This document shows, piece after piece, positions 1 through 64,000 of a stretch of 64,000 nucleotides of DNA. The notes below the pieces were generated by a model. That model ran no database searches and had not been told where the DNA came from. It saw only the letters and a list, made by a program, of their open reading frames with translations. The stretch spans positions 62,001 to 126,000 of the forward strand of contig NZ_MAOC01000004.1 in the NCBI RefSeq assembly GCF_001884135.1, in the 5' to 3' direction. Source of the stretch: Bacillus nitratireducens (lineage in GTDB: Bacteria > Bacillota > Bacilli > Bacillales > Bacillaceae_G). The translations under genes and the position numbers were made by a program. Position 1 is the stretch's first letter. Each line of letters starts with the position of its first letter.

Positions 1-1
1 T

Positions 2-1291
2 TTATTTGTACCTTTGACAATCGGACTTGTTATTTTAGTGGCATGTATGGAAACTCAATACGCCCGCACATTGAATCCAACATATCGCAAAATGGCAAAT
101 TTCTGGGGGAAATTATTTACAATTAACTTCGTAATGGGGATTATAACCGGGATTACGATGGAATTCCAGTTTGGCACAAACTGGTCTGAGTACTCCAAAT
201 ATATGGGAGATATTTTCGGATCACCTCTCGCAATTGAAGCACTCGTTGCCTTCTTCTTAGAATCTACTTTCATGGGAATATGGTTATTCGGTAAAGACAA
301 AATTTCACCAAAGTTCCGTGCCTTCTGTATGTGGATGGTTGCACTTGGAACAAACATTTCTGCTCTTTGGATTATTACAGCAAACGGATTTATGCAAAAT
401 CCTGTTGGCTACGTCGTACGTAACGGCCGCGCTGAATTAAATGATTTCTGGGCACTCGTTACAAACCCATACGCTTGGAATATGTTCTTCCATACTGTAA
501 TTGGTTGTTATATTGTCGGTGCTTTCTTCGTTATGGCAATTAGTGCATATCATTTACTACGTAAAAATGAAGTGGAATTCTTCAAAAAGTCATTTAAGTT
601 TGGTTTAATGTTAGGCTTATTCGCCGCAACTGTTACGCCTTTTATGGGACATCAATCCGGTGTATCAGCAGCTAAGTATCAACCAGCAAAAGGAGCTGCT
701 ATGGAAGCAGTTTGGGAAACTGGAAAAGGACAAGGTTTCTCAATCATTCAAATTCCTGATGTAAAAAATGAAAAGAACTTTGAACTACTTACAATTCCAA
801 AACTCGGAAGTTTCTTCTATACAAACTCATTTGATGGAGAAATTGTTGGTTTAAAAGATATTCCGAAAGAAGATCGTCCAAACGTTAACCTTGTGTACTA
901 TAGCTTCCGCTTAATGGTTGCACTTGGCATGTTCTTTATGGCATTAACTTGGTACGGTTTCTATTTAAACCGTAAAGGAAAACTAGAAAACTCAAAACGT
1001 TATTTAAAAATTACAATGTGGTCTGTCTTACTTCCGTACATTGCAATTAACGCTGGTTGGATTGTCGCTGAAGTAGGTCGTCAACCGTGGACAGTTTATA
1101 AACTAATGCGTACAGCAGAATCTGTATCACCTATATCAGTTCCACAAATTTGGTTCTCATTAATTAGTTTAATATTGTTCTACACTCTACTCTTAATTGC
1201 AGACGTATATTTAATGCTAAAGTTCGCAAAAAAAGGACCAGCTGCATTAGAAGAGCCTGCTACTGAAGGAGGTGCGGCTCATGTCTCATGA
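2..1291 (+). CDS. cydA: Cytochrome bd quinol oxidase subunit I (5' end outside window)
   Basis: Subunit I of the cytochrome bd terminal oxidase, a membrane enzyme that oxidises quinol and reduces oxygen to water. The frame is already open at base 2, so the true start and the first transmembrane segment lie before the window; about 430 residues are visible. Several hydrophobic helices are present, and the GRQPW motif that is characteristic of CydA lies near bases 1075-1089, after the periplasmic quinol-binding loop. The loop is short, as in Bacillus-type CydA. The stop overlaps the start of cydB by 11 bases, which suggests translational coupling. Family assignment is firm from overall sequence pattern; the missing N-terminus is only an effect of the window edge. 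Confidence 0.95.
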   Translation, partial: LFVPLTIGLVILVACMETQYARTLNPTYRKMANFWGKLFTINFVMGIITGITMEFQFGTNWSEYSKYMGDIFGSPLAIEALVAFFLESTFMGIWLFGKDKISPKFRAFCMWMVALGTNISALWIITANGFMQNPVGYVVRNGRAELNDFWALVTNPYAWNMFFHTVIGCYIVGAFFVMAISAYHLLRKNEVEFFKKSFKFGLMLGLFAATVTPFMGHQSGVSAAKYQPAKGAAMEAVWETGKGQGFSIIQIPDVKNEKNFELLTIPKLGSFFYTNSFDGEIVGLKDIPKEDRPNVNLVYYSFRLMVALGMFFMALTWYGFYLNRKGKLENSKRYLKITMWSVLLPYIAINAGWIVAEVGRQPWTVYKLMRTAESVSPISVPQIWFSLISLILFYTLLLIADVYLMLKFAKKGPAALEEPATEGGAAHVS

Positions 1292-2309
1292 TATGCTTGC
1301 AATCATCTGGTTCGGTTTATGGGGCGTAATTTGGACAGTTTACTTCATTCTTGATGGCTACGCACTCGGTAACGGGATGATTTTCCCATTCGTTGCGAAA
1401 GACCGACAAGAACGAAATCAATTACAAGAAGCTATCGGCCCGTTCTGGGGTGGTAATGAAGTATGGTTAATTACAGCTGGTGGCGCAACATTTGCTGCCT
1501 TCCCAATCACATATGCAAATATGTTTAGTTACCTATATACACCACTATTTTTAGTATTACTTGCACTATTTGCTCGTGCTGCTGGACTTGAATTTATGCA
1601 CAAAGACGATTCGCCAATTTGGCAAAAAACTTGTAAATGGGCATTTACAATTGGTAGTTTCCTAATCGCCTTCTTATTCGGTGTTACATTCGCTAACCTA
1701 TATTACGGACTACAAATTGGAAAAAATGGCTATGAAGGAAATTTACTTAGCTTACTAAACCATTATGGTATTTTAGGTGGTCTATTCTTCACTGCTATAT
1801 TCGTCGTATCTGGTGCCCTTTGGGTTATGATTAAAACGACTGGTGAAGTATCTGATCGCGCTTATAAAATCGCAAGGCCATTTTCAATGGCAGCTGCTAT
1901 CATTTTAGCTATCTTCTATGTGGCAACTGCAAATCGCACAAACTTATTCCAAAACTTTACGGAATATCCTGTACTATTCATTCTTCCAGTACTTGCAATG
2001 TTAATGAGTGTACTCGCACTTATTATGGTGTACAAACATAAAATCGGCCTTGCATTTACATTCGTTTGCTTAACAATCGCAATGTTTATGACAACTGGCT
2101 TTGCAGGTATGTTCCCAAGAATGTTACCATCACGTATTAACGACGCATACAGCACAACGTTATACAACGCAGCAGGTAGTGAATTAAACTTAAAAATTAT
2201 GTTCTTCGTTGCAATGGTCATGGTACCAATCGTTATTGGATATCAACTTTGGAGCTACAGCATATTTAAAGATAAGATTCATAAAGACTCTGCTAAAGGC
2301 TATCACTAA
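1281..2309 (+). CDS. cydB: Cytochrome bd quinol oxidase subunit II
   Basis: Subunit II, the partner of CydA in the bd-type quinol oxidase. I chose the ATG at 1281 because a GGAGGTG ribosome site sits at 1268-1274; an upstream in-frame codon at 1272 has no such site. The product is 342 residues, normal for the family, with eight or nine hydrophobic helices and the conserved FWGGNEVWL segment near residues 50-60. It overlaps the end of cydA by 11 bases and is followed directly by a strong terminator, so it closes this transcription unit. The cydC/cydD assembly transporter genes are not downstream here. Confidence 0.96.
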   Translation: MSHDMLAIIWFGLWGVIWTVYFILDGYALGNGMIFPFVAKDRQERNQLQEAIGPFWGGNEVWLITAGGATFAAFPITYANMFSYLYTPLFLVLLALFARAAGLEFMHKDDSPIWQKTCKWAFTIGSFLIAFLFGVTFANLYYGLQIGKNGYEGNLLSLLNHYGILGGLFFTAIFVVSGALWVMIKTTGEVSDRAYKIARPFSMAAAIILAIFYVATANRTNLFQNFTEYPVLFILPVLAMLMSVLALIMVYKHKIGLAFTFVCLTIAMFMTTGFAGMFPRMLPSRINDAYSTTLYNAAGSELNLKIMFFVAMVMVPIVIGYQLWSYSIFKDKIHKDSAKGYH

Positions 2310-2313
2310 AATG

Positions 2314-2345
2314 AAAAAGACACTTCGAGCGAAGTGTCTTTTTTC
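2314..2345 (+). terminator. Rho-independent terminator of cydAB
   Basis: An AAGACACTTC / GAAGTGTCTT stem with a four-base loop is followed by a run of T. It starts five bases after the cydB stop. Confidence 0.9.
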
Positions 2346-2478
2346 TTATACGTATGATTTTCGATAAGGTGTTACATTTCTAATCTAACAACTATGATAA
2401 AGAAGAATCACTAACAGCTCACAGCTCAATTGTATCACAGGGCAAACACATCAATTTATGCAATTTTACATATAAAAA

Positions 2479-2694
2479 TTATAACGTAGATTGAATTACT
2501 TGGTCATACACATCGCTATCCATTACATCTGCCGTACTAATACCACTGAATGTCCTCACATTTAATCCGGTATTTGAAGATCCCGATCCGTTATAAGCTT
2601 TCGTTTTTTCAATCGGATGTACGTTATATTTATCACCTAAGTTAATTGTCCCGTTACAGTTCTCAATAATAACACCTTCAACAATAGCTGGCAT
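2479..2694 (-). CDS. GerPA/GerPF-family spore germination protein
   Basis: A 71-residue protein beginning MPAIVEG, with a GSGSSNTG segment near residues 36-43 and a D-x-D-x-x-DQ tail near residues 60-66. This is the pattern of the GerPA/GerPF family, small proteins of the inner spore coat thought to help germinants reach their receptors. A clear AGGTGA ribosome site precedes the ATG. It stands alone rather than inside a six-gene gerP operon, so it is a stand-alone paralogue and its role in germination is an inference. Spore-specific promoter elements were not identified with confidence upstream. Confidence 0.8.
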   Translation of the reverse strand: MPAIVEGVIIENCNGTINLGDKYNVHPIEKTKAYNGSGSSNTGLNVRTFSGISTADVMDSDVYDQVIQSTL

Positions 2695-2766
2695 TTTGTC
2701 ACCTACTTTCGTTTCGTTACTTTTATTTTATGAACATCGCCTACAAAAATAGCATGTTTCAATAAG

Positions 2767-2793
2767 AAAAAGCACTCAAATTGAGTGCTTTTT
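2767..2793. terminator. Near-perfect palindromic hairpin, terminator-like
   Basis: AAAAAGCACTCAA is followed almost immediately by TTGAGTGCTTTTT. It has A and T flanks on both sides and could terminate transcription in either direction. No gene clearly ends here, so its job is unknown. Confidence 0.55.
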
Positions 2794-2799
2794 CTCTAA

Positions 2800-3424
2800 G
2801 CATTAATGGCAAGTTTGGAGACAGTTGACTTCTTCAAAATTTTATTAGGGGTAATATTTTGAAAAAGAAAGCCTTTCATATGTAGCTTAACAACGCTGGA
2901 ATATATAGTGAATTGATAATATTTATATGGAAGATTGCTAATGTTTAGTATAGATAGTTTGCACTACATTAATAGTGGAAATTATCTATACTAAGAAACA
3001 AAAAGACGCCTTTCAAGAAGACGTCCTTTCCCCTGTTTATATATACCTCATCCCGCTTTTTGTAAACACACACTAGAAAACAGAATCATGAATTGTTACA
3101 AGATTGTTAGGTACAAAAAGAGTAGAGGTAACTATTAATATAAAATTCTGCTTTATAGCGTGTATCCACAACTTATATTTTAATCCTCTTCCCTTGAAAA
3201 TAAACATAATATGCAGAATTACATACCAAAAAGAAAAAGACACTCCACAGAGTGCCTCTTCAACCATTTTACTTTTAATATATCGCCTTGAATACATTTT
3301 AACATATGTATCCATATATATTATTAAGAAAATTCAAAATCCTTTTTCTTTCATTTCCAATTATAAAATCATGTAATATAGAATGTATGTCAAATTATTA
3401 TACAAATTGAGGTGTACTATATTT
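2800..3424. other. Gene-poor stretch with several hairpins
   Basis: About 620 bases without a credible gene. It holds a long hairpin (2945-2994, listed separately), a terminator-like imperfect hairpin at 3000-3028 whose T-run favours leftward transcription, and another at about 3234-3265 (CACTC / GAGTG with flanking T). The two open frames here, one on each strand, overlap each other and lack ribosome sites. The pattern of orphan terminators suggests remains of lost genes. Confidence 0.5.
2945..2994. repeat. Long stem-loop, 22-bp arms, 6-base loop
   Basis: Bases 2945-2966 pair with 2973-2994 at 20 of 22 positions around the loop CATTAA. There is no T-run on either side, so it is not an ordinary terminator. 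It could be a small palindromic repeat or the remnant of a mobile element. Confidence 0.65.
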
Positions 3425-4459
3425 ATGTATTTCGGAATTATTCCTCTTATATTGTTTATTATTTTTCTTATCTCTTACTTAAAAGACCCACGGAAAATAA
3501 TAAACGGTTTTTTATTTAATGCCTTTTTCTGTTTTTTCCTTCTTTTTTGCATGATTACATCCTATGACTCAGGTAGTGACACTCTACGCTACACTATATT
3601 TTTACCTATTTTAGCACTTATCATTATGATTCCTTTCGGTATTGTTGCTTTAATGTTTGGGTTATTTCTTAATGCGAGAATTTTAATGAAACGAGAAGGT
3701 AGACGTTTTACTAACTGTTTAACACTTATTGCAGCTTTAGGGATTTTATTCTTGATGTTACTCCCTATTATAAATCCAGCAAGTTTATTCTCATCACATT
3801 TTCAGCCTATTTTTGCTGGTATTTTTCTTATAAGTGTATATTTCTTTATACACCTATCTAACTTCTTAACCGCTTATTTTTTATATCAATTCAACAGACC
3901 AAGGCGTAATCAAGATTTCATCATCGTTCTTGGTAGCGGCTTAATTAATGATAAAGTACCACCGTTACTTGCAAGTCGTATTAATAAAGCAATTGACTTC
4001 TACTGGAAACAAGCTGCTGTGAATACACCACCAACAATTATTTTCTCTGGTGGGCAAGGTCCAGATGAAGGCCTTCCAGAAGCAGAAGCAATGCAAAAAT
4101 ACGCTGTTGAAAAAGGAATTCCGCTTGAACATACAGTGCAAGAAAATCGCTCTGTAAACACGTATCAAAATATGTCGTTCTCTAAAAAAATTATGGATTC
4201 TTTAAAGCCTGAAGGTAAGTATAGAAGTATTTTTACAACGAACAATTTCCACCTTTTCCGCGCTGGTATATATGCAAGACAAGCGGGTCTTAATAGCCAA
4301 GGAATCGGATCAAAAACTGCATTTTATTACTGGCCTAACGCAATGATTCGTGAATATGTTGCAATTGTTGTGATGGGACGTAAACGTCATATGAAAGTTT
4401 GCGGAGCTATTTTAGGATTCTCGTTATTCCTAGCGGTAATCAGTATTATATTTTCGTAA
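3425..4459 (+). CDS. YdcF-like membrane protein (DUF218 domain)
   Basis: A 344-residue protein. The first half has about six hydrophobic segments. The second half, from roughly residue 165, begins with FIIVLGSGL and continues with ASRINKAIDFY, FSGGQG and NTYQNMSFS, the signature of the YdcF/DUF218 family, which is associated with envelope functions but whose reaction is not settled. I use the ATG at 3425, which has a TTGAGGTG ribosome site ten bases upstream; an in-frame ATG at 3383 has none. A single short helix closes the C-terminus. It forms its own transcription unit with a terminator after it. Function is therefore only a family-level assignment. Confidence 0.85.
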   Translation: MYFGIIPLILFIIFLISYLKDPRKIINGFLFNAFFCFFLLFCMITSYDSGSDTLRYTIFLPILALIIMIPFGIVALMFGLFLNARILMKREGRRFTNCLTLIAALGILFLMLLPIINPASLFSSHFQPIFAGIFLISVYFFIHLSNFLTAYFLYQFNRPRRNQDFIIVLGSGLINDKVPPLLASRINKAIDFYWKQAAVNTPPTIIFSGGQGPDEGLPEAEAMQKYAVEKGIPLEHTVQENRSVNTYQNMSFSKKIMDSLKPEGKYRSIFTTNNFHLFRAGIYARQAGLNSQGIGSKTAFYYWPNAMIREYVAIVVMGRKRHMKVCGAILGFSLFLAVISIIFS

Positions 4460-4467
4460 CAACTATT

Positions 4468-4500
4468 AAAGTCCCCTTCTATGAATAGGGGACTTTTTTT
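4468..4500 (+). terminator. Terminator after the YdcF-like gene
   Basis: Stem AGTCCCCT / AGGGGACT followed by seven T. The converging gene at 4504 ends immediately beyond it, so the site may serve both. Confidence 0.9.
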
Positions 4501-4503
4501 AAT

Positions 4504-4833
4504 TCAAACAAGTAACATAACAGCGTACAACACATTAATAATTCCAGAAACCATTCCAACAATAGCAAATGTTTTACTCGTGCCCGTCACTTTTTTATTT
4601 AAGCCTAATATAGAAAACACGATAGCTATAGTGCCAATAAGCCCCCATAAGTTAATAAACCAAGATATTAATCCGGTGATAAAACCAACTAAAGAAAAAA
4701 CTTCTATACTACTATTAGAATTGCTATTCACAAAACTTTCCTCTACCGTTTTATAACTAAGACTCTCACCGCACTGTCCACAAAACTTGTTCTCCTCATT
4801 CGTTTCATTCCCACATTTCGTACAATATCTCAA
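4504..4833 (-). CDS. Zinc-ribbon plus DUF4190-like membrane protein
   Basis: A 109-residue protein. The first 25 residues carry two CxxC pairs (CTKCGN and CGQCGE), a typical zinc ribbon. After a serine- and asparagine-rich linker come two hydrophobic segments (about residues 46-75 and 85-109) that resemble the DUF4190 small membrane domain. An AGGGGGAG ribosome site precedes the ATG. The arrangement, a cytoplasmic zinc ribbon tethered to the membrane, is common in Bacillus, but the role is unknown. No partner genes lie on the same strand. Confidence 0.8.
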   Translation of the reverse strand: MRYCTKCGNETNEENKFCGQCGESLSYKTVEESFVNSNSNSSIEVFSLVGFITGLISWFINLWGLIGTIAIVFSILGLNKKVTGTSKTFAIVGMVSGIINVLYAVMLLV

Positions 4834-5089
4834 AGAATCTCCCCCTTAAGATCAGTGGCCAAAACATACATATCATACTATTATATTTCAATTGGAAACA
4901 TTCCTATTTTTTATGCGTATCAATCATATATGAGTGTATTTAACATACTGCTATGGTGATAATATTCCCTGCATCCATCCAGTAAAGGAGAATTTTTTCA
5001 AATATAATGTTAAAATGGTTGTTAGGCATGAGTCGAACTGATTAGCAAACATGCAAGAAAAAGAAACTAGTTTGAAACGAGGAAATTAT

Positions 5090-5962
5090 ATGAAAAAAAT
5101 GATCAAGAGTAAGCCCAATAAGCTAAAAATCGCTTCCAAAGCTTTGATGATTATTATTGGGGCATTTATCACAGCATACGGATTAGAAGCGGTATTAATT
5201 CCAAATAACGTATCAGACGGTGGTGTGACTGGTTTAAGTATCGTTAGTTCAAGATTATTTGGATTGCCATTAGGAGCTCTAATCGCAGTTATTAACATTC
5301 CTTTCGTTTGGTTAGGATATAAACAAATTGGTAAAAGTTTTGCAATTTATTCTATTATCGGGATTGCTTCGTTAGCAATAGGTACTGTTGTCATGCACGG
5401 AATACCAACTATTATTGAAGGTGATACATTACTCGTTACAGTGGTTGGTGGTATTATTATCGGTTTTGGTATGGGACTAGCACTACGTAACGGCGGCGCA
5501 TTAGATGGAATCGATATGCTAGCTGTATTACTTTCTCGTAAGTTACCTTTTGGAACAAGTGACCTTATTTTATTCTTAAATATGTTCGTATTTATTTTCG
5601 TATCAACAGTATTCGGTCTTCAAGGGGCTATCCTTTCGGCAATTGCTTACTTTATCGCTTCGAAAGTGATTCATATCGTTGAAGTTGGTTTAAGTGGTTC
5701 GAAAACATTTAAAATCATCACAAAAGAGCCTGAATTAATGGTAGAAACAATTCGCGATCGTTTAGGACGAAGCGCAACGTATAACGAAGTATACGGTGGT
5801 TATTCAAGAGAGAAATTCAAAGAAATTTCTTGTGTAATTAACCGTTTAGAAGAAAGTAAAATGAAGGACCTGATTAATGAAATCGATCCTAATGCCTTTA
5901 TTACAGTTTATGACGTAGCTGAAGTAAAAGGCGGTAACTTTAAGAAACGTGATATTCATTAA
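5090..5962 (+). CDS. YitT-family membrane protein (DUF161-DUF2179)
   Basis: A 290-residue protein with five or six hydrophobic segments in residues 10-200 (a GLEAVLIPNNVSDGGVTG segment early, GGALDGIDML in the middle) and a soluble C-terminal DUF2179 domain of about 80 residues containing TYNEVYGGYSREKFKEI. This is the YitT family, whose transported substrate is unknown. I prefer the ATG at 5090, which follows an ACGAGGA ribosome site; an in-frame ATG at 5051 would add 13 polar residues and lacks a good site. It is monocistronic, with a strong terminator immediately downstream. Confidence 0.88.
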   Translation: MKKMIKSKPNKLKIASKALMIIIGAFITAYGLEAVLIPNNVSDGGVTGLSIVSSRLFGLPLGALIAVINIPFVWLGYKQIGKSFAIYSIIGIASLAIGTVVMHGIPTIIEGDTLLVTVVGGIIIGFGMGLALRNGGALDGIDMLAVLLSRKLPFGTSDLILFLNMFVFIFVSTVFGLQGAILSAIAYFIASKVIHIVEVGLSGSKTFKIITKEPELMVETIRDRLGRSATYNEVYGGYSREKFKEISCVINRLEESKMKDLINEIDPNAFITVYDVAEVKGGNFKKRDIH

Positions 5963-5970
5963 TCATTATG

Positions 5971-6012
5971 AAAAAAGAGGGTGTGCCAACAATTTGGCAC
6001 ACCCTCTTTTTA
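5971..6012. terminator. Strong bidirectional terminator
   Basis: AAAAAGAGGGTGTGCCAA is matched by TTGGCACACCCTCTTTTT, a stem of about 15 bp with A and T flanks. It can serve the YitT gene on the plus strand and the small leftward genes at 6016-6299. Confidence 0.93.
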
Positions 6013-6015
6013 TTA

Positions 6016-6093
6016 TTAGTCGCTACCGTTGTCAGTTTTTGTAAGTAAGTCGATATATTTCAATAATTGCCGATCTAATTTCACTTCCCCCAT
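6016..6093 (-). CDS. Possible 25-residue peptide
   Basis: A short open frame starting MGEVKLDRQLLKYIDLL and ending in an acidic tail. An AGAGGAGG ribosome site lies just upstream of its ATG, inside the last codons of the 72-residue gene, and the frame overlaps that gene by 13 bases. It ends just before a bidirectional terminator, as a real last gene would. I do not recognise the peptide. The ribosome site and placement argue for translation; the small size leaves real doubt. Confidence 0.45.
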   Translation of the reverse strand: MGEVKLDRQLLKYIDLLTKTDNGSD

Positions 6094-6299
6094 CTTCCTC
6101 CTCTCTTAATCCATGCTACATATTTTTGAAAGGCCGGCAATTCATGTTGAAAACGAAGCGGAACATACAGAAAAAGAGTACATGTACATAGTATCCATAG
6201 AATACCTACTACAAAGTGAAATTTCATCGTTGTGCTAATAAACAAGCTGAGAAATAAGACGAGGAACATAATTAAACTAAACCTTTTATATATAGTCAT
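6081..6299 (-). CDS. Small two-helix membrane protein, unknown
   Basis: A 72-residue protein with two hydrophobic segments (about residues 8-22 and 29-47) and a basic C-terminus ending KRGGRWGK. An AAGGAGGAG ribosome site stands at proper spacing from the ATG at 6299. I do not recognise the family. It is followed by, and overlaps, the 25-codon frame, and both end before the terminator at 5971-6012. A membrane location is inferred from hydrophobicity alone. Confidence 0.7.
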   Translation of the reverse strand: MTIYKRFSLIMFLVLFLSLFISTTMKFHFVVGILWILCTCTLFLYVPLRFQHELPAFQKYVAWIKRGGRWGK

Positions 6300-6356
6300 A
6301 CTAATCTCCTCCTTATAGCTTAATTGTACCAGCTACAAGGAATTAATTTCCATAAT

Positions 6357-6393
6357 AAAAAGACCGAAAAGAAAATTCCACTTTTCGGCCTCT
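6357..6393 (-). terminator. Terminator of the PspA-DUF4247 operon
   Basis: Read leftward, GGCCGAAAAG pairs with CTTTTCGGTC and is followed by a T-run. It lies just past the stop of the DUF4247 gene. Confidence 0.88.
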
Positions 6394-6397
6394 ATAA

Positions 6398-7216
6398 CTA
6401 TCTTCTCTTCGTAATCTTTCCTGAACCACCAACCCTCGTTTTCGGGGGAGATGTATTCTTTGGCGGCGTTTTAATAGACGATTTCGGCTTCACATCTGAT
6501 CCGCTCGAGCCACCTGGTGTTTTTGTAATCTTCCCTTTGCTTCCGGTAGAAGGCGGAGGCGTCGTTTTACTTCCTTTTTCCGTAATACTTCCTTTATCAC
6601 CTACAGATGGTTTCGGATCTACATTATCGCCTCGCTTAATGATAGATCCTTTCCCTTCCTTCGTAATTGGAGGCGGGGTTTTCTTTTCTTCTTTCGTAGG
6701 TGGTCTTTCCGGGATAACCGGTTTATGATTTTGTCTGTCATTATATCCGCGATAATCACCGTATGATGATTTTCTAGAACCGAATATATCGTTTAATATA
6801 CTCCCCATAATATATCCTTGTAAGAAGGATGGTTGGTAATTTTGACGGACAAATTCTTCATTACTTATTTCAATTAACGTATCAGATGGTTTCTCTTTAT
6901 CCTTTTGTAAACTATACATTTTATCGGAATAAACGAGGAACATTTGATTTTCGTCTTCTTTAGATGCTTGCTTCGGTTTCCTTTCGGCTATAAGTTCCTT
7001 TGCAACTTCAGGAACTGACCGATTGGCAGCCCTATACACGTAAGATTCTTGTTTACCATCCTTTGCGACAGACTCTAGCGGATAACGGTCCTGAATTGAC
7101 TTCGCCTGACCACTTTGACAGCCCGATAAAGCATAACCGGCAATAACAAGTAATGTAACGATAGCAAGTATAGGGATTACGAACGATTTAATCATGGTAA
7201 ACAATCGGTTTGACAT
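6398..7216 (-). CDS. DUF4247-family membrane-anchored protein
   Basis: A 272-residue protein. Residues 11-32 form a hydrophobic segment ending in LSGC, so it may be a lipoprotein or a single-pass anchored protein. Residues 35-145 match my memory of the DUF4247 domain. From about residue 165 the tail is low-complexity, rich in Pro, Lys, Gly and Thr, with repeated G-K-I-T-K and G-S-I type motifs, and looks like a wall-facing or disordered stalk. It is the last gene of a four-gene leftward operon with DUF4178, DUF350 and PspA, 12 bases after the DUF4178 gene. The function is unknown; the context implies a role at the membrane under stress. Confidence 0.8.
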   Translation of the reverse strand: MSNRLFTMIKSFVIPILAIVTLLVIAGYALSGCQSGQAKSIQDRYPLESVAKDGKQESYVYRAANRSVPEVAKELIAERKPKQASKEDENQMFLVYSDKMYSLQKDKEKPSDTLIEISNEEFVRQNYQPSFLQGYIMGSILNDIFGSRKSSYGDYRGYNDRQNHKPVIPERPPTKEEKKTPPPITKEGKGSIIKRGDNVDPKPSVGDKGSITEKGSKTTPPPSTGSKGKITKTPGGSSGSDVKPKSSIKTPPKNTSPPKTRVGGSGKITKRR

Positions 7217-7228
7217 GATTACGCCCCC

Positions 7229-7735
7229 TTATGTTGCTCTTATGATTTGTACATCAGCAGGAATAATTGCTTCTCCCTCATACATCATTGTGCGACCATT
7301 TTGCCATTCAACACGTAATAATTTGCGGTTGTCAGACTGGAATTCCCATACATACTGTTCTTCTGAAGCAGCGAATGGCGTTTTTCCCATTACAACAACA
7401 CGTCCATTATATTGTTCTTCCATATGATACTCTATATCATCCATTTCAATCGTCGTCGGAATTTCATCAATTGAATCTAAACGACCGTCAATCGGTGTAT
7501 ACAATTTGTAATACGTATTTTCACGGTCTTCAATTTTTAAATAACGAATATCTTTCCCGTCCTGCAAAGTTAAAACGATCTCCTTGCGAGAATGCATACT
7601 CGTTTTCCCAGTTAATTCGTACATGACTAATGAAACTTCAATCATATCGCCAGGAGCTAACGTTAACAGACTCTTTTCTGGCTTTGGCGGCTCCGGGCTT
7701 TTCATTATATTTTTAATACGTTTAAATAAGCTCAC
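7229..7735 (-). CDS. DUF4178-domain protein
   Basis: A 168-residue soluble protein with the DUF4178 pattern, including LAPGDMIEV near residue 26 and a YELTG segment, then W-containing beta-rich segments such as VWEFQSD. There is no signal peptide or helix. It sits between DUF350 and DUF4247 with short gaps. The same set of families recurs together in Firmicutes and other bacteria, often with a PspA/IM30 protein, as here. The biochemical role is not known to me. Confidence 0.85.
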   Translation of the reverse strand: MSLFKRIKNIMKSPEPPKPEKSLLTLAPGDMIEVSLVMYELTGKTSMHSRKEIVLTLQDGKDIRYLKIEDRENTYYKLYTPIDGRLDSIDEIPTTIEMDDIEYHMEEQYNGRVVVMGKTPFAASEEQYVWEFQSDNRKLLRVEWQNGRTMMYEGEAIIPADVQIIRAT

Positions 7736-7756
7736 AATCTACCCCTCCTTTTCTCT

Positions 7757-8161
7757 TTATAAACAAGCACCTAAAATAAGTGCCCCAACGATATGTAATG
7801 AACCAGCTAACATCGCATGTGCTACGCTGCCTTCTTTCGTTCCTTCTTCTAAATCTAAACCTGACATTTTCTTTAACACAAACTCAATGAACATTTCTAC
7901 CACTAATAAAATAACGAAAGAAACTGCTGAAGCAAGAAGCGCTTGCCATAAATCATTCGCTTTCGTAATCGATTGTGACAAAATGTATCCTTGAGCGAAT
8001 AATTTCATAACGAAACGTGTTGTCACTGCTGTGTTTCCATTTTTTATCTCTTTTAAATCATTGTATTTTGTAAAAATCGAATCAACCCACATAATTGCAA
8101 ATAAAAGTACCGCACTCGCTCCAGTCCATACAAGCATGGCTAAAACATTCATCCACGTCAT
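7757..8161 (-). CDS. DUF350 membrane protein
   Basis: A 134-residue protein with four predicted membrane helices (about residues 5-25, 49-65, 72-93 and 112-134) and the DUF350 arrangement, including a central KLFAQGYILSQSI segment. An AGGAGG ribosome site precedes the ATG. It is translated from the operon headed by the PspA-like gene, with a hairpin in the 79-base gap between them that may reduce expression of the downstream genes relative to PspA. Function is unknown beyond the association with envelope stress genes. Confidence 0.85.
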   Translation of the reverse strand: MTWMNVLAMLVWTGASAVLLFAIMWVDSIFTKYNDLKEIKNGNTAVTTRFVMKLFAQGYILSQSITKANDLWQALLASAVSFVILLVVEMFIEFVLKKMSGLDLEEGTKEGSVAHAMLAGSLHIVGALILGACL

Positions 8162-8189
8162 TGCAAAACCTCCTCTAAAAGATAATAGA

Positions 8190-8226
8190 AAACCGACATG
8201 AATTCTCTTCAGACATGTCGGTTTCT
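8190..8226 (-). terminator. Intra-operon hairpin after the PspA-like gene
   Basis: Read leftward, AAACCGACATGTCTG pairs with a matching ATGTCGGTTT arm and a weak T-run. It is placed to give partial termination, so PspA would be made in excess over DUF350, DUF4178 and DUF4247. Confidence 0.75.
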
Positions 8227-8240
8227 TTGTCTATTCTATA

Positions 8241-8906
8241 TTATTTCTCGTACTGCTTCATAATACGAGCTAATTCATCGTCAACAGCAGAATTTTTATT
8301 TAAGCTTGCGAATTCATCATCTAATGACTTTTCTTTTTTGTACACTTCACCACTTGCTTCTGCTTCAGCCTCTAATTGAAGAGCTTTCTCTTCCATACGG
8401 CTTAAACCAGCTTTTGCTGAATTTGAATCGAATCCAGACATCGCCTGATTAATATTCTTTTGTGCTTTCGCTGCATTTACACGTGCTACAAGTGTTTCAC
8501 GTTTATTTTTCAGCTCTGTTAATTGCTTACGCATTTCTTCTAGCTTCAGGCGAAGATTATCGGCAGCAGCTTTGTTTTGCTCATAGCTTGCTTTATACTC
8601 ATTCATCTTTTGCTCTGCGTTTTGTTTTTCTTCAAGAGCACGACGCGCAAGATCAAGATTGCTTGCTTGAACAGCCATATGAGCTTGCTCTTCACGTTTT
8701 TTCACAAGTGCTTCTTGCTCTTCAAATAATAATTTGAATTTCTTCTCAAGTGCGATTTGAGCCGCAACACTTTTCTCAGCTTCTTGTACATCCGCTTGCA
8801 TATCACGTAAATATTGATCCGTCATCTTAACTGGATCTTCCGCTTTCTCAATTAATGAATACACATTCGACATAGTTAAGTCTCTTAATCGTTTAAATAC
8901 AGACAT
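8241..8906 (-). CDS. PspA/IM30-family protein
   Basis: A 221-residue, almost entirely coiled-coil protein beginning MSVFKRLRDLTMSNVYSLIE, the conserved amphipathic start of PspA/Vipp1 (IM30) proteins, which polymerise on damaged membranes. Segments such as EDPVKMTDQYLRDMQ and the Ala/Gln/Lys-rich helices to about residue 165 fit the family. I start it at 8906, where AGGAGGAATTTGG precedes the ATG, rather than at the upstream in-frame codon at 8933. It heads the operon with DUF350, DUF4178 and DUF4247. B. cereus-group genomes usually carry another PspA-like gene elsewhere, so I give no gene symbol. Confidence 0.9.
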   Translation of the reverse strand: MSVFKRLRDLTMSNVYSLIEKAEDPVKMTDQYLRDMQADVQEAEKSVAAQIALEKKFKLLFEEQEALVKKREEQAHMAVQASNLDLARRALEEKQNAEQKMNEYKASYEQNKAAADNLRLKLEEMRKQLTELKNKRETLVARVNAAKAQKNINQAMSGFDSNSAKAGLSRMEEKALQLEAEAEASGEVYKKEKSLDDEFASLNKNSAVDDELARIMKQYEK

Positions 8907-9310
8907 CCAAATTCCTCCTATGATATACCTCATATTTCAAATTCACTACTTGGAAAACTGAAAAATCTCCCTTTACAGTAAAGAATATTCATTTTTACGA
9001 CCTATGTGTTTATTATAACAAAACTAAGATGCCCTTACATGTTATTTCCAAAATACAGCCAATATAATATGACATTCCATATAAAACATTGTATTCCTAA
9101 TATATTCTCATTCATTCTCTTTAGAATTGACTTATTTTTATGTACTTTCACTAAATTACATTATTGTAATGTTACTGTAAGCTAACTCGATAGTTACGTT
9201 TCGTTATTTCTTATACACTAATACCAGAAGCAACAAACAAGCTTCTCATCATTTCAGGACTAATACAAAAACTGTATTTACTATAAAACATATAAAAAGG
9301 AGAAATCATC
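8907..9310. other. Divergent intergenic region, no gene seen
   Basis: Separates the leftward PspA operon from the rightward lipoprotein gene. A TATAAT sequence on the minus strand at 9012-9017 is a candidate -10 for the PspA operon, without a convincing -35. A short inverted repeat TTACA / TGTAA lies near 9155-9170. I could not assign a stress-sigma promoter. Confidence 0.4.
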
Positions 9311-9889
9311 ATGAAAAAATTAGTAGGAATCGGATTAGCAGCAGCAATTTCACTTGGAGCATTATCAGGTTGTTCTTTATTAGGAGAGAAAGCGAACGGC
9401 TTAGTATTATACGGATCAGAAGAGCAAGTTCAAAAAATTACAGATCAAAATAAGAAAGAAGTAAAAGAAAAAGACTTCTATAAAATGAAAATGGCAACAT
9501 TAGAGGGTAAAAAAGTACTTGTAATGGATAAGAAAACTGGTGATGAACTTGTTAAGAAAGAACTACTTAAAAAAGTCGATAAAAATGATGATACAAAAGC
9601 AATCGATAAATTACCAGCTGTAACAGCAGAAGAAGGCGTGCTATTTGCAAAAGAGAAGGTAGAAAATGCTACGCTTGATGGAGTAAAATTAAAATATGAA
9701 GGCAACACAATTATCGGTGATGGTCGTTCTTATGCAGATATGTTTGCTATCGTTGATGATGCAACATATGTAAATGTAAAAGGTGAAGAAAAATCTGTAG
9801 GTGTTTTGAAATTTGATAAAGACCCAAGCAAAGAGCTACCTGGAGCAAATGGTGTAGAAGCTTCTCAACTTGTAAAAATTAAAAAGTAA
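9311..9889 (+). CDS. Putative lipoprotein, unknown function
   Basis: A 192-residue protein with a lipoprotein signal: MKKL, a hydrophobic stretch, then LSGC with the lipidated Cys at residue 21. The mature part is lysine- and glutamate-rich, with no domain that I recognise. An AAAAGGAG ribosome site precedes the ATG. Its terminator was originally the hairpin now split by the insertion at 9912-12361, so the natural end of this transcript has been moved or lost. Export and lipid anchoring are predicted from the signal; the function is unknown. Confidence 0.8.
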   Translation: MKKLVGIGLAAAISLGALSGCSLLGEKANGLVLYGSEEQVQKITDQNKKEVKEKDFYKMKMATLEGKKVLVMDKKTGDELVKKELLKKVDKNDDTKAIDKLPAVTAEEGVLFAKEKVENATLDGVKLKYEGNTIIGDGRSYADMFAIVDDATYVNVKGEEKSVGVLKFDKDPSKELPGANGVEASQLVKIKK

Positions 9890-9892
9890 AAC

Positions 9893-9911
9893 AAAAAAAG
9901 CTTTGCGAAAT
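9893..9911 (+). terminator. Left arm of a terminator split by an insertion
   Basis: AAAAAAAGCTTTG here is complementary to CAAAGCTTTTTT at 12368-12379. Without the 2450-base insertion (and one AAT copy) the two would form an 11-12-bp hairpin with a short loop, shared by the lipoprotein gene and the converging FeoB-associated gene. Confidence 0.75.
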
Positions 9912-10006
9912 TGAAGTGCACCCCAATTGTTAGACACATAATTAACAATTGGAGGTGCATTTTTTATGGCTAAATTTTCTTCAAAGGATAAAATACAAGC
10001 AGTAAA
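9912..10006 (+). repeat. IS3-family left end, copy 1 (95-bp direct repeat)
   Basis: Nearly identical (one mismatch seen) to 12114-12208, 2202 bases downstream. It includes the terminal inverted repeat and the first 13-14 codons of the element's orfA. Confidence 0.85.
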
Positions 10007-10157
10007 ACGATATCTAGAAGGTACTGAAGGTGTTTTTTTACGTACTTGCTATATGACTGTCGTTGACATTGATCCGCTGAATAAATCTATAATTTGTACG
10101 GATGCATTTTATAATAATATGACTTTGAAGTTTATTGATATTATTGATGCAAAATAA
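9966..10157 (+). pseudogene. Chimeric frame: transposase orfA start fused to YolD-like tail
   Basis: A 63-codon frame. The first 20-22 residues (MAKFSSKDKIQAVKRYLEG) are the N-terminus of an IS3-family OrfA. The rest, roughly from residue 28, reads like the C-terminal half of a YolD-like protein (YMTVVDIDPLNKSI, then KFIDIID). The ribosome site GGAGGTGC of orfA is retained, so the fusion may be translated. It arose at the broken edge of copy 1 of the element. The YolD assignment rests on a short match and is tentative; a functional product is unlikely. Confidence 0.6.
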
Positions 10158-10327
10158 AAAAACGCTCACAATCGTGGCTCTTATTGTTACTTTACATACA
10201 CATAAGCTTTATTTACAATTAAGCAGATTTTATTTCACATAAATATTATTATACTAATCTAAAGTTTCCGTATTTACATTTTTTTCTTTTATCTCATAAT
10301 TTTAATTGGGGGAAAGGGAGGAAAGAA

Positions 10328-11740
10328 ATGGTTCAAATCAAAGTAACACCTGAAATGCTAGAAGAAGTTGCTAATCGTGCAAATAATACCAGAATCGCAT
10401 TAGAAACTATACATAATAATCTATGTAATGAAATAGATCATTTGTGTTTTCAATGGATTGGTGCCTCTAACCAACAGTTCATTCAAATGTTCAATGATGC
10501 AAGACCAAAAGCTTTTACATCTATCAATTCGATTATAAAAGTGGAAGAGGATTTGAAACGAATTGCCGAAAAATTCTGTACCGCAGATGCTTCATATGAT
10601 GGAAATCTTGAAGAAGGAGTAATGTGTGGTAAGTTAAATAGTGAGAAAAATGATGGATCTTTACGTGACAAGGTTTGGCATGGTCTCAAGGAAACTTATG
10701 AGGATCTTAGTAAAGTAAAAAATTCCGATGAGTCTTTATATGATAAATTTAAACATGGTATTGATGCAGCGTATAAAGATGTGAATAAAATAAAAGACAC
10801 TATAGATGGTGAAATCGAATCTGCTTTTGAAAAAGCTGGATTAGGTGTCCCCTATCACTTAAAAAAGGGAATGGGCGACGCTATAGGTGATGAATTATTA
10901 GGACTTGCAGATGCAGTTATCCATCCAATTGACACATTTAATAACACGATTGAAGCCGTTTCTCACCCAGTTGAGACGTTCAATGCGATAAAACAAACAA
11001 TTTCTGATTCTTGGAATCGTGATGTTACCAATGGTGACTCGTATAGTGGTGCAGAATGGTATGGAAGCGCGGCTGGTCATACTATATTGGCTGTTGGACA
11101 ACTATTCGTAGGAACAAAAGGCATGGATAAAATTGCAATGTTGAACCCTGGCACAAAATTAGCTGAGATTTCACGAACTGCTAATCAAAGCTTGCAAGAC
11201 GCTGCATCCTTATTCAATCGTAATCGCAATGAGTTTGCTTTAGCTGGTGGAAATAATATACGCTCTGTATTTGATACACCTGATTTTAGGGCAGCTGAGG
11301 AAAAGCTATCGACCCTTCAGTTTGCTAGTCGTGAAGGAGCTTCCAGTGGGAACACGCCATATAAATTTGACTCATCACTTATGGAGCATGTTTTTCATGG
11401 TGAAGTAAGACAAAAATGGTGGGGATTAAAAGCTGTTGGTTATCATCACGAGAATATGATGGGGGGAGAGATAATTCGCGTTACTAGGCCACCAAATCCT
11501 GCAGGAGTATATGTTGCAGAAGTAAAGGTTGATGGTATTGTAAAACAAGCTAAATCTTCATTTTTCCCTAAGGATTGGAATAGAGTCCGGGTAGTTGATT
11601 CTATTAAAGAAGCATATACCAATCGTGTTCAAATCGCTCCAAATAAATACGTAGGGCAAACTTCTTCTGGATTTAAGGTTGAGATGATTATTGAAAACGG
11701 AGAAATTACCACTGCTTATCCAAAATATACGAGAAGATAG
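10328..11740 (+). CDS. WXG100-type secreted toxin with C-terminal EndoU nuclease domain
   Basis: A 470-residue polymorphic toxin. The N-terminal 95 residues form a helical WXG100-like hairpin with W-I-G at residues 43-45, the mark of type VII (Ess/Yuk) secretion substrates. The middle includes a small hydrophobic pre-toxin segment with a GTKG motif (about residues 245-270). The C-terminal 120 residues match bacterial EndoU RNases: HVFHGE (His354, His357), VGYHHEN (His373, His374), KSSFFPKDW (Lys409) and TSSGFKVE before an AYPKY end. A GGGAGG ribosome site precedes the ATG. The next gene is a probable immunity protein. Domain calls come from pattern recognition; toxicity is inferred. Confidence 0.85.
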   Translation: MVQIKVTPEMLEEVANRANNTRIALETIHNNLCNEIDHLCFQWIGASNQQFIQMFNDARPKAFTSINSIIKVEEDLKRIAEKFCTADASYDGNLEEGVMCGKLNSEKNDGSLRDKVWHGLKETYEDLSKVKNSDESLYDKFKHGIDAAYKDVNKIKDTIDGEIESAFEKAGLGVPYHLKKGMGDAIGDELLGLADAVIHPIDTFNNTIEAVSHPVETFNAIKQTISDSWNRDVTNGDSYSGAEWYGSAAGHTILAVGQLFVGTKGMDKIAMLNPGTKLAEISRTANQSLQDAASLFNRNRNEFALAGGNNIRSVFDTPDFRAAEEKLSTLQFASREGASSGNTPYKFDSSLMEHVFHGEVRQKWWGLKAVGYHHENMMGGEIIRVTRPPNPAGVYVAEVKVDGIVKQAKSSFFPKDWNRVRVVDSIKEAYTNRVQIAPNKYVGQTSSGFKVEMIIENGEITTAYPKYTRR

Positions 11741-11753
11741 TGAGGTTGTATTA

Positions 11754-12098
11754 ATGAATTATTCACATGAATTTTGGCGTGACCCATTTGGTGGACTAAG
11801 AATTCGTTTACCAAAAGAAATTGCTATTGTATCTGATTTTATAGAAAACCTAGATGAAGATGAAGCGGATGAATACATAGAAGTTTTAGACCATGTCGTA
11901 GAGGGAAAGTACCCTAGTTATGAACTAGAATACAATGCTGCTGCTGTATTTATTGAACCTAAATATACAAGCGCGATTAATTATTACATTAGCCCACCAA
12001 ATAATCAATGTAAATTAGAAACTTCAGAATTTAGGAGATTACTTTTGCTTTGGAGAAATAAAGTGATGACAGAAGGACGAGATATTGAAGTAGATTAA
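11754..12098 (+). CDS. Probable immunity protein for the EndoU toxin
   Basis: A 114-residue acidic soluble protein beginning MNYSHEFWRDPFGG. The ATG at 11754 follows a GTGAGG ribosome site that overlaps the toxin stop; upstream in-frame codons would lie within the toxin gene. It sits 13 bases after the toxin, the usual place for an immunity gene. I do not recognise the family. The negative charge fits a protein that would bind a basic nuclease domain, but this is inference from position and composition. Confidence 0.65.
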   Translation: MNYSHEFWRDPFGGLRIRLPKEIAIVSDFIENLDEDEADEYIEVLDHVVEGKYPSYELEYNAAAVFIEPKYTSAINYYISPPNNQCKLETSEFRRLLLLWRNKVMTEGRDIEVD

Positions 12099-12113
12099 AA
12101 AGACTGCCTGTAA

Positions 12114-12361
12114 TGAAGTGCACCCCAATTGTTAGACACATAATTAACAATTGGAGGTGCATTTTTTATGGCTAAATTTTCTTCAAAAGATAAAATACAA
12201 GCAGTAAATGGAACAATTTAAGCAAGAACTAGAAACTTATATTCATTACTACAATCACAAAAGAATTAAAACAAAACTAAAAGGATTGTCCCCTGTGCAA
12301 TACAGAGTTCAATCCTTAGTAGCTGCTTAATATATTTGTCTAACTTTTTGGGTTCAATTCA
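12114..12361 (+). mobile_element. Internally deleted IS3-family remnant, copy 2
   Basis: About 248 bases that keep both ends of the element but lost most of the transposase genes. The left 95 bases repeat 9912-10006; the right end finishes in GTTCAATTCA. Such a non-autonomous derivative could be moved in trans by a full relative elsewhere in the genome. Confidence 0.8.
12168..12330 (+). pseudogene. Transposase remnant: orfA start joined to orfB end
   Basis: OrfA starts at 12168 (MAKFSSKDKIQAV) and stops after 17 codons. From 12208 another frame gives the last 40 residues of OrfB, including [20 protein letters not shown], the conserved end of IS3-family transposases, stopping at 12330. The DDE catalytic core is gone. 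Confidence 0.82.
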
Positions 12362-12379
12362 AATTCACAAAGCTTTTTT
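12362..12379 (-). terminator. Right arm of the split terminator
   Basis: Partner of 9893-9911 (CAAAGCTTTTTT). It now lies just downstream of the FeoB-associated gene without its other arm. Confidence 0.7.
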
Positions 12380-12544
12380 CTATTTATGAGCAACTTGCTC
12401 CATATCCGGACTACAAGTTTGCGACTGACATGACTTATTTAAAGAGCATGCTGCGCATTTTCCCTTTTTACTTCTCTTTACAAAATTAACTAACGTGTAT
12501 GCTGCATAACCAAAAATGATAGCTCCAATTATAATATTGACCAT
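12380..12544 (-). CDS. FeoB-associated Cys-rich membrane protein
   Basis: About 54 residues: one hydrophobic helix near the N-terminus (MVNIIIGAIIFGYAAYTLV), then a basic stretch and four cysteines in CAACSLNKSCQSQTC. This matches the small FeoB-associated family found after feoB in many Firmicutes, proposed to support ferrous iron uptake. An AAGGAG site lies upstream; the start could be the ATG at 12544 or the GTG at 12547, and a longer in-frame start at 12586 would run into feoB and is less likely. It ends at the half-terminator left by the toxin insertion, so its transcript end may be altered. Confidence 0.8.
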   Translation of the reverse strand: MVNIIIGAIIFGYAAYTLVNFVKRSKKGKCAACSLNKSCQSQTCSPDMEQVAHK

Positions 12545-12563
12545 CACTCTAATACATCTCCTT

Positions 12564-14552
12564 CTAGAATCCGAGTAAGGATCCAACTTGGTATATAATG
12601 AACGTTAATACATAAGCAACAACGAGTGGATAAACGACAGAGAAAATCGTCCACTTCGCTGATCCTGTTTCACGTTTAATAACAGCTACTGTCGCTAAAC
12701 ACGGAACATATAATAAAATAAAGAACATAAATGCATATGCTGATAACGCAGTATAATGTGCTCCCATAACATTTCCTAACACATCTTCTTTCACCGCATA
12801 AATAATTGCCATTGTAGAAACGACAACTTCTTTCGCCAAAAATCCTGTTAAAAGAGATGCTGCGGCTTGCCACGTTCCAAAGCCGAGCGGTGCAAATAGT
12901 GGTGCGATAAACCCACCAATCATCGCTAAGTAACTGTCTCCCATATCAACACCAAATCCTGATGGACCTGCATAGTTTAATAACCAAATGACAACAGAAC
13001 CACCGAAGATGAATGTACCTGCTTTACGAACAAATCCTTTCCCTTTCTCCCACGTACTTAGCCATAACGTTTTCGCTTGTGGTACGCGGTACGGCGGTAG
13101 TTCAATGACAAAAATGGACTTTTCTGCTTTTAAAATAGTAAGAGACATAATTTTTGTAACTAATAACGCAAGAACAATACCTGCAACATATAAAGAAAAT
13201 ACAACAGTTGCCTGACTATTAGGGAAGAACACTCCCGCAAATAATGCATATACAGGTAAACGTGCTGAACAAGACATAAACGGTGTTACAAGCACTGTCA
13301 GTAAACGTTCTTTTTCTTGTTCAATCGTTCTCGCTGCCATAATACCTGGAACATTACACCCAAAACCGATAATCATCGGAATGAACGCTTTTCCGTTTAA
13401 ACCGAAGAACTCCATAATTCTATCCATAACAACTGCAATTCGCGCCATATATCCTGAGTCTTCTAATAATGAAATGAAAAAGAATAGTGCAAAGATTTGT
13501 GGAACGAATACTAATACTGCACCAACACCAGCAATAATACCTTCTGTAACGAGCGCTTGAATAAAATCAGAAGCTCCAACACTTGTGAGCCCAGCCGTCA
13601 CCCAATCTGTAAGCTGTCCACCAAAAAAGCCATCTAACATATCCGATAAAGGTGTACCAATCCACGTAAACGTAACCTGAAAAATAAAAAACATAACTGC
13701 TAAAAAGATTGGAAGTCCTAAAATTTTATGTGTAATTAATCTATCAATTTTTTCCGAAAAAGGAATTTTTCCTTCTTTCTCATGCTTCATAACATTTGTT
13801 TTTAACTTTTCAATATACGCTTCACGAGTTTTGTAAATGTGCTCTTCTAACGTACAATCAAGTTTTCCTTCTAAGCGAGATCGAATGGCTACAAGTTCCT
13901 TATAAATTGGTAATGCTTTCATTTCTTTTTCTACTACTTCGTTATTACTTAAAAATTGAAGAGCTAACCATCTCGGATGCTCATAATTCGCTGTCTCTAA
14001 AAGAGAAATTACCTCTTCGATTCCTTCATCCATTTGTACACCATATGAAATAAGGAATGGCTGTTTCTCTTTTTGTTTCTCTTCATGAAGAGTAGTAAGT
14101 AATTCTTCACAGCCTTTTCCGGTTCTTGCGATGACAGGAACGACTGTTACACCTAATATTTCTGATAACCGTTTTACATTAATCACAATTCCTCTTTGCT
14201 TTGCCACATCAACCATATTTAAACCAATTGAAACGGGCTTACCAAATTCAAGTAATTGCAATGTTAAATGCATATTTCGCTCGAATTGCGAAGAATCCAC
14301 TATATTTAACATATGATGAAATTCGTCTGTGAGTAGAAAATTCGTAACAACACCTTCATCGCGTGAAACTGGATTCAAATCATACACGCCTGGTAAATCA
14401 ATTAATGTTCCTTGCTTATCTTTTAATTTACCAACCTTCTTTTCTACTGTTACACCGCTCCAGTTCCCTACATACTCATAAGAACCAGTAAGTGCATTAA
14501 ATAATGATGTTTTCCCTGTATTCGGATTCCCTAGCAAAGCAACCTTATTCAC
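12564..14552 (-). CDS. feoB: Ferrous iron transporter FeoB
   Basis: A 662-residue inner-membrane Fe(II) transporter with an N-terminal G domain: GNPNTGKTS at about residues 8-16 (G1), DLPGVYDL (G3) and NMVD (G4), followed by a helical spacer and about eight transmembrane segments with the two Gate repeats, such as MIIGFGCNVPGIMAART. The length is normal for the Bacillus type. It overlaps feoA by four bases (ATGA), so the two are translationally coupled, and a Cys-rich associated protein follows. A Fur box upstream of feoA implies iron repression of the operon. Confidence 0.96.
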   Translation of the reverse strand: MNKVALLGNPNTGKTSLFNALTGSYEYVGNWSGVTVEKKVGKLKDKQGTLIDLPGVYDLNPVSRDEGVVTNFLLTDEFHHMLNIVDSSQFERNMHLTLQLLEFGKPVSIGLNMVDVAKQRGIVINVKRLSEILGVTVVPVIARTGKGCEELLTTLHEEKQKEKQPFLISYGVQMDEGIEEVISLLETANYEHPRWLALQFLSNNEVVEKEMKALPIYKELVAIRSRLEGKLDCTLEEHIYKTREAYIEKLKTNVMKHEKEGKIPFSEKIDRLITHKILGLPIFLAVMFFIFQVTFTWIGTPLSDMLDGFFGGQLTDWVTAGLTSVGASDFIQALVTEGIIAGVGAVLVFVPQIFALFFFISLLEDSGYMARIAVVMDRIMEFFGLNGKAFIPMIIGFGCNVPGIMAARTIEQEKERLLTVLVTPFMSCSARLPVYALFAGVFFPNSQATVVFSLYVAGIVLALLVTKIMSLTILKAEKSIFVIELPPYRVPQAKTLWLSTWEKGKGFVRKAGTFIFGGSVVIWLLNYAGPSGFGVDMGDSYLAMIGGFIAPLFAPLGFGTWQAAASLLTGFLAKEVVVSTMAIIYAVKEDVLGNVMGAHYTALSAYAFMFFILLYVPCLATVAVIKRETGSAKWTIFSVVYPLVVAYVLTFIIYQVGSLLGF

Positions 14553-14776
14553 GCTAATTCCACCTTTATCATTTTCGCGTCACAATGACGAATACTAATT
14601 AACTGCCCACGACACTCCAATGTACAAGGACCTTTAAACATCGCTTTTTGTTTTATGCGAAGCTCGCTTCCTTCCGCAAGACCGAAAGCAGCTAGTCTAC
14701 GCTTCAATAACTGATCTAACGACTGAATACTTTTTACTAACACTTTCTCACCAATTTTAATATCTACTAAGCTCAT
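14549..14776 (-). CDS. feoA: Ferrous iron transport accessory protein FeoA
   Basis: A 75-residue SH3-like protein (FeoA domain, with LAAFGLAEGSELRI and a final ISIRHCDAKMIKVE) that acts with FeoB at the cytoplasmic side. The GAGGGGGAAGG ribosome site precedes the ATG at 14776. It is the first gene of the feo operon, directly downstream of a Fur-box sequence and a TATAAT element. Confidence 0.93.
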   Translation of the reverse strand: MSLVDIKIGEKVLVKSIQSLDQLLKRRLAAFGLAEGSELRIKQKAMFKGPCTLECRGQLISIRHCDAKMIKVELA

Positions 14777-14798
14777 AACCTTCCCCCTCAGAAGAGAA

Positions 14799-14824
14799 TG
14801 ATAATTATTTTCAAAAAAATTATA
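14799..14824 (-). promoter_or_regulatory. Fur box and -10 element of feoAB
   Basis: TGATAATTATTTTCA at 14799-14813 differs by one base from the 7-1-7 Fur consensus. On the minus strand a TATAAT (14819-14824) lies directly upstream of it, so Fur would cover the transcription start. I see no good -35. Confidence 0.8.
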
Positions 14825-14970
14825 TCATACTCTATTTCAATTGGACTATACCCTTTTGCTTCATATTTATTAACATTTCGCTACAATTCTATTTCAATAA
14901 TTGTCATACGGTATTCATTTGCCATTCTCATCCATTTCGCTTACAATAAACAATAGCAAATAAAGAATCT

Positions 14971-15060
14971 CGTTATCACAGGGGGAGCCTTACCGCTGAG
15001 AGGGAACAATTCGTTCCGACCCTTTGAACCTGTTAGTTAATGCTAACGCAAGAATTGTGC
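14971..15060 (+). ncRNA. TPP riboswitch (Thi box)
   Basis: The aptamer shows the GCTGAGAGG and CCCTTTGAACCTG signature elements and the closing GCAAGAATTGTG, with CACA (14977-14980) pairing with TGTG (15056-15059) as P1. It senses thiamine pyrophosphate and precedes thiT. No strong terminator follows; instead TCCTCCTA at 15106-15113 can pair with the thiT ribosome site TAGGGGGA at 15145-15152, pointing to translational control. Confidence 0.93.
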
Positions 15061-15158
15061 AAACGTCCGAAATACACACCTCTTTTTTTATTTACGTATT
15101 TCGTATCCTCCTATGATAATGTTCTTTTTTGTGCAACTTGGATATAGGGGGAGACAAC

Positions 15159-15818
15159 ATGCGTAACACCAATTTACAAGCGATGATCGAATCTGCTATT
15201 CTTGCAGCCTTCGCCTTGATTATCGACATTCTACCATTATCAATTAAACTTCCAACAGGCGGTTCCATTTCATTTGCTATGATTCCTATTTTTATTATCG
15301 CATACCGCTGGGGCTTCAAAAGGGCTTTCTTAGGAGGCTTAATTTGGGGGCTTTTACAAATTGTCGTAGGCGATGCTTACATTCTAACACCAGTTCAAGC
15401 ATTCATTGAGTACTTCATTGCCTTTGCCTTTATCGGCTTTGCTGGTTTATTCTATCGTCCAATTCAAAAAGCACTTGCCTCAGACAACAGTAATGCAGAG
15501 CATTCAAGTTTTGGTAGTCGAAAAGATAAACCAAAACAAAACAAAGGAAAAAAAGCACTCGTTTACATTATCATTGCAACATTTGTCGGTAGCTTTGCAC
15601 GCTATTTCTGTCATTTTATCGCTGGTATTATTTTCTGGGGACAATATGCACCGAAAGGACAATCAGCTGTGCTATATTCATTAATTGTAAACGGCAGTAC
15701 CATGATCGGTTCTTTCATACTATGTACTGTATTACTAATTCTTTTATTTACAACTTCACCACGCTTATTCAAAAGCATCGGTGCTTATCAAATGAATACA
15801 CAAAAAAAGGGCGCTTAA
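15159..15818 (+). CDS. thiT: Thiamine ECF transporter substrate-binding subunit ThiT
   Basis: A 219-residue membrane protein of the ThiT/YuaJ family, the thiamine-specific S-component that works with the shared ECF energy module encoded elsewhere. About six hydrophobic segments are visible, with a long polar loop (about residues 108-132) rich in Ser, Lys and Asn. The ATG at 15159 follows an ATAGGGGGAG ribosome site; an in-frame start ten codons upstream has none. The TPP riboswitch upstream confirms the thiamine link. Confidence 0.93.
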   Translation: MRNTNLQAMIESAILAAFALIIDILPLSIKLPTGGSISFAMIPIFIIAYRWGFKRAFLGGLIWGLLQIVVGDAYILTPVQAFIEYFIAFAFIGFAGLFYRPIQKALASDNSNAEHSSFGSRKDKPKQNKGKKALVYIIIATFVGSFARYFCHFIAGIIFWGQYAPKGQSAVLYSLIVNGSTMIGSFILCTVLLILLFTTSPRLFKSIGAYQMNTQKKGA

Positions 15819-15834
15819 TTAGCGCTCTTTTTTT
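15803..15834 (+). terminator. Terminator of thiT
   Basis: GGGCGCT / AGCGCTC stem around TAATT, starting within the last codons of thiT and followed by T8. The converging small peptide at 15834-15914 ends at its edge. Confidence 0.9.
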
Positions 15835-15914
15835 CATATCGTAATATCAATTAAAAATACAATAAATGCACAAAAGAAAATAAATACCATTATACTTAGC
15901 CAATTGCTATGCAC
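15834..15914 (-). CDS. Possible 26-residue single-helix membrane peptide
   Basis: A GTG-started frame: a short polar N-terminus (HSNWLS) followed by a strongly hydrophobic run (IMVFIFFCAFIVFLI) and a stop. An AAGGAG ribosome site lies ten bases before the GTG. It fills a 190-base gap between thiT and the histidine kinase terminator. I do not recognise it; small single-helix peptides of this type often stabilise larger membrane complexes, but no partner is evident. Confidence 0.45.
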   Translation of the reverse strand: MHSNWLSIMVFIFFCAFIVFLIDITI

Positions 15915-16002
15915 GGTTCATCGACTCCTTACATAACCTCATTTTCTATTCAAAGTATACTGCTCCAAAATAAAGATTAGGTAAAGATAATATGAAAATA
16001 AA

Positions 16003-16037
16003 TTAAAAAAGCGTAGATAATATTGTCTACGCTTTTT
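16003..16037 (-). terminator. Terminator of the sortase two-component cluster
   Basis: AAAAAAGCGTAGA pairs with TCTACGCTTTTTT around ATAATATTG. Its right arm overlaps the last codons of the histidine kinase. Confidence 0.92.
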
Positions 16038-17880
16038 TCGGTAAATAGAAGTAAAATAACACACCATCTTCGGTATTCTTCACCCCATATTCAGCATTGT
16101 GCAGTTCTAAAATATTTTTTGAAATTGCAAGGCCAAGCCCTGTTCCACCTTGTGAACGTTTCCTTGCCGCATCCACGCGATAAAAACGATCCCAAATTTT
16201 ATCTAATTGTTCTTCTTCAATGTGAGCACCTTTATTTTCAATACATACTTTTATATGATCCTTCCCGTCTATTGTGGAAATAATAATATCTTCTTTATGT
16301 GGTGTATAACGTATTGCATTCGTAATGAAGTTCACGATGACTTGTTCAATTCTATTTTGATTCCCAACCACTTCAGCTGGACATATATGCTTGTGCACAC
16401 TCAGTTCTTTTTTCTCTATCTCTGATGAAAGCTGTTCACATATTTCTTCAATCACTCCATCTATATAGAAAGAATCCATCTTCATGTTATATGTGCCAGA
16501 CTCAAATTTAGCTAATTCAAGCATATCCAAAATTAGTATATCCATCTTGTCTACTTCTTTTTCCATCGCCTGAAAATAGTAGTCTTTCTTATGTTCAGCT
16601 ACCCCATCTTTTAAAATGGAAATACAGCTTTTCATAATACTCAGCGGCGTTTTTAGTTCATGCGATACACCCGCAATAAATTCTTTCCTTGTGTTTTCTA
16701 ACTTTCTTTCTTTTTCAATATCTTGTTCTAACTGTCCAATATGTGAATGTAGTTTATTAGATAATGTATTAATATTTTGCGATAAATCACCAATTTCATC
16801 TTTTGAAGTAATCGGAATTTTTTCTGTGAAATCCAAATGAGCTATTTTCTTCGTTGTATCATTTATTTTTAGTAGCGGTTTTGCAATTTGTTTTGAGTAA
16901 TAAAACGAAGCTAGAAAAATTAGAACGACTACAAATGCAACAATATAGATGTAATAATCTTGCACCATTTGTACAGCCTCATCTACAGGCTGTAAAGAAG
17001 CCATCGCATATATATATGTTACCGATCCGTCTTTTTCTTTTTTTGGTTTAATTAATAATTTATATTTTATATCATTTTTTTCATAGTCCATTATTCGTGT
17101 TGTATCTTGTATGTTCTTACCTTCTTTTAATAATAAATCAGCTTGAAATTCTTTTATATTATCCAAAAATAAATTATTTTTATAAATTGGATTTACAGGA
17201 CCTTTTACATCGGGGAACTGTACTTTCGTAACACGTCCTACTATGGGAGCATTTAATTCCTGAGCAGCTTGCTCCTGAACGGCCGGCTTCTTTTCCTTAA
17301 CAACTTGTTCCTCATCTGCTTTCTTTTTCTCCTGATCTAATTTAATCATTTTCTCATTAAATGCTTTTTCTAACGGTTTATTAGATCCACTTAAATTTTG
17401 CTTACCTAACGAGAAAGAGAATGGAATAAAACTTTCTTCTTTTCTCACTCCAGAAAAAGAAATTTCTTGTCCTGAAAAGTTCTCTGATAATTTATTATCA
17501 ATCTCCTCTATATTGACGAGATTACCTAAGGGAATCTTGAATATTTGTTGTCCAAAGCTCTTCTGTTGCTTACGGTCTATCGTTACTTCAAAATAAAAAT
17601 CATCCACATGTTTTAAATTCCCATTCTGATCTAATATCGTAATCCACGTATTATTTTCTCTTAAAAAATCTTGCTCCAGCTTCTGAATTCCTTCTGCATT
17701 TCCTACATAATTCAAATAATTCTTCTCAAAGGAATTTAAATTCACTTTAATATCTTCTACTTTTCGGTTCGCATAATATTGTTTAAAAAATATCGTTTGA
17801 CCAATAAATATCGTCGCTAAAATCAACATACATAGAGCTGTTGTAAGGGTAAATAATTTAAGTACAATCCCTTTTCTCAT
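16027..17880 (-). CDS. Sensor histidine kinase next to srtC
   Basis: A 617-residue membrane kinase. A first helix at residues 8-30, a large extracellular region of about 285 residues with a charged Lys/Glu/Gln segment in the middle, and a second helix near residues 318-340 are followed by HAMP, the phospho-acceptor box AGVSHELKTPLS and the ATPase boxes NAIRYTP and GTGLGLAIS. It overlaps the response regulator gene by four bases. It and the regulator follow the sortase gene, so the pair may control, or be co-expressed with, the sortase system. Confidence 0.92.
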   Translation of the reverse strand: MRKGIVLKLFTLTTALCMLILATIFIGQTIFFKQYYANRKVEDIKVNLNSFEKNYLNYVGNAEGIQKLEQDFLRENNTWITILDQNGNLKHVDDFYFEVTIDRKQQKSFGQQIFKIPLGNLVNIEEIDNKLSENFSGQEISFSGVRKEESFIPFSFSLGKQNLSGSNKPLEKAFNEKMIKLDQEKKKADEEQVVKEKKPAVQEQAAQELNAPIVGRVTKVQFPDVKGPVNPIYKNNLFLDNIKEFQADLLLKEGKNIQDTTRIMDYEKNDIKYKLLIKPKKEKDGSVTYIYAMASLQPVDEAVQMVQDYYIYIVAFVVVLIFLASFYYSKQIAKPLLKINDTTKKIAHLDFTEKIPITSKDEIGDLSQNINTLSNKLHSHIGQLEQDIEKERKLENTRKEFIAGVSHELKTPLSIMKSCISILKDGVAEHKKDYYFQAMEKEVDKMDILILDMLELAKFESGTYNMKMDSFYIDGVIEEICEQLSSEIEKKELSVHKHICPAEVVGNQNRIEQVIVNFITNAIRYTPHKEDIIISTIDGKDHIKVCIENKGAHIEEEQLDKIWDRFYRVDAARKRSQGGTGLGLAISKNILELHNAEYGVKNTEDGVLFYFYLPKKA

Positions 17881-18566
17881 ATGTTCCCCTCGAATTTATA
17901 ACCGGTTCGCACTACAGTTGTAATGTACTTTGCTTTCTCTCCTAATTTATTTCGCAAATTACGAATATGACTATTAACCGTTCGATCATCACCAGCAAAT
18001 TCGTACCCCCAAATTCTTGAAATTAACTGTTCTCTCGTTAAAACAATCCCTTGATTTTTCATGAAATAAGCCAATATTTCAAATTCTGTATGTGTTAAAG
18101 TAATGTCTGCCTCATCAACAGTAACAGTACGTGACGGAAAATGGACGTGAATGCCATGAATTGATAATGTATCATCTTCATTTTCCAAAGGTTTCTTTGA
18201 TGCTTGTCTACTTTCTAATAATCGTTTCGCTCTCGCTAATAAAATAGGCGGACTATATGGTTTCGTAACATAATCATCTGCCCCAAGCTCAAACCCAAGT
18301 AACGTATCATCTTCATCTACACGTGCCGTCAGCATAATAATTGGAACCCCCGACGTCTTACGAATCCTTCGGCAAACAGACCATCCATCTAGTTCTGGTA
18401 ACATAATATCAAGTATAACTAAATCGACCTCTTCTTCTTCAAATAAGACTAAAGCTTCTTTTCCATCTCTCGCTTCAAGCACTTTATATTGTTCACTCAA
18501 AAAGTAATCCTTTAATATTTCGCGTAAAATATCTTCATCTTCAACAATTAAAATGTTTTTTGACAT
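17877..18566 (-). CDS. OmpR-family response regulator next to srtC
   Basis: A 229-residue regulator: receiver domain with the phospho-acceptor Asp in VILDIMLPELDG (about residue 53) and KP near residue 102, then a winged-helix output domain ending VVRTGYKFEGN. A GGGGGAGA ribosome site lies upstream. It is four bases out of phase with the kinase start (ATGA overlap) and 54 bases downstream of the sortase gene on the same strand. Targets are unknown; the sortase and its LPNTA substrate are the natural candidates. Confidence 0.94.
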   Translation of the reverse strand: MSKNILIVEDEDILREILKDYFLSEQYKVLEARDGKEALVLFEEEEVDLVILDIMLPELDGWSVCRRIRKTSGVPIIMLTARVDEDDTLLGFELGADDYVTKPYSPPILLARAKRLLESRQASKKPLENEDDTLSIHGIHVHFPSRTVTVDEADITLTHTEFEILAYFMKNQGIVLTREQLISRIWGYEFAGDDRTVNSHIRNLRNKLGEKAKYITTVVRTGYKFEGNI

Positions 18567-18620
18567 AATCTATGTCTCCCCCTCTCATTTTAAGTAGCTA
18601 GCATTTTGTACTTGATAATT

Positions 18621-19241
18621 TTATTTTGAATTGCTCGTAATTAACTTTGCCTCGATAATATATCGATCCGGTGCATCCCCTATATAATCAAATGGATAGC
18701 AAGTCGTCAGTGTTAATGTCGGTTCTTCTTTTTTTACAATAACAGTGCGATCATCCGCATGTGTAATCCATGTCTTTTGAATTTCGTATGTGTAAATTTT
18801 ATTATCATACTCCAAAATAAGGTTATCCTTTTCTTTTAACTCTCCTAGATCTGTAAATACAGTATCTCGATGCCCACTCAGTACAGTATGTCCCCCTCCA
18901 GATGGTGTTGTCGTTAAATCACTAACAAACATACCGACTCCTTTTTTCAATGTTGCATCATTTGCTCCCCAATATATAGAAAACTTCTTCTTTATTTTCG
19001 GTATATTTAACATTGCTACCTTTTCTCCTTCTTTATGCTCGGTTTGAGAAGAAGGTACTTGGGAAGTTACAGGTGTTTCATGTGAAAGTTGATTATCTTG
19101 TATATTTTTAAGGCTCTTTATTTCTTCTTTCGTTAATTCTTGAGCAGAGCTTTTTCCTTTATACCATTCCACAGCGTAATACGATCCCATGAATAGCCCT
19201 ATGGCCATCAATATGATACCGATATAATTGAGTAACTTCAT
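18621..19241 (-). CDS. srtC: Class D sortase (SrtC-type)
   Basis: A 206-residue transpeptidase that joins LPxTG-like proteins to the cell wall. An N-terminal helix (about residues 6-24) anchors it; the catalytic residues are His124 in SGHRDTVF, Cys181 in TLTTCYPF and Arg193 in DRYIIEA. I start it at the ATG at 19241, which follows a GGAGGGATGGAAC site, not at the codon five residues upstream. The adjacent LPNTA protein and the two-component pair match the srtC/basI locus described in B. anthracis, where SrtC prefers LPNTA. The symbol is given on that basis. Confidence 0.88.
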   Translation of the reverse strand: MKLLNYIGIILMAIGLFMGSYYAVEWYKGKSSAQELTKEEIKSLKNIQDNQLSHETPVTSQVPSSQTEHKEGEKVAMLNIPKIKKKFSIYWGANDATLKKGVGMFVSDLTTTPSGGGHTVLSGHRDTVFTDLGELKEKDNLILEYDNKIYTYEIQKTWITHADDRTVIVKKEEPTLTLTTCYPFDYIGDAPDRYIIEAKLITSNSK

Positions 19242-19260
19242 GTTCCATCCCTCCATGCAA

Positions 19261-19291
19261 AAAATGGTAGGAATAACCTACCATTTTTAAT
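19261..19291 (-). terminator. Terminator between basI and srtC
   Basis: AATGGTAGG / CCTACCATT with a T-run in the leftward direction. It would uncouple or attenuate transcription from the LPNTA gene into the sortase gene. Confidence 0.88.
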
Positions 19292-19330
19292 ATATGAAAT
19301 TATCCCATTCTTTATAGAAAAATATTTTAT

Positions 19331-19825
19331 TTACGCCTTAACTTTATTACGACGCTTCAAACCAAATAATGTCCCTATCCCTACAAGACATGCGCTTAGT
19401 GCCATCATTGCTACATTATTTGATGCTGTGTTTGGTAATTTTTCACCTTGTACAGCTGGCTTTGCTACTTCCTTTTTCGCTGCATCATTCTTTTGCCCGG
19501 CCTTAATTGCTTCTTCTTTTTTTGCAAGAGCTTCCTTTTCTTGAACTTGTGGTGTTACTTCTTTTTTCGCTGTATCATTCTTTTGCCCTGCTTTTATTGC
19601 TTCCTCTTTTTTAGCCATATCACTTTTTTCTTGTACTTGTGCCGCTTCTTTTTTCTCTACTTCGCTCTTTTGCTGTTCCTTAATTGCTTCTTCTTTTTTA
19701 GCTTTATCTTGCTGCATTTGCGCTGATTCTTCTTTTGTTAATGTTCCAGTAGAAGCGCTCGCTACTGAAGAATATCCTACTGTTAAAAGTGCCATCGCAC
19801 AAATTGGTAATAGTTTTTTTTTCAT
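19331..19825 (-). CDS. basI: LPNTA cell-wall-anchored protein (BasI-like)
   Basis: A 164-residue surface protein. It has a signal peptide to about residue 24 (AMALLTVGYSSVASA), a highly charged Lys/Glu/Gln middle built of three copies of a roughly 30-residue unit (KKEEAIK near residues 43, 72 and 102), the sorting motif LPNTA at 130-134, a hydrophobic helix and a KRRNKVK tail. An AGGAGAG ribosome site precedes the ATG. LPNTA is the motif reported for SrtC substrates BasI and BasH in B. anthracis, and the sortase gene lies directly downstream. The role of the anchored repeat domain is unknown. Confidence 0.85.
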   Translation of the reverse strand: MKKKLLPICAMALLTVGYSSVASASTGTLTKEESAQMQQDKAKKEEAIKEQQKSEVEKKEAAQVQEKSDMAKKEEAIKAGQKNDTAKKEVTPQVQEKEALAKKEEAIKAGQKNDAAKKEVAKPAVQGEKLPNTASNNVAMMALSACLVGIGTLFGLKRRNKVKA

Positions 19826-19960
19826 TTTATTTCTCTCCTTTTATACTTTATTCTAGTAACACATCACGTCGCACCGGATGTATTATTAGAATAAACAAGA
19901 GATGTAAATATAAGATGCAGATGAAATGGAATTCTGTTAAAGATTTCATTTTAGAAAAAT

Positions 19961-19993
19961 AAAAAAACACCGTAATATATACGATGTTTTTTC
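19961..19993. terminator. Terminator-like hairpin
   Basis: AAAACACCGTA / TACGATGTTTTTT around ATATA, between the LPNTA gene promoter region and the leftward gene at 20012. It reads best as a terminator for the latter. Confidence 0.65.
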
Positions 19994-20011
19994 GGGTGTG
20001 TGTCTCGATAT

Positions 20012-20344
20012 TTATTTGTTACTTTCGCGTGATTGAGAAGTAGAAAGGGCCGGAGTGATAACTAATTGTCTCGGCTCAGTTTTCTTGAAGTGATTTTTGA
20101 CGTTACACTTACGACATTGAACGACCCATGCTTTAATAGGATTTGTTAAAATAATTTTTTGCCTTTCGTTAGGGGCCTCTTCTTCCAATTTACAACTATC
20201 GCTCCACTTACTCCATTTCATTGTAAATTTAGAAGAAGAATGATCGTCTTCTCGATCAAACGTATGCAAAAAATCCATTTCTCCAGCTAGCATTACGGTG
20301 TTACTAGTTGCTAAAAAAGAAAAGGTCGTCCAATGTTTCTCCAT
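20012..20344 (-). CDS. Hypothetical protein, 110 aa
   Basis: A 110-residue soluble protein, Ser/Lys/Glu-rich, with one CRKC pair near residues 77-80 and no signal peptide. A GGAGGG ribosome site stands just before the ATG. I do not recognise a family. It is a single-gene unit with a terminator-like hairpin downstream. Confidence 0.6.
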   Translation of the reverse strand: MEKHWTTFSFLATSNTVMLAGEMDFLHTFDREDDHSSSKFTMKWSKWSDSCKLEEEAPNERQKIILTNPIKAWVVQCRKCNVKNHFKKTEPRQLVITPALSTSQSRESNK

Positions 20345-20463
20345 GCCCTCCTACTCCTTTTTCACATATAGAGTGCCTAAAACTTAATTTACCTAAAATA
20401 TGCTTGCCTTTTACCTTACACTTATAGTTTATCCAAAACACTATTATGCAACTATCGATTTGT

Positions 20464-20491
20464 CTTACAAATCACCTTACATTTTTGTAAG
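20464..20491. repeat. Inverted repeat CTTACA-N16-TGTAAG
   Basis: Resembles the two operator-like palindromes at 34203 and 34320 (N15 there). It lies downstream of the 20529-20744 gene's terminator and upstream of the 20012-20344 gene. Confidence 0.4.
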
Positions 20492-20496
20492 AAACG

Positions 20497-20531
20497 AAAA
20501 ACCTTCACTCTATATACGTGAAGGTTTTTCA
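20497..20531 (-). terminator. Terminator of the 20529-20744 gene
   Basis: GAAAAACCTTCAC / GTGAAGGTTTTTC with flanking A and T; it overlaps the stop codon. Confidence 0.88.
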
Positions 20532-20744
20532 TTTCTTATCTATAGAATCTTTCATATCATCAAGTCCAGCCTCTTGCAGCTGCGACATCATACCGTGGGA
20601 AATTGCGCCTAATACTAAAGTCATTCCAATTAGTGAAATGCGAATTGCAGGTACATCAATTATGTAAGCCAACATACCAAGAACAATTGTTAAAAGCAAT
20701 GCTTTTATAAATGTTACACTTGTATACTGTTTCTTTTTCATCAT
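20529..20744 (-). CDS. Small two-helix membrane protein, unknown
   Basis: About 71 residues with two hydrophobic segments (roughly residues 11-28 and 32-50) and an acidic tail (EAGLDDMKDSIDKK). The start is uncertain among ATG 20744, ATG 20741 and GTG 20750; the AAAAAGGGTG site favours 20744. I do not recognise the family. It is divergent from hpt. Confidence 0.65.
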   Translation of the reverse strand: MMKKKQYTSVTFIKALLLTIVLGMLAYIIDVPAIRISLIGMTLVLGAISHGMMSQLQEAGLDDMKDSIDKK

Positions 20745-20839
20745 AATCACCCTTTTTGGAAGCGTTTTCTTAATATTATCAGTATATCATATCATCTGAC
20801 TATTTTGTGGGGGATTTCTGTAAAAACCTTATATCTTCT

Positions 20840-20868
20840 TTGACTTTTTTCTTTCTATCCTTTACAGT
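20840..20868 (+). promoter_or_regulatory. Candidate sigma-A promoter of hpt
   Basis: TTGACT at 20840-20845, a 17-base spacer and TACAGT at 20863-20868, 39 bases before the hpt ATG. The -10 is weak. Confidence 0.4.
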
Positions 20869-20906
20869 CGAAATGTTCACAAGTTTTACACTGTAGGAGG
20901 ATTCAA

Positions 20907-21434
20907 ATGAAAATTGAAATAAAAGACACTTTAATTTCTGAAGAACAATTACAAGAAAAAGTAAAAGAACTAGCGCTTCAAATCGAACGTGATTTTGAAG
21001 GAGAAGAAATCATTGTAATCGCTGTATTAAAAGGATCTTTCGTATTCGCTGCTGATTTAATTCGTCATATTAAAAACGAAGTAACTATCGACTTTATCTC
21101 TGCATCTAGCTACGGAAATCAAACAGAAACAACTGGAAAAGTAAAACTATTAAAAGATATCGATGTAAACATTACTGGAAAAAACGTTATTGTCGTAGAA
21201 GACATTATCGATTCTGGTTTAACACTTCACTTCTTAAAAGATCACTTCTTCATGCATAAACCAAAAGCATTGAAGTTCTGTACGTTACTTGATAAACCTG
21301 AACGCCGTAAAGTGGACTTAAAAGCTGAGTATGTTGGCTTCCAAATTCCAGACGAATTTATCGTTGGCTACGGTATCGACTGCGCAGAAAAATATCGTAA
21401 CTTACCATTTATCGCTTCAGTTGTAACGGAATAA
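20907..21434 (+). CDS. hpt: Hypoxanthine-type purine phosphoribosyltransferase
   Basis: A 175-residue type I phosphoribosyltransferase that transfers ribose phosphate from PRPP to hypoxanthine or guanine for purine salvage. The PRPP-binding motif VVEDIIDSGLTL lies at about residues 98-109, and AVLKGSFVFAADL and GFQIPDEFIVGYGID fit the HPRT family. A TAGGAGG ribosome site precedes the ATG. It is monocistronic here and not next to tilS/ftsH, the usual hpt neighbours in Bacillus, so this is likely a second copy in the genome. Confidence 0.9.
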   Translation: MKIEIKDTLISEEQLQEKVKELALQIERDFEGEEIIVIAVLKGSFVFAADLIRHIKNEVTIDFISASSYGNQTETTGKVKLLKDIDVNITGKNVIVVEDIIDSGLTLHFLKDHFFMHKPKALKFCTLLDKPERRKVDLKAEYVGFQIPDEFIVGYGIDCAEKYRNLPFIASVVTE

Positions 21435-21440
21435 TATAAT

Positions 21441-21550
21441 AAAGTGAAACCTTAATCAGTGGGGTTTTTGTCCATTCCCAATGATTATTGGCCCGCAAAT
21501 AGCGGGATCAAATAAGCTTCCATGCATTATTGCTGGAAGTTTTATTTCTA
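21441..21550 (+). repeat. Dispersed intergenic repeat (B. cereus-type)
   Basis: A non-coding block starting AAAGTGAAACCTTAATCAG, with CCCGCAAATAGCGGGAT at 21492-21508 and a hairpin AAGCTTCCA / TGGAAGTTTT near 21515-21545. Parts recur at 29575, 49275 and 57004 in this window, each time just upstream or downstream of a gene. It resembles the bcr-type repeats of the B. cereus group, but I cannot assign a numbered family. Confidence 0.55.
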
Positions 21551-21584
21551 CCGTAATTTATAAAAACAAAGGGAGAGATGAAGA

Positions 21585-22487
21585 ATGACAAAAACAAAAT
21601 TTGAAAAAGTACTCCTCATCGTAAATCCGAAAGCAGGACAAGGCGATTTACATACGAACTTAACAAAAATCGTACCACCACTTGCCACAGCTTTTCCTGA
21701 CCTACATATCCTTCATACGAAAAAACAAGGTGATGCAACAAAATATTGCCAAGAGTTTGCTAGTAAAGTAGATTTAATTATCGTCTTTGGTGGTGATGGA
21801 ACTGTATTTGAATGCACAAACGGCTTAGCCCCTCTTGAAACTAGACCTACACTTGCAATCATTCCAGGCGGAACTTGCAACGACTTCTCTCGCACACTTG
21901 GTGTTCCGCAAAATATTGCAGAAGCAGCGAAACTCATTACAAAAGGACATGTAAAACCAATTGATGTCGCAAAAGCAAACGGACAACACTTCTTAAACTT
22001 CTGGGGCATTGGACTCGTATCTGAAGTATCAAACAATATTGATGCAGAAGAGAAAGCAAAGCTTGGTAAAATTGGTTACTATTTAAGCACCATTCGAACT
22101 GTTAAAAACGCTGAAACATTCCCAGTAAAAATTACTTACGACGGACAAGTGTATGAAGATGAAGCTGTCCTTGTTATGGTTGGAAACGGTGAATATCTCG
22201 GAGGTATCCCATCCTTTATTCCGAACGTAAAATGTGATGATGGAACACTTGATATTTTCGTAGTCAAATCAACAGGCATTCAAGCGTTTAAAGATTATAT
22301 CGGAAAGAAACTATTTGAAGACTCAAACGAAAATGATATCTTCCACGTAAAAGCGAAATCCATTCAGATTGAAACAGAAGAAGAAAAAGAAGTAGATACT
22401 GATGGAGAAAGCTCGCTCCATACACCGTGTCATATTGAACTATTACAAGGGCACTTTACGATGATTTATAATCCTGCGGTTGTGTAA
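21585..22487 (+). CDS. Diacylglycerol/lipid kinase family protein (YegS/DgkB type)
   Basis: A 300-residue cytoplasmic enzyme of the DAGK-catalytic family, which phosphorylates diacylglycerol or related lipids with ATP. The N-terminus has LLIVNPKAGQG; GGDGTV at about residues 68-73 and IPGGTCNDFSRTL near 100-112 are the nucleotide-binding signatures; the C-terminal beta domain has DIFVVKS and a DGE segment near residue 270. A GGGAGAG ribosome site precedes the ATG. Which lipid it uses cannot be told from sequence; DgkB, YegS and BmrU belong to the same family. Confidence 0.88.
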   Translation: MTKTKFEKVLLIVNPKAGQGDLHTNLTKIVPPLATAFPDLHILHTKKQGDATKYCQEFASKVDLIIVFGGDGTVFECTNGLAPLETRPTLAIIPGGTCNDFSRTLGVPQNIAEAAKLITKGHVKPIDVAKANGQHFLNFWGIGLVSEVSNNIDAEEKAKLGKIGYYLSTIRTVKNAETFPVKITYDGQVYEDEAVLVMVGNGEYLGGIPSFIPNVKCDDGTLDIFVVKSTGIQAFKDYIGKKLFEDSNENDIFHVKAKSIQIETEEEKEVDTDGESSLHTPCHIELLQGHFTMIYNPAVV

Positions 22488-22518
22488 TAAAAAAACGAGT
22501 GCTAGCACTCGTTTTTTC
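22488..22518 (+). terminator. Terminator of the lipid-kinase gene
   Basis: AACGAGTGCT / AGCACTCGTT stem followed by T6; it may also serve the converging gene at 22528. Confidence 0.92.
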
Positions 22519-22527
22519 TCTTCTAAT

Positions 22528-23037
22528 CTAGTTATATCGTTGAATCATTTCTTGTATTTCTTTAACTCTCTCTAAAGTAATTCCATTTCTTTGTTCGATC
22601 GCTAAAGGATGCTCGGTTGGTTCTAATTCAACATACGGTGCCATTCCAACTTCTCTTATATGTATATTTGTTTTTAAATTTAATGTTTCTGGATAAACTG
22701 GTATTTCTACAGATAACCAACCAAAATAAGGGTCACTATTTTCTCGGCCTCTCTCATCCCACTTTTCTAATACCTCATCATAACTTTCTTTACTAAGTGA
22801 TACCCACACAGTCCATATGAATTTTTCGTGGTAATCAATGATAGGAATCTCTAAACAACCTCTAATAAAGTAATGTTCATCGTCCATTACGCAAAGTTCT
22901 GATGTTAAATGGAGGCGTTCCTCTCTTTTATGAGACGCTACCTCATAATAATAATATGGTGCTTCACTTCCGTAACATAAAGGAAGTGTAAAACGATTCA
23001 TTTGTACTTTTTCTCCAGATTTTCTTCTTCTTTTCAT
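22528..23037 (-). CDS. DUF2199-domain protein
   Basis: A 169-residue soluble protein with the DUF2199 pattern: FIRGCLEIPIID, FIWTVWVSLS, PYFGWLS and EPTEHPLAIEQRNGI. An AGGAGA ribosome site precedes the ATG, though an internal ATG (MNRFTL, residue 13) is also possible. Function is unknown; DUF2199 proteins occur as scattered single genes in Bacillus. The next gene on the same strand starts upstream at 23767 with a 34-base gap, so they may be co-transcribed. Confidence 0.8.
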   Translation of the reverse strand: MKRRRKSGEKVQMNRFTLPLCYGSEAPYYYYEVASHKREERLHLTSELCVMDDEHYFIRGCLEIPIIDYHEKFIWTVWVSLSKESYDEVLEKWDERGRENSDPYFGWLSVEIPVYPETLNLKTNIHIREVGMAPYVELEPTEHPLAIEQRNGITLERVKEIQEMIQRYN

Positions 23038-23071
23038 CTGTTATTCTTTCTCCTAGTCTTTTCATTCACAC

Positions 23072-23767
23072 TCAGTATTCATCAATATTTTCAAAATCAA
23101 ACTCCACCCAATTTTTCCAGTGCGTATTAGAATCCTCATTCACAATAATGGTTGGATCTTTCTTCTCTATAGCAGCCGCTACTGATTGGAAGAATTCATT
23201 TTCACTTACTTTTTCATCTTCAACATGTTGCCATTCTTCCGTTTCATACACTACTTCCCAGTCGCCTTCTAAACCGCACTCTTCTAAAATTTCTTCTTTA
23301 TCCCACCATACTAAATTCCGAGCTTCGTCATTAGTAGCAAGCATACGTATGAAATATGTGGGATAAGACTCTGTCGTTTGTACTTCTATTCCATGATTCA
23401 CATAATCTTCTTCTGTAAATTCATATTCAAAATGATGCTCGCGGATTTTCAAACTACCGTTATGAATATCAAGTATAAATTCACCTTCATCATCAAATAA
23501 TTCATAATCTCCATCATTTAATTGCAAAATAGCATCATCACCAATTAAATGATTCACTCTATCACCATATACTTGAATATCATTACATACACCTAATGAT
23601 CCTACTCCAACAAATTGAAATACCATTAACCAATCCTCATTATTTTTAAAGAAAAGAGAGAATTTCACTTGTGACATATTCATTTCCGCATTATCTAGGG
23701 TAGGAAATTCATAGTTACTTTGTTTTTTATCTAATAGTTTTAAAATATCTTTTTGCATCTGTATCAT
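23072..23767 (-). CDS. Hypothetical acidic protein, 231 aa
   Basis: A strongly acidic soluble protein of about 231 residues, with many Trp/Glu/Asp segments such as LVWWDKEEILEECG and a tail ending in ENIDEY. I start it at the ATG at 23767 with AGAGG upstream; a GTG at 23773 or ATG at 23758 are alternatives. I do not recognise a named family with confidence. Its composition resembles cytoplasmic immunity or sensor proteins, but there is no toxin gene next to it. Confidence 0.7.
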   Translation of the reverse strand: MIQMQKDILKLLDKKQSNYEFPTLDNAEMNMSQVKFSLFFKNNEDWLMVFQFVGVGSLGVCNDIQVYGDRVNHLIGDDAILQLNDGDYELFDDEGEFILDIHNGSLKIREHHFEYEFTEEDYVNHGIEVQTTESYPTYFIRMLATNDEARNLVWWDKEEILEECGLEGDWEVVYETEEWQHVEDEKVSENEFFQSVAAAIEKKDPTIIVNEDSNTHWKNWVEFDFENIDEY

Positions 23768-23861
23768 CTTCACCTCTATATAAATTTTTCAATTTCACTA
23801 GAGTATAACATAGACATATTTGTTTGCGACATTCTAATAATATCGCTCAAAAAATAGCAAA

Positions 23862-24254
23862 TTGGCCTGTTTGCATGCCCTAGTTCTTTTTAGATACAAT
23901 GAAGGAAAGAAGCAACCTGACACATTGGAGGATATTGCTATGAACCGAGATCCTATTTTACAAAAAGCAATAAACAAGTGGGAACGTATGAGTCAAGATT
24001 CTTCTTTCCGACAAGCCTATGACGCAAGGGTGAAAGTTTTAATGGATGAAGCAGCAAAATTCGCCCACGCAGAGACAGAAGGAATAAAAAAAGGGATTGA
24101 AAAAGGCATTGAAAAGGGTCGAAAAGAAGGGGTTCAGCAGGGGAAAATTCAAATAATTAAAAATATGTATGATCTTGGTATACCACTTGAAACGATTGCT
24201 AAGGCAAGTAAATTAAGTGTGCATGAGGTTGAGCATATTTTAGGACATAAATAG
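23862..24254 (+). pseudogene. C-terminal fragment of an Rpn-type (PD-(D/E)XK) nuclease
   Basis: The frame retains only the end of an Rpn/transposase-31-like protein: TLEDIAMNRDPILQKAI, a helical linker, then Gly/Lys/Glu repeats IKKGIEKGIEKGRKEG and the closing helix-turn element LGIPLETIAKASKLS. The nuclease domain of about 170 residues that should precede it is missing. A GGAGGATATTG site before the ATG at 23940 could still allow a 105-residue product. These proteins promote recA-independent recombination; this copy should be inactive. Confidence 0.7.
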
Positions 24255-24255
24255 T

Positions 24256-24292
24256 AATAAAAAAGAGCTTGAATGGTTTCAAGCTCTTTTCT
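24256..24292. terminator. Bidirectional terminator
   Basis: AAAAAGAGCTTGAA / TTTCAAGCTCTTTT around TGG; serves the Rpn fragment and the converging gene at 24294. Confidence 0.9.
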
Positions 24293-24293
24293 A

Positions 24294-25058
24294 TCAACTT
24301 TCCTCAATTCTTTCCATCTTCCAAACTAAATTATCTGGATTGTTTTTCTCTAAAAAGGTTAACATCCACATAGTTTTTCCTTTGTCGTTCATCAACATCA
24401 CTTTATGGTTTAACTTCCAAGCCACGTCACTAACATAATTAGACATTTTATACATATCTTCTTCTCTCATAAGCTTTTCCTTTTTGATTAATCGTCTCGT
24501 TCTATACTCCCTTATTTCTAAGTACATATCAGCATAAGCCACTTCATGCTGCCAAATTATACTACATACATATTTTTTATTCGGACTACTCTTCTTTATA
24601 TATACAAGTTCATTTTTATAATCCAAATCCAGTACCTTATTGTATGCTTTTTCTAACATCTCTATATCCCAATCACATTTCACAGCTAAACTCTTCATTT
24701 CAGTATGAACGATTTGAAGGGCTAATTCTTTTTTCTCTCTATCTGATAAATATGGAAAATCCTTTACACTCCCGTACTCTACAAACACATTCATATATTC
24801 AGGAAAAATCCGATATTTCTCCTCCCACTGATTTAATAATGAAATATCATCCACACAGTGAACCCAGATACCTTTTTCATAGTCTGTTCTTAACTTTGGC
24901 ATATGTCGCTCGTATAAAGAAGTAATACAGCTCGTTTCTTTAAAAAAAGATATCTCTTCCTCGTAGTTACTTGAGGATGTTAATTGTAATACCTCTAGAC
25001 TACTTATATTCTCTTTTCTTTTTAGAAAACTTAATCGGATATCTCTTATAATTGGCAT
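24294..25058 (-). CDS. Hypothetical protein, 254 aa
   Basis: A 254-residue soluble protein, rich in Lys, Glu and aromatic residues, no signal peptide or helices. An AGAAGGAGAG ribosome site precedes the ATG. I do not recognise a family. The next gene on the same strand (25111-25440) begins 52 bases upstream. Both lie between the Rpn fragment and the first Bce-type ABC pair, a region that looks like accessory DNA. Confidence 0.7.
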   Translation of the reverse strand: MPIIRDIRLSFLKRKENISSLEVLQLTSSSNYEEEISFFKETSCITSLYERHMPKLRTDYEKGIWVHCVDDISLLNQWEEKYRIFPEYMNVFVEYGSVKDFPYLSDREKKELALQIVHTEMKSLAVKCDWDIEMLEKAYNKVLDLDYKNELVYIKKSSPNKKYVCSIIWQHEVAYADMYLEIREYRTRRLIKKEKLMREEDMYKMSNYVSDVAWKLNHKVMLMNDKGKTMWMLTFLEKNNPDNLVWKMERIEES

Positions 25059-25110
25059 TTACTCTCTCCTTCTTAATTCTACGACTATATAATTGATTCT
25101 CTAGCGCCAA

Positions 25111-25440
25111 CTAATCAATTTCAACCCATCCCATTCCCATATAGAGAAATAAAACTCCCACTACTAAAAAAAGCCCACCAACTAAAAAATAGAACGGTGC
25201 TCCGTGCAGCGGATCACAAAATAGCTCTAGAATGTTTTGTGCCACTACTGTCCATTTATCTTTTTTTGAATTTTTTTCTTTTATTTCTTTTACAAACCTA
25301 TACATACTTAAACCAATAAAAATGATGCCTATTAATAGACACCCTACTATGATAAGAATTCCCAAATATAACACTCCATTGAATCCTTGATATGTATACC
25401 CTATTTTAACTAAAAAAGCGAAAGAGAACATCATTTTCAC
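25111..25440 (-). CDS. Hypothetical small membrane protein; start inside a terminator
   Basis: An open frame of up to 109 residues with two clear hydrophobic segments (about residues 20-48 and 84-104) and a polar loop between. The upstream part, including the GTG at 25440, coincides with the terminator hairpin of the ABC permease gene and has no ribosome site, so the real start is probably further inside, near the first helix. The family is unknown. It is on the same strand as its neighbours and 52 bases before the 254-residue gene. Confidence 0.55.
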   Translation of the reverse strand: MKMMFSFAFLVKIGYTYQGFNGVLYLGILIIVGCLLIGIIFIGLSMYRFVKEIKEKNSKKDKWTVVAQNILELFCDPLHGAPFYFLVGGLFLVVGVLFLYMGMGWVEID

Positions 25441-25458
25441 TATGTTCTCTTTCGCCTT
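25412..25458 (-). terminator. Terminator of the first Bce-type ABC operon
   Basis: Read leftward, GGCGAAAGAGAACAT pairs with ATGTTCTCTTTCGC (14 bp) around AGTGAAAATG, followed by T6. The frame of the 25111-25440 gene runs through it. Confidence 0.9.
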
Positions 25459-25460
25459 TT

Positions 25461-27383
25461 TTATTTACTCACAATCCGAAAATAAGAACGAACCGTTAAG
25501 AAATAATATCCAATATAAATAACACTATACACACCAATACTTATTAATAATGGCACTGCGATTTCATACGGAATTACTGTCGATAAACCTTTTATCGCAA
25601 ATAAACTGTGTGAAATTCCAACTACTAACGGAATGAAGAAGATAAATCTCATTTGTTTTGCGATTGCTTTTTTCATTTCCTTTTTCGTTACCCCAAGCTT
25701 TCGAAGAACGATGTAACGTTCACGATCTGCATGTGCTTCTGTTAATTGTTTGAAGTAAATGATAGAACCCGTTGCAAGTAAAAATACAAGTCCTAAGAAC
25801 ATACCACTAAACATAATTAATCCTGACATTTCAATACCATCTCGGAAAATAGTGTAAAAATCGCTAAATTGATTATTTCCTTCTGCATCTTCTTCTGGAA
25901 TTACTTGTTTTAATTTCTCTGTTAGCACTTTACTATTTCTTTCATCTTTTACATCAATGTTTTGTACAGTGTGAGAACCGAATGTCTTCTTCGCCTGCTC
26001 GTACACTTCATCTGGAACGACAACTACAAGTTCATATAAGTTTGTAATGTTTCGTGCTTTTACTTCTTTCACTTGTACCGGTGCTACTTCTCCAATTTGG
26101 AATATAGCCTTTCTATTTTTATAAACGCCACTATCCCTATTTCCTTCACTATACATACCATCAAACGCGTATGCTTCTGTTTTCTTCAAATCCACTATTT
26201 CTTCATTTAAATATTTCGCAATTTTATTAAATGATGATTGCGCCATAAGATTAGTCGTTCTTGATTTTAAGGCATCTTTATTTGAAACATCGTCACCAAA
26301 TTCACCGACTACTTTTACTGTTTCTAACTCATATTGATGAATAACTTCATTCTTTTCTATTTCCTCTTTTAAAATCTCCTTCACTTTACGATCTACATGA
26401 TCATCTTTCTTTTCATATGAATAACTAACTGGCTTATATTTTTTCGCCTGCATATATGCGTTGTAGTACATTGTTACAGAAGTTCCAACTGCTGTTAATG
26501 TTACTGCGCTTAATACTGCAATTGTTGCTAACGATTTTGCATTTCCTTTAATGCGGTATAGTAATTGAGATGTTGTAACAATTTGCATTCCGTTATAAAA
26601 TGAAGATTTTTTGTTTCGCACTCTTTTTAATGCAAAAATAGTAAAGAACATAAATAATAAATACGTTCCAAGTACTGTTGCTAATAAAATGTAAAGAGCA
26701 AGTGGCATAAAGTTATCATCGTTAGCATTTTTAATAGCTGTTACTGATAAGAAATACCCTGAACCAATTAATAATACAGAAACGATAGCCATAATTTTAG
26801 AACCCTTTGGCATTCCTTCGCCTTCATTATCTGCACGGAATAACTCGATTAACTTAAATTGATAAATAACACGATATCCTTTAAAAGATGTGTATAAAAT
26901 AATAAAACAAAAAATAACTGCTGTATCTATAACCGCCCCAATTGGTACTTCAAAATGAACATTTACGCCCAATTCCATCATACTTACTAGTAACTGAAGG
27001 AACGATTTTGAAAGTAAACTACCAATTACAATTCCAATTACTAATGACAGGAAGCCCATCAACATATTTTCATAAAATAGCATTTTACCAATTTCTTTTT
27101 TTCTAATACCTAGTAAAGAATACAGACCTATTTCTTTCTTACGCTTCCGTGTGAAAAATCCATTTGAATATATAATAAATATCGCGACAAAAATAATAAG
27201 CATGACACTCGCAAGTTGAAACCCATTGTTCACTCGCTCTCCAGCTTCTCCTACTTGTGAATTGTACTGCAATGATTTAAATGTAAAATAAATGACGATA
27301 CTAAAAATCATTGAAGCAAAGTAAATAAAATAATCTTTAAAATTTCGTTTTATATTACGAAGTGCAATGCTATACAAGCTCAC
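25461..27383 (-). CDS. Bce-type ABC transporter permease (pair A)
   Basis: A 640-residue FtsX-domain permease of the BceB/YxdM type. Helices at about residues 18-36, 54-76, 108-130, 150-170, 200-220 and 230-252 precede a large extracellular domain of about 220 residues (310-525) and three closing helices. These transporters remove or sense peptide antibiotics such as bacitracin or cationic peptides. The start overlaps the ATPase gene end by 14 bases. It is a close paralogue of 31422-33371. The operon has the three-repeat operator listed at 28194-28248. The peptide it recognises is unknown. Confidence 0.9.
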   Translation of the reverse strand: MSLYSIALRNIKRNFKDYFIYFASMIFSIVIYFTFKSLQYNSQVGEAGERVNNGFQLASVMLIIFVAIFIIYSNGFFTRKRKKEIGLYSLLGIRKKEIGKMLFYENMLMGFLSLVIGIVIGSLLSKSFLQLLVSMMELGVNVHFEVPIGAVIDTAVIFCFIILYTSFKGYRVIYQFKLIELFRADNEGEGMPKGSKIMAIVSVLLIGSGYFLSVTAIKNANDDNFMPLALYILLATVLGTYLLFMFFTIFALKRVRNKKSSFYNGMQIVTTSQLLYRIKGNAKSLATIAVLSAVTLTAVGTSVTMYYNAYMQAKKYKPVSYSYEKKDDHVDRKVKEILKEEIEKNEVIHQYELETVKVVGEFGDDVSNKDALKSRTTNLMAQSSFNKIAKYLNEEIVDLKKTEAYAFDGMYSEGNRDSGVYKNRKAIFQIGEVAPVQVKEVKARNITNLYELVVVVPDEVYEQAKKTFGSHTVQNIDVKDERNSKVLTEKLKQVIPEEDAEGNNQFSDFYTIFRDGIEMSGLIMFSGMFLGLVFLLATGSIIYFKQLTEAHADRERYIVLRKLGVTKKEMKKAIAKQMRFIFFIPLVVGISHSLFAIKGLSTVIPYEIAVPLLISIGVYSVIYIGYYFLTVRSYFRIVSK

Positions 27384-28140
27384 TTATAGCACCTCCAGAA
27401 ATAGAAGACATAACATCTACAATTTTTTGGAAGAACTGTTTACGTGTAAGCTCCCCGCGATATAACTCTTTATATAATTCTCCATCTTTAATGAATACAA
27501 CTCGCTTGCAATAACTCGCAGCGAATGCATCGTGCGTTACCATTAAAATTGTTGCACGATCTTTTTCATTTAATGATTTCATACTTTCTAATAAATCTGT
27601 CGCTGACTTAGAATCAAGCGCACCAGTTGGCTCATCCCCAAAAATCATACTTGGATTTGTTACAATCGCTCTTGACGCTGCGCAGCGCTGCTTTTGTCCC
27701 CCTGATATTTCGTATGGATATTGATTTAAAATATGATCTATTCCAAATTTCTTTGCAATCATCTCAACGCGAGATTCTACCTCTTTCGCCTTCACTTTTG
27801 ATAAAGCTAGGGGCAATGCAATATTTTCTCGTACTGTTAACGTATCTAATAAGTTATAATCTTGAAAAATGAATCCTAAATGATTACGGCGGAATAACGC
27901 CAATTCATCATCATTCATCTTCACAATATCTTTTCCATCAATTAAAATCTCGCCTTTTGATGTTATATCAATAGTAGAAAGAACATTTAAAAGCGTCGTT
28001 TTCCCAGAACCAGATGGCCCCATAATACCGACAAATTCTCCTTCTTTCACCTGTAAATGAATATCTTTCAGCGCTTCAAATGTATTAATACCTGTATTAT
28101 ATATTTTCGAAATCCCTTTCGCTTCTAGCATTGTTTTCAT
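27370..28140 (-). CDS. Bce-type ABC transporter ATPase (pair A)
   Basis: A 256-residue ABC ATPase of the MacB/BceA class: Walker A GPSGSGKTT at about residues 41-49, signature ISGGQKQR near 145, Walker B MIFGDEPTGALD near 165-176 and a switch His in VTHD. A CAGGAGG ribosome site precedes the ATG. It energises the overlapping permease. The upstream leader contains a TATACT -10 and the TTAAGAAA repeats shared with two other local promoters. Confidence 0.94.
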   Translation of the reverse strand: MKTMLEAKGISKIYNTGINTFEALKDIHLQVKEGEFVGIMGPSGSGKTTLLNVLSTIDITSKGEILIDGKDIVKMNDDELALFRRNHLGFIFQDYNLLDTLTVRENIALPLALSKVKAKEVESRVEMIAKKFGIDHILNQYPYEISGGQKQRCAASRAIVTNPSMIFGDEPTGALDSKSATDLLESMKSLNEKDRATILMVTHDAFAASYCKRVVFIKDGELYKELYRGELTRKQFFQKIVDVMSSISGGAISELV

Positions 28141-28193
28141 CTATCTATACCTCCTGTTATGATTCTTGATGTTCCCTTTAAGCAACAGAGTTC

Positions 28194-28248
28194 AGTATAA
28201 ATAGATTTTCTTAACAAATAGTCACGGGGTTTCTTAATATTTTCTTAA
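28194..28248 (-). promoter_or_regulatory. Promoter with three-repeat operator (A), ABC pair A
   Basis: On the minus strand: TTAAGAAA at 28248-28241, again at 28237-28230 and 28214-28207, then seven bases and a TATACT -10 (28199-28194). The repeat spacing (11 and 23) and the 7-base gap are the same at 28940-28994 and 31323-31377, suggesting one shared activator. Confidence 0.75.
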
Positions 28249-28294
28249 AAAGAAAAATCCAAAACCATACAAGATGATTACGGATTTCCTATAG

Positions 28295-28474
28295 TTAAAA
28301 TATTAAATTACATTTCGAGCAAAAAGGAGCAGAATTTCCTCTTCTAATTTTCGCATTACATTTTGGACAATATACATATCTCTCTTCTATCTTTTCTCGT
28401 TCTATCATTTGTAAGGATACTATTCTCATACTACACATAAATCCAATTAAAATAAGACTAACAATGAGTAGCAC
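28295..28474 (-). CDS. Small membrane protein with zinc ribbon, 59 aa
   Basis: A 59-codon frame with GTG start: a hydrophobic N-terminal helix (LLIVSLILIGFMC), a charged linker (MIEREKIEERY) and a zinc ribbon of two CxxC pairs, CPKC and CSKC. A GGGGG ribosome site lies eight bases before the GTG. It falls between the ABC pair A promoter and yxeA, in the same direction. I do not know the family; a one-helix anchor with a cytoplasmic zinc ribbon is common in Bacillus. It has escaped a 60-residue size cut. Confidence 0.65.
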   Translation of the reverse strand: MLLIVSLILIGFMCSMRIVSLQMIEREKIEERYVYCPKCNAKIRRGNSAPFCSKCNLIF

Positions 28475-28513
28475 AACTCTCGCCCCCTCTCACTACACTT
28501 TACCATAAAATAA

Positions 28514-28548
28514 CAAAACCGATTCCCACATTGAGAATCGGTTTTATA
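28514..28548 (-). terminator. Terminator of yxeA
   Basis: AAAACCGATTC / GAATCGGTTTT around CCACATTGA, immediately after the yxeA stop on the minus strand. Confidence 0.88.
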
Positions 28549-28549
28549 C

Positions 28550-28897
28550 TTACAATCCTAATTTCGCCTTCGCTCCATCAGGAATTTTATCTGTTGTTAC
28601 TTGCACTTTATCATGTAAGAACTTACCTCTCGTAAGCACATGCCAGTATGAGCCTTTTGGTAATTCATCTACTTCATCAATTGTAACTTCTTTTTCCTTA
28701 CCATTTTCATCATAAGCTTTCACCTTATATTCACGACCTTTATTTCCACCTAACTCTTTACCAGCGTTATCAATTATTGCATAATGGTGCTCTATATCAA
28801 GGAAGGGATTCATTTGATCTAACTTAGCGCTCCCATTTAATAAATATACCGCTCCTGCTATGATGACAAGTAATGATGCAAGGATAAATCTTTTCAT
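28550..28897 (-). CDS. yxeA: YxeA-family exported protein (DUF1093)
   Basis: A 115-residue protein with a hydrophobic N-terminus (about residues 4-20), then a compact OB-like domain with the DUF1093 pattern: YKVKAYDENGKEK and PKGSYWHVLTRGK. A GGCGGA ribosome site precedes the ATG. In B. subtilis yxeA lies beside the yxdLM Bce-type transporter, and here it neighbours ABC pair A and shares its operator arrangement. The function is not known; it probably supports the response to a membrane-active peptide. Confidence 0.85.
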   Translation of the reverse strand: MKRFILASLLVIIAGAVYLLNGSAKLDQMNPFLDIEHHYAIIDNAGKELGGNKGREYKVKAYDENGKEKEVTIDEVDELPKGSYWHVLTRGKFLHDKVQVTTDKIPDGAKAKLGL

Positions 28898-28939
28898 CTA
28901 TATTCCGCCTTTCATTATGTTTTCTTTAAGATGTTTCTA

Positions 28940-28994
28940 AGTATAGAGCGTATTTCTTAATAAAAACTCGTACGGTTTCTTAACATTTTCTTAA
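28940..28994 (-). promoter_or_regulatory. Promoter with three-repeat operator (B), yxeA
   Basis: Minus strand TTAAGAAA at 28994-28987, 28983-28976 and 28960-28953, then seven bases and TATACT (28945-28940), 43 bases before the yxeA ATG. Same geometry as promoters A and C. Confidence 0.75.
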
Positions 28995-29044
28995 ACTAAA
29001 AGTGAAATATTAATTAGCGATACCAAAATAAACAAAAGTAACCC

Positions 29045-29092
29045 TTTACACTACCATTGACAAAATTACACCTTTAGTGTAATTTTACACTA
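29045..29092 (+). promoter_or_regulatory. Promoter and likely auto-operator of the XRE gene
   Basis: TTGACA at 29057-29062, a 17-base spacer and TAATTT at 29080-29085. The spacer holds the palindrome TTACAC-N5-GTGTAA (29066-29082), and TTTACACTA copies lie at 29045 and 29084, so a repressor could block this promoter. Confidence 0.65.
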
Positions 29093-29113
29093 AAACGAAA
29101 AAGGAGCCGTATT

Positions 29114-29572
29114 ATGGATAAACAAGAATTTATTGAACTCGTTAATTCAAAATTAAAACTCATCCGTGTTGAAAATGATTTATCACAAGATAAAATGTCA
29201 GAAATTATTGGTTTATCGAAGAAAACATTAGTGGAAATTGAAAAAGGAAGACGTACGCTAACATGGTCAGGTGCAGTTTGTGTCGTAACACTCTTCGAAC
29301 AGAGCGATACAGTCCAAATGACATTTGGGGATGATGTGAATGAAATTATAAAAACAATCGCTTTCACACATTACAATACGAAATTCCCGAAGACGTTAGG
29401 AGGAAAATTGTGGTGGCGACGAATAAAAGAATTAAACGGTTATCAAATACAACAAAACATTTTATCTCAACATTATAGAATTTTAGATACAGAAGACCGC
29501 AGAATATGCCACTCATTCGAATTGGATGAAATTGAAAAGCGCTTTATGGAAATGGCAAAAGCATCTCAATAA
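29114..29572 (+). CDS. XRE-family transcriptional regulator
   Basis: A 152-residue protein with an N-terminal Cro/C1-type helix-turn-helix (about residues 8-62; LSQDKMSEIIGLSKKTLVEIEKG) and a C-terminal region of unknown fold containing LGGKLWWRRIKELNGY. An AAGGAGCCG ribosome site precedes the ATG. The promoter carries repeated TTACACT sequences, consistent with autoregulation. It is divergent from yxeA, but the two promoters use different motifs, so a link is unproven. Confidence 0.85.
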   Translation: MDKQEFIELVNSKLKLIRVENDLSQDKMSEIIGLSKKTLVEIEKGRRTLTWSGAVCVVTLFEQSDTVQMTFGDDVNEIIKTIAFTHYNTKFPKTLGGKLWWRRIKELNGYQIQQNILSQHYRILDTEDRRICHSFELDEIEKRFMEMAKASQ

Positions 29573-29574
29573 AG

Positions 29575-29640
29575 TAAACCTTTAATCAGTTGGGGCTTTA
29601 CTGCCCTTTAATACGAGATAAAATAAATTCCGGAGTATAA
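29575..29640 (+). repeat. Diverged copy of the dispersed intergenic repeat
   Basis: AAGTAAACCTTTAATCAG followed by a GGGGC / GCCC hairpin resembles the start of the repeat at 21441. It fills the gap between the XRE gene and the next membrane protein and supplies the ribosome site region. Confidence 0.45.
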
Positions 29641-29645
29641 TTCAA

Positions 29646-30029
29646 ATGAAAAAACAGACAAGTATCACGATTTTAAATACGCTAATCATTAGCACCTTAG
29701 TATTCAATTTGTTTATTTTCACATCGAGAATGAGCTTTTTACCTTGGTATATTGAAGATGGATGGGAATATTTAGGATTATTATTTACATCCTTTATTTT
29801 CTTACTTTGCTTCTTTCAATCTTCGAAGCTTCATAAAGATGGAAAGTTAACTGCGCTACAAAAGTTCATTCCACTTGCTTCTGCCGCACTTTCAATCTTT
29901 GTTCTTATCACTCCATCAAGTGATTTTATGACTATATTAGCCAATCTGATCAATACAATCATATTAACAATTTATATAATTGTATTTCAGACAATGCCTA
30001 ATGTAAGTAATAAGGAGTTATTACATTAA
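29646..30029 (+). CDS. Hypothetical four-helix membrane protein
   Basis: A 127-residue protein with four hydrophobic segments (about residues 8-28, 41-60, 74-90 and 95-115). A CCGGAG site lies ten bases before the ATG at 29646. I do not recognise the family. It follows the XRE regulator gene by 73 bases in the same direction and may be co-transcribed with it, as in small regulator/membrane protein pairs. Confidence 0.7.
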   Translation: MKKQTSITILNTLIISTLVFNLFIFTSRMSFLPWYIEDGWEYLGLLFTSFIFLLCFFQSSKLHKDGKLTALQKFIPLASAALSIFVLITPSSDFMTILANLINTIILTIYIIVFQTMPNVSNKELLH

Positions 30030-30067
30030 AAGGGAGAGTTATTTTACAAAATAACTCTCCCTTTTAT
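30028..30067. terminator. Bidirectional terminator
   Basis: AAAAGGGAGAGTTATTTT pairs with AAAATAACTCTCCCTTTT, a 17-18-bp stem. Confidence 0.93.
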
Positions 30068-30100
30068 ACTACTCTCAATAACCATAAACCTTTATTCTAT

Positions 30101-30700
30101 TTACTTACTCATCACTGTACTTCTTCTTTGCTTATACAAGTAAGCACCACTCGCAACAACAAAAACAAGCCCGCAAAAATACACGCCATACTCTATCGCA
30201 ATCGCTACAATCTTGTTAATGTGTTGTCCAAATAATGAACCGAGTACAAAGTAAACGAGTGTCCAAACAAACCCTGTTGTATAGGAATACAAGGCATACA
30301 TCTTAAATGACATGTTATTCATTCCAACTAAATACGGTACAATATGTCTTACAACTGGTATGAAGTAACTTGTGACTAACGCATAATGGCCATACTTCTC
30401 TACCATTTGTTGAGATTTCAAAAGATATTTCGCTTTTTTCTTTTTCATTAGCTTATCAAGTACTTTTGTACCAAATATTTTCCCTAATATATAACCTAAT
30501 GATAGCCCAGATACGACACCTAAATATGTTAATAAAAACGCTGGAATGACACTTAATATCCCTAGTGAAGATACAAAACCACCACTCATTACAATCATTT
30601 CATCTGGAATTGGCATACCGATAATACCTAACCATAAGCAGAAAAATAATGCCCCATAACCGTACTGCTCAATATAAGATAATAATTCGTGCAATTCCAT
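30101..30700 (-). CDS. DedA-family (VTT domain) membrane protein
   Basis: A 199-residue protein of the DedA family: hydrophobic segments at about residues 15-33, 48-72, 135-158 and 170-190, with GMPIPDEMIVMSGG near residue 28 and the FIPVVRHIVPYLVGM segment near 112. DedA proteins are implicated in lipid scrambling and resistance to cationic peptides. It overlaps the preceding methyltransferase gene by one base (TAATG), so they are coupled, and shares that gene's three-repeat promoter. Confidence 0.92.
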   Translation of the reverse strand: MELHELLSYIEQYGYGALFFCLWLGIIGMPIPDEMIVMSGGFVSSLGILSVIPAFLLTYLGVVSGLSLGYILGKIFGTKVLDKLMKKKKAKYLLKSQQMVEKYGHYALVTSYFIPVVRHIVPYLVGMNNMSFKMYALYSYTTGFVWTLVYFVLGSLFGQHINKIVAIAIEYGVYFCGLVFVVASGAYLYKQRRSTVMSK

Positions 30701-31278
30701 TATGCATACGCTCTCCTTAGCCCTTTTTTACAGCTAAAGACGTAAGCTGGCGGGAAATTGAGCCACACTTTTTCGAGTGTAATTTCAGGAAAGAAATGCT
30801 GTATAAATCCTTTTTTCACAAGTGAATATTGAAATGTAATAAATTCACCGTTCTCATGTATCGCCTCCATTACATTGTTTAAAATGCGCTTTGAAACTTC
30901 TTCTGGTAAAGAAGTAAAAGGCAATCCTGATAAGACATAATCGATGTAGTCTATATTTAACTCTTTCATATACTTCTTTATATTTTCCGCTGAACCGTGT
31001 ATAACAATGACGTTCTGCTCATTTTTAAACTTTCTCGTTAACTCTTTGCAAAACACTTCATTAATTTCAATAAGAAGAAATATTGTCTCCTTCTTCTTTC
31101 TCTTCATAATTTCTTTCGTAAAAACACCTGTACCAGGCCCTAACTCTACGATACATTTCGCTCTATTAAAATCAATAATATTTACCATTTTCTTTGCTAA
31201 TATTTTTGAACTTGGCGCAACTGCACCAGTATGTTTCGGATGTTTAATAAATTCATGTAAGAATGTTATGAGCTGCAC
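30700..31278 (-). CDS. SAM-dependent methyltransferase (PmtA/KsgA-like)
   Basis: About 192 residues with the class I SAM-binding motif ELGPGTGVF (about residues 46-54) and a catalytic-loop-like segment SGLPFTSL near 122. This resembles phospholipid N-methyltransferase (PmtA) and rRNA adenine methyltransferase-like proteins. I choose the GTG at 31278, which has GGGGAGAGG five bases upstream; an earlier TTG at 31302 has no ribosome site. Pairing with DedA and sharing the operator of the ABC pair A suggest a membrane lipid rather than rRNA target, but that is inference. Confidence 0.8.
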   Translation of the reverse strand: MQLITFLHEFIKHPKHTGAVAPSSKILAKKMVNIIDFNRAKCIVELGPGTGVFTKEIMKRKKKETIFLLIEINEVFCKELTRKFKNEQNVIVIHGSAENIKKYMKELNIDYIDYVLSGLPFTSLPEEVSKRILNNVMEAIHENGEFITFQYSLVKKGFIQHFFPEITLEKVWLNFPPAYVFSCKKGLRRAYA

Positions 31279-31322
31279 ATAAACCTCTCCCCATTCGTTC
31301 AATAGTTTTTAACTTGTTTCTA

Positions 31323-31377
31323 AGTATAACTATCGTTTCTTAATAAAAATTGAGGAGATTTCTTAAGATTTTATGAA
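31323..31377 (-). promoter_or_regulatory. Promoter with three-repeat operator (C), methyltransferase-DedA
   Basis: Minus strand TTCATAAA (degenerate, 31377-31370), TTAAGAAA at 31366-31359 and 31343-31336, seven bases, then TATACT (31328-31323). Spacing equals promoters A and B. Confidence 0.72.
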
Positions 31378-31383
31378 GAATTA

Positions 31384-31416
31384 AAAAACAGCCACCGCCT
31401 ATAGCGATAGCTGCTC
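31384..31416 (-). terminator. Terminator of ABC pair C
   Basis: AGCAGCTATCGC / GGCGGTGGCTGT (with G-T pairs) around TATA, then T6 on the minus strand; it lies just after the permease stop. Confidence 0.85.
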
Positions 31417-31421
31417 ATTTA

Positions 31422-33371
31422 TTACTTCGCGCTCACAATCTTATAATAAGAGCGAACTGTTAAGAAGTAATATCCAATATAAATGACGCCATATACTCCG
31501 ATACTAATTAGAAGCGGAATCATAATTTCAAATGGTAATAAATTTGCTAAGCCTTTTAGTGCAAATAAGCTATGCAGAATTCCGATTACTAACGGAATCG
31601 CAAAGATAAAGCTTACTTGTTTTGCAATAGCTTTTTTCATTTCTTGTTTCGTTACACCAACTTTACGAAGTACAACGTAACGCTCACGATCTGCATTTGC
31701 TTCAGTTAATTGCTTAAAGTAAATAATAGAGCCTGTTGCCAGTAAGAATACAAGTCCTAAGAACATTCCGATGAACATCATAAGTCCCGTTCCTTCAAGC
31801 CCCATTTGGAAACCAGTATAGAAATCTCTAAATGATGGTACCATTTCTGATTCACCAACTGGCATCACTTTTGCTAACTTTTCTGTTACTACTTTACTGT
31901 TTCTTTCATCTTTTACATCAATATTTTTTACAGTACGTGTTCCAAATGCTTGCTTCGCCTGTTCATACATTTCATCTGAAACGACAATCACTAATTCACC
32001 TAAGTTCGTAATTGCTGTATTATTTGCACCTTGAATCGTTAATGTCTTCGTTTCATTGCCAATTTGGAATACTGCTTTACTTCCTTTATATTGAGGACTA
32101 AACTCATACCCTTCAATATAAGAACTGTCATATATAAATGCTTCACCAGTAGCTACATTCACTGTTTCTGCATCGATTTTTTTAGCAAGTTTATTAAATT
32201 CGGACTGAGACATAAACTGATATTTCTCTGAAATCGTGTAGTTTAGATTGAGAATGAAGTCCACTTTATCCCCTTCAAACTTCCCTTTTACAGGAACCGT
32301 CTCAATTTCAAATTGATCTTTGACAGGGTGATTCGCCTTCTCTTCAGCAAGGATCGCATTTACTTTCTTATCTAGCTCTTCATCTTTTTTCTCATAAGAA
32401 TAACTGTACGGCGCAGCTACTTTTGATTGTGTAAATGTATTGTAATACATCGTAACTGACGTACCAACCGCTGTTAATGTTACTGCACTTAAAATAGAAA
32501 TTGTCGCCAGTGACTTTGCATTTCCTTTAATACGATATAGTAACTGTGACGTCGTTACCATATTCATACCGTTATAAAACGATGATTTATTATTTTTTGC
32601 ACGTTTTAATACGAATACTGTAAAGAACATAAATAGTAAGTACGTACCTAATACTGTCGCCAGTAAAATGTAAAGTGCGACTACCATAAAGTCGGCATAC
32701 TTAAGTGCTTTCATATACATTAATGCTAAGAAATAACCTGAACCGATTAAGAAAACTGAAATTAATGCCATAATTACTGACCCTTTTGGCATTGCTTCTC
32801 CTTCACGTTCAGCGCGGAAAAGTTCAATTAGCTTGAATCGATAAATTAAACGATATCCTTGAAGTGATGTATACAATATAATCACAAAGAAAATAATTGC
32901 TGTATCAACAATTGCAGCCATCGGTACTTCAAAATGTACATTTAAGTTTAATCCCATCATGCTTACTAATAATTCAAGGAATAGTTTCGAAAGGACGCTA
33001 CCAATCGCAATCCCTATAATTAAAGACATTAATCCCATTAACATGTTTTCATAAAAGAGCATTTTACCGATCTGTCTTTTACGAATACCAAGTAACGAAT
33101 ATAGTCCAACTTCTTTTTTACGCTTTCGTGTAAAGAAGCCGTTCGAATATATAATGAACACCGCTACGAATATAATTAGCATGACACTTGAAACTTGAAA
33201 CGCACCGCTAATTTTTTTAGAACCTTCCGCAGCTTTTTCCATTTGTGAATTGTACTGCAACGCCTTAAATGTAAAATAAATGACGATGCTAAATATCATA
33301 GATGCAAAATATACAAAGTAGTCTTTAAAGTTCCGCTGTATGTTGCGGAGGGCAATGCTAGATAAGGTCAT
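31422..33371 (-). CDS. Bce-type ABC transporter permease (pair C)
   Basis: A 649-residue FtsX-domain permease, a paralogue of 25461-27383 with long identical stretches in the first 130 residues and the closing helices, but a diverged extracellular domain (about residues 320-535). Such divergence of the sensing domain fits a change of peptide specificity. The start overlaps the ATPase gene by 14 bases, exactly as in pair A. The upstream region does not carry the three-repeat operator, so the two paralogous pairs are probably controlled differently. Confidence 0.9.
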   Translation of the reverse strand: MTLSSIALRNIQRNFKDYFVYFASMIFSIVIYFTFKALQYNSQMEKAAEGSKKISGAFQVSSVMLIIFVAVFIIYSNGFFTRKRKKEVGLYSLLGIRKRQIGKMLFYENMLMGLMSLIIGIAIGSVLSKLFLELLVSMMGLNLNVHFEVPMAAIVDTAIIFFVIILYTSLQGYRLIYRFKLIELFRAEREGEAMPKGSVIMALISVFLIGSGYFLALMYMKALKYADFMVVALYILLATVLGTYLLFMFFTVFVLKRAKNNKSSFYNGMNMVTTSQLLYRIKGNAKSLATISILSAVTLTAVGTSVTMYYNTFTQSKVAAPYSYSYEKKDEELDKKVNAILAEEKANHPVKDQFEIETVPVKGKFEGDKVDFILNLNYTISEKYQFMSQSEFNKLAKKIDAETVNVATGEAFIYDSSYIEGYEFSPQYKGSKAVFQIGNETKTLTIQGANNTAITNLGELVIVVSDEMYEQAKQAFGTRTVKNIDVKDERNSKVVTEKLAKVMPVGESEMVPSFRDFYTGFQMGLEGTGLMMFIGMFLGLVFLLATGSIIYFKQLTEANADRERYVVLRKVGVTKQEMKKAIAKQVSFIFAIPLVIGILHSLFALKGLANLLPFEIMIPLLISIGVYGVIYIGYYFLTVRSYYKIVSAK

Positions 33372-34128
33372 CAGCCATACCTCCAGAAATAGAAGACATT
33401 ACGTCAACGACTTTTTGGAAGAATTGTTTACGCGTTAATTCACCGCGGTGTAATTCTTTATATAACTCACCATCTTTAATGAAAATAACTCGTTTACAAT
33501 AACTCGCCGCAAATGCATCGTGTGTTACCATTAAAATTGTAGAGTTATCATATTCATTTAACGACTTCATACTTTCTAATAAATCTGTCGCTGATTTAGA
33601 ATCAAGTGCTCCAGTCGGCTCGTCCCCAAATATCATACTAGGACTTGTAACGATCGCGCGCGATGCTGCGCAGCGCTGCTTCTGTCCACCAGATACTTGA
33701 TATGGGAACTGACTTAAAATATGATCAATACCGAATTTCTTTGAGATTTCAAGAACGCGGCGATCAATCTCACTCGCTTTCACCTTTGATAACGCAAGAG
33801 GTAACGCAATATTCTCTTTCACCGTTAACGTATCTAATAAGTTATAATCTTGGAAAATGAAACCTAAATGATCACGGCGGAATAACGCCAGCTTATCATC
33901 GTTCATCTTCACGATATCTTTTCCATCAATTAAAATTTCACCGTTCGTCGCATTATCAATTGTAGAAAGAACATTTAAAAGAGTCGTCTTACCCGAACCA
34001 GAAGGTCCCATAATTCCAACGAACTCCCCTTCTTTTACTTGTAAGTTAATACCTTTTAAAGCTGCAAATTTATTCCCACCTGTGTCATATACTTTTTCAA
34101 TATTTTTTGCTTCTAACACTGTTTTCAT
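33358..34128 (-). CDS. Bce-type ABC transporter ATPase (pair C)
   Basis: A 256-residue ATPase with Walker A GPSGSGKTT, signature VSGGQKQR and Walker B MIFGDEPTGALD, closely similar to the pair A ATPase. I start it at the ATG at 34128, after a GAGGG site; an in-frame ATG five codons upstream overlaps that site. The 300-base divergent region to the AraC-type gene contains two palindromes that may be operators for one or both genes. Confidence 0.93.
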   Translation of the reverse strand: MKTVLEAKNIEKVYDTGGNKFAALKGINLQVKEGEFVGIMGPSGSGKTTLLNVLSTIDNATNGEILIDGKDIVKMNDDKLALFRRDHLGFIFQDYNLLDTLTVKENIALPLALSKVKASEIDRRVLEISKKFGIDHILSQFPYQVSGGQKQRCAASRAIVTSPSMIFGDEPTGALDSKSATDLLESMKSLNEYDNSTILMVTHDAFAASYCKRVIFIKDGELYKELHRGELTRKQFFQKVVDVMSSISGGMADDLI

Positions 34129-34202
34129 CTCGACATCCCTCATTTCTTCTATTCTCTATTTTCAACTATATACACTCTCTACTCTTGCCACTATCGATGT
34201 TT

Positions 34203-34229
34203 CTTACACAAACATGACAGTTATGTAAG
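34203..34229. repeat. Operator-like palindrome CTTACA-N15-TGTAAG, copy 1
   Basis: Inside the divergent region between the pair C ATPase and the AraC-type gene. The spacer contains ACATGACA, close to the ACATTACA of copy 2. Confidence 0.65.
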
Positions 34230-34319
34230 GCACATAAGCGGAGAAATCAAAATTTAACCTAATGAGCTAAAGTACTTTGTTACTATAACATTGGGATATC
34301 ATACCATCCATTCATTCTC

Positions 34320-34346
34320 CTTACAGGAACATTACAATTTTGTAAG
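34320..34346. repeat. Operator-like palindrome CTTACA-N15-TGTAAG, copy 2
   Basis: Lies 117 bases from copy 1 with the same N15 spacer and a similar core, about 90 bases before the AraC-type ATG. The pair may bind the AraC-type regulator itself or another dimeric regulator. Confidence 0.65.
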
Positions 34347-34434
34347 GTTAAAAATGCCCCCTACAAAGTTGTGCATGAAATGTCGGATGGAGCTATTTCA
34401 TTCTTGCTATTCTATATACGAAGGAGGTCATAGT

Positions 34435-35307
34435 ATGGATTCACTTAAAAACATGAATGCTGCAATGCAGTATATTGAAGACAACCTTACACACGAAATT
34501 GATTTTAAAGAAGTGGCAAAAATAGCTTTCTGCTCCGAATATCATTTCAAAAGAATGTTTTCTTTTTTAGCTGGCATATCACTATCAGAATATATTCGCT
34601 GTAGACGTCTTACTCTTGCTGCCTTTGAACTAAAAGATAGCGATGCAAAAGTCATTGATGTCGCTATAAAATATGGATACAACTCACCAGATTCATTTAC
34701 ACGTGCATTTCAAAATTTGCACGGAATAACACCTTCCAAAGCTCGAAGTACTAGTCGTTCTTTGAAAGCTTATTCACCAATGACCTTCCAACTATCTATT
34801 CAAGGAGGAAATGAAATGAACTATCGAATTGAAGAAAAAGAGCCTTTTCAAATCATTGGTATACAAAAACGAGTACCGATTGTTTTTAATGGTGTAAACG
34901 AAGAAATTGCTTCTATGTGGAAAAGTTTAGATCCGGGGGCTATCCAAACATTAAAGTCCCTTTCAAATATTGAACCTACTGGAATTATTAGTGCCTCTAC
35001 TAACTTTTCTGAAGGAAGAATGGAGGAGAAAGGAGAACTCGATCATTATATTGGGGTAGCCACAACAAAAACTTGTCCAGAGCAATTCAAACAACTTGAA
35101 GTCGCAGCTTCAACGTGGGCTATATTTGAAGCTATCGGTCCATTTCCTGATGCATTACAAAATGTGTGGGGACGTATTTATTCCGAATGGTTCCCTTCTT
35201 CGAACTATGAACTAGCGGAAGGACCGGAAATATTGTGGAATGAACAGAAAGATATATCGTCGCCGAATTTCAGAAGCGAGATATGGGTACCTGTTTTAAA
35301 AAAGTAA
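34435..35307 (+). CDS. AraC-family regulator with GyrI-like effector domain
   Basis: A 290-residue regulator. Residues 1-105 hold two helix-turn-helix units of the AraC type ([19 protein letters not shown] and the [16 protein letters not shown] segment). From about residue 125 ([15 protein letters not shown]) to the end is a GyrI-like/SOUL-related effector-binding domain, ending [10 protein letters not shown]. Such proteins bind amphipathic drugs or peptides. The ATG at 34435 follows AAGGAGGT; the earlier in-frame codon at 34291 is unsupported. It is divergent from ABC pair C, a plausible target. Confidence 0.9.
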
Positions 35308-35334
35308 TATAAAGGTCTAAAATTTTTCAAAATA

Positions 35335-35377
35335 AAGAAGCTGCTCTTCCTCTTTAAAGGAAAAGCAGCTTTTTATT
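35335..35377. terminator. Bidirectional terminator
   Basis: AAGCTGCTCTTCC / GGAAAAGCAGCTT with one mismatch and T-rich flanks, between the converging AraC-type and ABC permease genes. Confidence 0.85.
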
Positions 35378-36947
35378 TTATACTTCTTCTCGACTCGTTC
35401 TTATACAAGAAAATAGTAATAATCGCAAGCACTATAACAACTACAAAAGTAAATACTCTGTAGTTCGAGATCGTAGCAGTACCGATTAACAAGGCAGGTA
35501 TAACAGCAGTAATTAAGCCACCAAACATACCGACAAACGATCCTACACTTTGTTTTACTATTTGAGTTTCTGATATCCAATCATAATAACCAAATCGATT
35601 ATTAATAAAAATCCCCCATACTGCCGAAAAAAATGAATATGCTATCGGTGTTATTACGATTAAAAGGGAACTCCAAACATCTAGTTTTAATCCTATTATC
35701 AATAATACGGCACTAATAATTGATGCAGGTATACTTAATGAAAGATTCACAAGAATTTTACTGTCATAGATCATCTTTGGCGCTATAGGCAACGACTTAA
35801 TAATCCATACATTTTTTCCTTCTAATGACAATGACACACATGTTGTACACGTCATCGAAATAGCTGCTGCAACAGCAAATGGCGCAACCTTCTGCAACAG
35901 GGTCTCAATTCCAGGGTACTCTATTAATTGACTTGGTCCTACTACAACTATAGCTAGCGCGAAAGCTAGCGCCATCACGACTCCCATTCCACTATTTATG
36001 ACATACACTGTAGAAGAAAAGAAACGCTTCATCTCTTTTTTATACAATGCGGCCAATACACTTTCTTTTCTCATACTATGAATCTCATAATTTGAAAGCA
36101 TATGATAAGTGGTAATCCCTGTGTTTATTTGCTTATATTTTAGTGAAAGTATTTTTACAAAAAGATAATACCAAATAACTGATATCCCAACAAACAGGAT
36201 GAAAGCCACAATATCAACATTAACAATTGCTTTTTGAAACATATTAGCTAATGGGTAAACTTTAGTTAATTGCTCTGAAACAATTGCACCCATTCCATTC
36301 ATATCATTAAGGCTATATTGAGCATTTCCGCTTTTTAGCATAAAGAAACCGAATGTAATAATTACTATAAAACTTAAAGTCGTAGTTATTTTATTCGTAT
36401 TTTTAAATTTAGAAGCGATTGCCGTAATAGCAGCTCCAAAGATCGCTGCTATTGTTGTTGGAATTAAAGATGCTATAAACATACTGATAAACCACATAAA
36501 GTAAAAAGAAACTGATGGCCTCTCATGTATGCCATAAACAACTCCCATTGGTAGCATGATTATGATTGAAAAGAGTGTATTCAGCATATATAAATACAAA
36601 AACCTACTTGTAATAACAGTACTTACACGAATCGGTAATGACATTAAAAGATCGTAATCCTTAAAAGCAAAAATCTCTCCATTTGCCTTAAATATAGTGA
36701 AAAACAACGTCAATACACTGCTAATAACTAGTGCATAAACTGGGATAATTTCACTTATTCCTAGTTTCACCAACCCATATGCTGAGGCACCACAATATAG
36801 CATTAACATGACACCAACTAAGACAATAGATGCTGAAAGTAAAATTTTATTCTGCTTCTTTTTCTTATCTTTTTCGTATTTAAAAGTATTTAAACCAAGC
36901 TGTGTTATCAAGCGTATTTTTAAAAGACCTAGACTACTAATATTCAT
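35373..36947 (-). CDS. ABC-2-like exporter permease, 524 aa
   Basis: A large permease of about 524 residues with twelve or more hydrophobic segments and a central polar region (about residues 195-215 and 275-300). Start at the ATG at 36947, overlapping the end of the ATPase gene by 11 bases, with GGAG upstream. It belongs to the two-domain putative ABC exporter type that pairs with a single ATPase in Bacillus; the substrate is unknown. The ATPase lies directly upstream on the same strand. Confidence 0.85.
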   Translation of the reverse strand: MNISSLGLLKIRLITQLGLNTFKYEKDKKKKQNKILLSASIVLVGVMLMLYCGASAYGLVKLGISEIIPVYALVISSVLTLFFTIFKANGEIFAFKDYDLLMSLPIRVSTVITSRFLYLYMLNTLFSIIIMLPMGVVYGIHERPSVSFYFMWFISMFIASLIPTTIAAIFGAAITAIASKFKNTNKITTTLSFIVIITFGFFMLKSGNAQYSLNDMNGMGAIVSEQLTKVYPLANMFQKAIVNVDIVAFILFVGISVIWYYLFVKILSLKYKQINTGITTYHMLSNYEIHSMRKESVLAALYKKEMKRFFSSTVYVINSGMGVVMALAFALAIVVVGPSQLIEYPGIETLLQKVAPFAVAAAISMTCTTCVSLSLEGKNVWIIKSLPIAPKMIYDSKILVNLSLSIPASIISAVLLIIGLKLDVWSSLLIVITPIAYSFFSAVWGIFINNRFGYYDWISETQIVKQSVGSFVGMFGGLITAVIPALLIGTATISNYRVFTFVVVIVLAIITIFLYKNESRRSIK

Positions 36948-37653
36948 TAGCAAGCTCCTTCATAAAGAGCTCTTCCAATGAGCCTTCCTTTATTAAAGAA
37001 TTCACTTCCCCTGAAAGTGCTAATTTCCCTCTATTAATCATCGCTATTTTATTACATAACTTCTCCGCCACATCTAAAACGTGCGTAGAAAAGAAAATCG
37101 CACTTCCCTTTTCACAAAGCTCCTTCATAATACCTTTCAATACTACAGCAGCCTTTGGATCAAGACCAACGAAAGGTTCATCTAAAACTAATAATTTCGG
37201 TTTATGCAAAACCGCTGATATAATCGCCACTTTTTGTTTCATACCATGTGAATAAGAAGATATTAAATCACCTAGGTACGGTGTAATTTCAAAAGCATCT
37301 CCGTACTTTTGTATCTCCTTTTCCCGATCTTTTGCAGACACCTTAAACACATCCGCAACAAAATTTAAATATTGAATTCCTGTTAATTGCTCATATAAAT
37401 CTGGATTATCGGGAATATACGCCATTACTCTCTTGCATGCAATCGGATCCTTTTTTACTGAATATCCATCAACAAAAATTTCACCCTCTTCAAAATCTAT
37501 AACTCCAACTAACGACTTAATTGTTGTACTTTTCCCCGCACCGTTATGCCCAATAAATCCAAAGATATCTCCTGCTTGAACAGTAATATTTAACTGATCT
37601 ACTGCTTTTTTGCCACCTTTGTATGTCTTGCTAAAATTTATAATTTCTAACAT
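36937..37653 (-). CDS. ABC-2-type exporter ATPase
   Basis: A 238-residue ATPase: Walker A GHNGAGKST at about residues 35-43, signature SYSHGMKQK near 134-142 and Walker B LLVLDEPFVGLD near 152-163, in the pattern of drug, bacteriocin or Na+ exporters (CcmA class). No unusual features. It precedes the permease with an 11-base overlap. No regulator of its own adjoins, though the ArsR/SdpI pair is upstream on the same strand, 160 bases away. Confidence 0.92.
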   Translation of the reverse strand: MLEIINFSKTYKGGKKAVDQLNITVQAGDIFGFIGHNGAGKSTTIKSLVGVIDFEEGEIFVDGYSVKKDPIACKRVMAYIPDNPDLYEQLTGIQYLNFVADVFKVSAKDREKEIQKYGDAFEITPYLGDLISSYSHGMKQKVAIISAVLHKPKLLVLDEPFVGLDPKAAVVLKGIMKELCEKGSAIFFSTHVLDVAEKLCNKIAMINRGKLALSGEVNSLIKEGSLEELFMKELANEY

Positions 37654-37813
37654 GTGATTTCCCCCAAACTATCTTTTTAACTGAATTTTCAGACCTAAAA
37701 GCAAAAAATTTACTCAGCGAGCTTTTTCGTTATCCCCACTGAGTATTAAAATCTCTTAACACATAGAAACTATAAATATAAAATTTGACTAGTACAGTTC
37801 AATCCCTTATTGC

Positions 37814-38449
37814 TCACAATTGCATTTCTTTTTTATATAAAACGTAAGAATATAAATTTGTTATGAGGACAGCAACTACTATAATCCCTAGCATCATATA
37901 AGATCTCCAATCAGCTGGAGCGAAAACACTTATAATCATAACGAGTCCTAAAGCTACAAATACTTTTCCACTAAATCGATGTGTTTTCCGCCATACTTCT
38001 TCATTACTTAACGTCCAAGGATTACGCATCCCAACGAAAAAGTTAGGCTTACACTGCGGTAAATAATTACCCATCACTAAAAATAAAACGCCAACTAATA
38101 ATTCTGGGACTCGGTTAATGAATAAATTATATCCTAGTCCACTTGTAATAATATCTATATTTCCTACAAATAGTAACAGGAGTATCCCGTTATTCATCAT
38201 CATAAAAGCTTTAGAAAATTTCTCGTAATTTGCTTTCCTTGGATCAATCTTTGGTATCACATTTAGAAATACATATAACGCAATCATAATTCCAACCATA
38301 GAAATCATTCCGTAAAGTTTAGAAGAATAACCATCTACCTTACCACCACTCCAATGTGTCGCGATTGTATCCGGTAAATGTGGCCAAGCAAACGCCCATG
38401 CGATACAAGTTATAAGAATTAATATAATTGCAAAAAGATGTTTTTTCAT
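37814..38449 (-). CDS. SdpI-family immunity/signalling membrane protein
   Basis: A 211-residue protein with six hydrophobic segments. The N-terminus has the DUF1648 pattern (LPDTIATHWSGGKVDGY) and the C-terminal half the SdpI pattern (FFVGMRNPWTLSNEEVWRKTHR). In B. subtilis SdpI gives immunity to the killing factor SdpC and sequesters the repressor SdpR at the membrane. Here it overlaps the ArsR-type gene by four bases in the same sdpR-sdpI order. No toxin gene like sdpC is in the window, so it may protect against a foreign toxin. Confidence 0.88.
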   Translation of the reverse strand: MKKHLFAIILILITCIAWAFAWPHLPDTIATHWSGGKVDGYSSKLYGMISMVGIMIALYVFLNVIPKIDPRKANYEKFSKAFMMMNNGILLLLFVGNIDIITSGLGYNLFINRVPELLVGVLFLVMGNYLPQCKPNFFVGMRNPWTLSNEEVWRKTHRFSGKVFVALGLVMIISVFAPADWRSYMMLGIIVVAVLITNLYSYVLYKKEMQL

Positions 38450-38718
38450 TTCCCCTCTTCCCCCTTATTCGTAAACGTAAACACCCAGGTCAATAAATCT
38501 TGAAATACAGTTGTGTTCAACGAATACACAACGAATTGCCCTTTTTTTTCATCTTGAATAAGTTCAGCATTTTTAAGTGCATTTAAGTGGTGTGAAATAC
38601 TTGGCTTTGTCATATTGAACTGTTCAGCAATCTCACCAGCAGTTAGATCACCTTCTTTTAATAAGTCTAAAATTTTTCGCCTTGTTGGGTCTGCTAATGC
38701 TTTAAATGCTTGATTCAA
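38446..38718 (-). CDS. ArsR-family repressor (SdpR-like)
   Basis: A winged-helix repressor of about 90 residues: NQAFKALADPTRRKILDLL, then GEIAEQFNMTKPSISHHLN as the DNA-recognition helices. I prefer a TTG start at 38718, which has AAAGGA nine bases upstream and gives the usual N-terminus; a GTG at 38736 has no ribosome site. It heads a two-gene operon with the SdpI-like gene and probably represses itself through the palindrome at 38746-38765. Confidence 0.87.
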   Translation of the reverse strand: MNQAFKALADPTRRKILDLLKEGDLTAGEIAEQFNMTKPSISHHLNALKNAELIQDEKKGQFVVYSLNTTVFQDLLTWVFTFTNKGEEGK

Positions 38719-38745
38719 TGTCTTTCTTCCTTTCACTAATTAGAC

Positions 38746-38765
38746 ATTTAGATATTTATCTAAAT
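38746..38765. promoter_or_regulatory. Perfect 20-base palindrome, likely ArsR/SdpR operator
   Basis: ATTTAGATA-TT-TATCTAAAT lies 28 bases upstream of the repressor start, where a dimeric ArsR-type protein would block transcription. Confidence 0.75.
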
Positions 38766-38926
38766 ATTAAATTAAAAACCAATAATTGTCAATTGTATCC
38801 ATAGCCCTTTTTACTTTTCACACTTTTGACCTATACTGTTTATTAGCTTCCATTTCAACATAATGAAAAGACTTGAAACACATGATACACTATAGCTACA
38901 ATTGTTTTTTTAGGAGGAATATACAT

Positions 38927-39622
38927 ATGTATAAAATTTTAATCGTTGAAGACGATCCAAATATTTCATCATTACTACAATCTCACATTCAAAAATATGG
39001 CTATGAAGCTGTTGTTGCAGAGAACTTCGATGATATTATGGAATCGTTTAACGCTGTGAAACCACATCTTGTTTTACTTGATGTAAACTTACCGAAATTC
39101 GATGGTTTCTACTGGTGCCGTCAAATTCGCCATGAATCTACTTGCCCAATTATTTTCATTTCAGCGCGTGCTGGTGAGATGGAACAAATTATGGCGATTG
39201 AAAGCGGTGCGGATGATTATATTACAAAACCGTTCCACTATGACGTTGTAATGGCGAAAATTAAAGGTCAATTACGTCGTATTTACGGTGATTATGCACC
39301 AAATATTTCTGAACGTATCGTTGAAGTAGAAGGTTTAAAACTATTCCCAGAACGCCCAGAAATTCATTTCGGCGCTGAGCAAGTTCTTTTAACAAAGAAA
39401 GAGGCGATTTTAGCAGAAATGTTATTATCTAAATTCCCTCGTACAGCGAGCCGTGAAGATTTATTAGCTGCTTTATGGGATGATGAGAGCTTCGTTGAAG
39501 AAAATACATTAAACGTAAACATTACGCGTCTTCGTAAAAAGTTCAATGAGCTTGGTATTGAAAATGCTATTGAAACAGTACGTGGACTTGGGTATCGTTT
39601 TAACGCAACTTGGAGTGAATAA
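38927..39622 (+). CDS. Bce-type response regulator
   Basis: A 231-residue OmpR-family regulator: MYKILIVEDD start, phospho-acceptor Asp in HLVLLDVNLPKFDG, KPFHYD, then a winged-helix domain ending VRGLGYRFN. An AGGAGGAATATAC site precedes the ATG at 38927; an in-frame start 18 codons earlier is not supported. Its kinase begins two bases after its stop. The pair is followed by Bce-like permeases, the usual arrangement in which the transporter itself acts as the peptide sensor. Confidence 0.93.
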   Translation: MYKILIVEDDPNISSLLQSHIQKYGYEAVVAENFDDIMESFNAVKPHLVLLDVNLPKFDGFYWCRQIRHESTCPIIFISARAGEMEQIMAIESGADDYITKPFHYDVVMAKIKGQLRRIYGDYAPNISERIVEVEGLKLFPERPEIHFGAEQVLLTKKEAILAEMLLSKFPRTASREDLLAALWDDESFVEENTLNVNITRLRKKFNELGIENAIETVRGLGYRFNATWSE

Positions 39623-39624
39623 GC

Positions 39625-40647
39625 ATGAAGCTATTTTTACGTGATCATTTTGCATTTTTCCTACTATATGTATTAAACTTCGGAATCATTTTCGTTCTTT
39701 ATGATGCAGTAGACGGATTTCAAAATAATAAGTTTTACTTCATCGTTTTAAGCTTATACTTATTCATCTGTTTCCTCGCTTATCGTTACGTTCGTAACCG
39801 TAGAATGTATCACAGATTAAGTGAACCACCAGAGAAAATGGAAGATGCATTTATTGAAAGAGCGACTGCTCCTATGCCCCACAGTGTAAACGAGCTCGTT
39901 CGTACGCAATATCGCCTATTCCAAAAAGACTTACAAACATTCGAAGTAAAACAGCAAGAACACCAATTATTTATTAACCATTGGGTACATCAAATGAAAA
40001 CGCCTGTTTCTGTTATGCAGCTTATGGTGCTTGAAATGGAAGATGAACATTTAATCCCGAAATTCAAAAAAGAGCTAGAGCGATTAAATCAAGGGCTCGA
40101 TATGGCTTTATACATGGCAAGATTAAATAACTTCCATGAGGACTTCCATGTTGAGACGATTTCATTAAAAGATACTGTAACAAAAAATATTAACGGATTA
40201 AAAGAACTATTCATTCGAAATGGAGTCTTCCCAGTTTTAGAAGTTCATTCAGATTTAAAAGTTGCTTCTGATGCGAAATGGCTAAAGTTCATCATTTATC
40301 AGTTAATGACAAATGCCGTTCGCTATTCTGGTGAACGCGGAAAGAAAGTTTTCTTATCAGCTTACCGAAATGGAAAAGATATTATTTTGGAAGTTCGTGA
40401 CGAAGGTGTCGGTATTCCGCAAGAAGATGTTCGAAGAGTGTTTGAACCATTTTACACTGGAAAAAATGGTCGTACATTCGGGGAATCTACTGGTATGGGA
40501 CTTTATATTGTAAGTAAAATTTGTGATTATTTAGGTCATTCCGTGAAACTAGACTCTGAAGTTGGTAAAGGAACGACGATTAAAATCATCTTCCACAACG
40601 CTGCAAATAATCAAGAAGAGCATACGGAGAAGGTGACTGAAGCATGA
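39625..40647 (+). CDS. Bce-type (intramembrane-sensing) histidine kinase
   Basis: A 340-residue kinase with two N-terminal helices separated by only a few residues (about 11-28 and 37-56) and no external sensor domain, the hallmark of BceS-type kinases. The His box is HWVHQMKTPVSVM (about residues 122-134), with NAVRYSG, DEGVGIP and GESTGMGLYIV downstream. It should depend on the following ABC permeases to detect its stimulus. The reading frame is close-coupled to the regulator gene. Confidence 0.94.
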   Translation: MKLFLRDHFAFFLLYVLNFGIIFVLYDAVDGFQNNKFYFIVLSLYLFICFLAYRYVRNRRMYHRLSEPPEKMEDAFIERATAPMPHSVNELVRTQYRLFQKDLQTFEVKQQEHQLFINHWVHQMKTPVSVMQLMVLEMEDEHLIPKFKKELERLNQGLDMALYMARLNNFHEDFHVETISLKDTVTKNINGLKELFIRNGVFPVLEVHSDLKVASDAKWLKFIIYQLMTNAVRYSGERGKKVFLSAYRNGKDIILEVRDEGVGIPQEDVRRVFEPFYTGKNGRTFGESTGMGLYIVSKICDYLGHSVKLDSEVGKGTTIKIIFHNAANNQEEHTEKVTEA

Positions 40648-40664
40648 TCGGAACATATGCTAGC

Positions 40665-40699
40665 AAAATGTATGAGAACTTACTCTCATACATTTTTTG
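40665..40699 (+). terminator. Terminator between kinase and first permease
   Basis: AAAATGTATGAG / CTCATACATTTTTT around AACTTA. It would limit read-through from the two-component genes into the transporter operon. Confidence 0.9.
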
Positions 40700-40741
40700 C
40701 AATAAAACTACATATTTGCCTTCTAGCGGGAGGTACATATT

Positions 40742-42712
40742 ATGACATTTTGGCAGTTTGCCTTTAAAAATGTAACACGTAATTCCAGAGCTTATTTCGC
40801 TTATTTCGTAAGCAGTTCCTTTTCCATTGCTGTTTTCTTTTCGTTTGCTGTTTATTTATTTCATCCGAAATTACAAAACTCCAATATGATCTCTGAAGTT
40901 TCAGGGTTAATGATATTTTCAGAAGTTGTCATTGTCTTGTTCTCTTTTTTCTTTTTACTATATTCAATCGGATCGTTTTTAAAAGTACGTAAAAAACAAT
41001 TCGGTGTTTTGACCGTTTTAGGAATATCAAGAAAACAATTACACCGTCTCGTTTTTATGGAAAATATGTTAATCGGTATTTTATCTATCTTTTTCGGCAT
41101 GCAGTTTGGTTTTGTATTTTCACAGTTTTTCTTATTAGTTACAGCGAAAATCACACACCTACCAGGGATATATTTATATCCCCCTACGAATGCTTTCATT
41201 TTAACAACAATTGTTTTTCTTGGCCTTTTTATCGTTGTGTCTACATTTACACCGATGCTCATTCGAACGAAAAAATCAGTACATCTCTTAAAAGCAAATG
41301 GTGGAAAACAAAAAGAACGAAAGCCATCCATACTCATTTCTCTATTTGGTGCTATATGTTTAATAGGTGGCTACGCTTTAGCGAGCAAACCAATATATTT
41401 CGTATCAATAAGCCCACAAATAGCAATGGTTTATATGCTTTCAAGTATTTTCGTCATTCCGGCACTCGTTTCAATCGGAACATATTTCTTCTTTTCGCAA
41501 ATTAGTTTCTTGCTCATTCACCTGTTGAAAAAGAGACGAAATTTTTATATGAAGCGTATTAATATGCTCTGGATTTCTGATTTAGCTAGCCGCATTCGAT
41601 CAAATATTAATATGCTTTTCGTTGTGGCAATGCTATCTACAATTGCTTTTACGATGATTACATTTTTATATGGGTTCGGGAAATTTATGAAACTTGATGT
41701 TGAACGAAATTCACCATTCGCATTTTCATATTTCTCATTTGATGAGAATCCATTTACTTCCCAGCACTTAAATTGGTTAGAAAAACAATTAGAAGATGGG
41801 CAATTCTCTTACGACAAAATTAAAGTAGATTTATACGCTACGCCTGTAGAAGCGAAAAATAATACAGAAATTTATTATGACACATATGCCATAAAGCAAA
41901 GTGACTATAATAAGCTCGCTACGTCATTACAATTACAAAAGCTATTTATAAATGAGAATGAAACATATGTATTATCTGGAGCAGCATATGTCCCACTATT
42001 TACTTCACTCGATCCAAATTACAATAGAACACATATTACACTCGCTAATACAAATTATAAGCTACAAATAAAAGGGATCAAAATAGATAATACCCTCCCG
42101 TCTACTTTTGCTTATGAAACATTAGTATTATCTGATTCTGTCGTTAACAATTTGCCAACTAACACTAAACATGTGACAGTCTATAATTACAACGTAGAAA
42201 ACTGGGAGAATACATATGCTATTGCTGATGAGTTTGTAAAACGAGCAGATAAAGACCGCGCGAGTATCAAGCACGAAGGATCTCTCGTTCGTATTTTTGA
42301 ATCAGGCAACTCTTTATACAGAATCAAATCCGGAAGTGCTTCCTACTTCCTCATTGGTACATTCCTTGGGATTATTTTCTTTATTGGAGCTGGTAGTGTA
42401 CTGTACTTCCGTATGTATACAGATTTAACAAACGAGCAAGAAAAATATGCAACGATTACGAAGATTGGCTTAACAGAATCAGAAATGAAGCGTTCAGCGA
42501 CCATTCAACTTGGAATCTTATTTTTCGTTCCATACATTATGGCTTCTATTCATACGATGTTTGCGACAAAGATGTTGCAAGATATTATTAACTTATCATT
42601 GTTCGCTGAAATTACAGTTGTACTTGTGATTTTTGGAACGGTTGAGATTATCTTTTTCCTATTAATTCGTTCACTTTATATGCAAAAATTATCGCAACAT
42701 ATTAAGTTTTAA
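40742..42712 (+). CDS. BceB-like ABC permease 1 of 3
   Basis: A 656-residue FtsX-type permease with the BceB layout: helices at about residues 16-37, 54-76, 105-128, 146-170, 195-215 and 230-256, a large outer domain at about 315-540, and three closing helices. It begins MTFWQFAFKNVTRNSRAY, a start shared by the two following permeases. A GGGAGGT site precedes the ATG. The only ATPase gene of the cluster lies two genes downstream. Sequence similarity with permeases 2 and 3 shows tandem duplication, with the outer domain most diverged. Confidence 0.9.
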   Translation: MTFWQFAFKNVTRNSRAYFAYFVSSSFSIAVFFSFAVYLFHPKLQNSNMISEVSGLMIFSEVVIVLFSFFFLLYSIGSFLKVRKKQFGVLTVLGISRKQLHRLVFMENMLIGILSIFFGMQFGFVFSQFFLLVTAKITHLPGIYLYPPTNAFILTTIVFLGLFIVVSTFTPMLIRTKKSVHLLKANGGKQKERKPSILISLFGAICLIGGYALASKPIYFVSISPQIAMVYMLSSIFVIPALVSIGTYFFFSQISFLLIHLLKKRRNFYMKRINMLWISDLASRIRSNINMLFVVAMLSTIAFTMITFLYGFGKFMKLDVERNSPFAFSYFSFDENPFTSQHLNWLEKQLEDGQFSYDKIKVDLYATPVEAKNNTEIYYDTYAIKQSDYNKLATSLQLQKLFINENETYVLSGAAYVPLFTSLDPNYNRTHITLANTNYKLQIKGIKIDNTLPSTFAYETLVLSDSVVNNLPTNTKHVTVYNYNVENWENTYAIADEFVKRADKDRASIKHEGSLVRIFESGNSLYRIKSGSASYFLIGTFLGIIFFIGAGSVLYFRMYTDLTNEQEKYATITKIGLTESEMKRSATIQLGILFFVPYIMASIHTMFATKMLQDIINLSLFAEITVVLVIFGTVEIIFFLLIRSLYMQKLSQHIKF

Positions 42713-42732
42713 ATAAGAAAAAGGTGAGCTTT

Positions 42733-42804
42733 ATGAAAAGAGTATGCGGAAAAATCCCCCATACTCCTTTCACATTAACTCTATTAGGAGGTCTAGGCGC
42801 ATGA
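42733..42804 (+). CDS. Possible 23-residue coupled peptide between permeases
   Basis: A 24-codon frame (MKRVCGKIPHTPFTLTLLGG...) with an AAAGGTGAGC ribosome site. Its last codons contain the ribosome site of permease 2, and its stop overlaps that gene's start as ATGA. It could be a translational coupling leader. A GAGTATG / CATACTC stem sits inside it (about 42740-42766). No resemblance to a known peptide. Confidence 0.35.
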   Translation: MKRVCGKIPHTPFTLTLLGGLGA

Positions 42805-44759
42805 CATTTTGGCAGTTTGCATTTAAAAACGTGACGCGGAACGCCAGAGCTTATTTCGCCTATTTTGTAAGCAGTGCGTTTTCCATTGCAATTTTCTTCT
42901 CGTTTGCAGTTTATTTATTTCATCCTAAATTGCATATGACAGGCGTGAATGCTGCTCTGAACATATTAATGACAATCTCAGAAGTTGTCATTGTATTCTT
43001 TTCATTTTTCTTTTTACTATATTCAATCGGTACTTTCTTAAAAGTACGAAAAAAACAGTTCGGAATTTTAACAGTACTTGGCATATCTCCAAAGCAATTA
43101 AAGAGGCTCGTATTTCTAGAAAACATGCTAATTGGTGGCCTATCCATATTTTTCGGCATTCAATTTGGCCTTGTCTTTTCACAGTTCTTTTTATTAGTTA
43201 CCGCCAAAATTACGCATGTGCCTGGTTTATATTTATATTGGTGGCCTACAGGTGCTATCGTTTTAACTATAATTATCTTTCTTGGACTCTTCATTCTCGT
43301 ATCATCTTTTACACCGATGCTAATCCGTACGAGAAAAGCTGTACGTCTTTTAAAAGAAGGAACAAAACAAAAAGAAAGAAAAGCATCTGTACTCATCTCT
43401 CTCTTTGGTGCGATGTGTTTAATATCTGGATATGTTTTAGCAGCAAACCCACTATATTTTATGTCACTAGGAGATATTGCTGGGCTTTTGTACGCTGCCT
43501 CCTGTATATTTGTCATCCCATCACTTGCTGCAGCTGGGACATATTTTTTCTTCTCACAAATTAGCTTCTTACTCATTCGCATATTAAAGACGAGAAGAAA
43601 ATTTTATATGAAACGTATTAATATGCTTTGGGTTTCTGATTTAGCAACTCGGATTCGGACAAATATTAACATGCTCTTTATCGTGACGATGTTATCGACA
43701 CTCGCTTTCACAATGATTACATTCTTATATGGATTTGGGAAATTCACAAAGTTTGATGAAATAAGGAAAAACCCTTTCCCGTTTACTTATTTATCACATA
43801 CTGAAAATACGTTAGCTGATGAACATTTAAATTGGTTAGAACAAAAATTTAGCGAAGAGCAGTTTACTTATAAGAAATTTAAAACGAATATATATGAAGT
43901 GTCTTCGGCAGAAGATAATGCACAGCTCTATTATGCAATTAAACAAAGTGACTATAATATACTTGCTAAAGCATTAAATTGGGAAACGCTCACCGTAAGT
44001 AATAATGAGTCTTATATCCTTATTAAAGACATAGATGATCAATTCATCGGAACAGTTTTTGATCAAGAAAAGAGAAATACTCTGACACTTACTCAAAACT
44101 CTTTACAGCTACAAGTGAAAGAATATAAAAGTTATAGCCCTTTCCCGAATAACTTAATATCACAACTTCTCGTATTATCTGATGAAAATGTAGAAGCCTT
44201 ATCAACCACTTCAAAACAGATGAGTGTATATAGCTTCAAAGTTCCAGATTGGGAAAAGGCACATAATATCGGTTCAGCATTTATAACAAAAATTGATAAT
44301 GACAATGCAGCTATTCAGGCAGAACATCCACCGTTTCATGCAAGTGAAGCAAGCGACTCTCTATACAAAACAAAATTAAATGTTGCTTCGTTTTTCTTAA
44401 TTGGTACTTTCCTAGGTGTTATTTTCTTTATCGGAGCTGGCAGTGTTCTTTACTTCCGGATGTATACAGATTTAACAAATGAGCAAGAAAAGTATATAAC
44501 GATTACAAAAATCGGTTTAACAGAAGTCGAAATGAAGCAATCCGCTACAATTCAACTTGCGATTCTTTTCTTTGTTCCTTACATTATGGCATCGATCCAT
44601 ACAATGTTTGCGACAAAAATGTTGCAAGAGATATTAAATCTATCATTATTCGCTGAAATTACAGTTGTACTTGTAATCTTTGGAACGGTTGAAATTATCT
44701 TTTTCCTTTTAATTCGTTCCTTTTATATGCAAAAATTATCACAACATATTAAGTTTTAA
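42801..44759 (+). CDS. BceB-like ABC permease 2 of 3
   Basis: A 652-residue paralogue of permease 1, with the same N-terminal and C-terminal helices nearly intact and the outer domain (about residues 315-535) diverged. I use the ATG at 42801 after an AGGAGGTCTAGG site; an in-frame start 19 codons upstream runs through that site. It ends 19 bases before the ATPase gene. It may form a complex with permease 1 or 3, or offer a second peptide specificity. Confidence 0.9.
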   Translation: MTFWQFAFKNVTRNARAYFAYFVSSAFSIAIFFSFAVYLFHPKLHMTGVNAALNILMTISEVVIVFFSFFFLLYSIGTFLKVRKKQFGILTVLGISPKQLKRLVFLENMLIGGLSIFFGIQFGLVFSQFFLLVTAKITHVPGLYLYWWPTGAIVLTIIIFLGLFILVSSFTPMLIRTRKAVRLLKEGTKQKERKASVLISLFGAMCLISGYVLAANPLYFMSLGDIAGLLYAASCIFVIPSLAAAGTYFFFSQISFLLIRILKTRRKFYMKRINMLWVSDLATRIRTNINMLFIVTMLSTLAFTMITFLYGFGKFTKFDEIRKNPFPFTYLSHTENTLADEHLNWLEQKFSEEQFTYKKFKTNIYEVSSAEDNAQLYYAIKQSDYNILAKALNWETLTVSNNESYILIKDIDDQFIGTVFDQEKRNTLTLTQNSLQLQVKEYKSYSPFPNNLISQLLVLSDENVEALSTTSKQMSVYSFKVPDWEKAHNIGSAFITKIDNDNAAIQAEHPPFHASEASDSLYKTKLNVASFFLIGTFLGVIFFIGAGSVLYFRMYTDLTNEQEKYITITKIGLTEVEMKQSATIQLAILFFVPYIMASIHTMFATKMLQEILNLSLFAEITVVLVIFGTVEIIFFLLIRSFYMQKLSQHIKF

Positions 44760-44778
44760 AAATAGAAAGGTGATTACT

Positions 44779-45531
44779 ATGGAAGAAGTTTTACACATAA
44801 AAAACGTCTCAAAAGTATATGAAGGAAAAGTCCCTCATACCGCTTTAAAAAATATAAATTTACATGTAGATAAAGGCGAATTCGTTGCGATTATGGGGCC
44901 GTCTGGGAGCGGTAAATCTACATTTTTAAACGTTATCTCTACAATTGATTCCCCTACTTCTGGTGATGTCGTTATTAACGGAAAAAAACCGCACACATTT
45001 CGTAGAGAGAAGTTAGCTATTTTCCGCCGCCAAGAGTTAGGGTTTGTTTTCCAAAACTTTAACCTACTGGATACACTGACAATCGGTGAAAATATCGTAC
45101 TACCTTTAACTTTAGATAATGTTCCATTAAAAGAAATGGACGAAAAACTTGAGAACATTTCAAAAAAGCTTGGAATTGATCATATTTTGGACAAACGTAT
45201 TTTTGAAGTTTCTGGAGGACAAGCACAGCGTACTGCAGTAGCGCGTGCTGTTATTCATCATCCATCACTTCTACTTGCCGATGAACCGACAGGAAACTTA
45301 GATTCGAAAGCAGCAATTGATGTAATGGAATTATTTACGAAATTAAATAAAGAAGAGGATGCCACAATTTTAATGGTTACTCACGATCCGTTTGCAGCAA
45401 GTTATTGTAACCGCGTTATTTTCATTAAAGATGGTGGGCTTTACAATGAATTACACCGCGGACTATATCGCGAGAAATTTTATCAAGAAATTTTAGATGT
45501 TTTAGCATTATTAGGAGGAAGACGTGGATGA
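44779..45531 (+). CDS. BceA-like ABC ATPase shared by three permeases
   Basis: A 250-residue ATPase: Walker A GPSGSGKST at about residues 38-46, signature VSGGQAQRT near 142 and Walker B LLLADEPTGNLD near 162-173. The ATG at 44779 follows AAAGGTG. It overlaps permease 3 by four bases. It is the only ATPase gene in a cluster of three permease genes, so it probably powers all of them or the other permeases rely on ATPases A or C nearby. Confidence 0.93.
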   Translation: MEEVLHIKNVSKVYEGKVPHTALKNINLHVDKGEFVAIMGPSGSGKSTFLNVISTIDSPTSGDVVINGKKPHTFRREKLAIFRRQELGFVFQNFNLLDTLTIGENIVLPLTLDNVPLKEMDEKLENISKKLGIDHILDKRIFEVSGGQAQRTAVARAVIHHPSLLLADEPTGNLDSKAAIDVMELFTKLNKEEDATILMVTHDPFAASYCNRVIFIKDGGLYNELHRGLYREKFYQEILDVLALLGGRRG

Positions 45532-47507
45532 CGTTTTGGCAATTTGCATTTAAGAATGTCTCACGTAATTCTAAAGCATATTTCGCTTATTTTGTAAGTA
45601 GTGCGTTTTCTATAATGGTTTTCTTTTCATTTACTGTATACGCGTATCATCCGCGCTTACAAAGTGTACAAAGCTTTCAAGAACGTGACCCTCTAACGAA
45701 CTTAGCTAGTACAGCACAGCTTGTTATCGTTATGTTCTCGTTCTTCTTTCTCTTATACTCAATTGGAACATTTTTAAATGTACGGAAGCAGCAATTCGGG
45801 ATACTCACGATTCTCGGTATCTCACAGAGACAATTAAAAAGACTGTTATTTACTGAAAATATGATAATCGGGATATTATCTATCTTTATCGGGATACAAG
45901 GTGGCCTTGTATTTTCTAACTTTTTCTTATTAGTTACTTCGAAATTAACAAGTTCAAAAGGTCTCTATTTATATTGGCCAACAGAAGCGATAATCGTTAC
46001 AACCGTAACATTTATCATTTTATTTTTAATCGTTTCTACGTTTACACCGATGTTTATTCGTACTCGTAAAACAGTCCATCTTATTAAAGGGAACAAGAAA
46101 GTGACAGCCGAAAAAAGGCCGTCTATACTCATCTCTTTATTCGCTTTAATTTGTTTAGGGCTATGCTATTATATTGCCGGTTACCCGCAAGGCTACGTAA
46201 CTGAAAAGAATGTACAAAATGGATCTGTCTTCTTTATTATGTTATCTATTTTACCGCTCGTAGTAGTCGGGACATATTTATTCTTTTCACAAACATTTCT
46301 TCTTTTTATCTATATTTTAAAGAAACGCAGAAAGTTTTATTTGAAACAAATAAATATGTTATGGATTTCAGACTTAGTTGCCCGTACCCGTAGTAATATT
46401 AATGTACTCTTTATCGTTTCCATGCTATCTGCACTTGCATTTACGATTATTATCGGACTATTTGCTGCGAATAATAATACAAAAGCGTCGATACTAGAAC
46501 GATATCCAATTCCCTTCACATACAAATTAGAAGGGGACCATTCCCTTGAACGAAAGCACATTAATACTATTGAATCCGAACTTTCCAGTGCTCATTTTCA
46601 ATATAAAAAATACAAATTTACGCTTTTAAAAGATGATGCTTCAAAAGAAGAGATTGCAATTATGAAAATGAGTGATTATAACGAAATTGCTAAGCAGTTA
46701 AGGAGACCTATAATCACCCTTGATGCAAAAGAAGTTTATATTATTTCTCGCTATTCACCAGAACTATTAAACCTTGTATCAAATCCATTTGTAAAACAAA
46801 ATACAATTACACTTGAATCAAATAAAAAGGAATTTTATATAAAGGGATTTATTAAAAAAGGAATAGCACCACCATTTGCATTACCAAATTTAGTTATTAT
46901 GCAAGATTATGCAATCGATACTATGGTTCCTCATATTGAAACAATTACGGTTTATAACTATTTCGTGGAGAATTGGGAAAATGCAATTGTTCCAACTAAA
47001 AATATATTAAAAAGTATGAGTAATGACACCGAAAAATATTATGAGGCACATAAAAACGATAAGCATGCTGCTCCCGTCCCTTTTAATATTTATACAGCTA
47101 CTGATGAGTTACTCCATAATAAAGAAAATGCAGTTGCTCAATTCTTTATTTGGGCATTTCTTGGCTTTATTTTCTTTATCGGTGCGGCTAGTGTTTTATA
47201 CTTCCGTATGTATAACGACTTAACGAATGAAAAACAAAAGTACATTACGATTACAAAACTTGGCTTAACAGAATCAGAAATGTTTCGTTCTGCAACGATT
47301 CAATTAGGAATTTTATTTTTCGTTCCTTACATCGTTGCTGGTGTTCACACGTTATTTGCGGTTAAGTTTTTACAAAGCATGTTCGCTTTTTCTTTACTAA
47401 AAGAGTTATTGATTGTACTCACCTTTTTCGGGATTATCGAGATTATTTTCTTCTTCTTAATCCGTTCTCTGTACATTAATAAATTATCACAGCATATTAA
47501 AGTATGA
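45528..47507 (+). CDS. BceB-like ABC permease 3 of 3
   Basis: A 659-residue FtsX-type permease, more distant from permeases 1 and 2 than they are from each other, but with the same start (MTFWQFAFKNVSRNSKAY) and end (KLSQHIKV). The ATG overlaps the ATPase stop (ATGA), the tight coupling usual for a Bce ATPase and its own permease. This makes permease 3 the likely original partner and permeases 1 and 2 later additions. Confidence 0.9.
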   Translation: MTFWQFAFKNVSRNSKAYFAYFVSSAFSIMVFFSFTVYAYHPRLQSVQSFQERDPLTNLASTAQLVIVMFSFFFLLYSIGTFLNVRKQQFGILTILGISQRQLKRLLFTENMIIGILSIFIGIQGGLVFSNFFLLVTSKLTSSKGLYLYWPTEAIIVTTVTFIILFLIVSTFTPMFIRTRKTVHLIKGNKKVTAEKRPSILISLFALICLGLCYYIAGYPQGYVTEKNVQNGSVFFIMLSILPLVVVGTYLFFSQTFLLFIYILKKRRKFYLKQINMLWISDLVARTRSNINVLFIVSMLSALAFTIIIGLFAANNNTKASILERYPIPFTYKLEGDHSLERKHINTIESELSSAHFQYKKYKFTLLKDDASKEEIAIMKMSDYNEIAKQLRRPIITLDAKEVYIISRYSPELLNLVSNPFVKQNTITLESNKKEFYIKGFIKKGIAPPFALPNLVIMQDYAIDTMVPHIETITVYNYFVENWENAIVPTKNILKSMSNDTEKYYEAHKNDKHAAPVPFNIYTATDELLHNKENAVAQFFIWAFLGFIFFIGAASVLYFRMYNDLTNEKQKYITITKLGLTESEMFRSATIQLGILFFVPYIVAGVHTLFAVKFLQSMFAFSLLKELLIVLTFFGIIEIIFFFLIRSLYINKLSQHIKV

Positions 47508-47510
47508 ATA

Positions 47511-47546
47511 AAATAGCCTTGTGCAATATGCACAAGGCTATTTTCA
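47511..47546. terminator. Bidirectional terminator after permease 3
   Basis: AAATAGCCTTGTGCA / TGCACAAGGCTATTT around ATA, with T-runs on both sides. Confidence 0.92.
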
Positions 47547-47561
47547 ATAGTTTTTAAATAA

Positions 47562-47756
47562 TTAGCAGCAATATCCACCATAGCCGCCAGCATAACCGCC
47601 GTAACCACCATAACCACAAGAACCGCCACCGCCGAAGCAGCTAGCACCGATGATGATTAATAAAATAAACAATACGATTAGAAGCGCAAAACCGCCGCCG
47701 CAACCATGGTGTCTGCGGTTACAATCATCATGTCTGTGTTCACACTTTTCGCTCAT
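47562..47756 (-). CDS. YjcZ-family sporulation protein
   Basis: A 64-residue protein: His/Asp-rich N-terminus (CEHRHDDCNRRHH), then GCGGGFALLIVLFILLIIIG, the helix that defines the tiny YjcZ family, then a Gly/Tyr/Cys-rich tail of repeated GYGG. An AAAGGAGG site precedes the ATG. YjcZ-type proteins are linked to sporulation and spore coats. The His-rich head and glycine-tyrosine tail are longer than in the minimal YjcZ proteins. Confidence 0.85.
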   Translation of the reverse strand: MSEKCEHRHDDCNRRHHGCGGGFALLIVLFILLIIIGASCFGGGGSCGYGGYGGYAGGYGGYCC

Positions 47757-47898
47757 TACTCTATTCCTCCTTTAGTATCATTCATAACAAGATCGTCTTG
47801 CTCTAAATGAGGGGATTCCATTTATATTATGTTTTCAGGGCAAATCGGAAGCTTGGCCTTCCTAAAAACGGGCTTGTTTCATGAAAAGAGCCCCAACA

Positions 47899-47939
47899 CA
47901 AAAAGAGGATACCTTTAAATAGGCACCCCCTTCTTTTAA
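47899..47939 (-). terminator. Terminator of the GntP permease gene
   Basis: GGGGGTGCC / GGTATCCTC with G-T pairs around TATTTAAA and a following T-run on the minus strand. Confidence 0.7.
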
Positions 47940-49261
47940 ACAAACATATTAAGTAAAAGCGCAAAGCCGAATGCAATAAATGATAACAATGTCTCCAACA
48001 CCGTCCACGTTTTAAACGTTTCTTTTACTGTCAAACCTAAATACTCTTTTACAAGCCAGAATCCTGCATCATTTACATGAGAAAACATTAATGATCCTGC
48101 ACCCGTTGCAATAACGAGCAACTCTAAATTCACTCCAGACATGTGCTGAATAACCGGTGAAACAATTCCAGCTGCCGTCGTCAATGCTACTGTCGCTGAT
48201 CCTGTTGCAATTCGAATTAATCCAGCTACCATGAAAGCTAAAACAATTGGTGATAACGATATATGCTCTGCCATTTGTGCAATAGCTGTTCCAACGCCGC
48301 TTTCAATTAATATTTGTTTAAATCCGCCGCCTGCACCAATAATTAAAATAATGGAACCGACAGGTAGTAAACTTTCATCTGTTAATTTTTTAATCACCTT
48401 TTTATTAATACCTTGTCTTATTCCAAGTAAATAAAATGCTGCGAAACATGAAATAAGTAAAGCAATTACTGGACTGCCTACAAATACGAAAAATTCAGTT
48501 ATCTTTTTCGGTAATGAAATATACGGTGCAACTACTGATAAAATCATCAATACAACTGGTAATAAAATAATAAAGAATGAAACTTTACGACTCGGTAAAT
48601 CAGTTGATACAGTCGTAACTCGAACAAGCTCTGGTTCATTTTCAGGTATAACCCTCTTATGTATCCACTTTGCAAATATCGGTCCTGCGATAATAGCTGT
48701 TGGTAACGCAATAATTAAGGAATATAAAAGCACCTTTCCTAAGTTCGCGTTATAAATGCCGATTGCTGTCATCGCTCCTGGATGTGGTGGTACTAGTCCG
48801 TGAACAATAGATAATCCAGCAATAACAGGTAAAGCAATTAATAATATATTTTGCTTCGTCGTTTTTCGAATCGAAATAACAAGTGGTAATAAAATGACAA
48901 TCCCCACTTCAAAAAATACCGGAATCCCTATAACAAATCCTGCAAATAACATAGCCCAAGGTAGTTTCTTCACACCGAAAAATCGAATAAAGAAATCTGC
49001 TACTTGCATACCGGCCCCTGAATCGGACATCATTTTTCCTAAAATTGTTCCGAGAGCCAAAATACCAACTAAATGCCCTAGTACACTACCAACACCAGTT
49101 TCATAGGCAGTCACTATTTTCGTTAAATTCAGTCCAGACATAATGGCTAAAAATAAACTCGCAACTGTTAAACTAATAAATGCATGCCATTTCCACCATG
49201 ATACCCCTAAAATAACAATCGCGATCGCAAGTAACGTGACGATTAATAAGTATATATCCAT
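47936..49261 (-). CDS. GntP-family gluconate/aldonate permease
   Basis: A 441-residue transporter with about twelve hydrophobic segments and the GntP pattern, such as GVVPPHPGAM-like GLVPPHPGAMTAIG near residue 155 and AGLIRIATGSATVALTTAAGI near 345. Members take up gluconate and related sugar acids by proton symport. It lies 113 bases after the GntR gene on the same strand, separated by a terminator, and probably imports the substrate of the upstream catabolic operon. Confidence 0.9.
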   Translation of the reverse strand: MDIYLLIVTLLAIAIVILGVSWWKWHAFISLTVASLFLAIMSGLNLTKIVTAYETGVGSVLGHLVGILALGTILGKMMSDSGAGMQVADFFIRFFGVKKLPWAMLFAGFVIGIPVFFEVGIVILLPLVISIRKTTKQNILLIALPVIAGLSIVHGLVPPHPGAMTAIGIYNANLGKVLLYSLIIALPTAIIAGPIFAKWIHKRVIPENEPELVRVTTVSTDLPSRKVSFFIILLPVVLMILSVVAPYISLPKKITEFFVFVGSPVIALLISCFAAFYLLGIRQGINKKVIKKLTDESLLPVGSIILIIGAGGGFKQILIESGVGTAIAQMAEHISLSPIVLAFMVAGLIRIATGSATVALTTAAGIVSPVIQHMSGVNLELLVIATGAGSLMFSHVNDAGFWLVKEYLGLTVKETFKTWTVLETLLSFIAFGFALLLNMFV

Positions 49262-49274
49262 CTCTCATTCCCCT

Positions 49275-49345
49275 TACTTTTACCCCATATTTGTGGACAG
49301 TAAACACCTTATTGGTGCGGGATGAATCCAATTAAAGTCTCACTT
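49275..49345. repeat. Diverged dispersed repeat between gntR-type and gntP-type genes
   Basis: On the minus strand AAAGTGAGACTTTAATTGG opens a block with a CACCAATAAGGTG hairpin, resembling the head of the repeat at 21441. Confidence 0.4.
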
Positions 49346-49348
49346 TAT

Positions 49349-49378
49349 AAAAAAAGAGGGCGAATACCCTCCTTTTAT
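49349..49378 (-). terminator. Terminator of the sugar-acid operon
   Basis: GGAGGG / CCCTC(T) around TATTCG followed by T7 on the minus strand; it overlaps the stop of the GntR-type gene. Confidence 0.82.
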
Positions 49379-50100
49379 ACGTCATAATTAACTACATAAT
49401 GCTGCATTTCTGTATTATAGTAGCCTTCGCTATATTCAATTACTTCGCCAACTTCATCGTAAGAATAACGCATACGTTTTAATAATGCGGCACCTTCTTT
49501 TTCACCTAACGCTTCTGCAACAAAACTAGGCGCAAATCCAACAGCGAATTCATCTCTGAAGTTTTCTAAATGTATACCTCGGTCTTCAACTAAATCGTAA
49601 AGCGATTGTAAGTCAAAGTCCGATAAATCTGTACTTGCCATTCGTGCTGAGAAATAGTGCGTATAATGAATGTACGGCGCATCATTTAACGTATATAAAC
49701 GTTCAATACGAAAACTCTCCTTACCGAATAATCGAAAAGGCACTGTTCCTTCTTCATTATGAACGACTTCTGCTTTTAGCAATTTCTTTTGTACTTTATA
49801 TCCTTCTTCCACTAACACTTCTGTAAATTTTTTACCCTTTGACAGTTTTGTCGCAGAAGTATTGCGAATAACTTTCGTTCCTTTACCACTCTTCTTTTCC
49901 AAATATCCTTCTTGAGCGAGTTCTTTAATGGCGTTACGCACTGTAATTTTACTCACCTTGAACTCTTCTTCTAACTGCGGTTCGGAAGGAATATTCGTAT
50001 GAATCGCATATACACCATGCAATATTCGATCACGAATAATATTTTTTATTTGTAAATATAATGGTCCTTTTTTTCTCGTTACGTTCACCGCTACACCCAC
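49375..50100 (-). CDS. GntR-family regulator (HutC/UTRA type)
   Basis: A 241-residue regulator: an N-terminal winged helix (PSEPQLEEEFKVSKITVRNAI, about residues 39-59) and a C-terminal UTRA effector domain (from about residue 90). The start is uncertain: GTG at 50100 overlaps the kinase stop and has a poorly placed site; GTG at 50088 is the alternative. It is the last gene of the operon whose enzymes it probably controls, perhaps through the palindrome at 54159-54170, with a sugar-acid phosphate as inducer. Confidence 0.88.
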   Translation of the reverse strand: MGVAVNVTRKKGPLYLQIKNIIRDRILHGVYAIHTNIPSEPQLEEEFKVSKITVRNAIKELAQEGYLEKKSGKGTKVIRNTSATKLSKGKKFTEVLVEEGYKVQKKLLKAEVVHNEEGTVPFRLFGKESFRIERLYTLNDAPYIHYTHYFSARMASTDLSDFDLQSLYDLVEDRGIHLENFRDEFAVGFAPSFVAEALGEKEGAALLKRMRYSYDEVGEVIEYSEGYYNTEMQHYVVNYDV

Positions 50101-51116
50101 TACCTTTCTACATCACCTACTGATGCCGTCATTGCCCGAAGTATATCCTTCTCTGATGACATTGGCGTATCACCGACGATTGTATGTGCAAGCATTCCAG
50201 CTGCTGACGCAAATGAAACAGCTTTCTCTGGTGCAAACTCTTCTATCTCGCCATGAATAATCCCGCTCGTATAAGCATCTCCAGCACCTATTCTATCATA
50301 TACAGAAAACGTAAGTGTTTTTGCAAAAGTGAACGCACCATCTTTACATATAAACCCGCGAAGCGAGTGTGTATTATCGCTATTAATAGAGCGATGTGTA
50401 CCAGCGATTGTAGCGATATGATATGTCTCAGCCACTTTTGGAATAAGATCAACAAGTTGTGCTTCTCGCTCCGTCTCTTCTGTTTTCATTCCAAGAACGA
50501 ACATTGCATCTTTTTCGTTCATCATAACGATATCAGCAAGAGCTAGCATTTCTTCATAATGCGGTTTCGCTTGCTCATATCCGTCTTCTCCCCAAAGCGA
50601 TGGACGATAATTACAATCAAAAACGACAGTGCCTCCGTTTTCTTTAACTGCTTTCGCTAAAGATTTCATATGATGGCGTACAGTATCATTCATCGCAAGT
50701 GTAATCCCGCAAAAATGAACGATATCAATTTCCTTGGCGATTTTTTCAAATTGGTACATCTCTTCACATGCCGTATTGAAGCTACTCTCTAATCGATTTG
50801 AATATGTAACGCGGCTTGCACGTGCACCAAATCCGTTTTCTAAAAAGTACATGCCGACATATTTACCGCCTCTTGAAATAAACGGCACCCGAATGCCTAA
50901 CTTTTGAATATGTGATATCGCAGCATCCCCAACAGAGTTTTCCGGTAAAGTTGAAATAAGAAAACCTTCATGTCCTAGATGAGAAAGCGCCGCTGCAACA
51001 TTCACACCTGTACCAGAAAATGAGTAATTTAACGTATTTGCTTGCGACAATAGTTCATATCCTGGTACTTGCAGGCGCATCATTACTTCGCCGAATGCTG
51101 CAATTTTCTTACGCAT
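50100..51116 (-). CDS. kdgK: PfkB-family sugar kinase, 2-dehydro-3-deoxygluconate kinase type
   Basis: A 338-residue ribokinase-fold kinase: AAFGEVMMRLQVPG start, a GTGVNVAAALSHLG substrate segment near residue 34 and the ATP/anion motif DRIGAGDAYTSG near 275-286. It fits KDG kinases, which phosphorylate 2-dehydro-3-deoxy-gluconate to the 6-phosphate. I start it at the ATG at 51116, which overlaps the aldolase gene by eight bases. The next gene upstream is the matching phosphate aldolase, consistent with the pathway. Substrate stereochemistry cannot be told. Confidence 0.85.
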   Translation of the reverse strand: MRKKIAAFGEVMMRLQVPGYELLSQANTLNYSFSGTGVNVAAALSHLGHEGFLISTLPENSVGDAAISHIQKLGIRVPFISRGGKYVGMYFLENGFGARASRVTYSNRLESSFNTACEEMYQFEKIAKEIDIVHFCGITLAMNDTVRHHMKSLAKAVKENGGTVVFDCNYRPSLWGEDGYEQAKPHYEEMLALADIVMMNEKDAMFVLGMKTEETEREAQLVDLIPKVAETYHIATIAGTHRSINSDNTHSLRGFICKDGAFTFAKTLTFSVYDRIGAGDAYTSGIIHGEIEEFAPEKAVSFASAAGMLAHTIVGDTPMSSEKDILRAMTASVGDVER

Positions 51117-51864
51117 ATTGATCAACTAGCTTCTTCACTACCGCTAATAACTCACGAACATCTTCTGTTTTCGTATTACCAGTTTCTTTATCAATAATAG
51201 AAGAGTACACGTGCGGGATAACTTGCTCTACGTTTGCCTCTAGCGCAATACGCACAATTGTTTCAAAGTTTTCTTTATCAATTCCGCCCGTTGGCTCTAA
51301 TGCAAATCCTTCTTCCGCACATGCTTTCGCAACAGCGCGATATTCTTCTTCATGAGCTAGCCCTTTCATCGGGAAGTATTTCAAGGAATTTCCGCCCATA
51401 TCACGTACAAGTGCGATTGCTGTTTTAATTGGGACGATTGCTTTTTCTTCCCCAGCTGCACTAATTGGACCAGTAGAAATATTTACGTACCCTACTTTTC
51501 CTGTTGGTGATACTAAACTATTAATCCAGCTATCTTTTCCGCCTAGATTTGCACGTGTCGCTCCAACTGAAGGAAACACTTGGTTAATATGGCTACCAGG
51601 GTAATGCTTCGCAATTTCAGCTACAACTGCCGCTTGGCGATTATCTCCTGCTCCTAGTCCGATTGATACAGCGTCATCAATTTCTTTTCCATATGCTTTC
51701 ATCGCTGTAACTGCTTCTTCTACTGTTGGATAGTCTTTTGATAACACTCCAACAACTACATAACCTTCTGCTGCTTCAAAAATGTCTTTCGCATTTTCGA
51801 TATTGTTCGCTAATACATTTAATGCTACGCGGCCTTTATAAAAACGTTTTTGAATGTTTGTCAT
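51109..51864 (-). CDS. 2-dehydro-3-deoxy-phosphogluconate-type aldolase (DgaF family)
   Basis: A 251-residue aldolase of the small KDGP-aldolase family found beside DgaE-like lyases. Recognisable segments are RVALNVLANNIENAKDIFEA, NQVFPSVGATRANLGG and GNSLKYFPMKGLAHEEE with a likely Schiff-base Lys. It should split the 6-phospho keto-deoxy acid into pyruvate and glyceraldehyde 3-phosphate. It lies between the lyase and kinase genes with a one-base gap to the former. Confidence 0.87.
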   Translation of the reverse strand: MTNIQKRFYKGRVALNVLANNIENAKDIFEAAEGYVVVGVLSKDYPTVEEAVTAMKAYGKEIDDAVSIGLGAGDNRQAAVVAEIAKHYPGSHINQVFPSVGATRANLGGKDSWINSLVSPTGKVGYVNISTGPISAAGEEKAIVPIKTAIALVRDMGGNSLKYFPMKGLAHEEEYRAVAKACAEEGFALEPTGGIDKENFETIVRIALEANVEQVIPHVYSSIIDKETGNTKTEDVRELLAVVKKLVDQYA

Positions 51865-51865
51865 T

Positions 51866-52969
51866 TTAGTTTCCCCCTACAATTTCTCTCATTTTTTCTT
51901 CAATCACATATATATCATCACCTTGAAGTGGACGTGGATCAATATCAAAGAATCCTTGTCTTACTCCGTAATCACGCGTGTAAATAGCAATTTCCCCTTC
52001 GCGTAATGCATTTACGACGTCTTTTGCTGATTTATTTAACTCGTTCTCGTTAATATGAATACGTGCTCTAAAGATTGCTCTTCCTGCCTCATCTTGAACG
52101 ATCGTTACATTTACACCGTTTAATTCTTTCAGCGGCATAAGTACTTGTAATAACTCTTTTTCTTGTTCACTCTTATCTTCTTTTACTCCATACTCATCAA
52201 GCGCTTGAAGTAAACCGAAAGTTGTTTCTTTCCCAACTTTCATACTTCTTCCGATGCAATGTAATTGCACTTTCAGCCACTCAATATATTTTCGTTTCCC
52301 GCCGACAATACCAGAAGTAGGTCCTTCAATTGCCTTTGAACCGCTATAAATGGCAAGATCTGAATACTTCACATACTTTTGAATATCTTCTTCAGCTGCC
52401 GCATCGACGATAAGTGGTACGTTATTTCGCTGCGCGACTTCCCATGCTTCTTCAACAGAAATCATATTTTTTTGTACGGCATGATGGGATTTCACATATA
52501 GAATCGCTGCTGTATTTTCACCAATCGCATCTTCAATATGTTCTGCTTTCCCTTCATTTGCATAGCCAACTTCTACAAGTTTACCGCCGCCTAAATAAAT
52601 CATCGTTTCAACAGGAGCACCGTATTGAACGTTATGACCTTTTAACATAATCACTTCGTTTTTCACGATGACCTCTTGATGAAGTCGTTCACTTTTACGA
52701 CGGTTTCCTTCTGTAACGATACCAGCGATAGAAAGCGCAATTCCGCTTGATGCTGAATTTACAACAACTGCTGCCTCTGAATCTAGAATTCTCGCAATAT
52801 GGTCTCCCGCTTTATCTACTAAATCAGCAATTTCCACATAATTTTGTCCACCATGTTTCATCGCATCCATAACTGTATCTGTAGGAGCAGATACACCTAA
52901 AATACTCATTCTACCGCTCGCATTAATCACTCTTTTTAATCCGTACTTAGCATTCAATGAATGACCCAT
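51866..52969 (-). CDS. DgaE-family PLP-dependent ammonia lyase
   Basis: A 367-residue SelA-like PLP enzyme. Lys212 in YSGSKAIEGPTSG is the expected Schiff-base lysine, with DAAAEED (about 189-195) as the PLP-ring aspartate. In Salmonella DgaE removes ammonia from D-glucosaminate 6-phosphate to give the keto-deoxy acid. Here the order of phosphorylation may differ because a GntP permease and a KDG-type kinase replace the PTS, so the substrate may be the unphosphorylated acid. It overlaps the amidohydrolase gene by 23 bases. Confidence 0.85.
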   Translation of the reverse strand: MGHSLNAKYGLKRVINASGRMSILGVSAPTDTVMDAMKHGGQNYVEIADLVDKAGDHIARILDSEAAVVVNSASSGIALSIAGIVTEGNRRKSERLHQEVIVKNEVIMLKGHNVQYGAPVETMIYLGGGKLVEVGYANEGKAEHIEDAIGENTAAILYVKSHHAVQKNMISVEEAWEVAQRNNVPLIVDAAAEEDIQKYVKYSDLAIYSGSKAIEGPTSGIVGGKRKYIEWLKVQLHCIGRSMKVGKETTFGLLQALDEYGVKEDKSEQEKELLQVLMPLKELNGVNVTIVQDEAGRAIFRARIHINENELNKSAKDVVNALREGEIAIYTRDYGVRQGFFDIDPRPLQGDDIYVIEEKMREIVGGN

Positions 52970-54047
52970 TGATTACAACCCCTTTCGTATCAATTCTTCT
53001 TTCAGCAACACGCTGATCCCCTTCTGAATCAATTAACGTAATCGGTTCATCTTTCACCGTAAATAAAGTTAAGTTTGCAATATCGCCTTCTTGAATACGG
53101 CCAAGCTCTGGTTTTTTCAGCCACTCTGCCGCATTTTTCGTAACCGCATCAATTACTTCTTCTAGCGGATAACCTAAGTAAAGGAATTTCGAAAGAACGT
53201 GAGCCATACTATACACTGGACCGTGTATACGATTCTTCCGGTAAATGTCTGTACTAATTGTATTAAAGGCAATACCGTGACGCTTCGCCGCTTCTGCTAC
53301 TTTAAAAGAAAAACTAGCATTACCGTGACCAACATCTAAATGAATACCGCGATTCACTGCATCTAGTAATACAGGTAGCGGTTTGTCTTCTTCATCAAAT
53401 AAATTATTTTCTTTCCCGTTTAAGTAATGTGTAATGACATCATCTTTTGCTAAAAGAGGTACAACTTCCTCAATGCGAGGAGGCGCTGAGCCGATATGTA
53501 CCATAATCGGTAATGATGTGTCACGAGATAAAGAGCGTGCAACATGAAGCGGTTCAATTCCACTATCACAAACAACACTTTTACTCATTCTCGCCTTTAA
53601 CCCAACGATTACATCTTTATACTTTTCTACTGCTTCTATTACTTTCTCTCTATCTATCCATTCCATATTGGATAATTCATCAATTCGTTTCAAACCGATG
53701 CGAGAAATATTTAAAAAGGCAAATAAATTCGTTTTCGCCTGCTCTCTACTTTGTACTAAATCTGCAATACGATCAGCTCCGCAGCTACCCGCATCAACAA
53801 TTGTCGTTACCCCTTGCTTAACGCCAATTTCATCCACCTCATCGCCATACGGATCAAACTCTGGAAAAGCATGAACGTGTAAATCAATCCAGCCACTCGA
53901 TACGTAAGTACCTGAGTAATCAAGAACCTTTCCACCTTCACCAGCACCAGCTTTTGTCACCTGTGCGATTTTATTATTTTCAATTACAATGTCAATCTCT
54001 TCCCCGTTCACACGTTTCACATTACGTAGTACGAATCGTTCTGTCAT
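52947..54047 (-). CDS. Amidohydrolase/deacetylase-family metallohydrolase
   Basis: A 366-residue metal-dependent hydrolase with HVHAFPEF (about residues 57-64), a candidate metal-bridging Lys in GLKARMSKS and further His/Asp ligands at MVHIG, THYLNG and DVGHG. This is the deacetylase-like group that accompanies DgaE/DgaF-type genes. It is the first gene of the operon. It could remove an N-acyl group from an amino-sugar acid before the ammonia lyase acts; that role is inference from the gene set. Confidence 0.85.
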   Translation of the reverse strand: MTERFVLRNVKRVNGEEIDIVIENNKIAQVTKAGAGEGGKVLDYSGTYVSSGWIDLHVHAFPEFDPYGDEVDEIGVKQGVTTIVDAGSCGADRIADLVQSREQAKTNLFAFLNISRIGLKRIDELSNMEWIDREKVIEAVEKYKDVIVGLKARMSKSVVCDSGIEPLHVARSLSRDTSLPIMVHIGSAPPRIEEVVPLLAKDDVITHYLNGKENNLFDEEDKPLPVLLDAVNRGIHLDVGHGNASFSFKVAEAAKRHGIAFNTISTDIYRKNRIHGPVYSMAHVLSKFLYLGYPLEEVIDAVTKNAAEWLKKPELGRIQEGDIANLTLFTVKDEPITLIDSEGDQRVAERRIDTKGVVINGSFIEC

Positions 54048-54158
54048 TGTATTTCCACCCTTTTCTATAAGAAGCCATAAGAATACGCTTACATTAAAGT
54101 TTCATTTTTTATATCTCTTTCACATATTTAGAGTATCACGAAAAAAACGAAAAGTAAA

Positions 54159-54170
54159 TATAACGTTATA
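54159..54170. promoter_or_regulatory. Palindrome, candidate GntR-type operator
   Basis: TATAACGTTATA, a perfect 12-base palindrome 112 bases upstream of the amidohydrolase gene, in the region where the operon promoter should lie. AT-rich ends fit GntR/HutC-type sites. Confidence 0.55.
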
Positions 54171-54212
54171 ATGTTTAATGGTAAATAAAAAGACAATCCA
54201 TTTCTTATATGC

Positions 54213-54247
54213 CAAAAGACTGACCCATAACGGACCAGCCTTTTTCT
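54213..54247 (-). terminator. Terminator of the vanY-like gene
   Basis: GGCTGGTCC / GGGTCAGTC (with G-T pairs) around GTTAT followed by T4 on the minus strand. Confidence 0.82.
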
Positions 54248-55108
54248 CTATTCCTGAACCGTCACAATAACCCCGTCCATATTATTCCCCGAAATTTCAT
54301 ACTGCTTATTCGCTGGAACATTCACGTTCATACGACCTGAAACTTTATAATAAGAAACCGTATATTTCTTACCTTCAACCTCAGTTGAAACTTCTTTTTC
54401 CTCTTTTAAGAAGTCCAAATATTCCTCTAACGTAATCTTCTTTTTTTGCATAATTGCGCTATGAGGTAGGCCGACATAACGTATGTGCCACGGCTCATAT
54501 TGAATGCCCGTAATATTACTTTTATTTTTCGGATAACGTAAAACAAACCCGTGCTTCCATACGTTCTCTTCAATCCATTTTCCTTCAGGAGCTTTCTCCA
54601 TTTTCTTTTGAGTAGACCCAACGTCGAGTGATAACCCTAAATTATGTTCACTATATCCTGCTGGAAGTGCATAATCAGATCCCATTTCTTTATATAATTT
54701 ACTTTGTTCTTGAAAATCTCGGTAACCGCTACTCATTAAGAAATGCTCTACTCCATCTTTCCCAGCTGCATCGACAACGTTCAAAAACTTTTTTACAACA
54801 CCCTTTGATAAGCGAAGATTTCTATCAAATATTACATAGCCTCTTACTAATTCACTATTGTGATTTACATTTATAATATCGGACCTAACACTATCTTTTT
54901 TAACCGGATAATCTTTATTAACTAATAATAGATCACCTTTATAAATTTCTTCTTTTGTCACTTCTACCTTTTCAGTATTCGCAGCTTTTACTTTATTATC
55001 TTTTTCTGCAATTTTAACGTCGATCTCCTTTTGAAATAATGGTGATATATAAAAGCCTACACATGCTGTACATACTATAAATAGAGAAATAAATACCCAC
55101 TTTTTCAT
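54248..55108 (-). CDS. vanY: D-Ala-D-Ala carboxypeptidase, VanY type
   Basis: A 286-residue peptidase M15B enzyme. A signal anchor covers about residues 4-20; the zinc ligands appear in SEHNLGLSLDVG and EPWHIRYVG, and SSGYRDFQEQ is the conserved substrate segment. It removes the terminal D-Ala from peptidoglycan precursors, lowering vancomycin binding. The last 60 residues form a small beta-rich tail. It is downstream of a VanS/VanR-like pair, 82 bases after the kinase gene, on the same strand. No vanHAX-type ligase genes are nearby. Confidence 0.9.
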   Translation of the reverse strand: MKKWVFISLFIVCTACVGFYISPLFQKEIDVKIAEKDNKVKAANTEKVEVTKEEIYKGDLLLVNKDYPVKKDSVRSDIINVNHNSELVRGYVIFDRNLRLSKGVVKKFLNVVDAAGKDGVEHFLMSSGYRDFQEQSKLYKEMGSDYALPAGYSEHNLGLSLDVGSTQKKMEKAPEGKWIEENVWKHGFVLRYPKNKSNITGIQYEPWHIRYVGLPHSAIMQKKKITLEEYLDFLKEEKEVSTEVEGKKYTVSYYKVSGRMNVNVPANKQYEISGNNMDGVIVTVQE

Positions 55109-55190
55109 TTCTAGTTCCTCCTTAACTTAACTTACGTATAGAATAGAAAAAACTATTAAAATAAAAAGTGGGGTAAAGTTTAAATTTTTA

Positions 55191-56297
55191 TTAAATTGTT
55201 TCGCTTTCTTCTTTTGGCAATCTCACTTCAAATATCGTTCTAATAACATCGCTTTCAGCAGAAATCGTACCATCATGCTGCTCGATAATATTTTTTGCGA
55301 TAAATAGTCCAAGGCCTGTTCCGCCACGGTCCTCTGTTCTCGATTTATCACCTGTATAAAACACATCAAAAAGATACGGTAAATCTTCTTCTGGAATGCT
55401 ATCTCCGTAATTTATAATTTGTACAACAACTTCTTCATTATCGATATACCCATTCATATCAACAAATTGTCCATCGCATCCGTATCGAACGGCATTTGTT
55501 AACAAGTTTTCAAATACTCTAGCTAGCAATTTCCCATCACCATTAATTGGTAAATGAGGATCAACATTCAGCCTAGCTTCTAAATGATGTTTCTCTAATA
55601 GCGGATATAATTCCTCGTCTAACTGTATGAGTAATTCACTTATATCAATTTGCTTTTTATCTAGCTTTAGCATGCCATAATTCATACGTGTAATTTCAAA
55701 TAGTTCATCAATTAAACTTTCCAGTCTTTGCGATTTTGTATATGCAATCGTAGAAAAATGCTTAATTTGTTCCTTCGTTAAATTCTCATCTTTAAGAATT
55801 AAATCTAAATATCCTAACACAGATGTTAGCGGCGTTCTTAAATCATGAGCTAAGTTAACAATTAACTGGTCTTTACTACTCTCTGCAAAGTCTCCTCGTT
55901 CCACTGCTTCTTTTAATTTTTCACTCGCTACATTAATTTCGCCGGCGATATATCCAAACTCATCATTTGATAAAACGCGAACTTGATTTGTAAAATCCCC
56001 ATTCGCCAAATGATGAATCCCGTCTGAAATTTCATCAAAATACTTTAAATATGGTCTAGTAAGGAAGAAAAAAAACATAATAGACAGAGGGATGAATATA
56101 AGTAAAAAGAAAGTAATATCCCCAATCCCTCTTATAACTGAACGAAATTGAGCTAAAGGATCCTCATAATGCACCGCTAATTTATAGTAAATCCGTAATC
56201 CTTCATAAATTAAATACGTTACACCAGCTGCTAATACCATACTTAACGCAAATAGCATAACCATCTTCGAGCGAAAGCTTCTCATCTTTTTAGCCAT
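55191..56297 (-). CDS. VanS-like sensor histidine kinase
   Basis: A 368-residue kinase: two helices (about residues 12-30 and 52-74) with a 20-residue external loop, HAMP, the His box VNLAHDLRTPLTSVLG, NAVRYG and GTGLGLFIAKNI. The architecture is that of VanS. It overlaps the regulator gene by eight bases. With vanY downstream it probably adjusts cell-wall precursor trimming, rather than full glycopeptide resistance. Confidence 0.9.
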   Translation of the reverse strand: MAKKMRSFRSKMVMLFALSMVLAAGVTYLIYEGLRIYYKLAVHYEDPLAQFRSVIRGIGDITFFLLIFIPLSIMFFFFLTRPYLKYFDEISDGIHHLANGDFTNQVRVLSNDEFGYIAGEINVASEKLKEAVERGDFAESSKDQLIVNLAHDLRTPLTSVLGYLDLILKDENLTKEQIKHFSTIAYTKSQRLESLIDELFEITRMNYGMLKLDKKQIDISELLIQLDEELYPLLEKHHLEARLNVDPHLPINGDGKLLARVFENLLTNAVRYGCDGQFVDMNGYIDNEEVVVQIINYGDSIPEEDLPYLFDVFYTGDKSRTEDRGGTGLGLFIAKNIIEQHDGTISAESDVIRTIFEVRLPKEESETI

Positions 56298-56988
56298 TGA
56301 AAGTATACCCTACTCCCCACACTGTTTTTATTAACTTATTCTTTCTTTTATCTTCTCCAAGTTTTTTCCGCAAAGTACGGATATGTACCATAACTGTATT
56401 TCCGCCTTCATAATAATCATCTGCCCATACTTGCTGGAATATATTTTCCACACTGTACACTTTCTTCGGGTGACTTGCTAATACATATAAAATATCAAAT
56501 TCTTTTGGTGTTAATTCAATTGGCTCTCCGTACACATTTACTGTTCGGCGCTCAGGATCAATAACAATTCCACCAATTTCCAAAGCAGATTTACTCTCTT
56601 CTATTTTCGGCTGATTTAACGTAAGAAATCGGCGTAGTTGTGCATTTACGCGGGCAACTAATTCAATCGGTGTAAAAGGCTTCGTCATATAATCATCTGC
56701 GCCTAATACAAGACCTGTCACCTTATCAAAATCAGATGTTTTCGCACTTAAGAAAATGATTGGCATATGATGTTTTGCGCGAATTTGGCGCGTCACTTCA
56801 TAACCATCCATTTTCGGCATCATAATATCTAAGACCACTAATTCGATTGGCTGCGTTTGAATAATATGCATGGCTTCTTCTCCATCAGCTGCTTTAACGA
56901 CGTGGTACCCTTCTTTTTCTAAATGTATCTCTATTAAATCAGCAATTTCTGCCTCATCATCTGCTATTAAAATTGAAATGTTCTTCAT
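56290..56988 (-). CDS. VanR-like response regulator
   Basis: A 232-residue OmpR-family regulator: ILIADDE start, phospho-acceptor Asp in LVVLDIMMPKMDG (about residue 53), KPFTPIE, and a winged helix ending VWGVGYTFNG. An AAAGGGGGAG ribosome site precedes the ATG. It is the first gene of vanR-vanS-vanY. A repeat-like GC-rich hairpin (57004-57034) lies in its leader. Confidence 0.93.
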   Translation of the reverse strand: MKNISILIADDEAEIADLIEIHLEKEGYHVVKAADGEEAMHIIQTQPIELVVLDIMMPKMDGYEVTRQIRAKHHMPIIFLSAKTSDFDKVTGLVLGADDYMTKPFTPIELVARVNAQLRRFLTLNQPKIEESKSALEIGGIVIDPERRTVNVYGEPIELTPKEFDILYVLASHPKKVYSVENIFQQVWADDYYEGGNTVMVHIRTLRKKLGEDKRKNKLIKTVWGVGYTFNG

Positions 56989-57003
56989 TTTACTCCCCCT
57001 TTT

Positions 57004-57034
57004 ATCCCGCTATTTGCGGGTATCCTGATTAAGG
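57004..57034 (-). repeat. Short dispersed repeat copy in the vanR leader
   Basis: On the minus strand CCTTAATCAG, four bases, then CCCGCAAATAGCGGGAT. Both parts are identical to segments at 21450-21459 and 21492-21508, so this is a shortened copy. Confidence 0.7.
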
Positions 57035-57041
57035 ATTAGAT

Positions 57042-58148
57042 TCACCTCTCCAAAATAATCCGCTGCTTCGTGATTTCCGCCAGCCTTCCGCGATCTACTT
57101 CATACTCAGCTTCAACGCTTTGCGGTACAATCACTTTCCCGCTCTCAAGCATCACTTCTGGCGAAATAATATCCCTCTTCCAATGTCGGCTAGAGGCAGA
57201 TATATCACCTGGAATCGTAAAGTTTGGCAGTGAAGCAAGCGCAACATTTTGTGCACGTGAGATTCCCATCTCCACCATACCGCCGCACCAAACAGGTATG
57301 TTATGCTCCATACAATAATTATGGATTTGAACCGATTCTGTTAATCCACCCACTCGCCCTGGTTTAATATTAACGATGCGGCAACTGCCAAGCGTAATCG
57401 CAACACGTGCATCTTCTAGACTGTGGATACTTTCATCTAAACAAATCGGTGTTTCCATTTTCCTTTGCAACTGTGCATGATCAAGAAAATCATAATCCGC
57501 TAACGGTTGTTCAATCATCATCAATTGAAATTCATCTAATCGTTTCACCCTCTCTGTATCCGCTAATGTATACGCTGAATTTGCATCAGCCATTAACGGA
57601 ATACTTGGGAACTCTTTACGAATTTCTTCCAATAACTCGTAATCATGCTCTGGCTTTATTTTCACTTTAAAACGCTCATATCCTTCTTCTGCATACTTCT
57701 CGATTTGTTTTAACATAATCGGAATTGTACTGATACCAATCACAACGCCTACTTCAATTTCAGTCCTAGTTCCGCCAAGTAATGTCGCTAATGACTTCTT
57801 TTGACGTTTTGCATATAAATCCCAAACAGCCCCTTCGATCCCCGCCTTTGCCATTCTGTTTCTCTTTATATGCTGGAACAAACCTGGCACTTCATTCGGA
57901 TGAGAAATCTCCGCCTTTAATAAATCCGGTATTAAAAAATCTTGTATTACATGCAGCGCTGTCTTCACTGTTTCTTCCGTATACCACGGCTCAGAGAATG
58001 CAACGACTTCGCCAAATCCAATGTGCCCGTCTGTATCTTCTAATTCAATGACGATACTCTCACGCTTTTCGTAAGTCCCGTAGCTCGCAGTAAACGGGAT
58101 TACGAGTGGCATTTCCGTTATATGAAGTGTCGCTTTTTTTATTTCCAC
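57042..58148 (-). CDS. menC: o-Succinylbenzoate synthase
   Basis: A 368-residue enolase-superfamily enzyme that dehydrates SHCHC to o-succinylbenzoate in menaquinone synthesis. Catalytic-barrel motifs are FKVKIKP (about residue 162), ADANSAY, IEQPL, CLDESIHS and NIKPGRVGG. The GTG start directly follows the menE stop, with GGAGGAG upstream inside menE. It is the last gene of the men operon here. N-acylamino acid racemase activity is a possible side reaction in this family. Confidence 0.93.
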   Translation of the reverse strand: MEIKKATLHITEMPLVIPFTASYGTYEKRESIVIELEDTDGHIGFGEVVAFSEPWYTEETVKTALHVIQDFLIPDLLKAEISHPNEVPGLFQHIKRNRMAKAGIEGAVWDLYAKRQKKSLATLLGGTRTEIEVGVVIGISTIPIMLKQIEKYAEEGYERFKVKIKPEHDYELLEEIRKEFPSIPLMADANSAYTLADTERVKRLDEFQLMMIEQPLADYDFLDHAQLQRKMETPICLDESIHSLEDARVAITLGSCRIVNIKPGRVGGLTESVQIHNYCMEHNIPVWCGGMVEMGISRAQNVALASLPNFTIPGDISASSRHWKRDIISPEVMLESGKVIVPQSVEAEYEVDRGRLAEITKQRIILER

Positions 58149-59594
58149 TTACATCTCCTCCACTAATTGTCTTAACTCTCGTCTTAACAATTTTTTCGAA
58201 GCATTTCGTGGTAATTCCTCTAAGAAACACGCTTTCTTCGGCACTTTATATTTCGCTAATTTCTCCTCGCAAAAATGAAGGATTTCTTCTTCTGTTATTT
58301 CTCCACTTTTTACAACAAAGGCAGCGGGTACTTGTCCCCATTTATCGTCAGTCATACCGACAACACCGGCTTCCACCACCATCGGATGAGAAAGCAACAC
58401 TTCTTCAATTTGAGCCGGGTATATATTTTCTCCGCCAGAAATAATTAAATCACTGCGGCGATCTAATACGTATAAAAATCCTTCTTCATCTAAATAACCG
58501 AGGTCGCCAGTGTGAAGCCATCCATTTTGAATTGTTTCGCGCGTCGCATCTTCACGGTTAAAGTAACCACCTGTTACGTTTGGTCCTTTTACTACAATTT
58601 CGCCTTCCGCAAACGGCGGTACTACTACGCCATCTTTTTCAATACGAAGTTGGCACTGAAATAGTGGTTTCCCGGCTGATCCTACTTTCGTTAACATGTA
58701 ATCTGCGGATAACGTACAAATTTGCGACGACGTTTCTGTCATACCATACGTTTGATACACAGGAATTCCTTTTTCTACACATGTTTCTAGTAGGGGTTTC
58801 GGGGCTGGTCCTCCGCCAAGTAACATGCATCGTAAAGAAGATGGATATGTCTCTCCTCCAAGTCTCTCTAATAAATCAGTTAACATTTTAGAAACGACAG
58901 AAATGATTGTAACACCTCTCGTTTGAAGTGCTTTATGAATAAAATCAGCATCATATTTCGGAACGAGTAAAATGCGCATTCCGTACATAACATTTTTCAT
59001 TAAAAGAGATAACCCACCAACGTGGAACATCGGCATACAAGCTAGCCAGCAATCATCATCTCGAAGCCCTAAATTAAGCGAAGAACCGACTGCGCTTGCC
59101 CAGTGATTGCCGTACGTTAAAATAACGCCTTTCGGCTTCCCTGTCGTCCCTGACGTATAAATAATTGTCATCGCTTCTTCTAAAGAGAATTCTTCTTGTA
59201 TATAGGCTTCCGCCTTCGGTCCCTTCATCATTTCAGCAAATGAATAGACGGCAGCACCCTGAGCTTCAAAATCTTGATCCGTCACTAAGCACATAACTTC
59301 AGCATCATCCATTTGCCAAAGTAGCTCTTCTCTTGAAAGACGCGTATTTAAAAGTACAGCTACTGCACCTACATAAGATAGGGCGTGAATAACTGTAATC
59401 ATCTCCATACCATTTTTCATCAGAACAGCCACCTTTTGCCCACGCTTCACTCCTACATGCGTGAGGTGTTCACAAACAGATACTACTTTTTCATGCAGCT
59501 GCATAAAAGTAACCTTTTCATCCTCTATTTCAATTGCAGTGCGATCTGGTGTTAAAAATGTACGTTGCATTAACCAATTTGGCATCGTCTCCAT
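58149..59594 (-). CDS. menE: o-Succinylbenzoate-CoA ligase
   Basis: A 481-residue ANL-superfamily ligase that activates o-succinylbenzoate with ATP and CoA. The motifs are [14 protein letters not shown] (about residue 146), YGMTETS near 290, and [13 protein letters not shown] and [15 protein letters not shown] towards the C-terminal lid. I start at the ATG at 59594 after AAGGAG; the GTG one codon upstream is possible. A hairpin lies between menB and menE. Confidence 0.95.
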
Positions 59595-59618
59595 CACTCA
59601 TTCTCCTTTCATGAAAGA

Positions 59619-59647
59619 AAGAGACTTGATATGACATCAAGTCTCTT
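59619..59647 (-). other. Intercistronic hairpin between menB and menE
   Basis: A perfect 12-bp stem (AAGAGACTTGAT / ATCAAGTCTCTT) with a 5-base loop, followed on the minus strand by a T/C-rich stretch rather than a full T-run, 20-30 bases before the menE ribosome site. It may be a weak terminator or an RNA-processing or stability element. Confidence 0.65.
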
Positions 59648-59716
59648 AGTTGTTTTGTTTCCGGTTTGATCTTTTGGTCGCGACTCACATTGCGTGCGAG
59701 CCGCTTCCGCTTTTGA

Positions 59717-60535
59717 TCACGGGAAACGAGGGAATTGACCGAAGTCCGGACTGCGTTTTTCTTTGAACGCGTCGCGACCTTCTTTTGCTTCGTCAGTTGT
59801 ATAGTACAATAACGTTGCATCTCCAGCTAGTTGTTGAATACCAGCTAGACCGTCTGTGTCTGCGTTGAATGCAGCTTTTAGGAAACGAAGTGCCATTGGG
59901 CTGTTTGCTAAGATTTCTTGTGCCCATTGTACTGTTTCTGCTTCAAGCTCTTCTAATGGTACTACTGTGTTTACTAAGCCCATATCAAGCGCTTCTTGTG
60001 CGCTGTATTGACGGCATAGGTACCAAATTTCGCGAGCTTTCTTGTGGCCTACCATACGAGCTAAGTAACCAGCTCCGTATCCACCGTCAAAGCTTCCTAC
60101 TTTAGGACCAGTTTGTCCGAATACAGCGTTGTCTGCAGCGATTGTTAAGTCACATACGATATGAAGTACGTGTCCACCACCGATTGCATAACCTGCTACC
60201 ATTGCGATAACTGGTTTAGGAATTGCGCGAATTAGACGTTGTAAGTCTAATACGTTTAAACGAGGGATTTGGTCGTCACCTACATATCCACCATGACCGC
60301 GAACTTTTTGGTCGCCGCCAGAACAGAATGCACGTCCACCTTCACCTGTTAAAATGATAACGCCAACATTTGTATCATCACGAGCGTGTGCAAAAGCATT
60401 GATTAACTCCATTACCGTTTTAGGACGGAATGCGTTATGTACTTCAGGGCGGTTAATCGAAATCTTTGCGATACCATTGTATGTTGAATAAATAATATCT
60501 TCGTAATTGCCTTCTTTTACCCATTCAATAGCCAT
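59717..60535 (-). CDS. menB: 1,4-Dihydroxy-2-naphthoyl-CoA synthase
   Basis: A 272-residue crotonase-fold enzyme that closes the naphthoate ring from OSB-CoA. Motifs are [14 protein letters not shown] (about residue 67), [20 protein letters not shown] and [14 protein letters not shown], with the C-terminal [12 protein letters not shown] typical of MenB. An AGGAGGTAATAGT-type site precedes the ATG. It is about 68 bases after menH. Confidence 0.96.
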
Positions 60536-60603
60536 TACTATTACCTCCTTTTATATTTCTGATCTCCTCTATAAGTGCAACTTCCTTCTTGCTGAAAAAA
60601 GCA

Positions 60604-64000
<3,397 letters not shown>

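What the first reader, a model, noticed from the sequence alone, without database searches (positions are those of the whole stretch)
28194..31377. Three promoters share an identical three-repeat operator and -10 geometry
Upstream of ABC pair A, yxeA and the methyltransferase-DedA operon the minus strand shows TTAAGAAA, 11 bases later TTAAGAAA, 23 bases later TTAAGAAA, then exactly seven bases to TATACT. Only the outermost repeat at promoter C is degenerate. The sequence between the repeats varies while spacing does not, which indicates selection on protein binding. Direct repeats in place of a proper -35 fit an OmpR-type activator. The gene set (peptide transporter, YxeA, DedA, probable lipid methyltransferase) suggests one membrane-defence regulon.
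Basis: partly seen in the sequence, partly recalled or inferred. Interest (0 to 1): 0.75.

Follow-up and report, generated by a model that had tools for sequence, protein, structure and literature searches.

The report
Three-repeat operator of an envelope regulon
Three neighbouring bacterial promoters carry the same on-switch, three near-identical DNA words at fixed distances in front of the start site, and the same switch sits beside a family of sensor systems in many related bacteria, so these genes are probably turned on together.

Summary
Three minus-strand sites (28194-28248, 28940-28994, 31323-31377) match TTAAGAAA-N3-TTAAGAAA-N15-TTAAGAAA-N7-TATACT with 0, 0 and 2 mismatches; 100 shuffles gave none. 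The geometry is conserved outside the window: 21 of 299 Bacilli genomes carry it, 0 of 299 for the reversed pattern. In a held-out test, a matrix trained on 38 promoters found it in 34 of 36 other operons above the best antisense score. The box heads operons of VanR-like (OmpR-family) regulators. It also heads methyltransferase-DedA-regulator-kinase operons orthologous to the window's operon C (58-62% and 65-71% identity in the closest three). The likely controller is therefore a VanR-like regulator that is not in this window. The core repeat is not new: TTAAGA-N5-TTAAGA was reported for B. cereus (recalled), and CiaR and BAS0540 bind similar repeats. New here, as far as the held library shows, are the three-repeat geometry and its regulator family. 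Not shown: binding, expression, and the regulator inside this organism, whose genome is not held.

The parts
28194..28248 (-). Box A: R1 28241-28248, R2 28230-28237, R3 28207-28214 (all TTAAGAAA), -10 TATACT 28194-28199; 53 bases between the -10 and the ATG of ABC pair A
   Evidence: 0 mismatches to the composite, 0 in 100 shuffles; matrix from other genomes 22.7
28940..28994 (-). Box B: R1 28987-28994, R2 28976-28983, R3 28953-28960, -10 28940-28945; before yxeA
   Evidence: 0 mismatches; matrix 16.6
31323..31377 (-). Box C: R1 degenerate (TTCATAAA) 31370-31377, R2 31359-31366, R3 31336-31343, -10 31323-31328; before methyltransferase-DedA
   Evidence: 2 mismatches; matrix 39.0, best of the three; promoters of the closest orthologous operons L096-L098 match at 28 of 30 positions
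27370..28140 (-). ABC transporter ATPase, pair A
   Evidence: PF00005
25461..27383 (-). ABC transporter permease, pair A, FtsX-like domain; BceB-like by size and layout (recalled)
   Evidence: PF02687; no NCBIfam match
28550..28897 (-). YxeA family protein
   Evidence: TIGR01655, 49.1 bits, cutoff 29.65
30700..31278 (-). OlsG/PmtA-like SAM-dependent methyltransferase, probably of lipids (GTG start proposed; listed as TTG 31302)
   Evidence: NF041658 OlsG E 3.8e-35, 121.4 bits, cutoff 350; relatives precede a VanR-like regulator in 36 of 110 regulator loci
30101..30700 (-). DedA/UptA-like membrane protein (VTT domain)
   Evidence: NF052604 UptA 65.5 bits, cutoff 250; PF09335 above cutoff
56290..56988 (-). 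VanR-F/M-like response regulator; considered as the controller and not favoured
   Evidence: NF033120 447.9 bits, cutoff 460; outside the box-linked groups; no box upstream

Best explanation
The three sites are operators of one VanR-like response regulator (OmpR/PhoB family) encoded elsewhere in this genome: the counterpart of the regulator that, in related Bacilli, is part of the methyltransferase-DedA operon itself. Steps inferred: a sensor kinase that responds to envelope or lipid-carrier stress phosphorylates the regulator. One dimer binds the distal tandem pair R1-R2 (11 bp period). A second dimer binds the R3 region, where R3 is strong and a weak half-site lies 11 bp upstream of it. R3 stands TTAAG-N10-TATACT from the -10, in promoters without a good -35, so the bound protein recruits RNA polymerase through sigma-A, as PhoB-type activators do. 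The result is joint induction of ABC pair A, YxeA and the methyltransferase-DedA pair. Shown: the sites, their geometry, and their conservation and gene linkage in other genomes. Inferred: binding, activation, the signal, and which regulator does it in this organism.
For: Composite sites 3 vs 0 in 100 shuffles. 21 of 299 Bacilli genomes match vs 0 of 299 for the reversed pattern; 2 of 148 Clostridia vs 0 of 148. First gene behind the 21 Bacilli boxes: VanR-like regulator 9, methyltransferase 4 (regulator one or two genes on), ABC pair 3, DedA 1, VanY-like 1, other 3. A scan that specified only R2, R3 and -10 gave 24 stretches; R1, not in the pattern, is there at 6 or more of 8 bases in 18 of 24, and 9 of 24 have a VanR-like regulator just downstream. 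In 110 regulator loci fetched by protein homology, 39 have a sense match of 23/30 or more upstream vs 4 antisense. Held-out test: matrix from 38 regulator-first promoters, tested on 36 methyltransferase-linked loci: 34 of 36 above the best antisense score, medians 25.3 vs -19.0. Halves located separately: 60 of 63 at one spacing (matrix trained at that spacing). A 23-row branch without an upstream box has it downstream of the regulator in 8 of the 12 rows where that DNA was held, 25-27 of 30 positions vs at most 19 antisense. Methyltransferase relatives precede the regulator in 36 of 110 loci, 22 with DedA. Named example: Priestia megaterium operon methyltransferase-regulator-kinase-VTT with a box at 23.4 bits, 41 bases before it.
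Against: No B. cereus-group genome could be searched, so the regulator in this organism was not seen. All three window sites lie below the strict matrix threshold of 39.1 (39.0, 22.7, 16.6), as do L096-L098 and the Priestia operon. 40 of 110 regulator loci have no upstream box by either criterion. The reverse held-out test failed at the strict cut: trained on 16 operon promoters, only 1 of 74 other loci exceeds the best antisense score, 39.5, though medians are 8.5 vs -19.1. No relative with the box before yxeA or before a BceAB-type pair was found; the ABC pairs with a box that I tested (L057, L058) are LolD/MacB-like. A related ABC pair on a Bacillus arachidis plasmid has no box. No binding or expression data.
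Confidence: 0.7

Rival explanations
1. The boxes belong to the CiaR-like system BAS0540-BAS0541 known in B. anthracis, which binds NTTAAG-N5-TTTAAG; R1-R2 is its site and R3 is secondary.
For: PMC4938410 (passages, sections 32 and 36): BAS0540 binds such repeats in vitro, and sites A and B fit that consensus with one change in one repeat (read by eye). In the CiaR work the -10 was sought ten bases from the second repeat (PMC3091779 passages), the distance of R3 here.
Against: The three-repeat form was found linked to VanR-like regulators with helix NTVMVHIRKIRERIE (helix placed by eye), not the CiaR type VVEVYVSKVRKKL. Whether a CiaR-like gene lies near such boxes was not searched. The paper's regulon table is in a supplement that I did not read.
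Confidence: 0.17
2. The VanR-F/M-like regulator at 56290-56988 in this window binds the boxes.
For: It is the best window match to box-linked regulators, 42-53% identity, with a similar helix NTVMVHIRTLRKKLG.
Against: Falls outside the box-linked groups (long branch, so its place is unsure). Neither its own promoter nor that of its vanY-like gene carries a box above background (55140-55194 scores -5.9).
Confidence: 0.08
3. The reader's candidates, the BceR-like 38927 or the sortase-linked 17877, bind the boxes.
For: Both are OmpR-family and close by.
Against: No box in their own promoters; outside the groups (long branches); ABC pair B, between the boxes and 38927, has BceR-like repeats instead (by eye).
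Confidence: 0.03
4. The three sites are copies made by promoter duplication, without a shared regulator.
For: Three sites within 3.2 kb.
Against: Spacer columns agree at only 10-13 of 25; the genes behind the boxes are unrelated families; the same geometry occurs in distant genomes.
Confidence: 0.02

Closest known systems
TTAAGA-N5-TTAAGA OmpR-type operators predicted for Bacillus cereus (de Been et al. 2008)
   Same: Same half-site and 11 bp period in the same species group (abstract recalled; only the title was seen, in reference lists)
   Different: Whether that work describes the third repeat, the fixed -10 distance or this regulator is not known to me; the paper was not read
CiaR regulon of Streptococcus and BAS0540 of B. 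anthracis (PMC3091779, PMC4938410; passages and some sections)
   Same: NTTAAG-N5-TTTAAG direct repeat; ten bases from the last TTAAG to the -10
   Different: CiaR sites have two adjacent repeats next to the -10; here the pair is 23 bp further upstream and a third repeat takes the -10-proximal place; regulator subfamily differs
YclJK regulon of Bacillus subtilis (PMC7961091, passages)
   Same: A two-component regulator activates an operon with a DedA protein (yngABC), as proposed for operon C
   Different: The YclJ site sequence was not found in the held library; no methyltransferase is named in that operon in the passages read
CroR motif of Enterococcus faecalis (PMC9426447, passages)
   Same: Required segment AAACTTTATTAAGAAA resembles the R3 stretch TTTTTATTAAGAAA of sites B and C; cell-wall stress regulon
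   Different: AT-rich motif TTTATTAA; no three-repeat geometry in the passages read
RR_1586 of Clostridioides difficile (PMC6222199, passages)
   Same: OmpR-family regulator on direct repeats; one predicted site reads TCTTAAGAAATATTTAAGAATT
   Different: Two repeats; no fixed third repeat or -10 distance in the passages read
BceR-like regulons (BceAB, PsdAB, YxdLM-YxeA)
   Same: Gene content: BceAB-type ABC pair and YxeA
   Different: BceR-type sites are inverted repeats (recalled); pair B of this window has such repeats, pair A does not

Membership tests
OmpR/PhoB-type activator promoter | Tandem direct repeats of about 11 bp period | tested here: met
   R1-R2 at 11 bp in sites A and B exactly, C degenerate; held-out recovery in 34 of 36 operons
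OmpR/PhoB-type activator promoter | Proximal repeat in place of a -35, fixed distance to -10 | tested here: met
   R3 ends 7 bp before TATACT at all three sites; one spacing in 60 of 63, partly circular because the matrix was trained at that spacing; absence of a -35 judged by eye
OmpR/PhoB-type activator promoter | Bound and activated by a phosphorylated regulator | not testable with these tools
   Needs binding and expression experiments
VanR-like two-component regulon | Box linked to VanR-like regulator genes | tested here: met
   9 of 24; 9 of 21 as first gene plus 4 of 21 via methyltransferase
VanR-like two-component regulon | Regulator present in the window's genome | tested here: inconclusive
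   No whole genome held; the window has only the VanR-F/M-like 56290, outside the groups
Vancomycin-resistance VanR (NCBIfam) | Score above curated cutoff | tested here: not met
   Three box-linked regulators tested score 300.2, 276.0 and 279.3 against a cutoff of 350: VanR-like, not VanR
CiaR regulon | Two adjacent repeats with the second ten bases from the -10 | tested here: not met
   R3 has the ten-base distance, but the position 11 bp upstream of it is only weakly half-site-like
BceR/YxdJ regulon | TTACA...TGTAA inverted repeats upstream | tested here: not met
   Not seen at A, B, C; seen before pair B; motif recalled, read by eye, no scan run

The most novel reading that the evidence does not exclude
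A widespread, largely uncharacterised envelope-stress circuit of Firmicutes. A VanR-like regulator reads a promoter element of fixed geometry (three strong and perhaps one weak half-site) and co-induces an undecaprenyl-phosphate carrier protein (DedA/UptA-like) with an OlsG/PmtA-like lipid methyltransferase, coupling lipid-carrier recycling to lipid head-group methylation. In the window's lineage the same regulator has also captured a BceAB-type transporter and YxeA.
Probability: 0.37. Interest if true: 0.68.

Novelty: new variant of a known kind. Interest (0 to 1): 0.5.

Why it matters
It ties a DNA element with a readable geometry to a family of VanR-like sensor systems, and to a conserved methyltransferase-DedA-regulator-kinase operon. 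If true, regulons of many two-component systems in Bacilli and Clostridia could be predicted from sequence, and the role of a lipid methyltransferase beside an undecaprenyl-phosphate carrier protein becomes testable in harmless species.

Tried and rejected
Rejected as evidence: single-word enrichment of TTAAGAAA (19 vs 11.09 expected); the pair-only search R1-N3-R2 with 3 mismatches, near chance (11 vs 6.32 expected, 6 of 100 shuffles as high). A viral-contig scan found nothing. In the plasmid collection the window's region found a Bacillus arachidis plasmid ABC pair (74.1%; 81.1%) without a box and short pieces; a phage search of 27000-32000 gave no match. A class-wide methyltransferase search reached at best 62% identity among 398 genomes, so the window's species group is probably not held. 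PDB search of a box-linked regulator gave OmpR-family relatives, MtrA best, among the 60 shown. The vanY-like promoter at 55140-55194 was considered as a fourth site and rejected (-5.9, background level). Other papers whose passages I saw without using them as evidence: PMC3968067, PMC3968170, PMC3231935 (passages and section 4), PMC12548384, PMC6208641. Structure prediction and RNA tools were not used.

Limits of counts: loci include close relatives (for example L001/L006, L007/L008/L021/L024, L115/L116), so counts are not independent, and clustering on the tree is partly due to near-copies. The 110 regulator loci are the 30 returned plus 80 that I picked from its listed rows; several skipped rows were motif-positive and already held, while L096-L098 were first found by motif. 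In one search the sense sequences were also the training set, the antisense ones were not; one search was added as a held-out check. 3 of 110 were dropped from the tree for length or stops.
Full report
What is there. On the minus strand, three promoters match TTAAGAAA-N3-TTAAGAAA-N15-TTAAGAAA-N7-TATACT at 28194-28248 and 28940-28994 (no mismatch) and 31323-31377 (two mismatches, both in the outermost repeat). One hundred dinucleotide shuffles of the window gave no match at three mismatches. The single word is only mildly enriched, so the evidence lies in the geometry. Between the sites the motif columns agree at 28-30 of 30 and the spacer columns at 10-13 of 25. They precede ABC pair A (27370-28140, 25461-27383), a YxeA-family protein (28550-28897) and a methyltransferase-DedA pair (30700-31278, 30101-30700); family assignments are. 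The methyltransferase start is probably GTG at 31278, because relatives begin MQLITF/MQFITF there.

The window. Gene content and G+C of 35.6% suggest the Bacillus cereus group; this is partly recall, supported by a 94.4% match of a short stretch to a Bacillus paramobilis plasmid. No whole genome is held for it, and none of the 24 collection hits is titled as that group.

The same architecture elsewhere. A scan of the genome collection for R2-N15-R3-N7-TATAMT returned 24 stretches, 23 with clostridial titles and one from Mesobacillus maritimus. The first repeat was not in that pattern, yet 18 of 24 have at least 6 of 8 bases of TTAAGAAA at the expected place and 13 of 24 at least 7; 9 of 24 lie just upstream of a VanR-like response regulator. 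With the full pattern and up to three mismatches, 21 of 299 Bacilli genomes match and the reversed control matches in 0; for Clostridia it is 2 of 148 and 0. Among the 21 Bacilli loci the first gene is a VanR-like regulator in 9, the methyltransferase in 4, an ABC pair in 3 (in one of them only the permease frame was seen), DedA in 1, a VanY-like peptidase in 1, and in 3 a membrane protein followed by a penicillin-binding-type protein named by eye. Further clostridial genes behind the shorter pattern include a PAP2 phosphatase, an MGDG-synthase-like glycosyltransferase, a D-Ala-D-Ala carboxypeptidase, a bifunctional penicillin-binding protein and a C39-like peptidase (10 proteins tested there, 2 without any family). 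Many of these are envelope functions.

Which regulator. In three genomes the ortholog of operon C (methyltransferase 58-62%, DedA 65-71% identical) begins with the box and continues with a VanR-like regulator and its kinase. I then fetched regulators by protein homology, not by motif, and examined 110 loci. The best composite match upstream is at least 23 of 30 in 39 of 110 on the sense strand and 4 of 110 on the antisense strand. A matrix built from these promoters, without the window, passes 54 of 110 at the best antisense score, though the sense sequences were also its training set. Its consensus is roughly TC-TTAAGAAa-TTC-TTmAkaatTT..CC....T..TT.TTAAGAtTT...TAcRAT. Held out: trained on the 38 regulator-first promoters, the matrix finds 34 of 36 methyltransferase-linked loci above the best antisense score (medians 25.3 and -19.0). 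The reverse test (16 operon promoters, 74 other loci) gives medians 8.5 and -19.1 but only 1 of 74 above the best antisense score, 39.5. When distal and proximal halves were located separately, 60 of 63 pairs had one spacing, against 1 of 4 on the antisense strand; the matrix was trained at that spacing, so this is partly circular. On the tree, 38 of 47 rows of one clade (SH-aLRT 100) have the box directly before the regulator, and a second set has it before a methyltransferase or DedA gene.

Results against, and how far they go. 40 of 110 loci have no upstream box by either criterion. They include one branch of 23 rows. For 12 of those 23 the DNA downstream of the regulator was held, and 8 of the 12 have a 25-27 of 30 match there, about 1.1-1.3 kb after the regulator, against at most 19 of 30 antisense. 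In that branch the box thus lies before the next gene, not before the regulator. Methyltransferase relatives precede the regulator in 36 of 110 loci, 22 of them with DedA. A named case is Priestia megaterium, where a plasmid operon methyltransferase-regulator-kinase-VTT protein has a box of 23.4 bits (below the strict threshold), and a second plasmid regulator has one of 51.3 bits. Of two other plasmid loci scanned, a Niallia regulator and a Listeria ABC pair, neither had a box, nor did the Bacillus arachidis ABC pair.

The window's own regulators. The window holds three OmpR-family regulators. The third, 56290-56988, is VanR-F/M-like and lies beside a VanS-like kinase and a VanY-like peptidase. 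All three fall outside the box-linked groups, on long branches, and none has a box upstream. ABC pair B, nearer to 38927, carries TTACA...TGTAA repeats (by eye), which recall the BceR type.

Mechanism. R3 gives TTAAG-N10-TATACT. A CiaR study sought the -10 at the same ten bases from the last TTTAAG (PMC3091779, passages). The place 11 bp upstream of R3 is the most half-site-like one between R2 and R3, apart from the position overlapping R3 itself, though weak. I therefore propose two dimers, a strong distal one on R1-R2 and a proximal one on the weak half-site and R3, the latter taking the place of the -35 and contacting sigma-A. That is how PhoB-type activators work (established knowledge, recalled). 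Binding, activation and signal are inferred.

What is known. The core TTAAGA-N5-TTAAGA is recalled from the abstract of de Been et al. 2008 on B. cereus operators; here I saw only its title in reference lists. BAS0540 of B. anthracis binds NTTAAG-N5-TTTAAG (PMC4938410, passages and sections 32 and 36). CroR of E. faecalis needs a TTTATTAA motif within AAACTTTATTAAGAAA (PMC9426447, passages). RR_1586 of C. difficile binds direct repeats, with predicted sites such as TCTTAAGAAATATTTAAGAATT (PMC6222199, passages). YclJ of B. subtilis activates an operon with a DedA protein (PMC7961091, passages). I found no description of the three-repeat form with its fixed -10 distance in what I saw of the held library. 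This says nothing about papers that are not held or that I did not open. Hence: new variant of a known kind.

Noticed in passing
window 34200-34350: Upstream of ABC pair B there are two TTACA...TGTAA-like repeats (by eye), fitting a BceR-type site, whereas pair A has the TTAAGAAA box: two related transporters under apparently different control.
   Followed up: partly
window 54248-56988: VanR-F/M-like regulator, VanS-like kinase and VanY-like D-Ala-D-Ala carboxypeptidase in a row, each a little below the cutoff of its resistance-family model, next to what look by eye like menaquinone genes.
   Followed up: partly
window 38873-47507: BceRS-like two-component system followed by three related BceB-like permeases but only one ATPase gene (44770-45531), by eye.
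   Followed up: no
window 16027-19825: Two-component system next to a sortase-like gene and a small repeat-rich protein with an LPNTA motif near its C-terminus, by eye.
   Followed up: no
window 29114-30029, plus strand: A short helix-turn-helix regulator (HTH_19/HTH_3) and a small membrane protein sit between boxes B and C on the opposite strand.
   Followed up: no
L112, L114-L117, L119, L121, L122, about 1.1-1.3 kb after the regulator: In one branch of VanR-like regulators the box lies downstream of the regulator gene, before the next gene, instead of before the regulator: same element, different wiring.
   Followed up: partly
L062 and L065: A gene that looks like UppP (undecaprenyl-pyrophosphatase) lies directly downstream of the box-controlled regulator-kinase pair in one genome (L062) and about 4 kb upstream in another (L065); identified by eye.
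   Followed up: no
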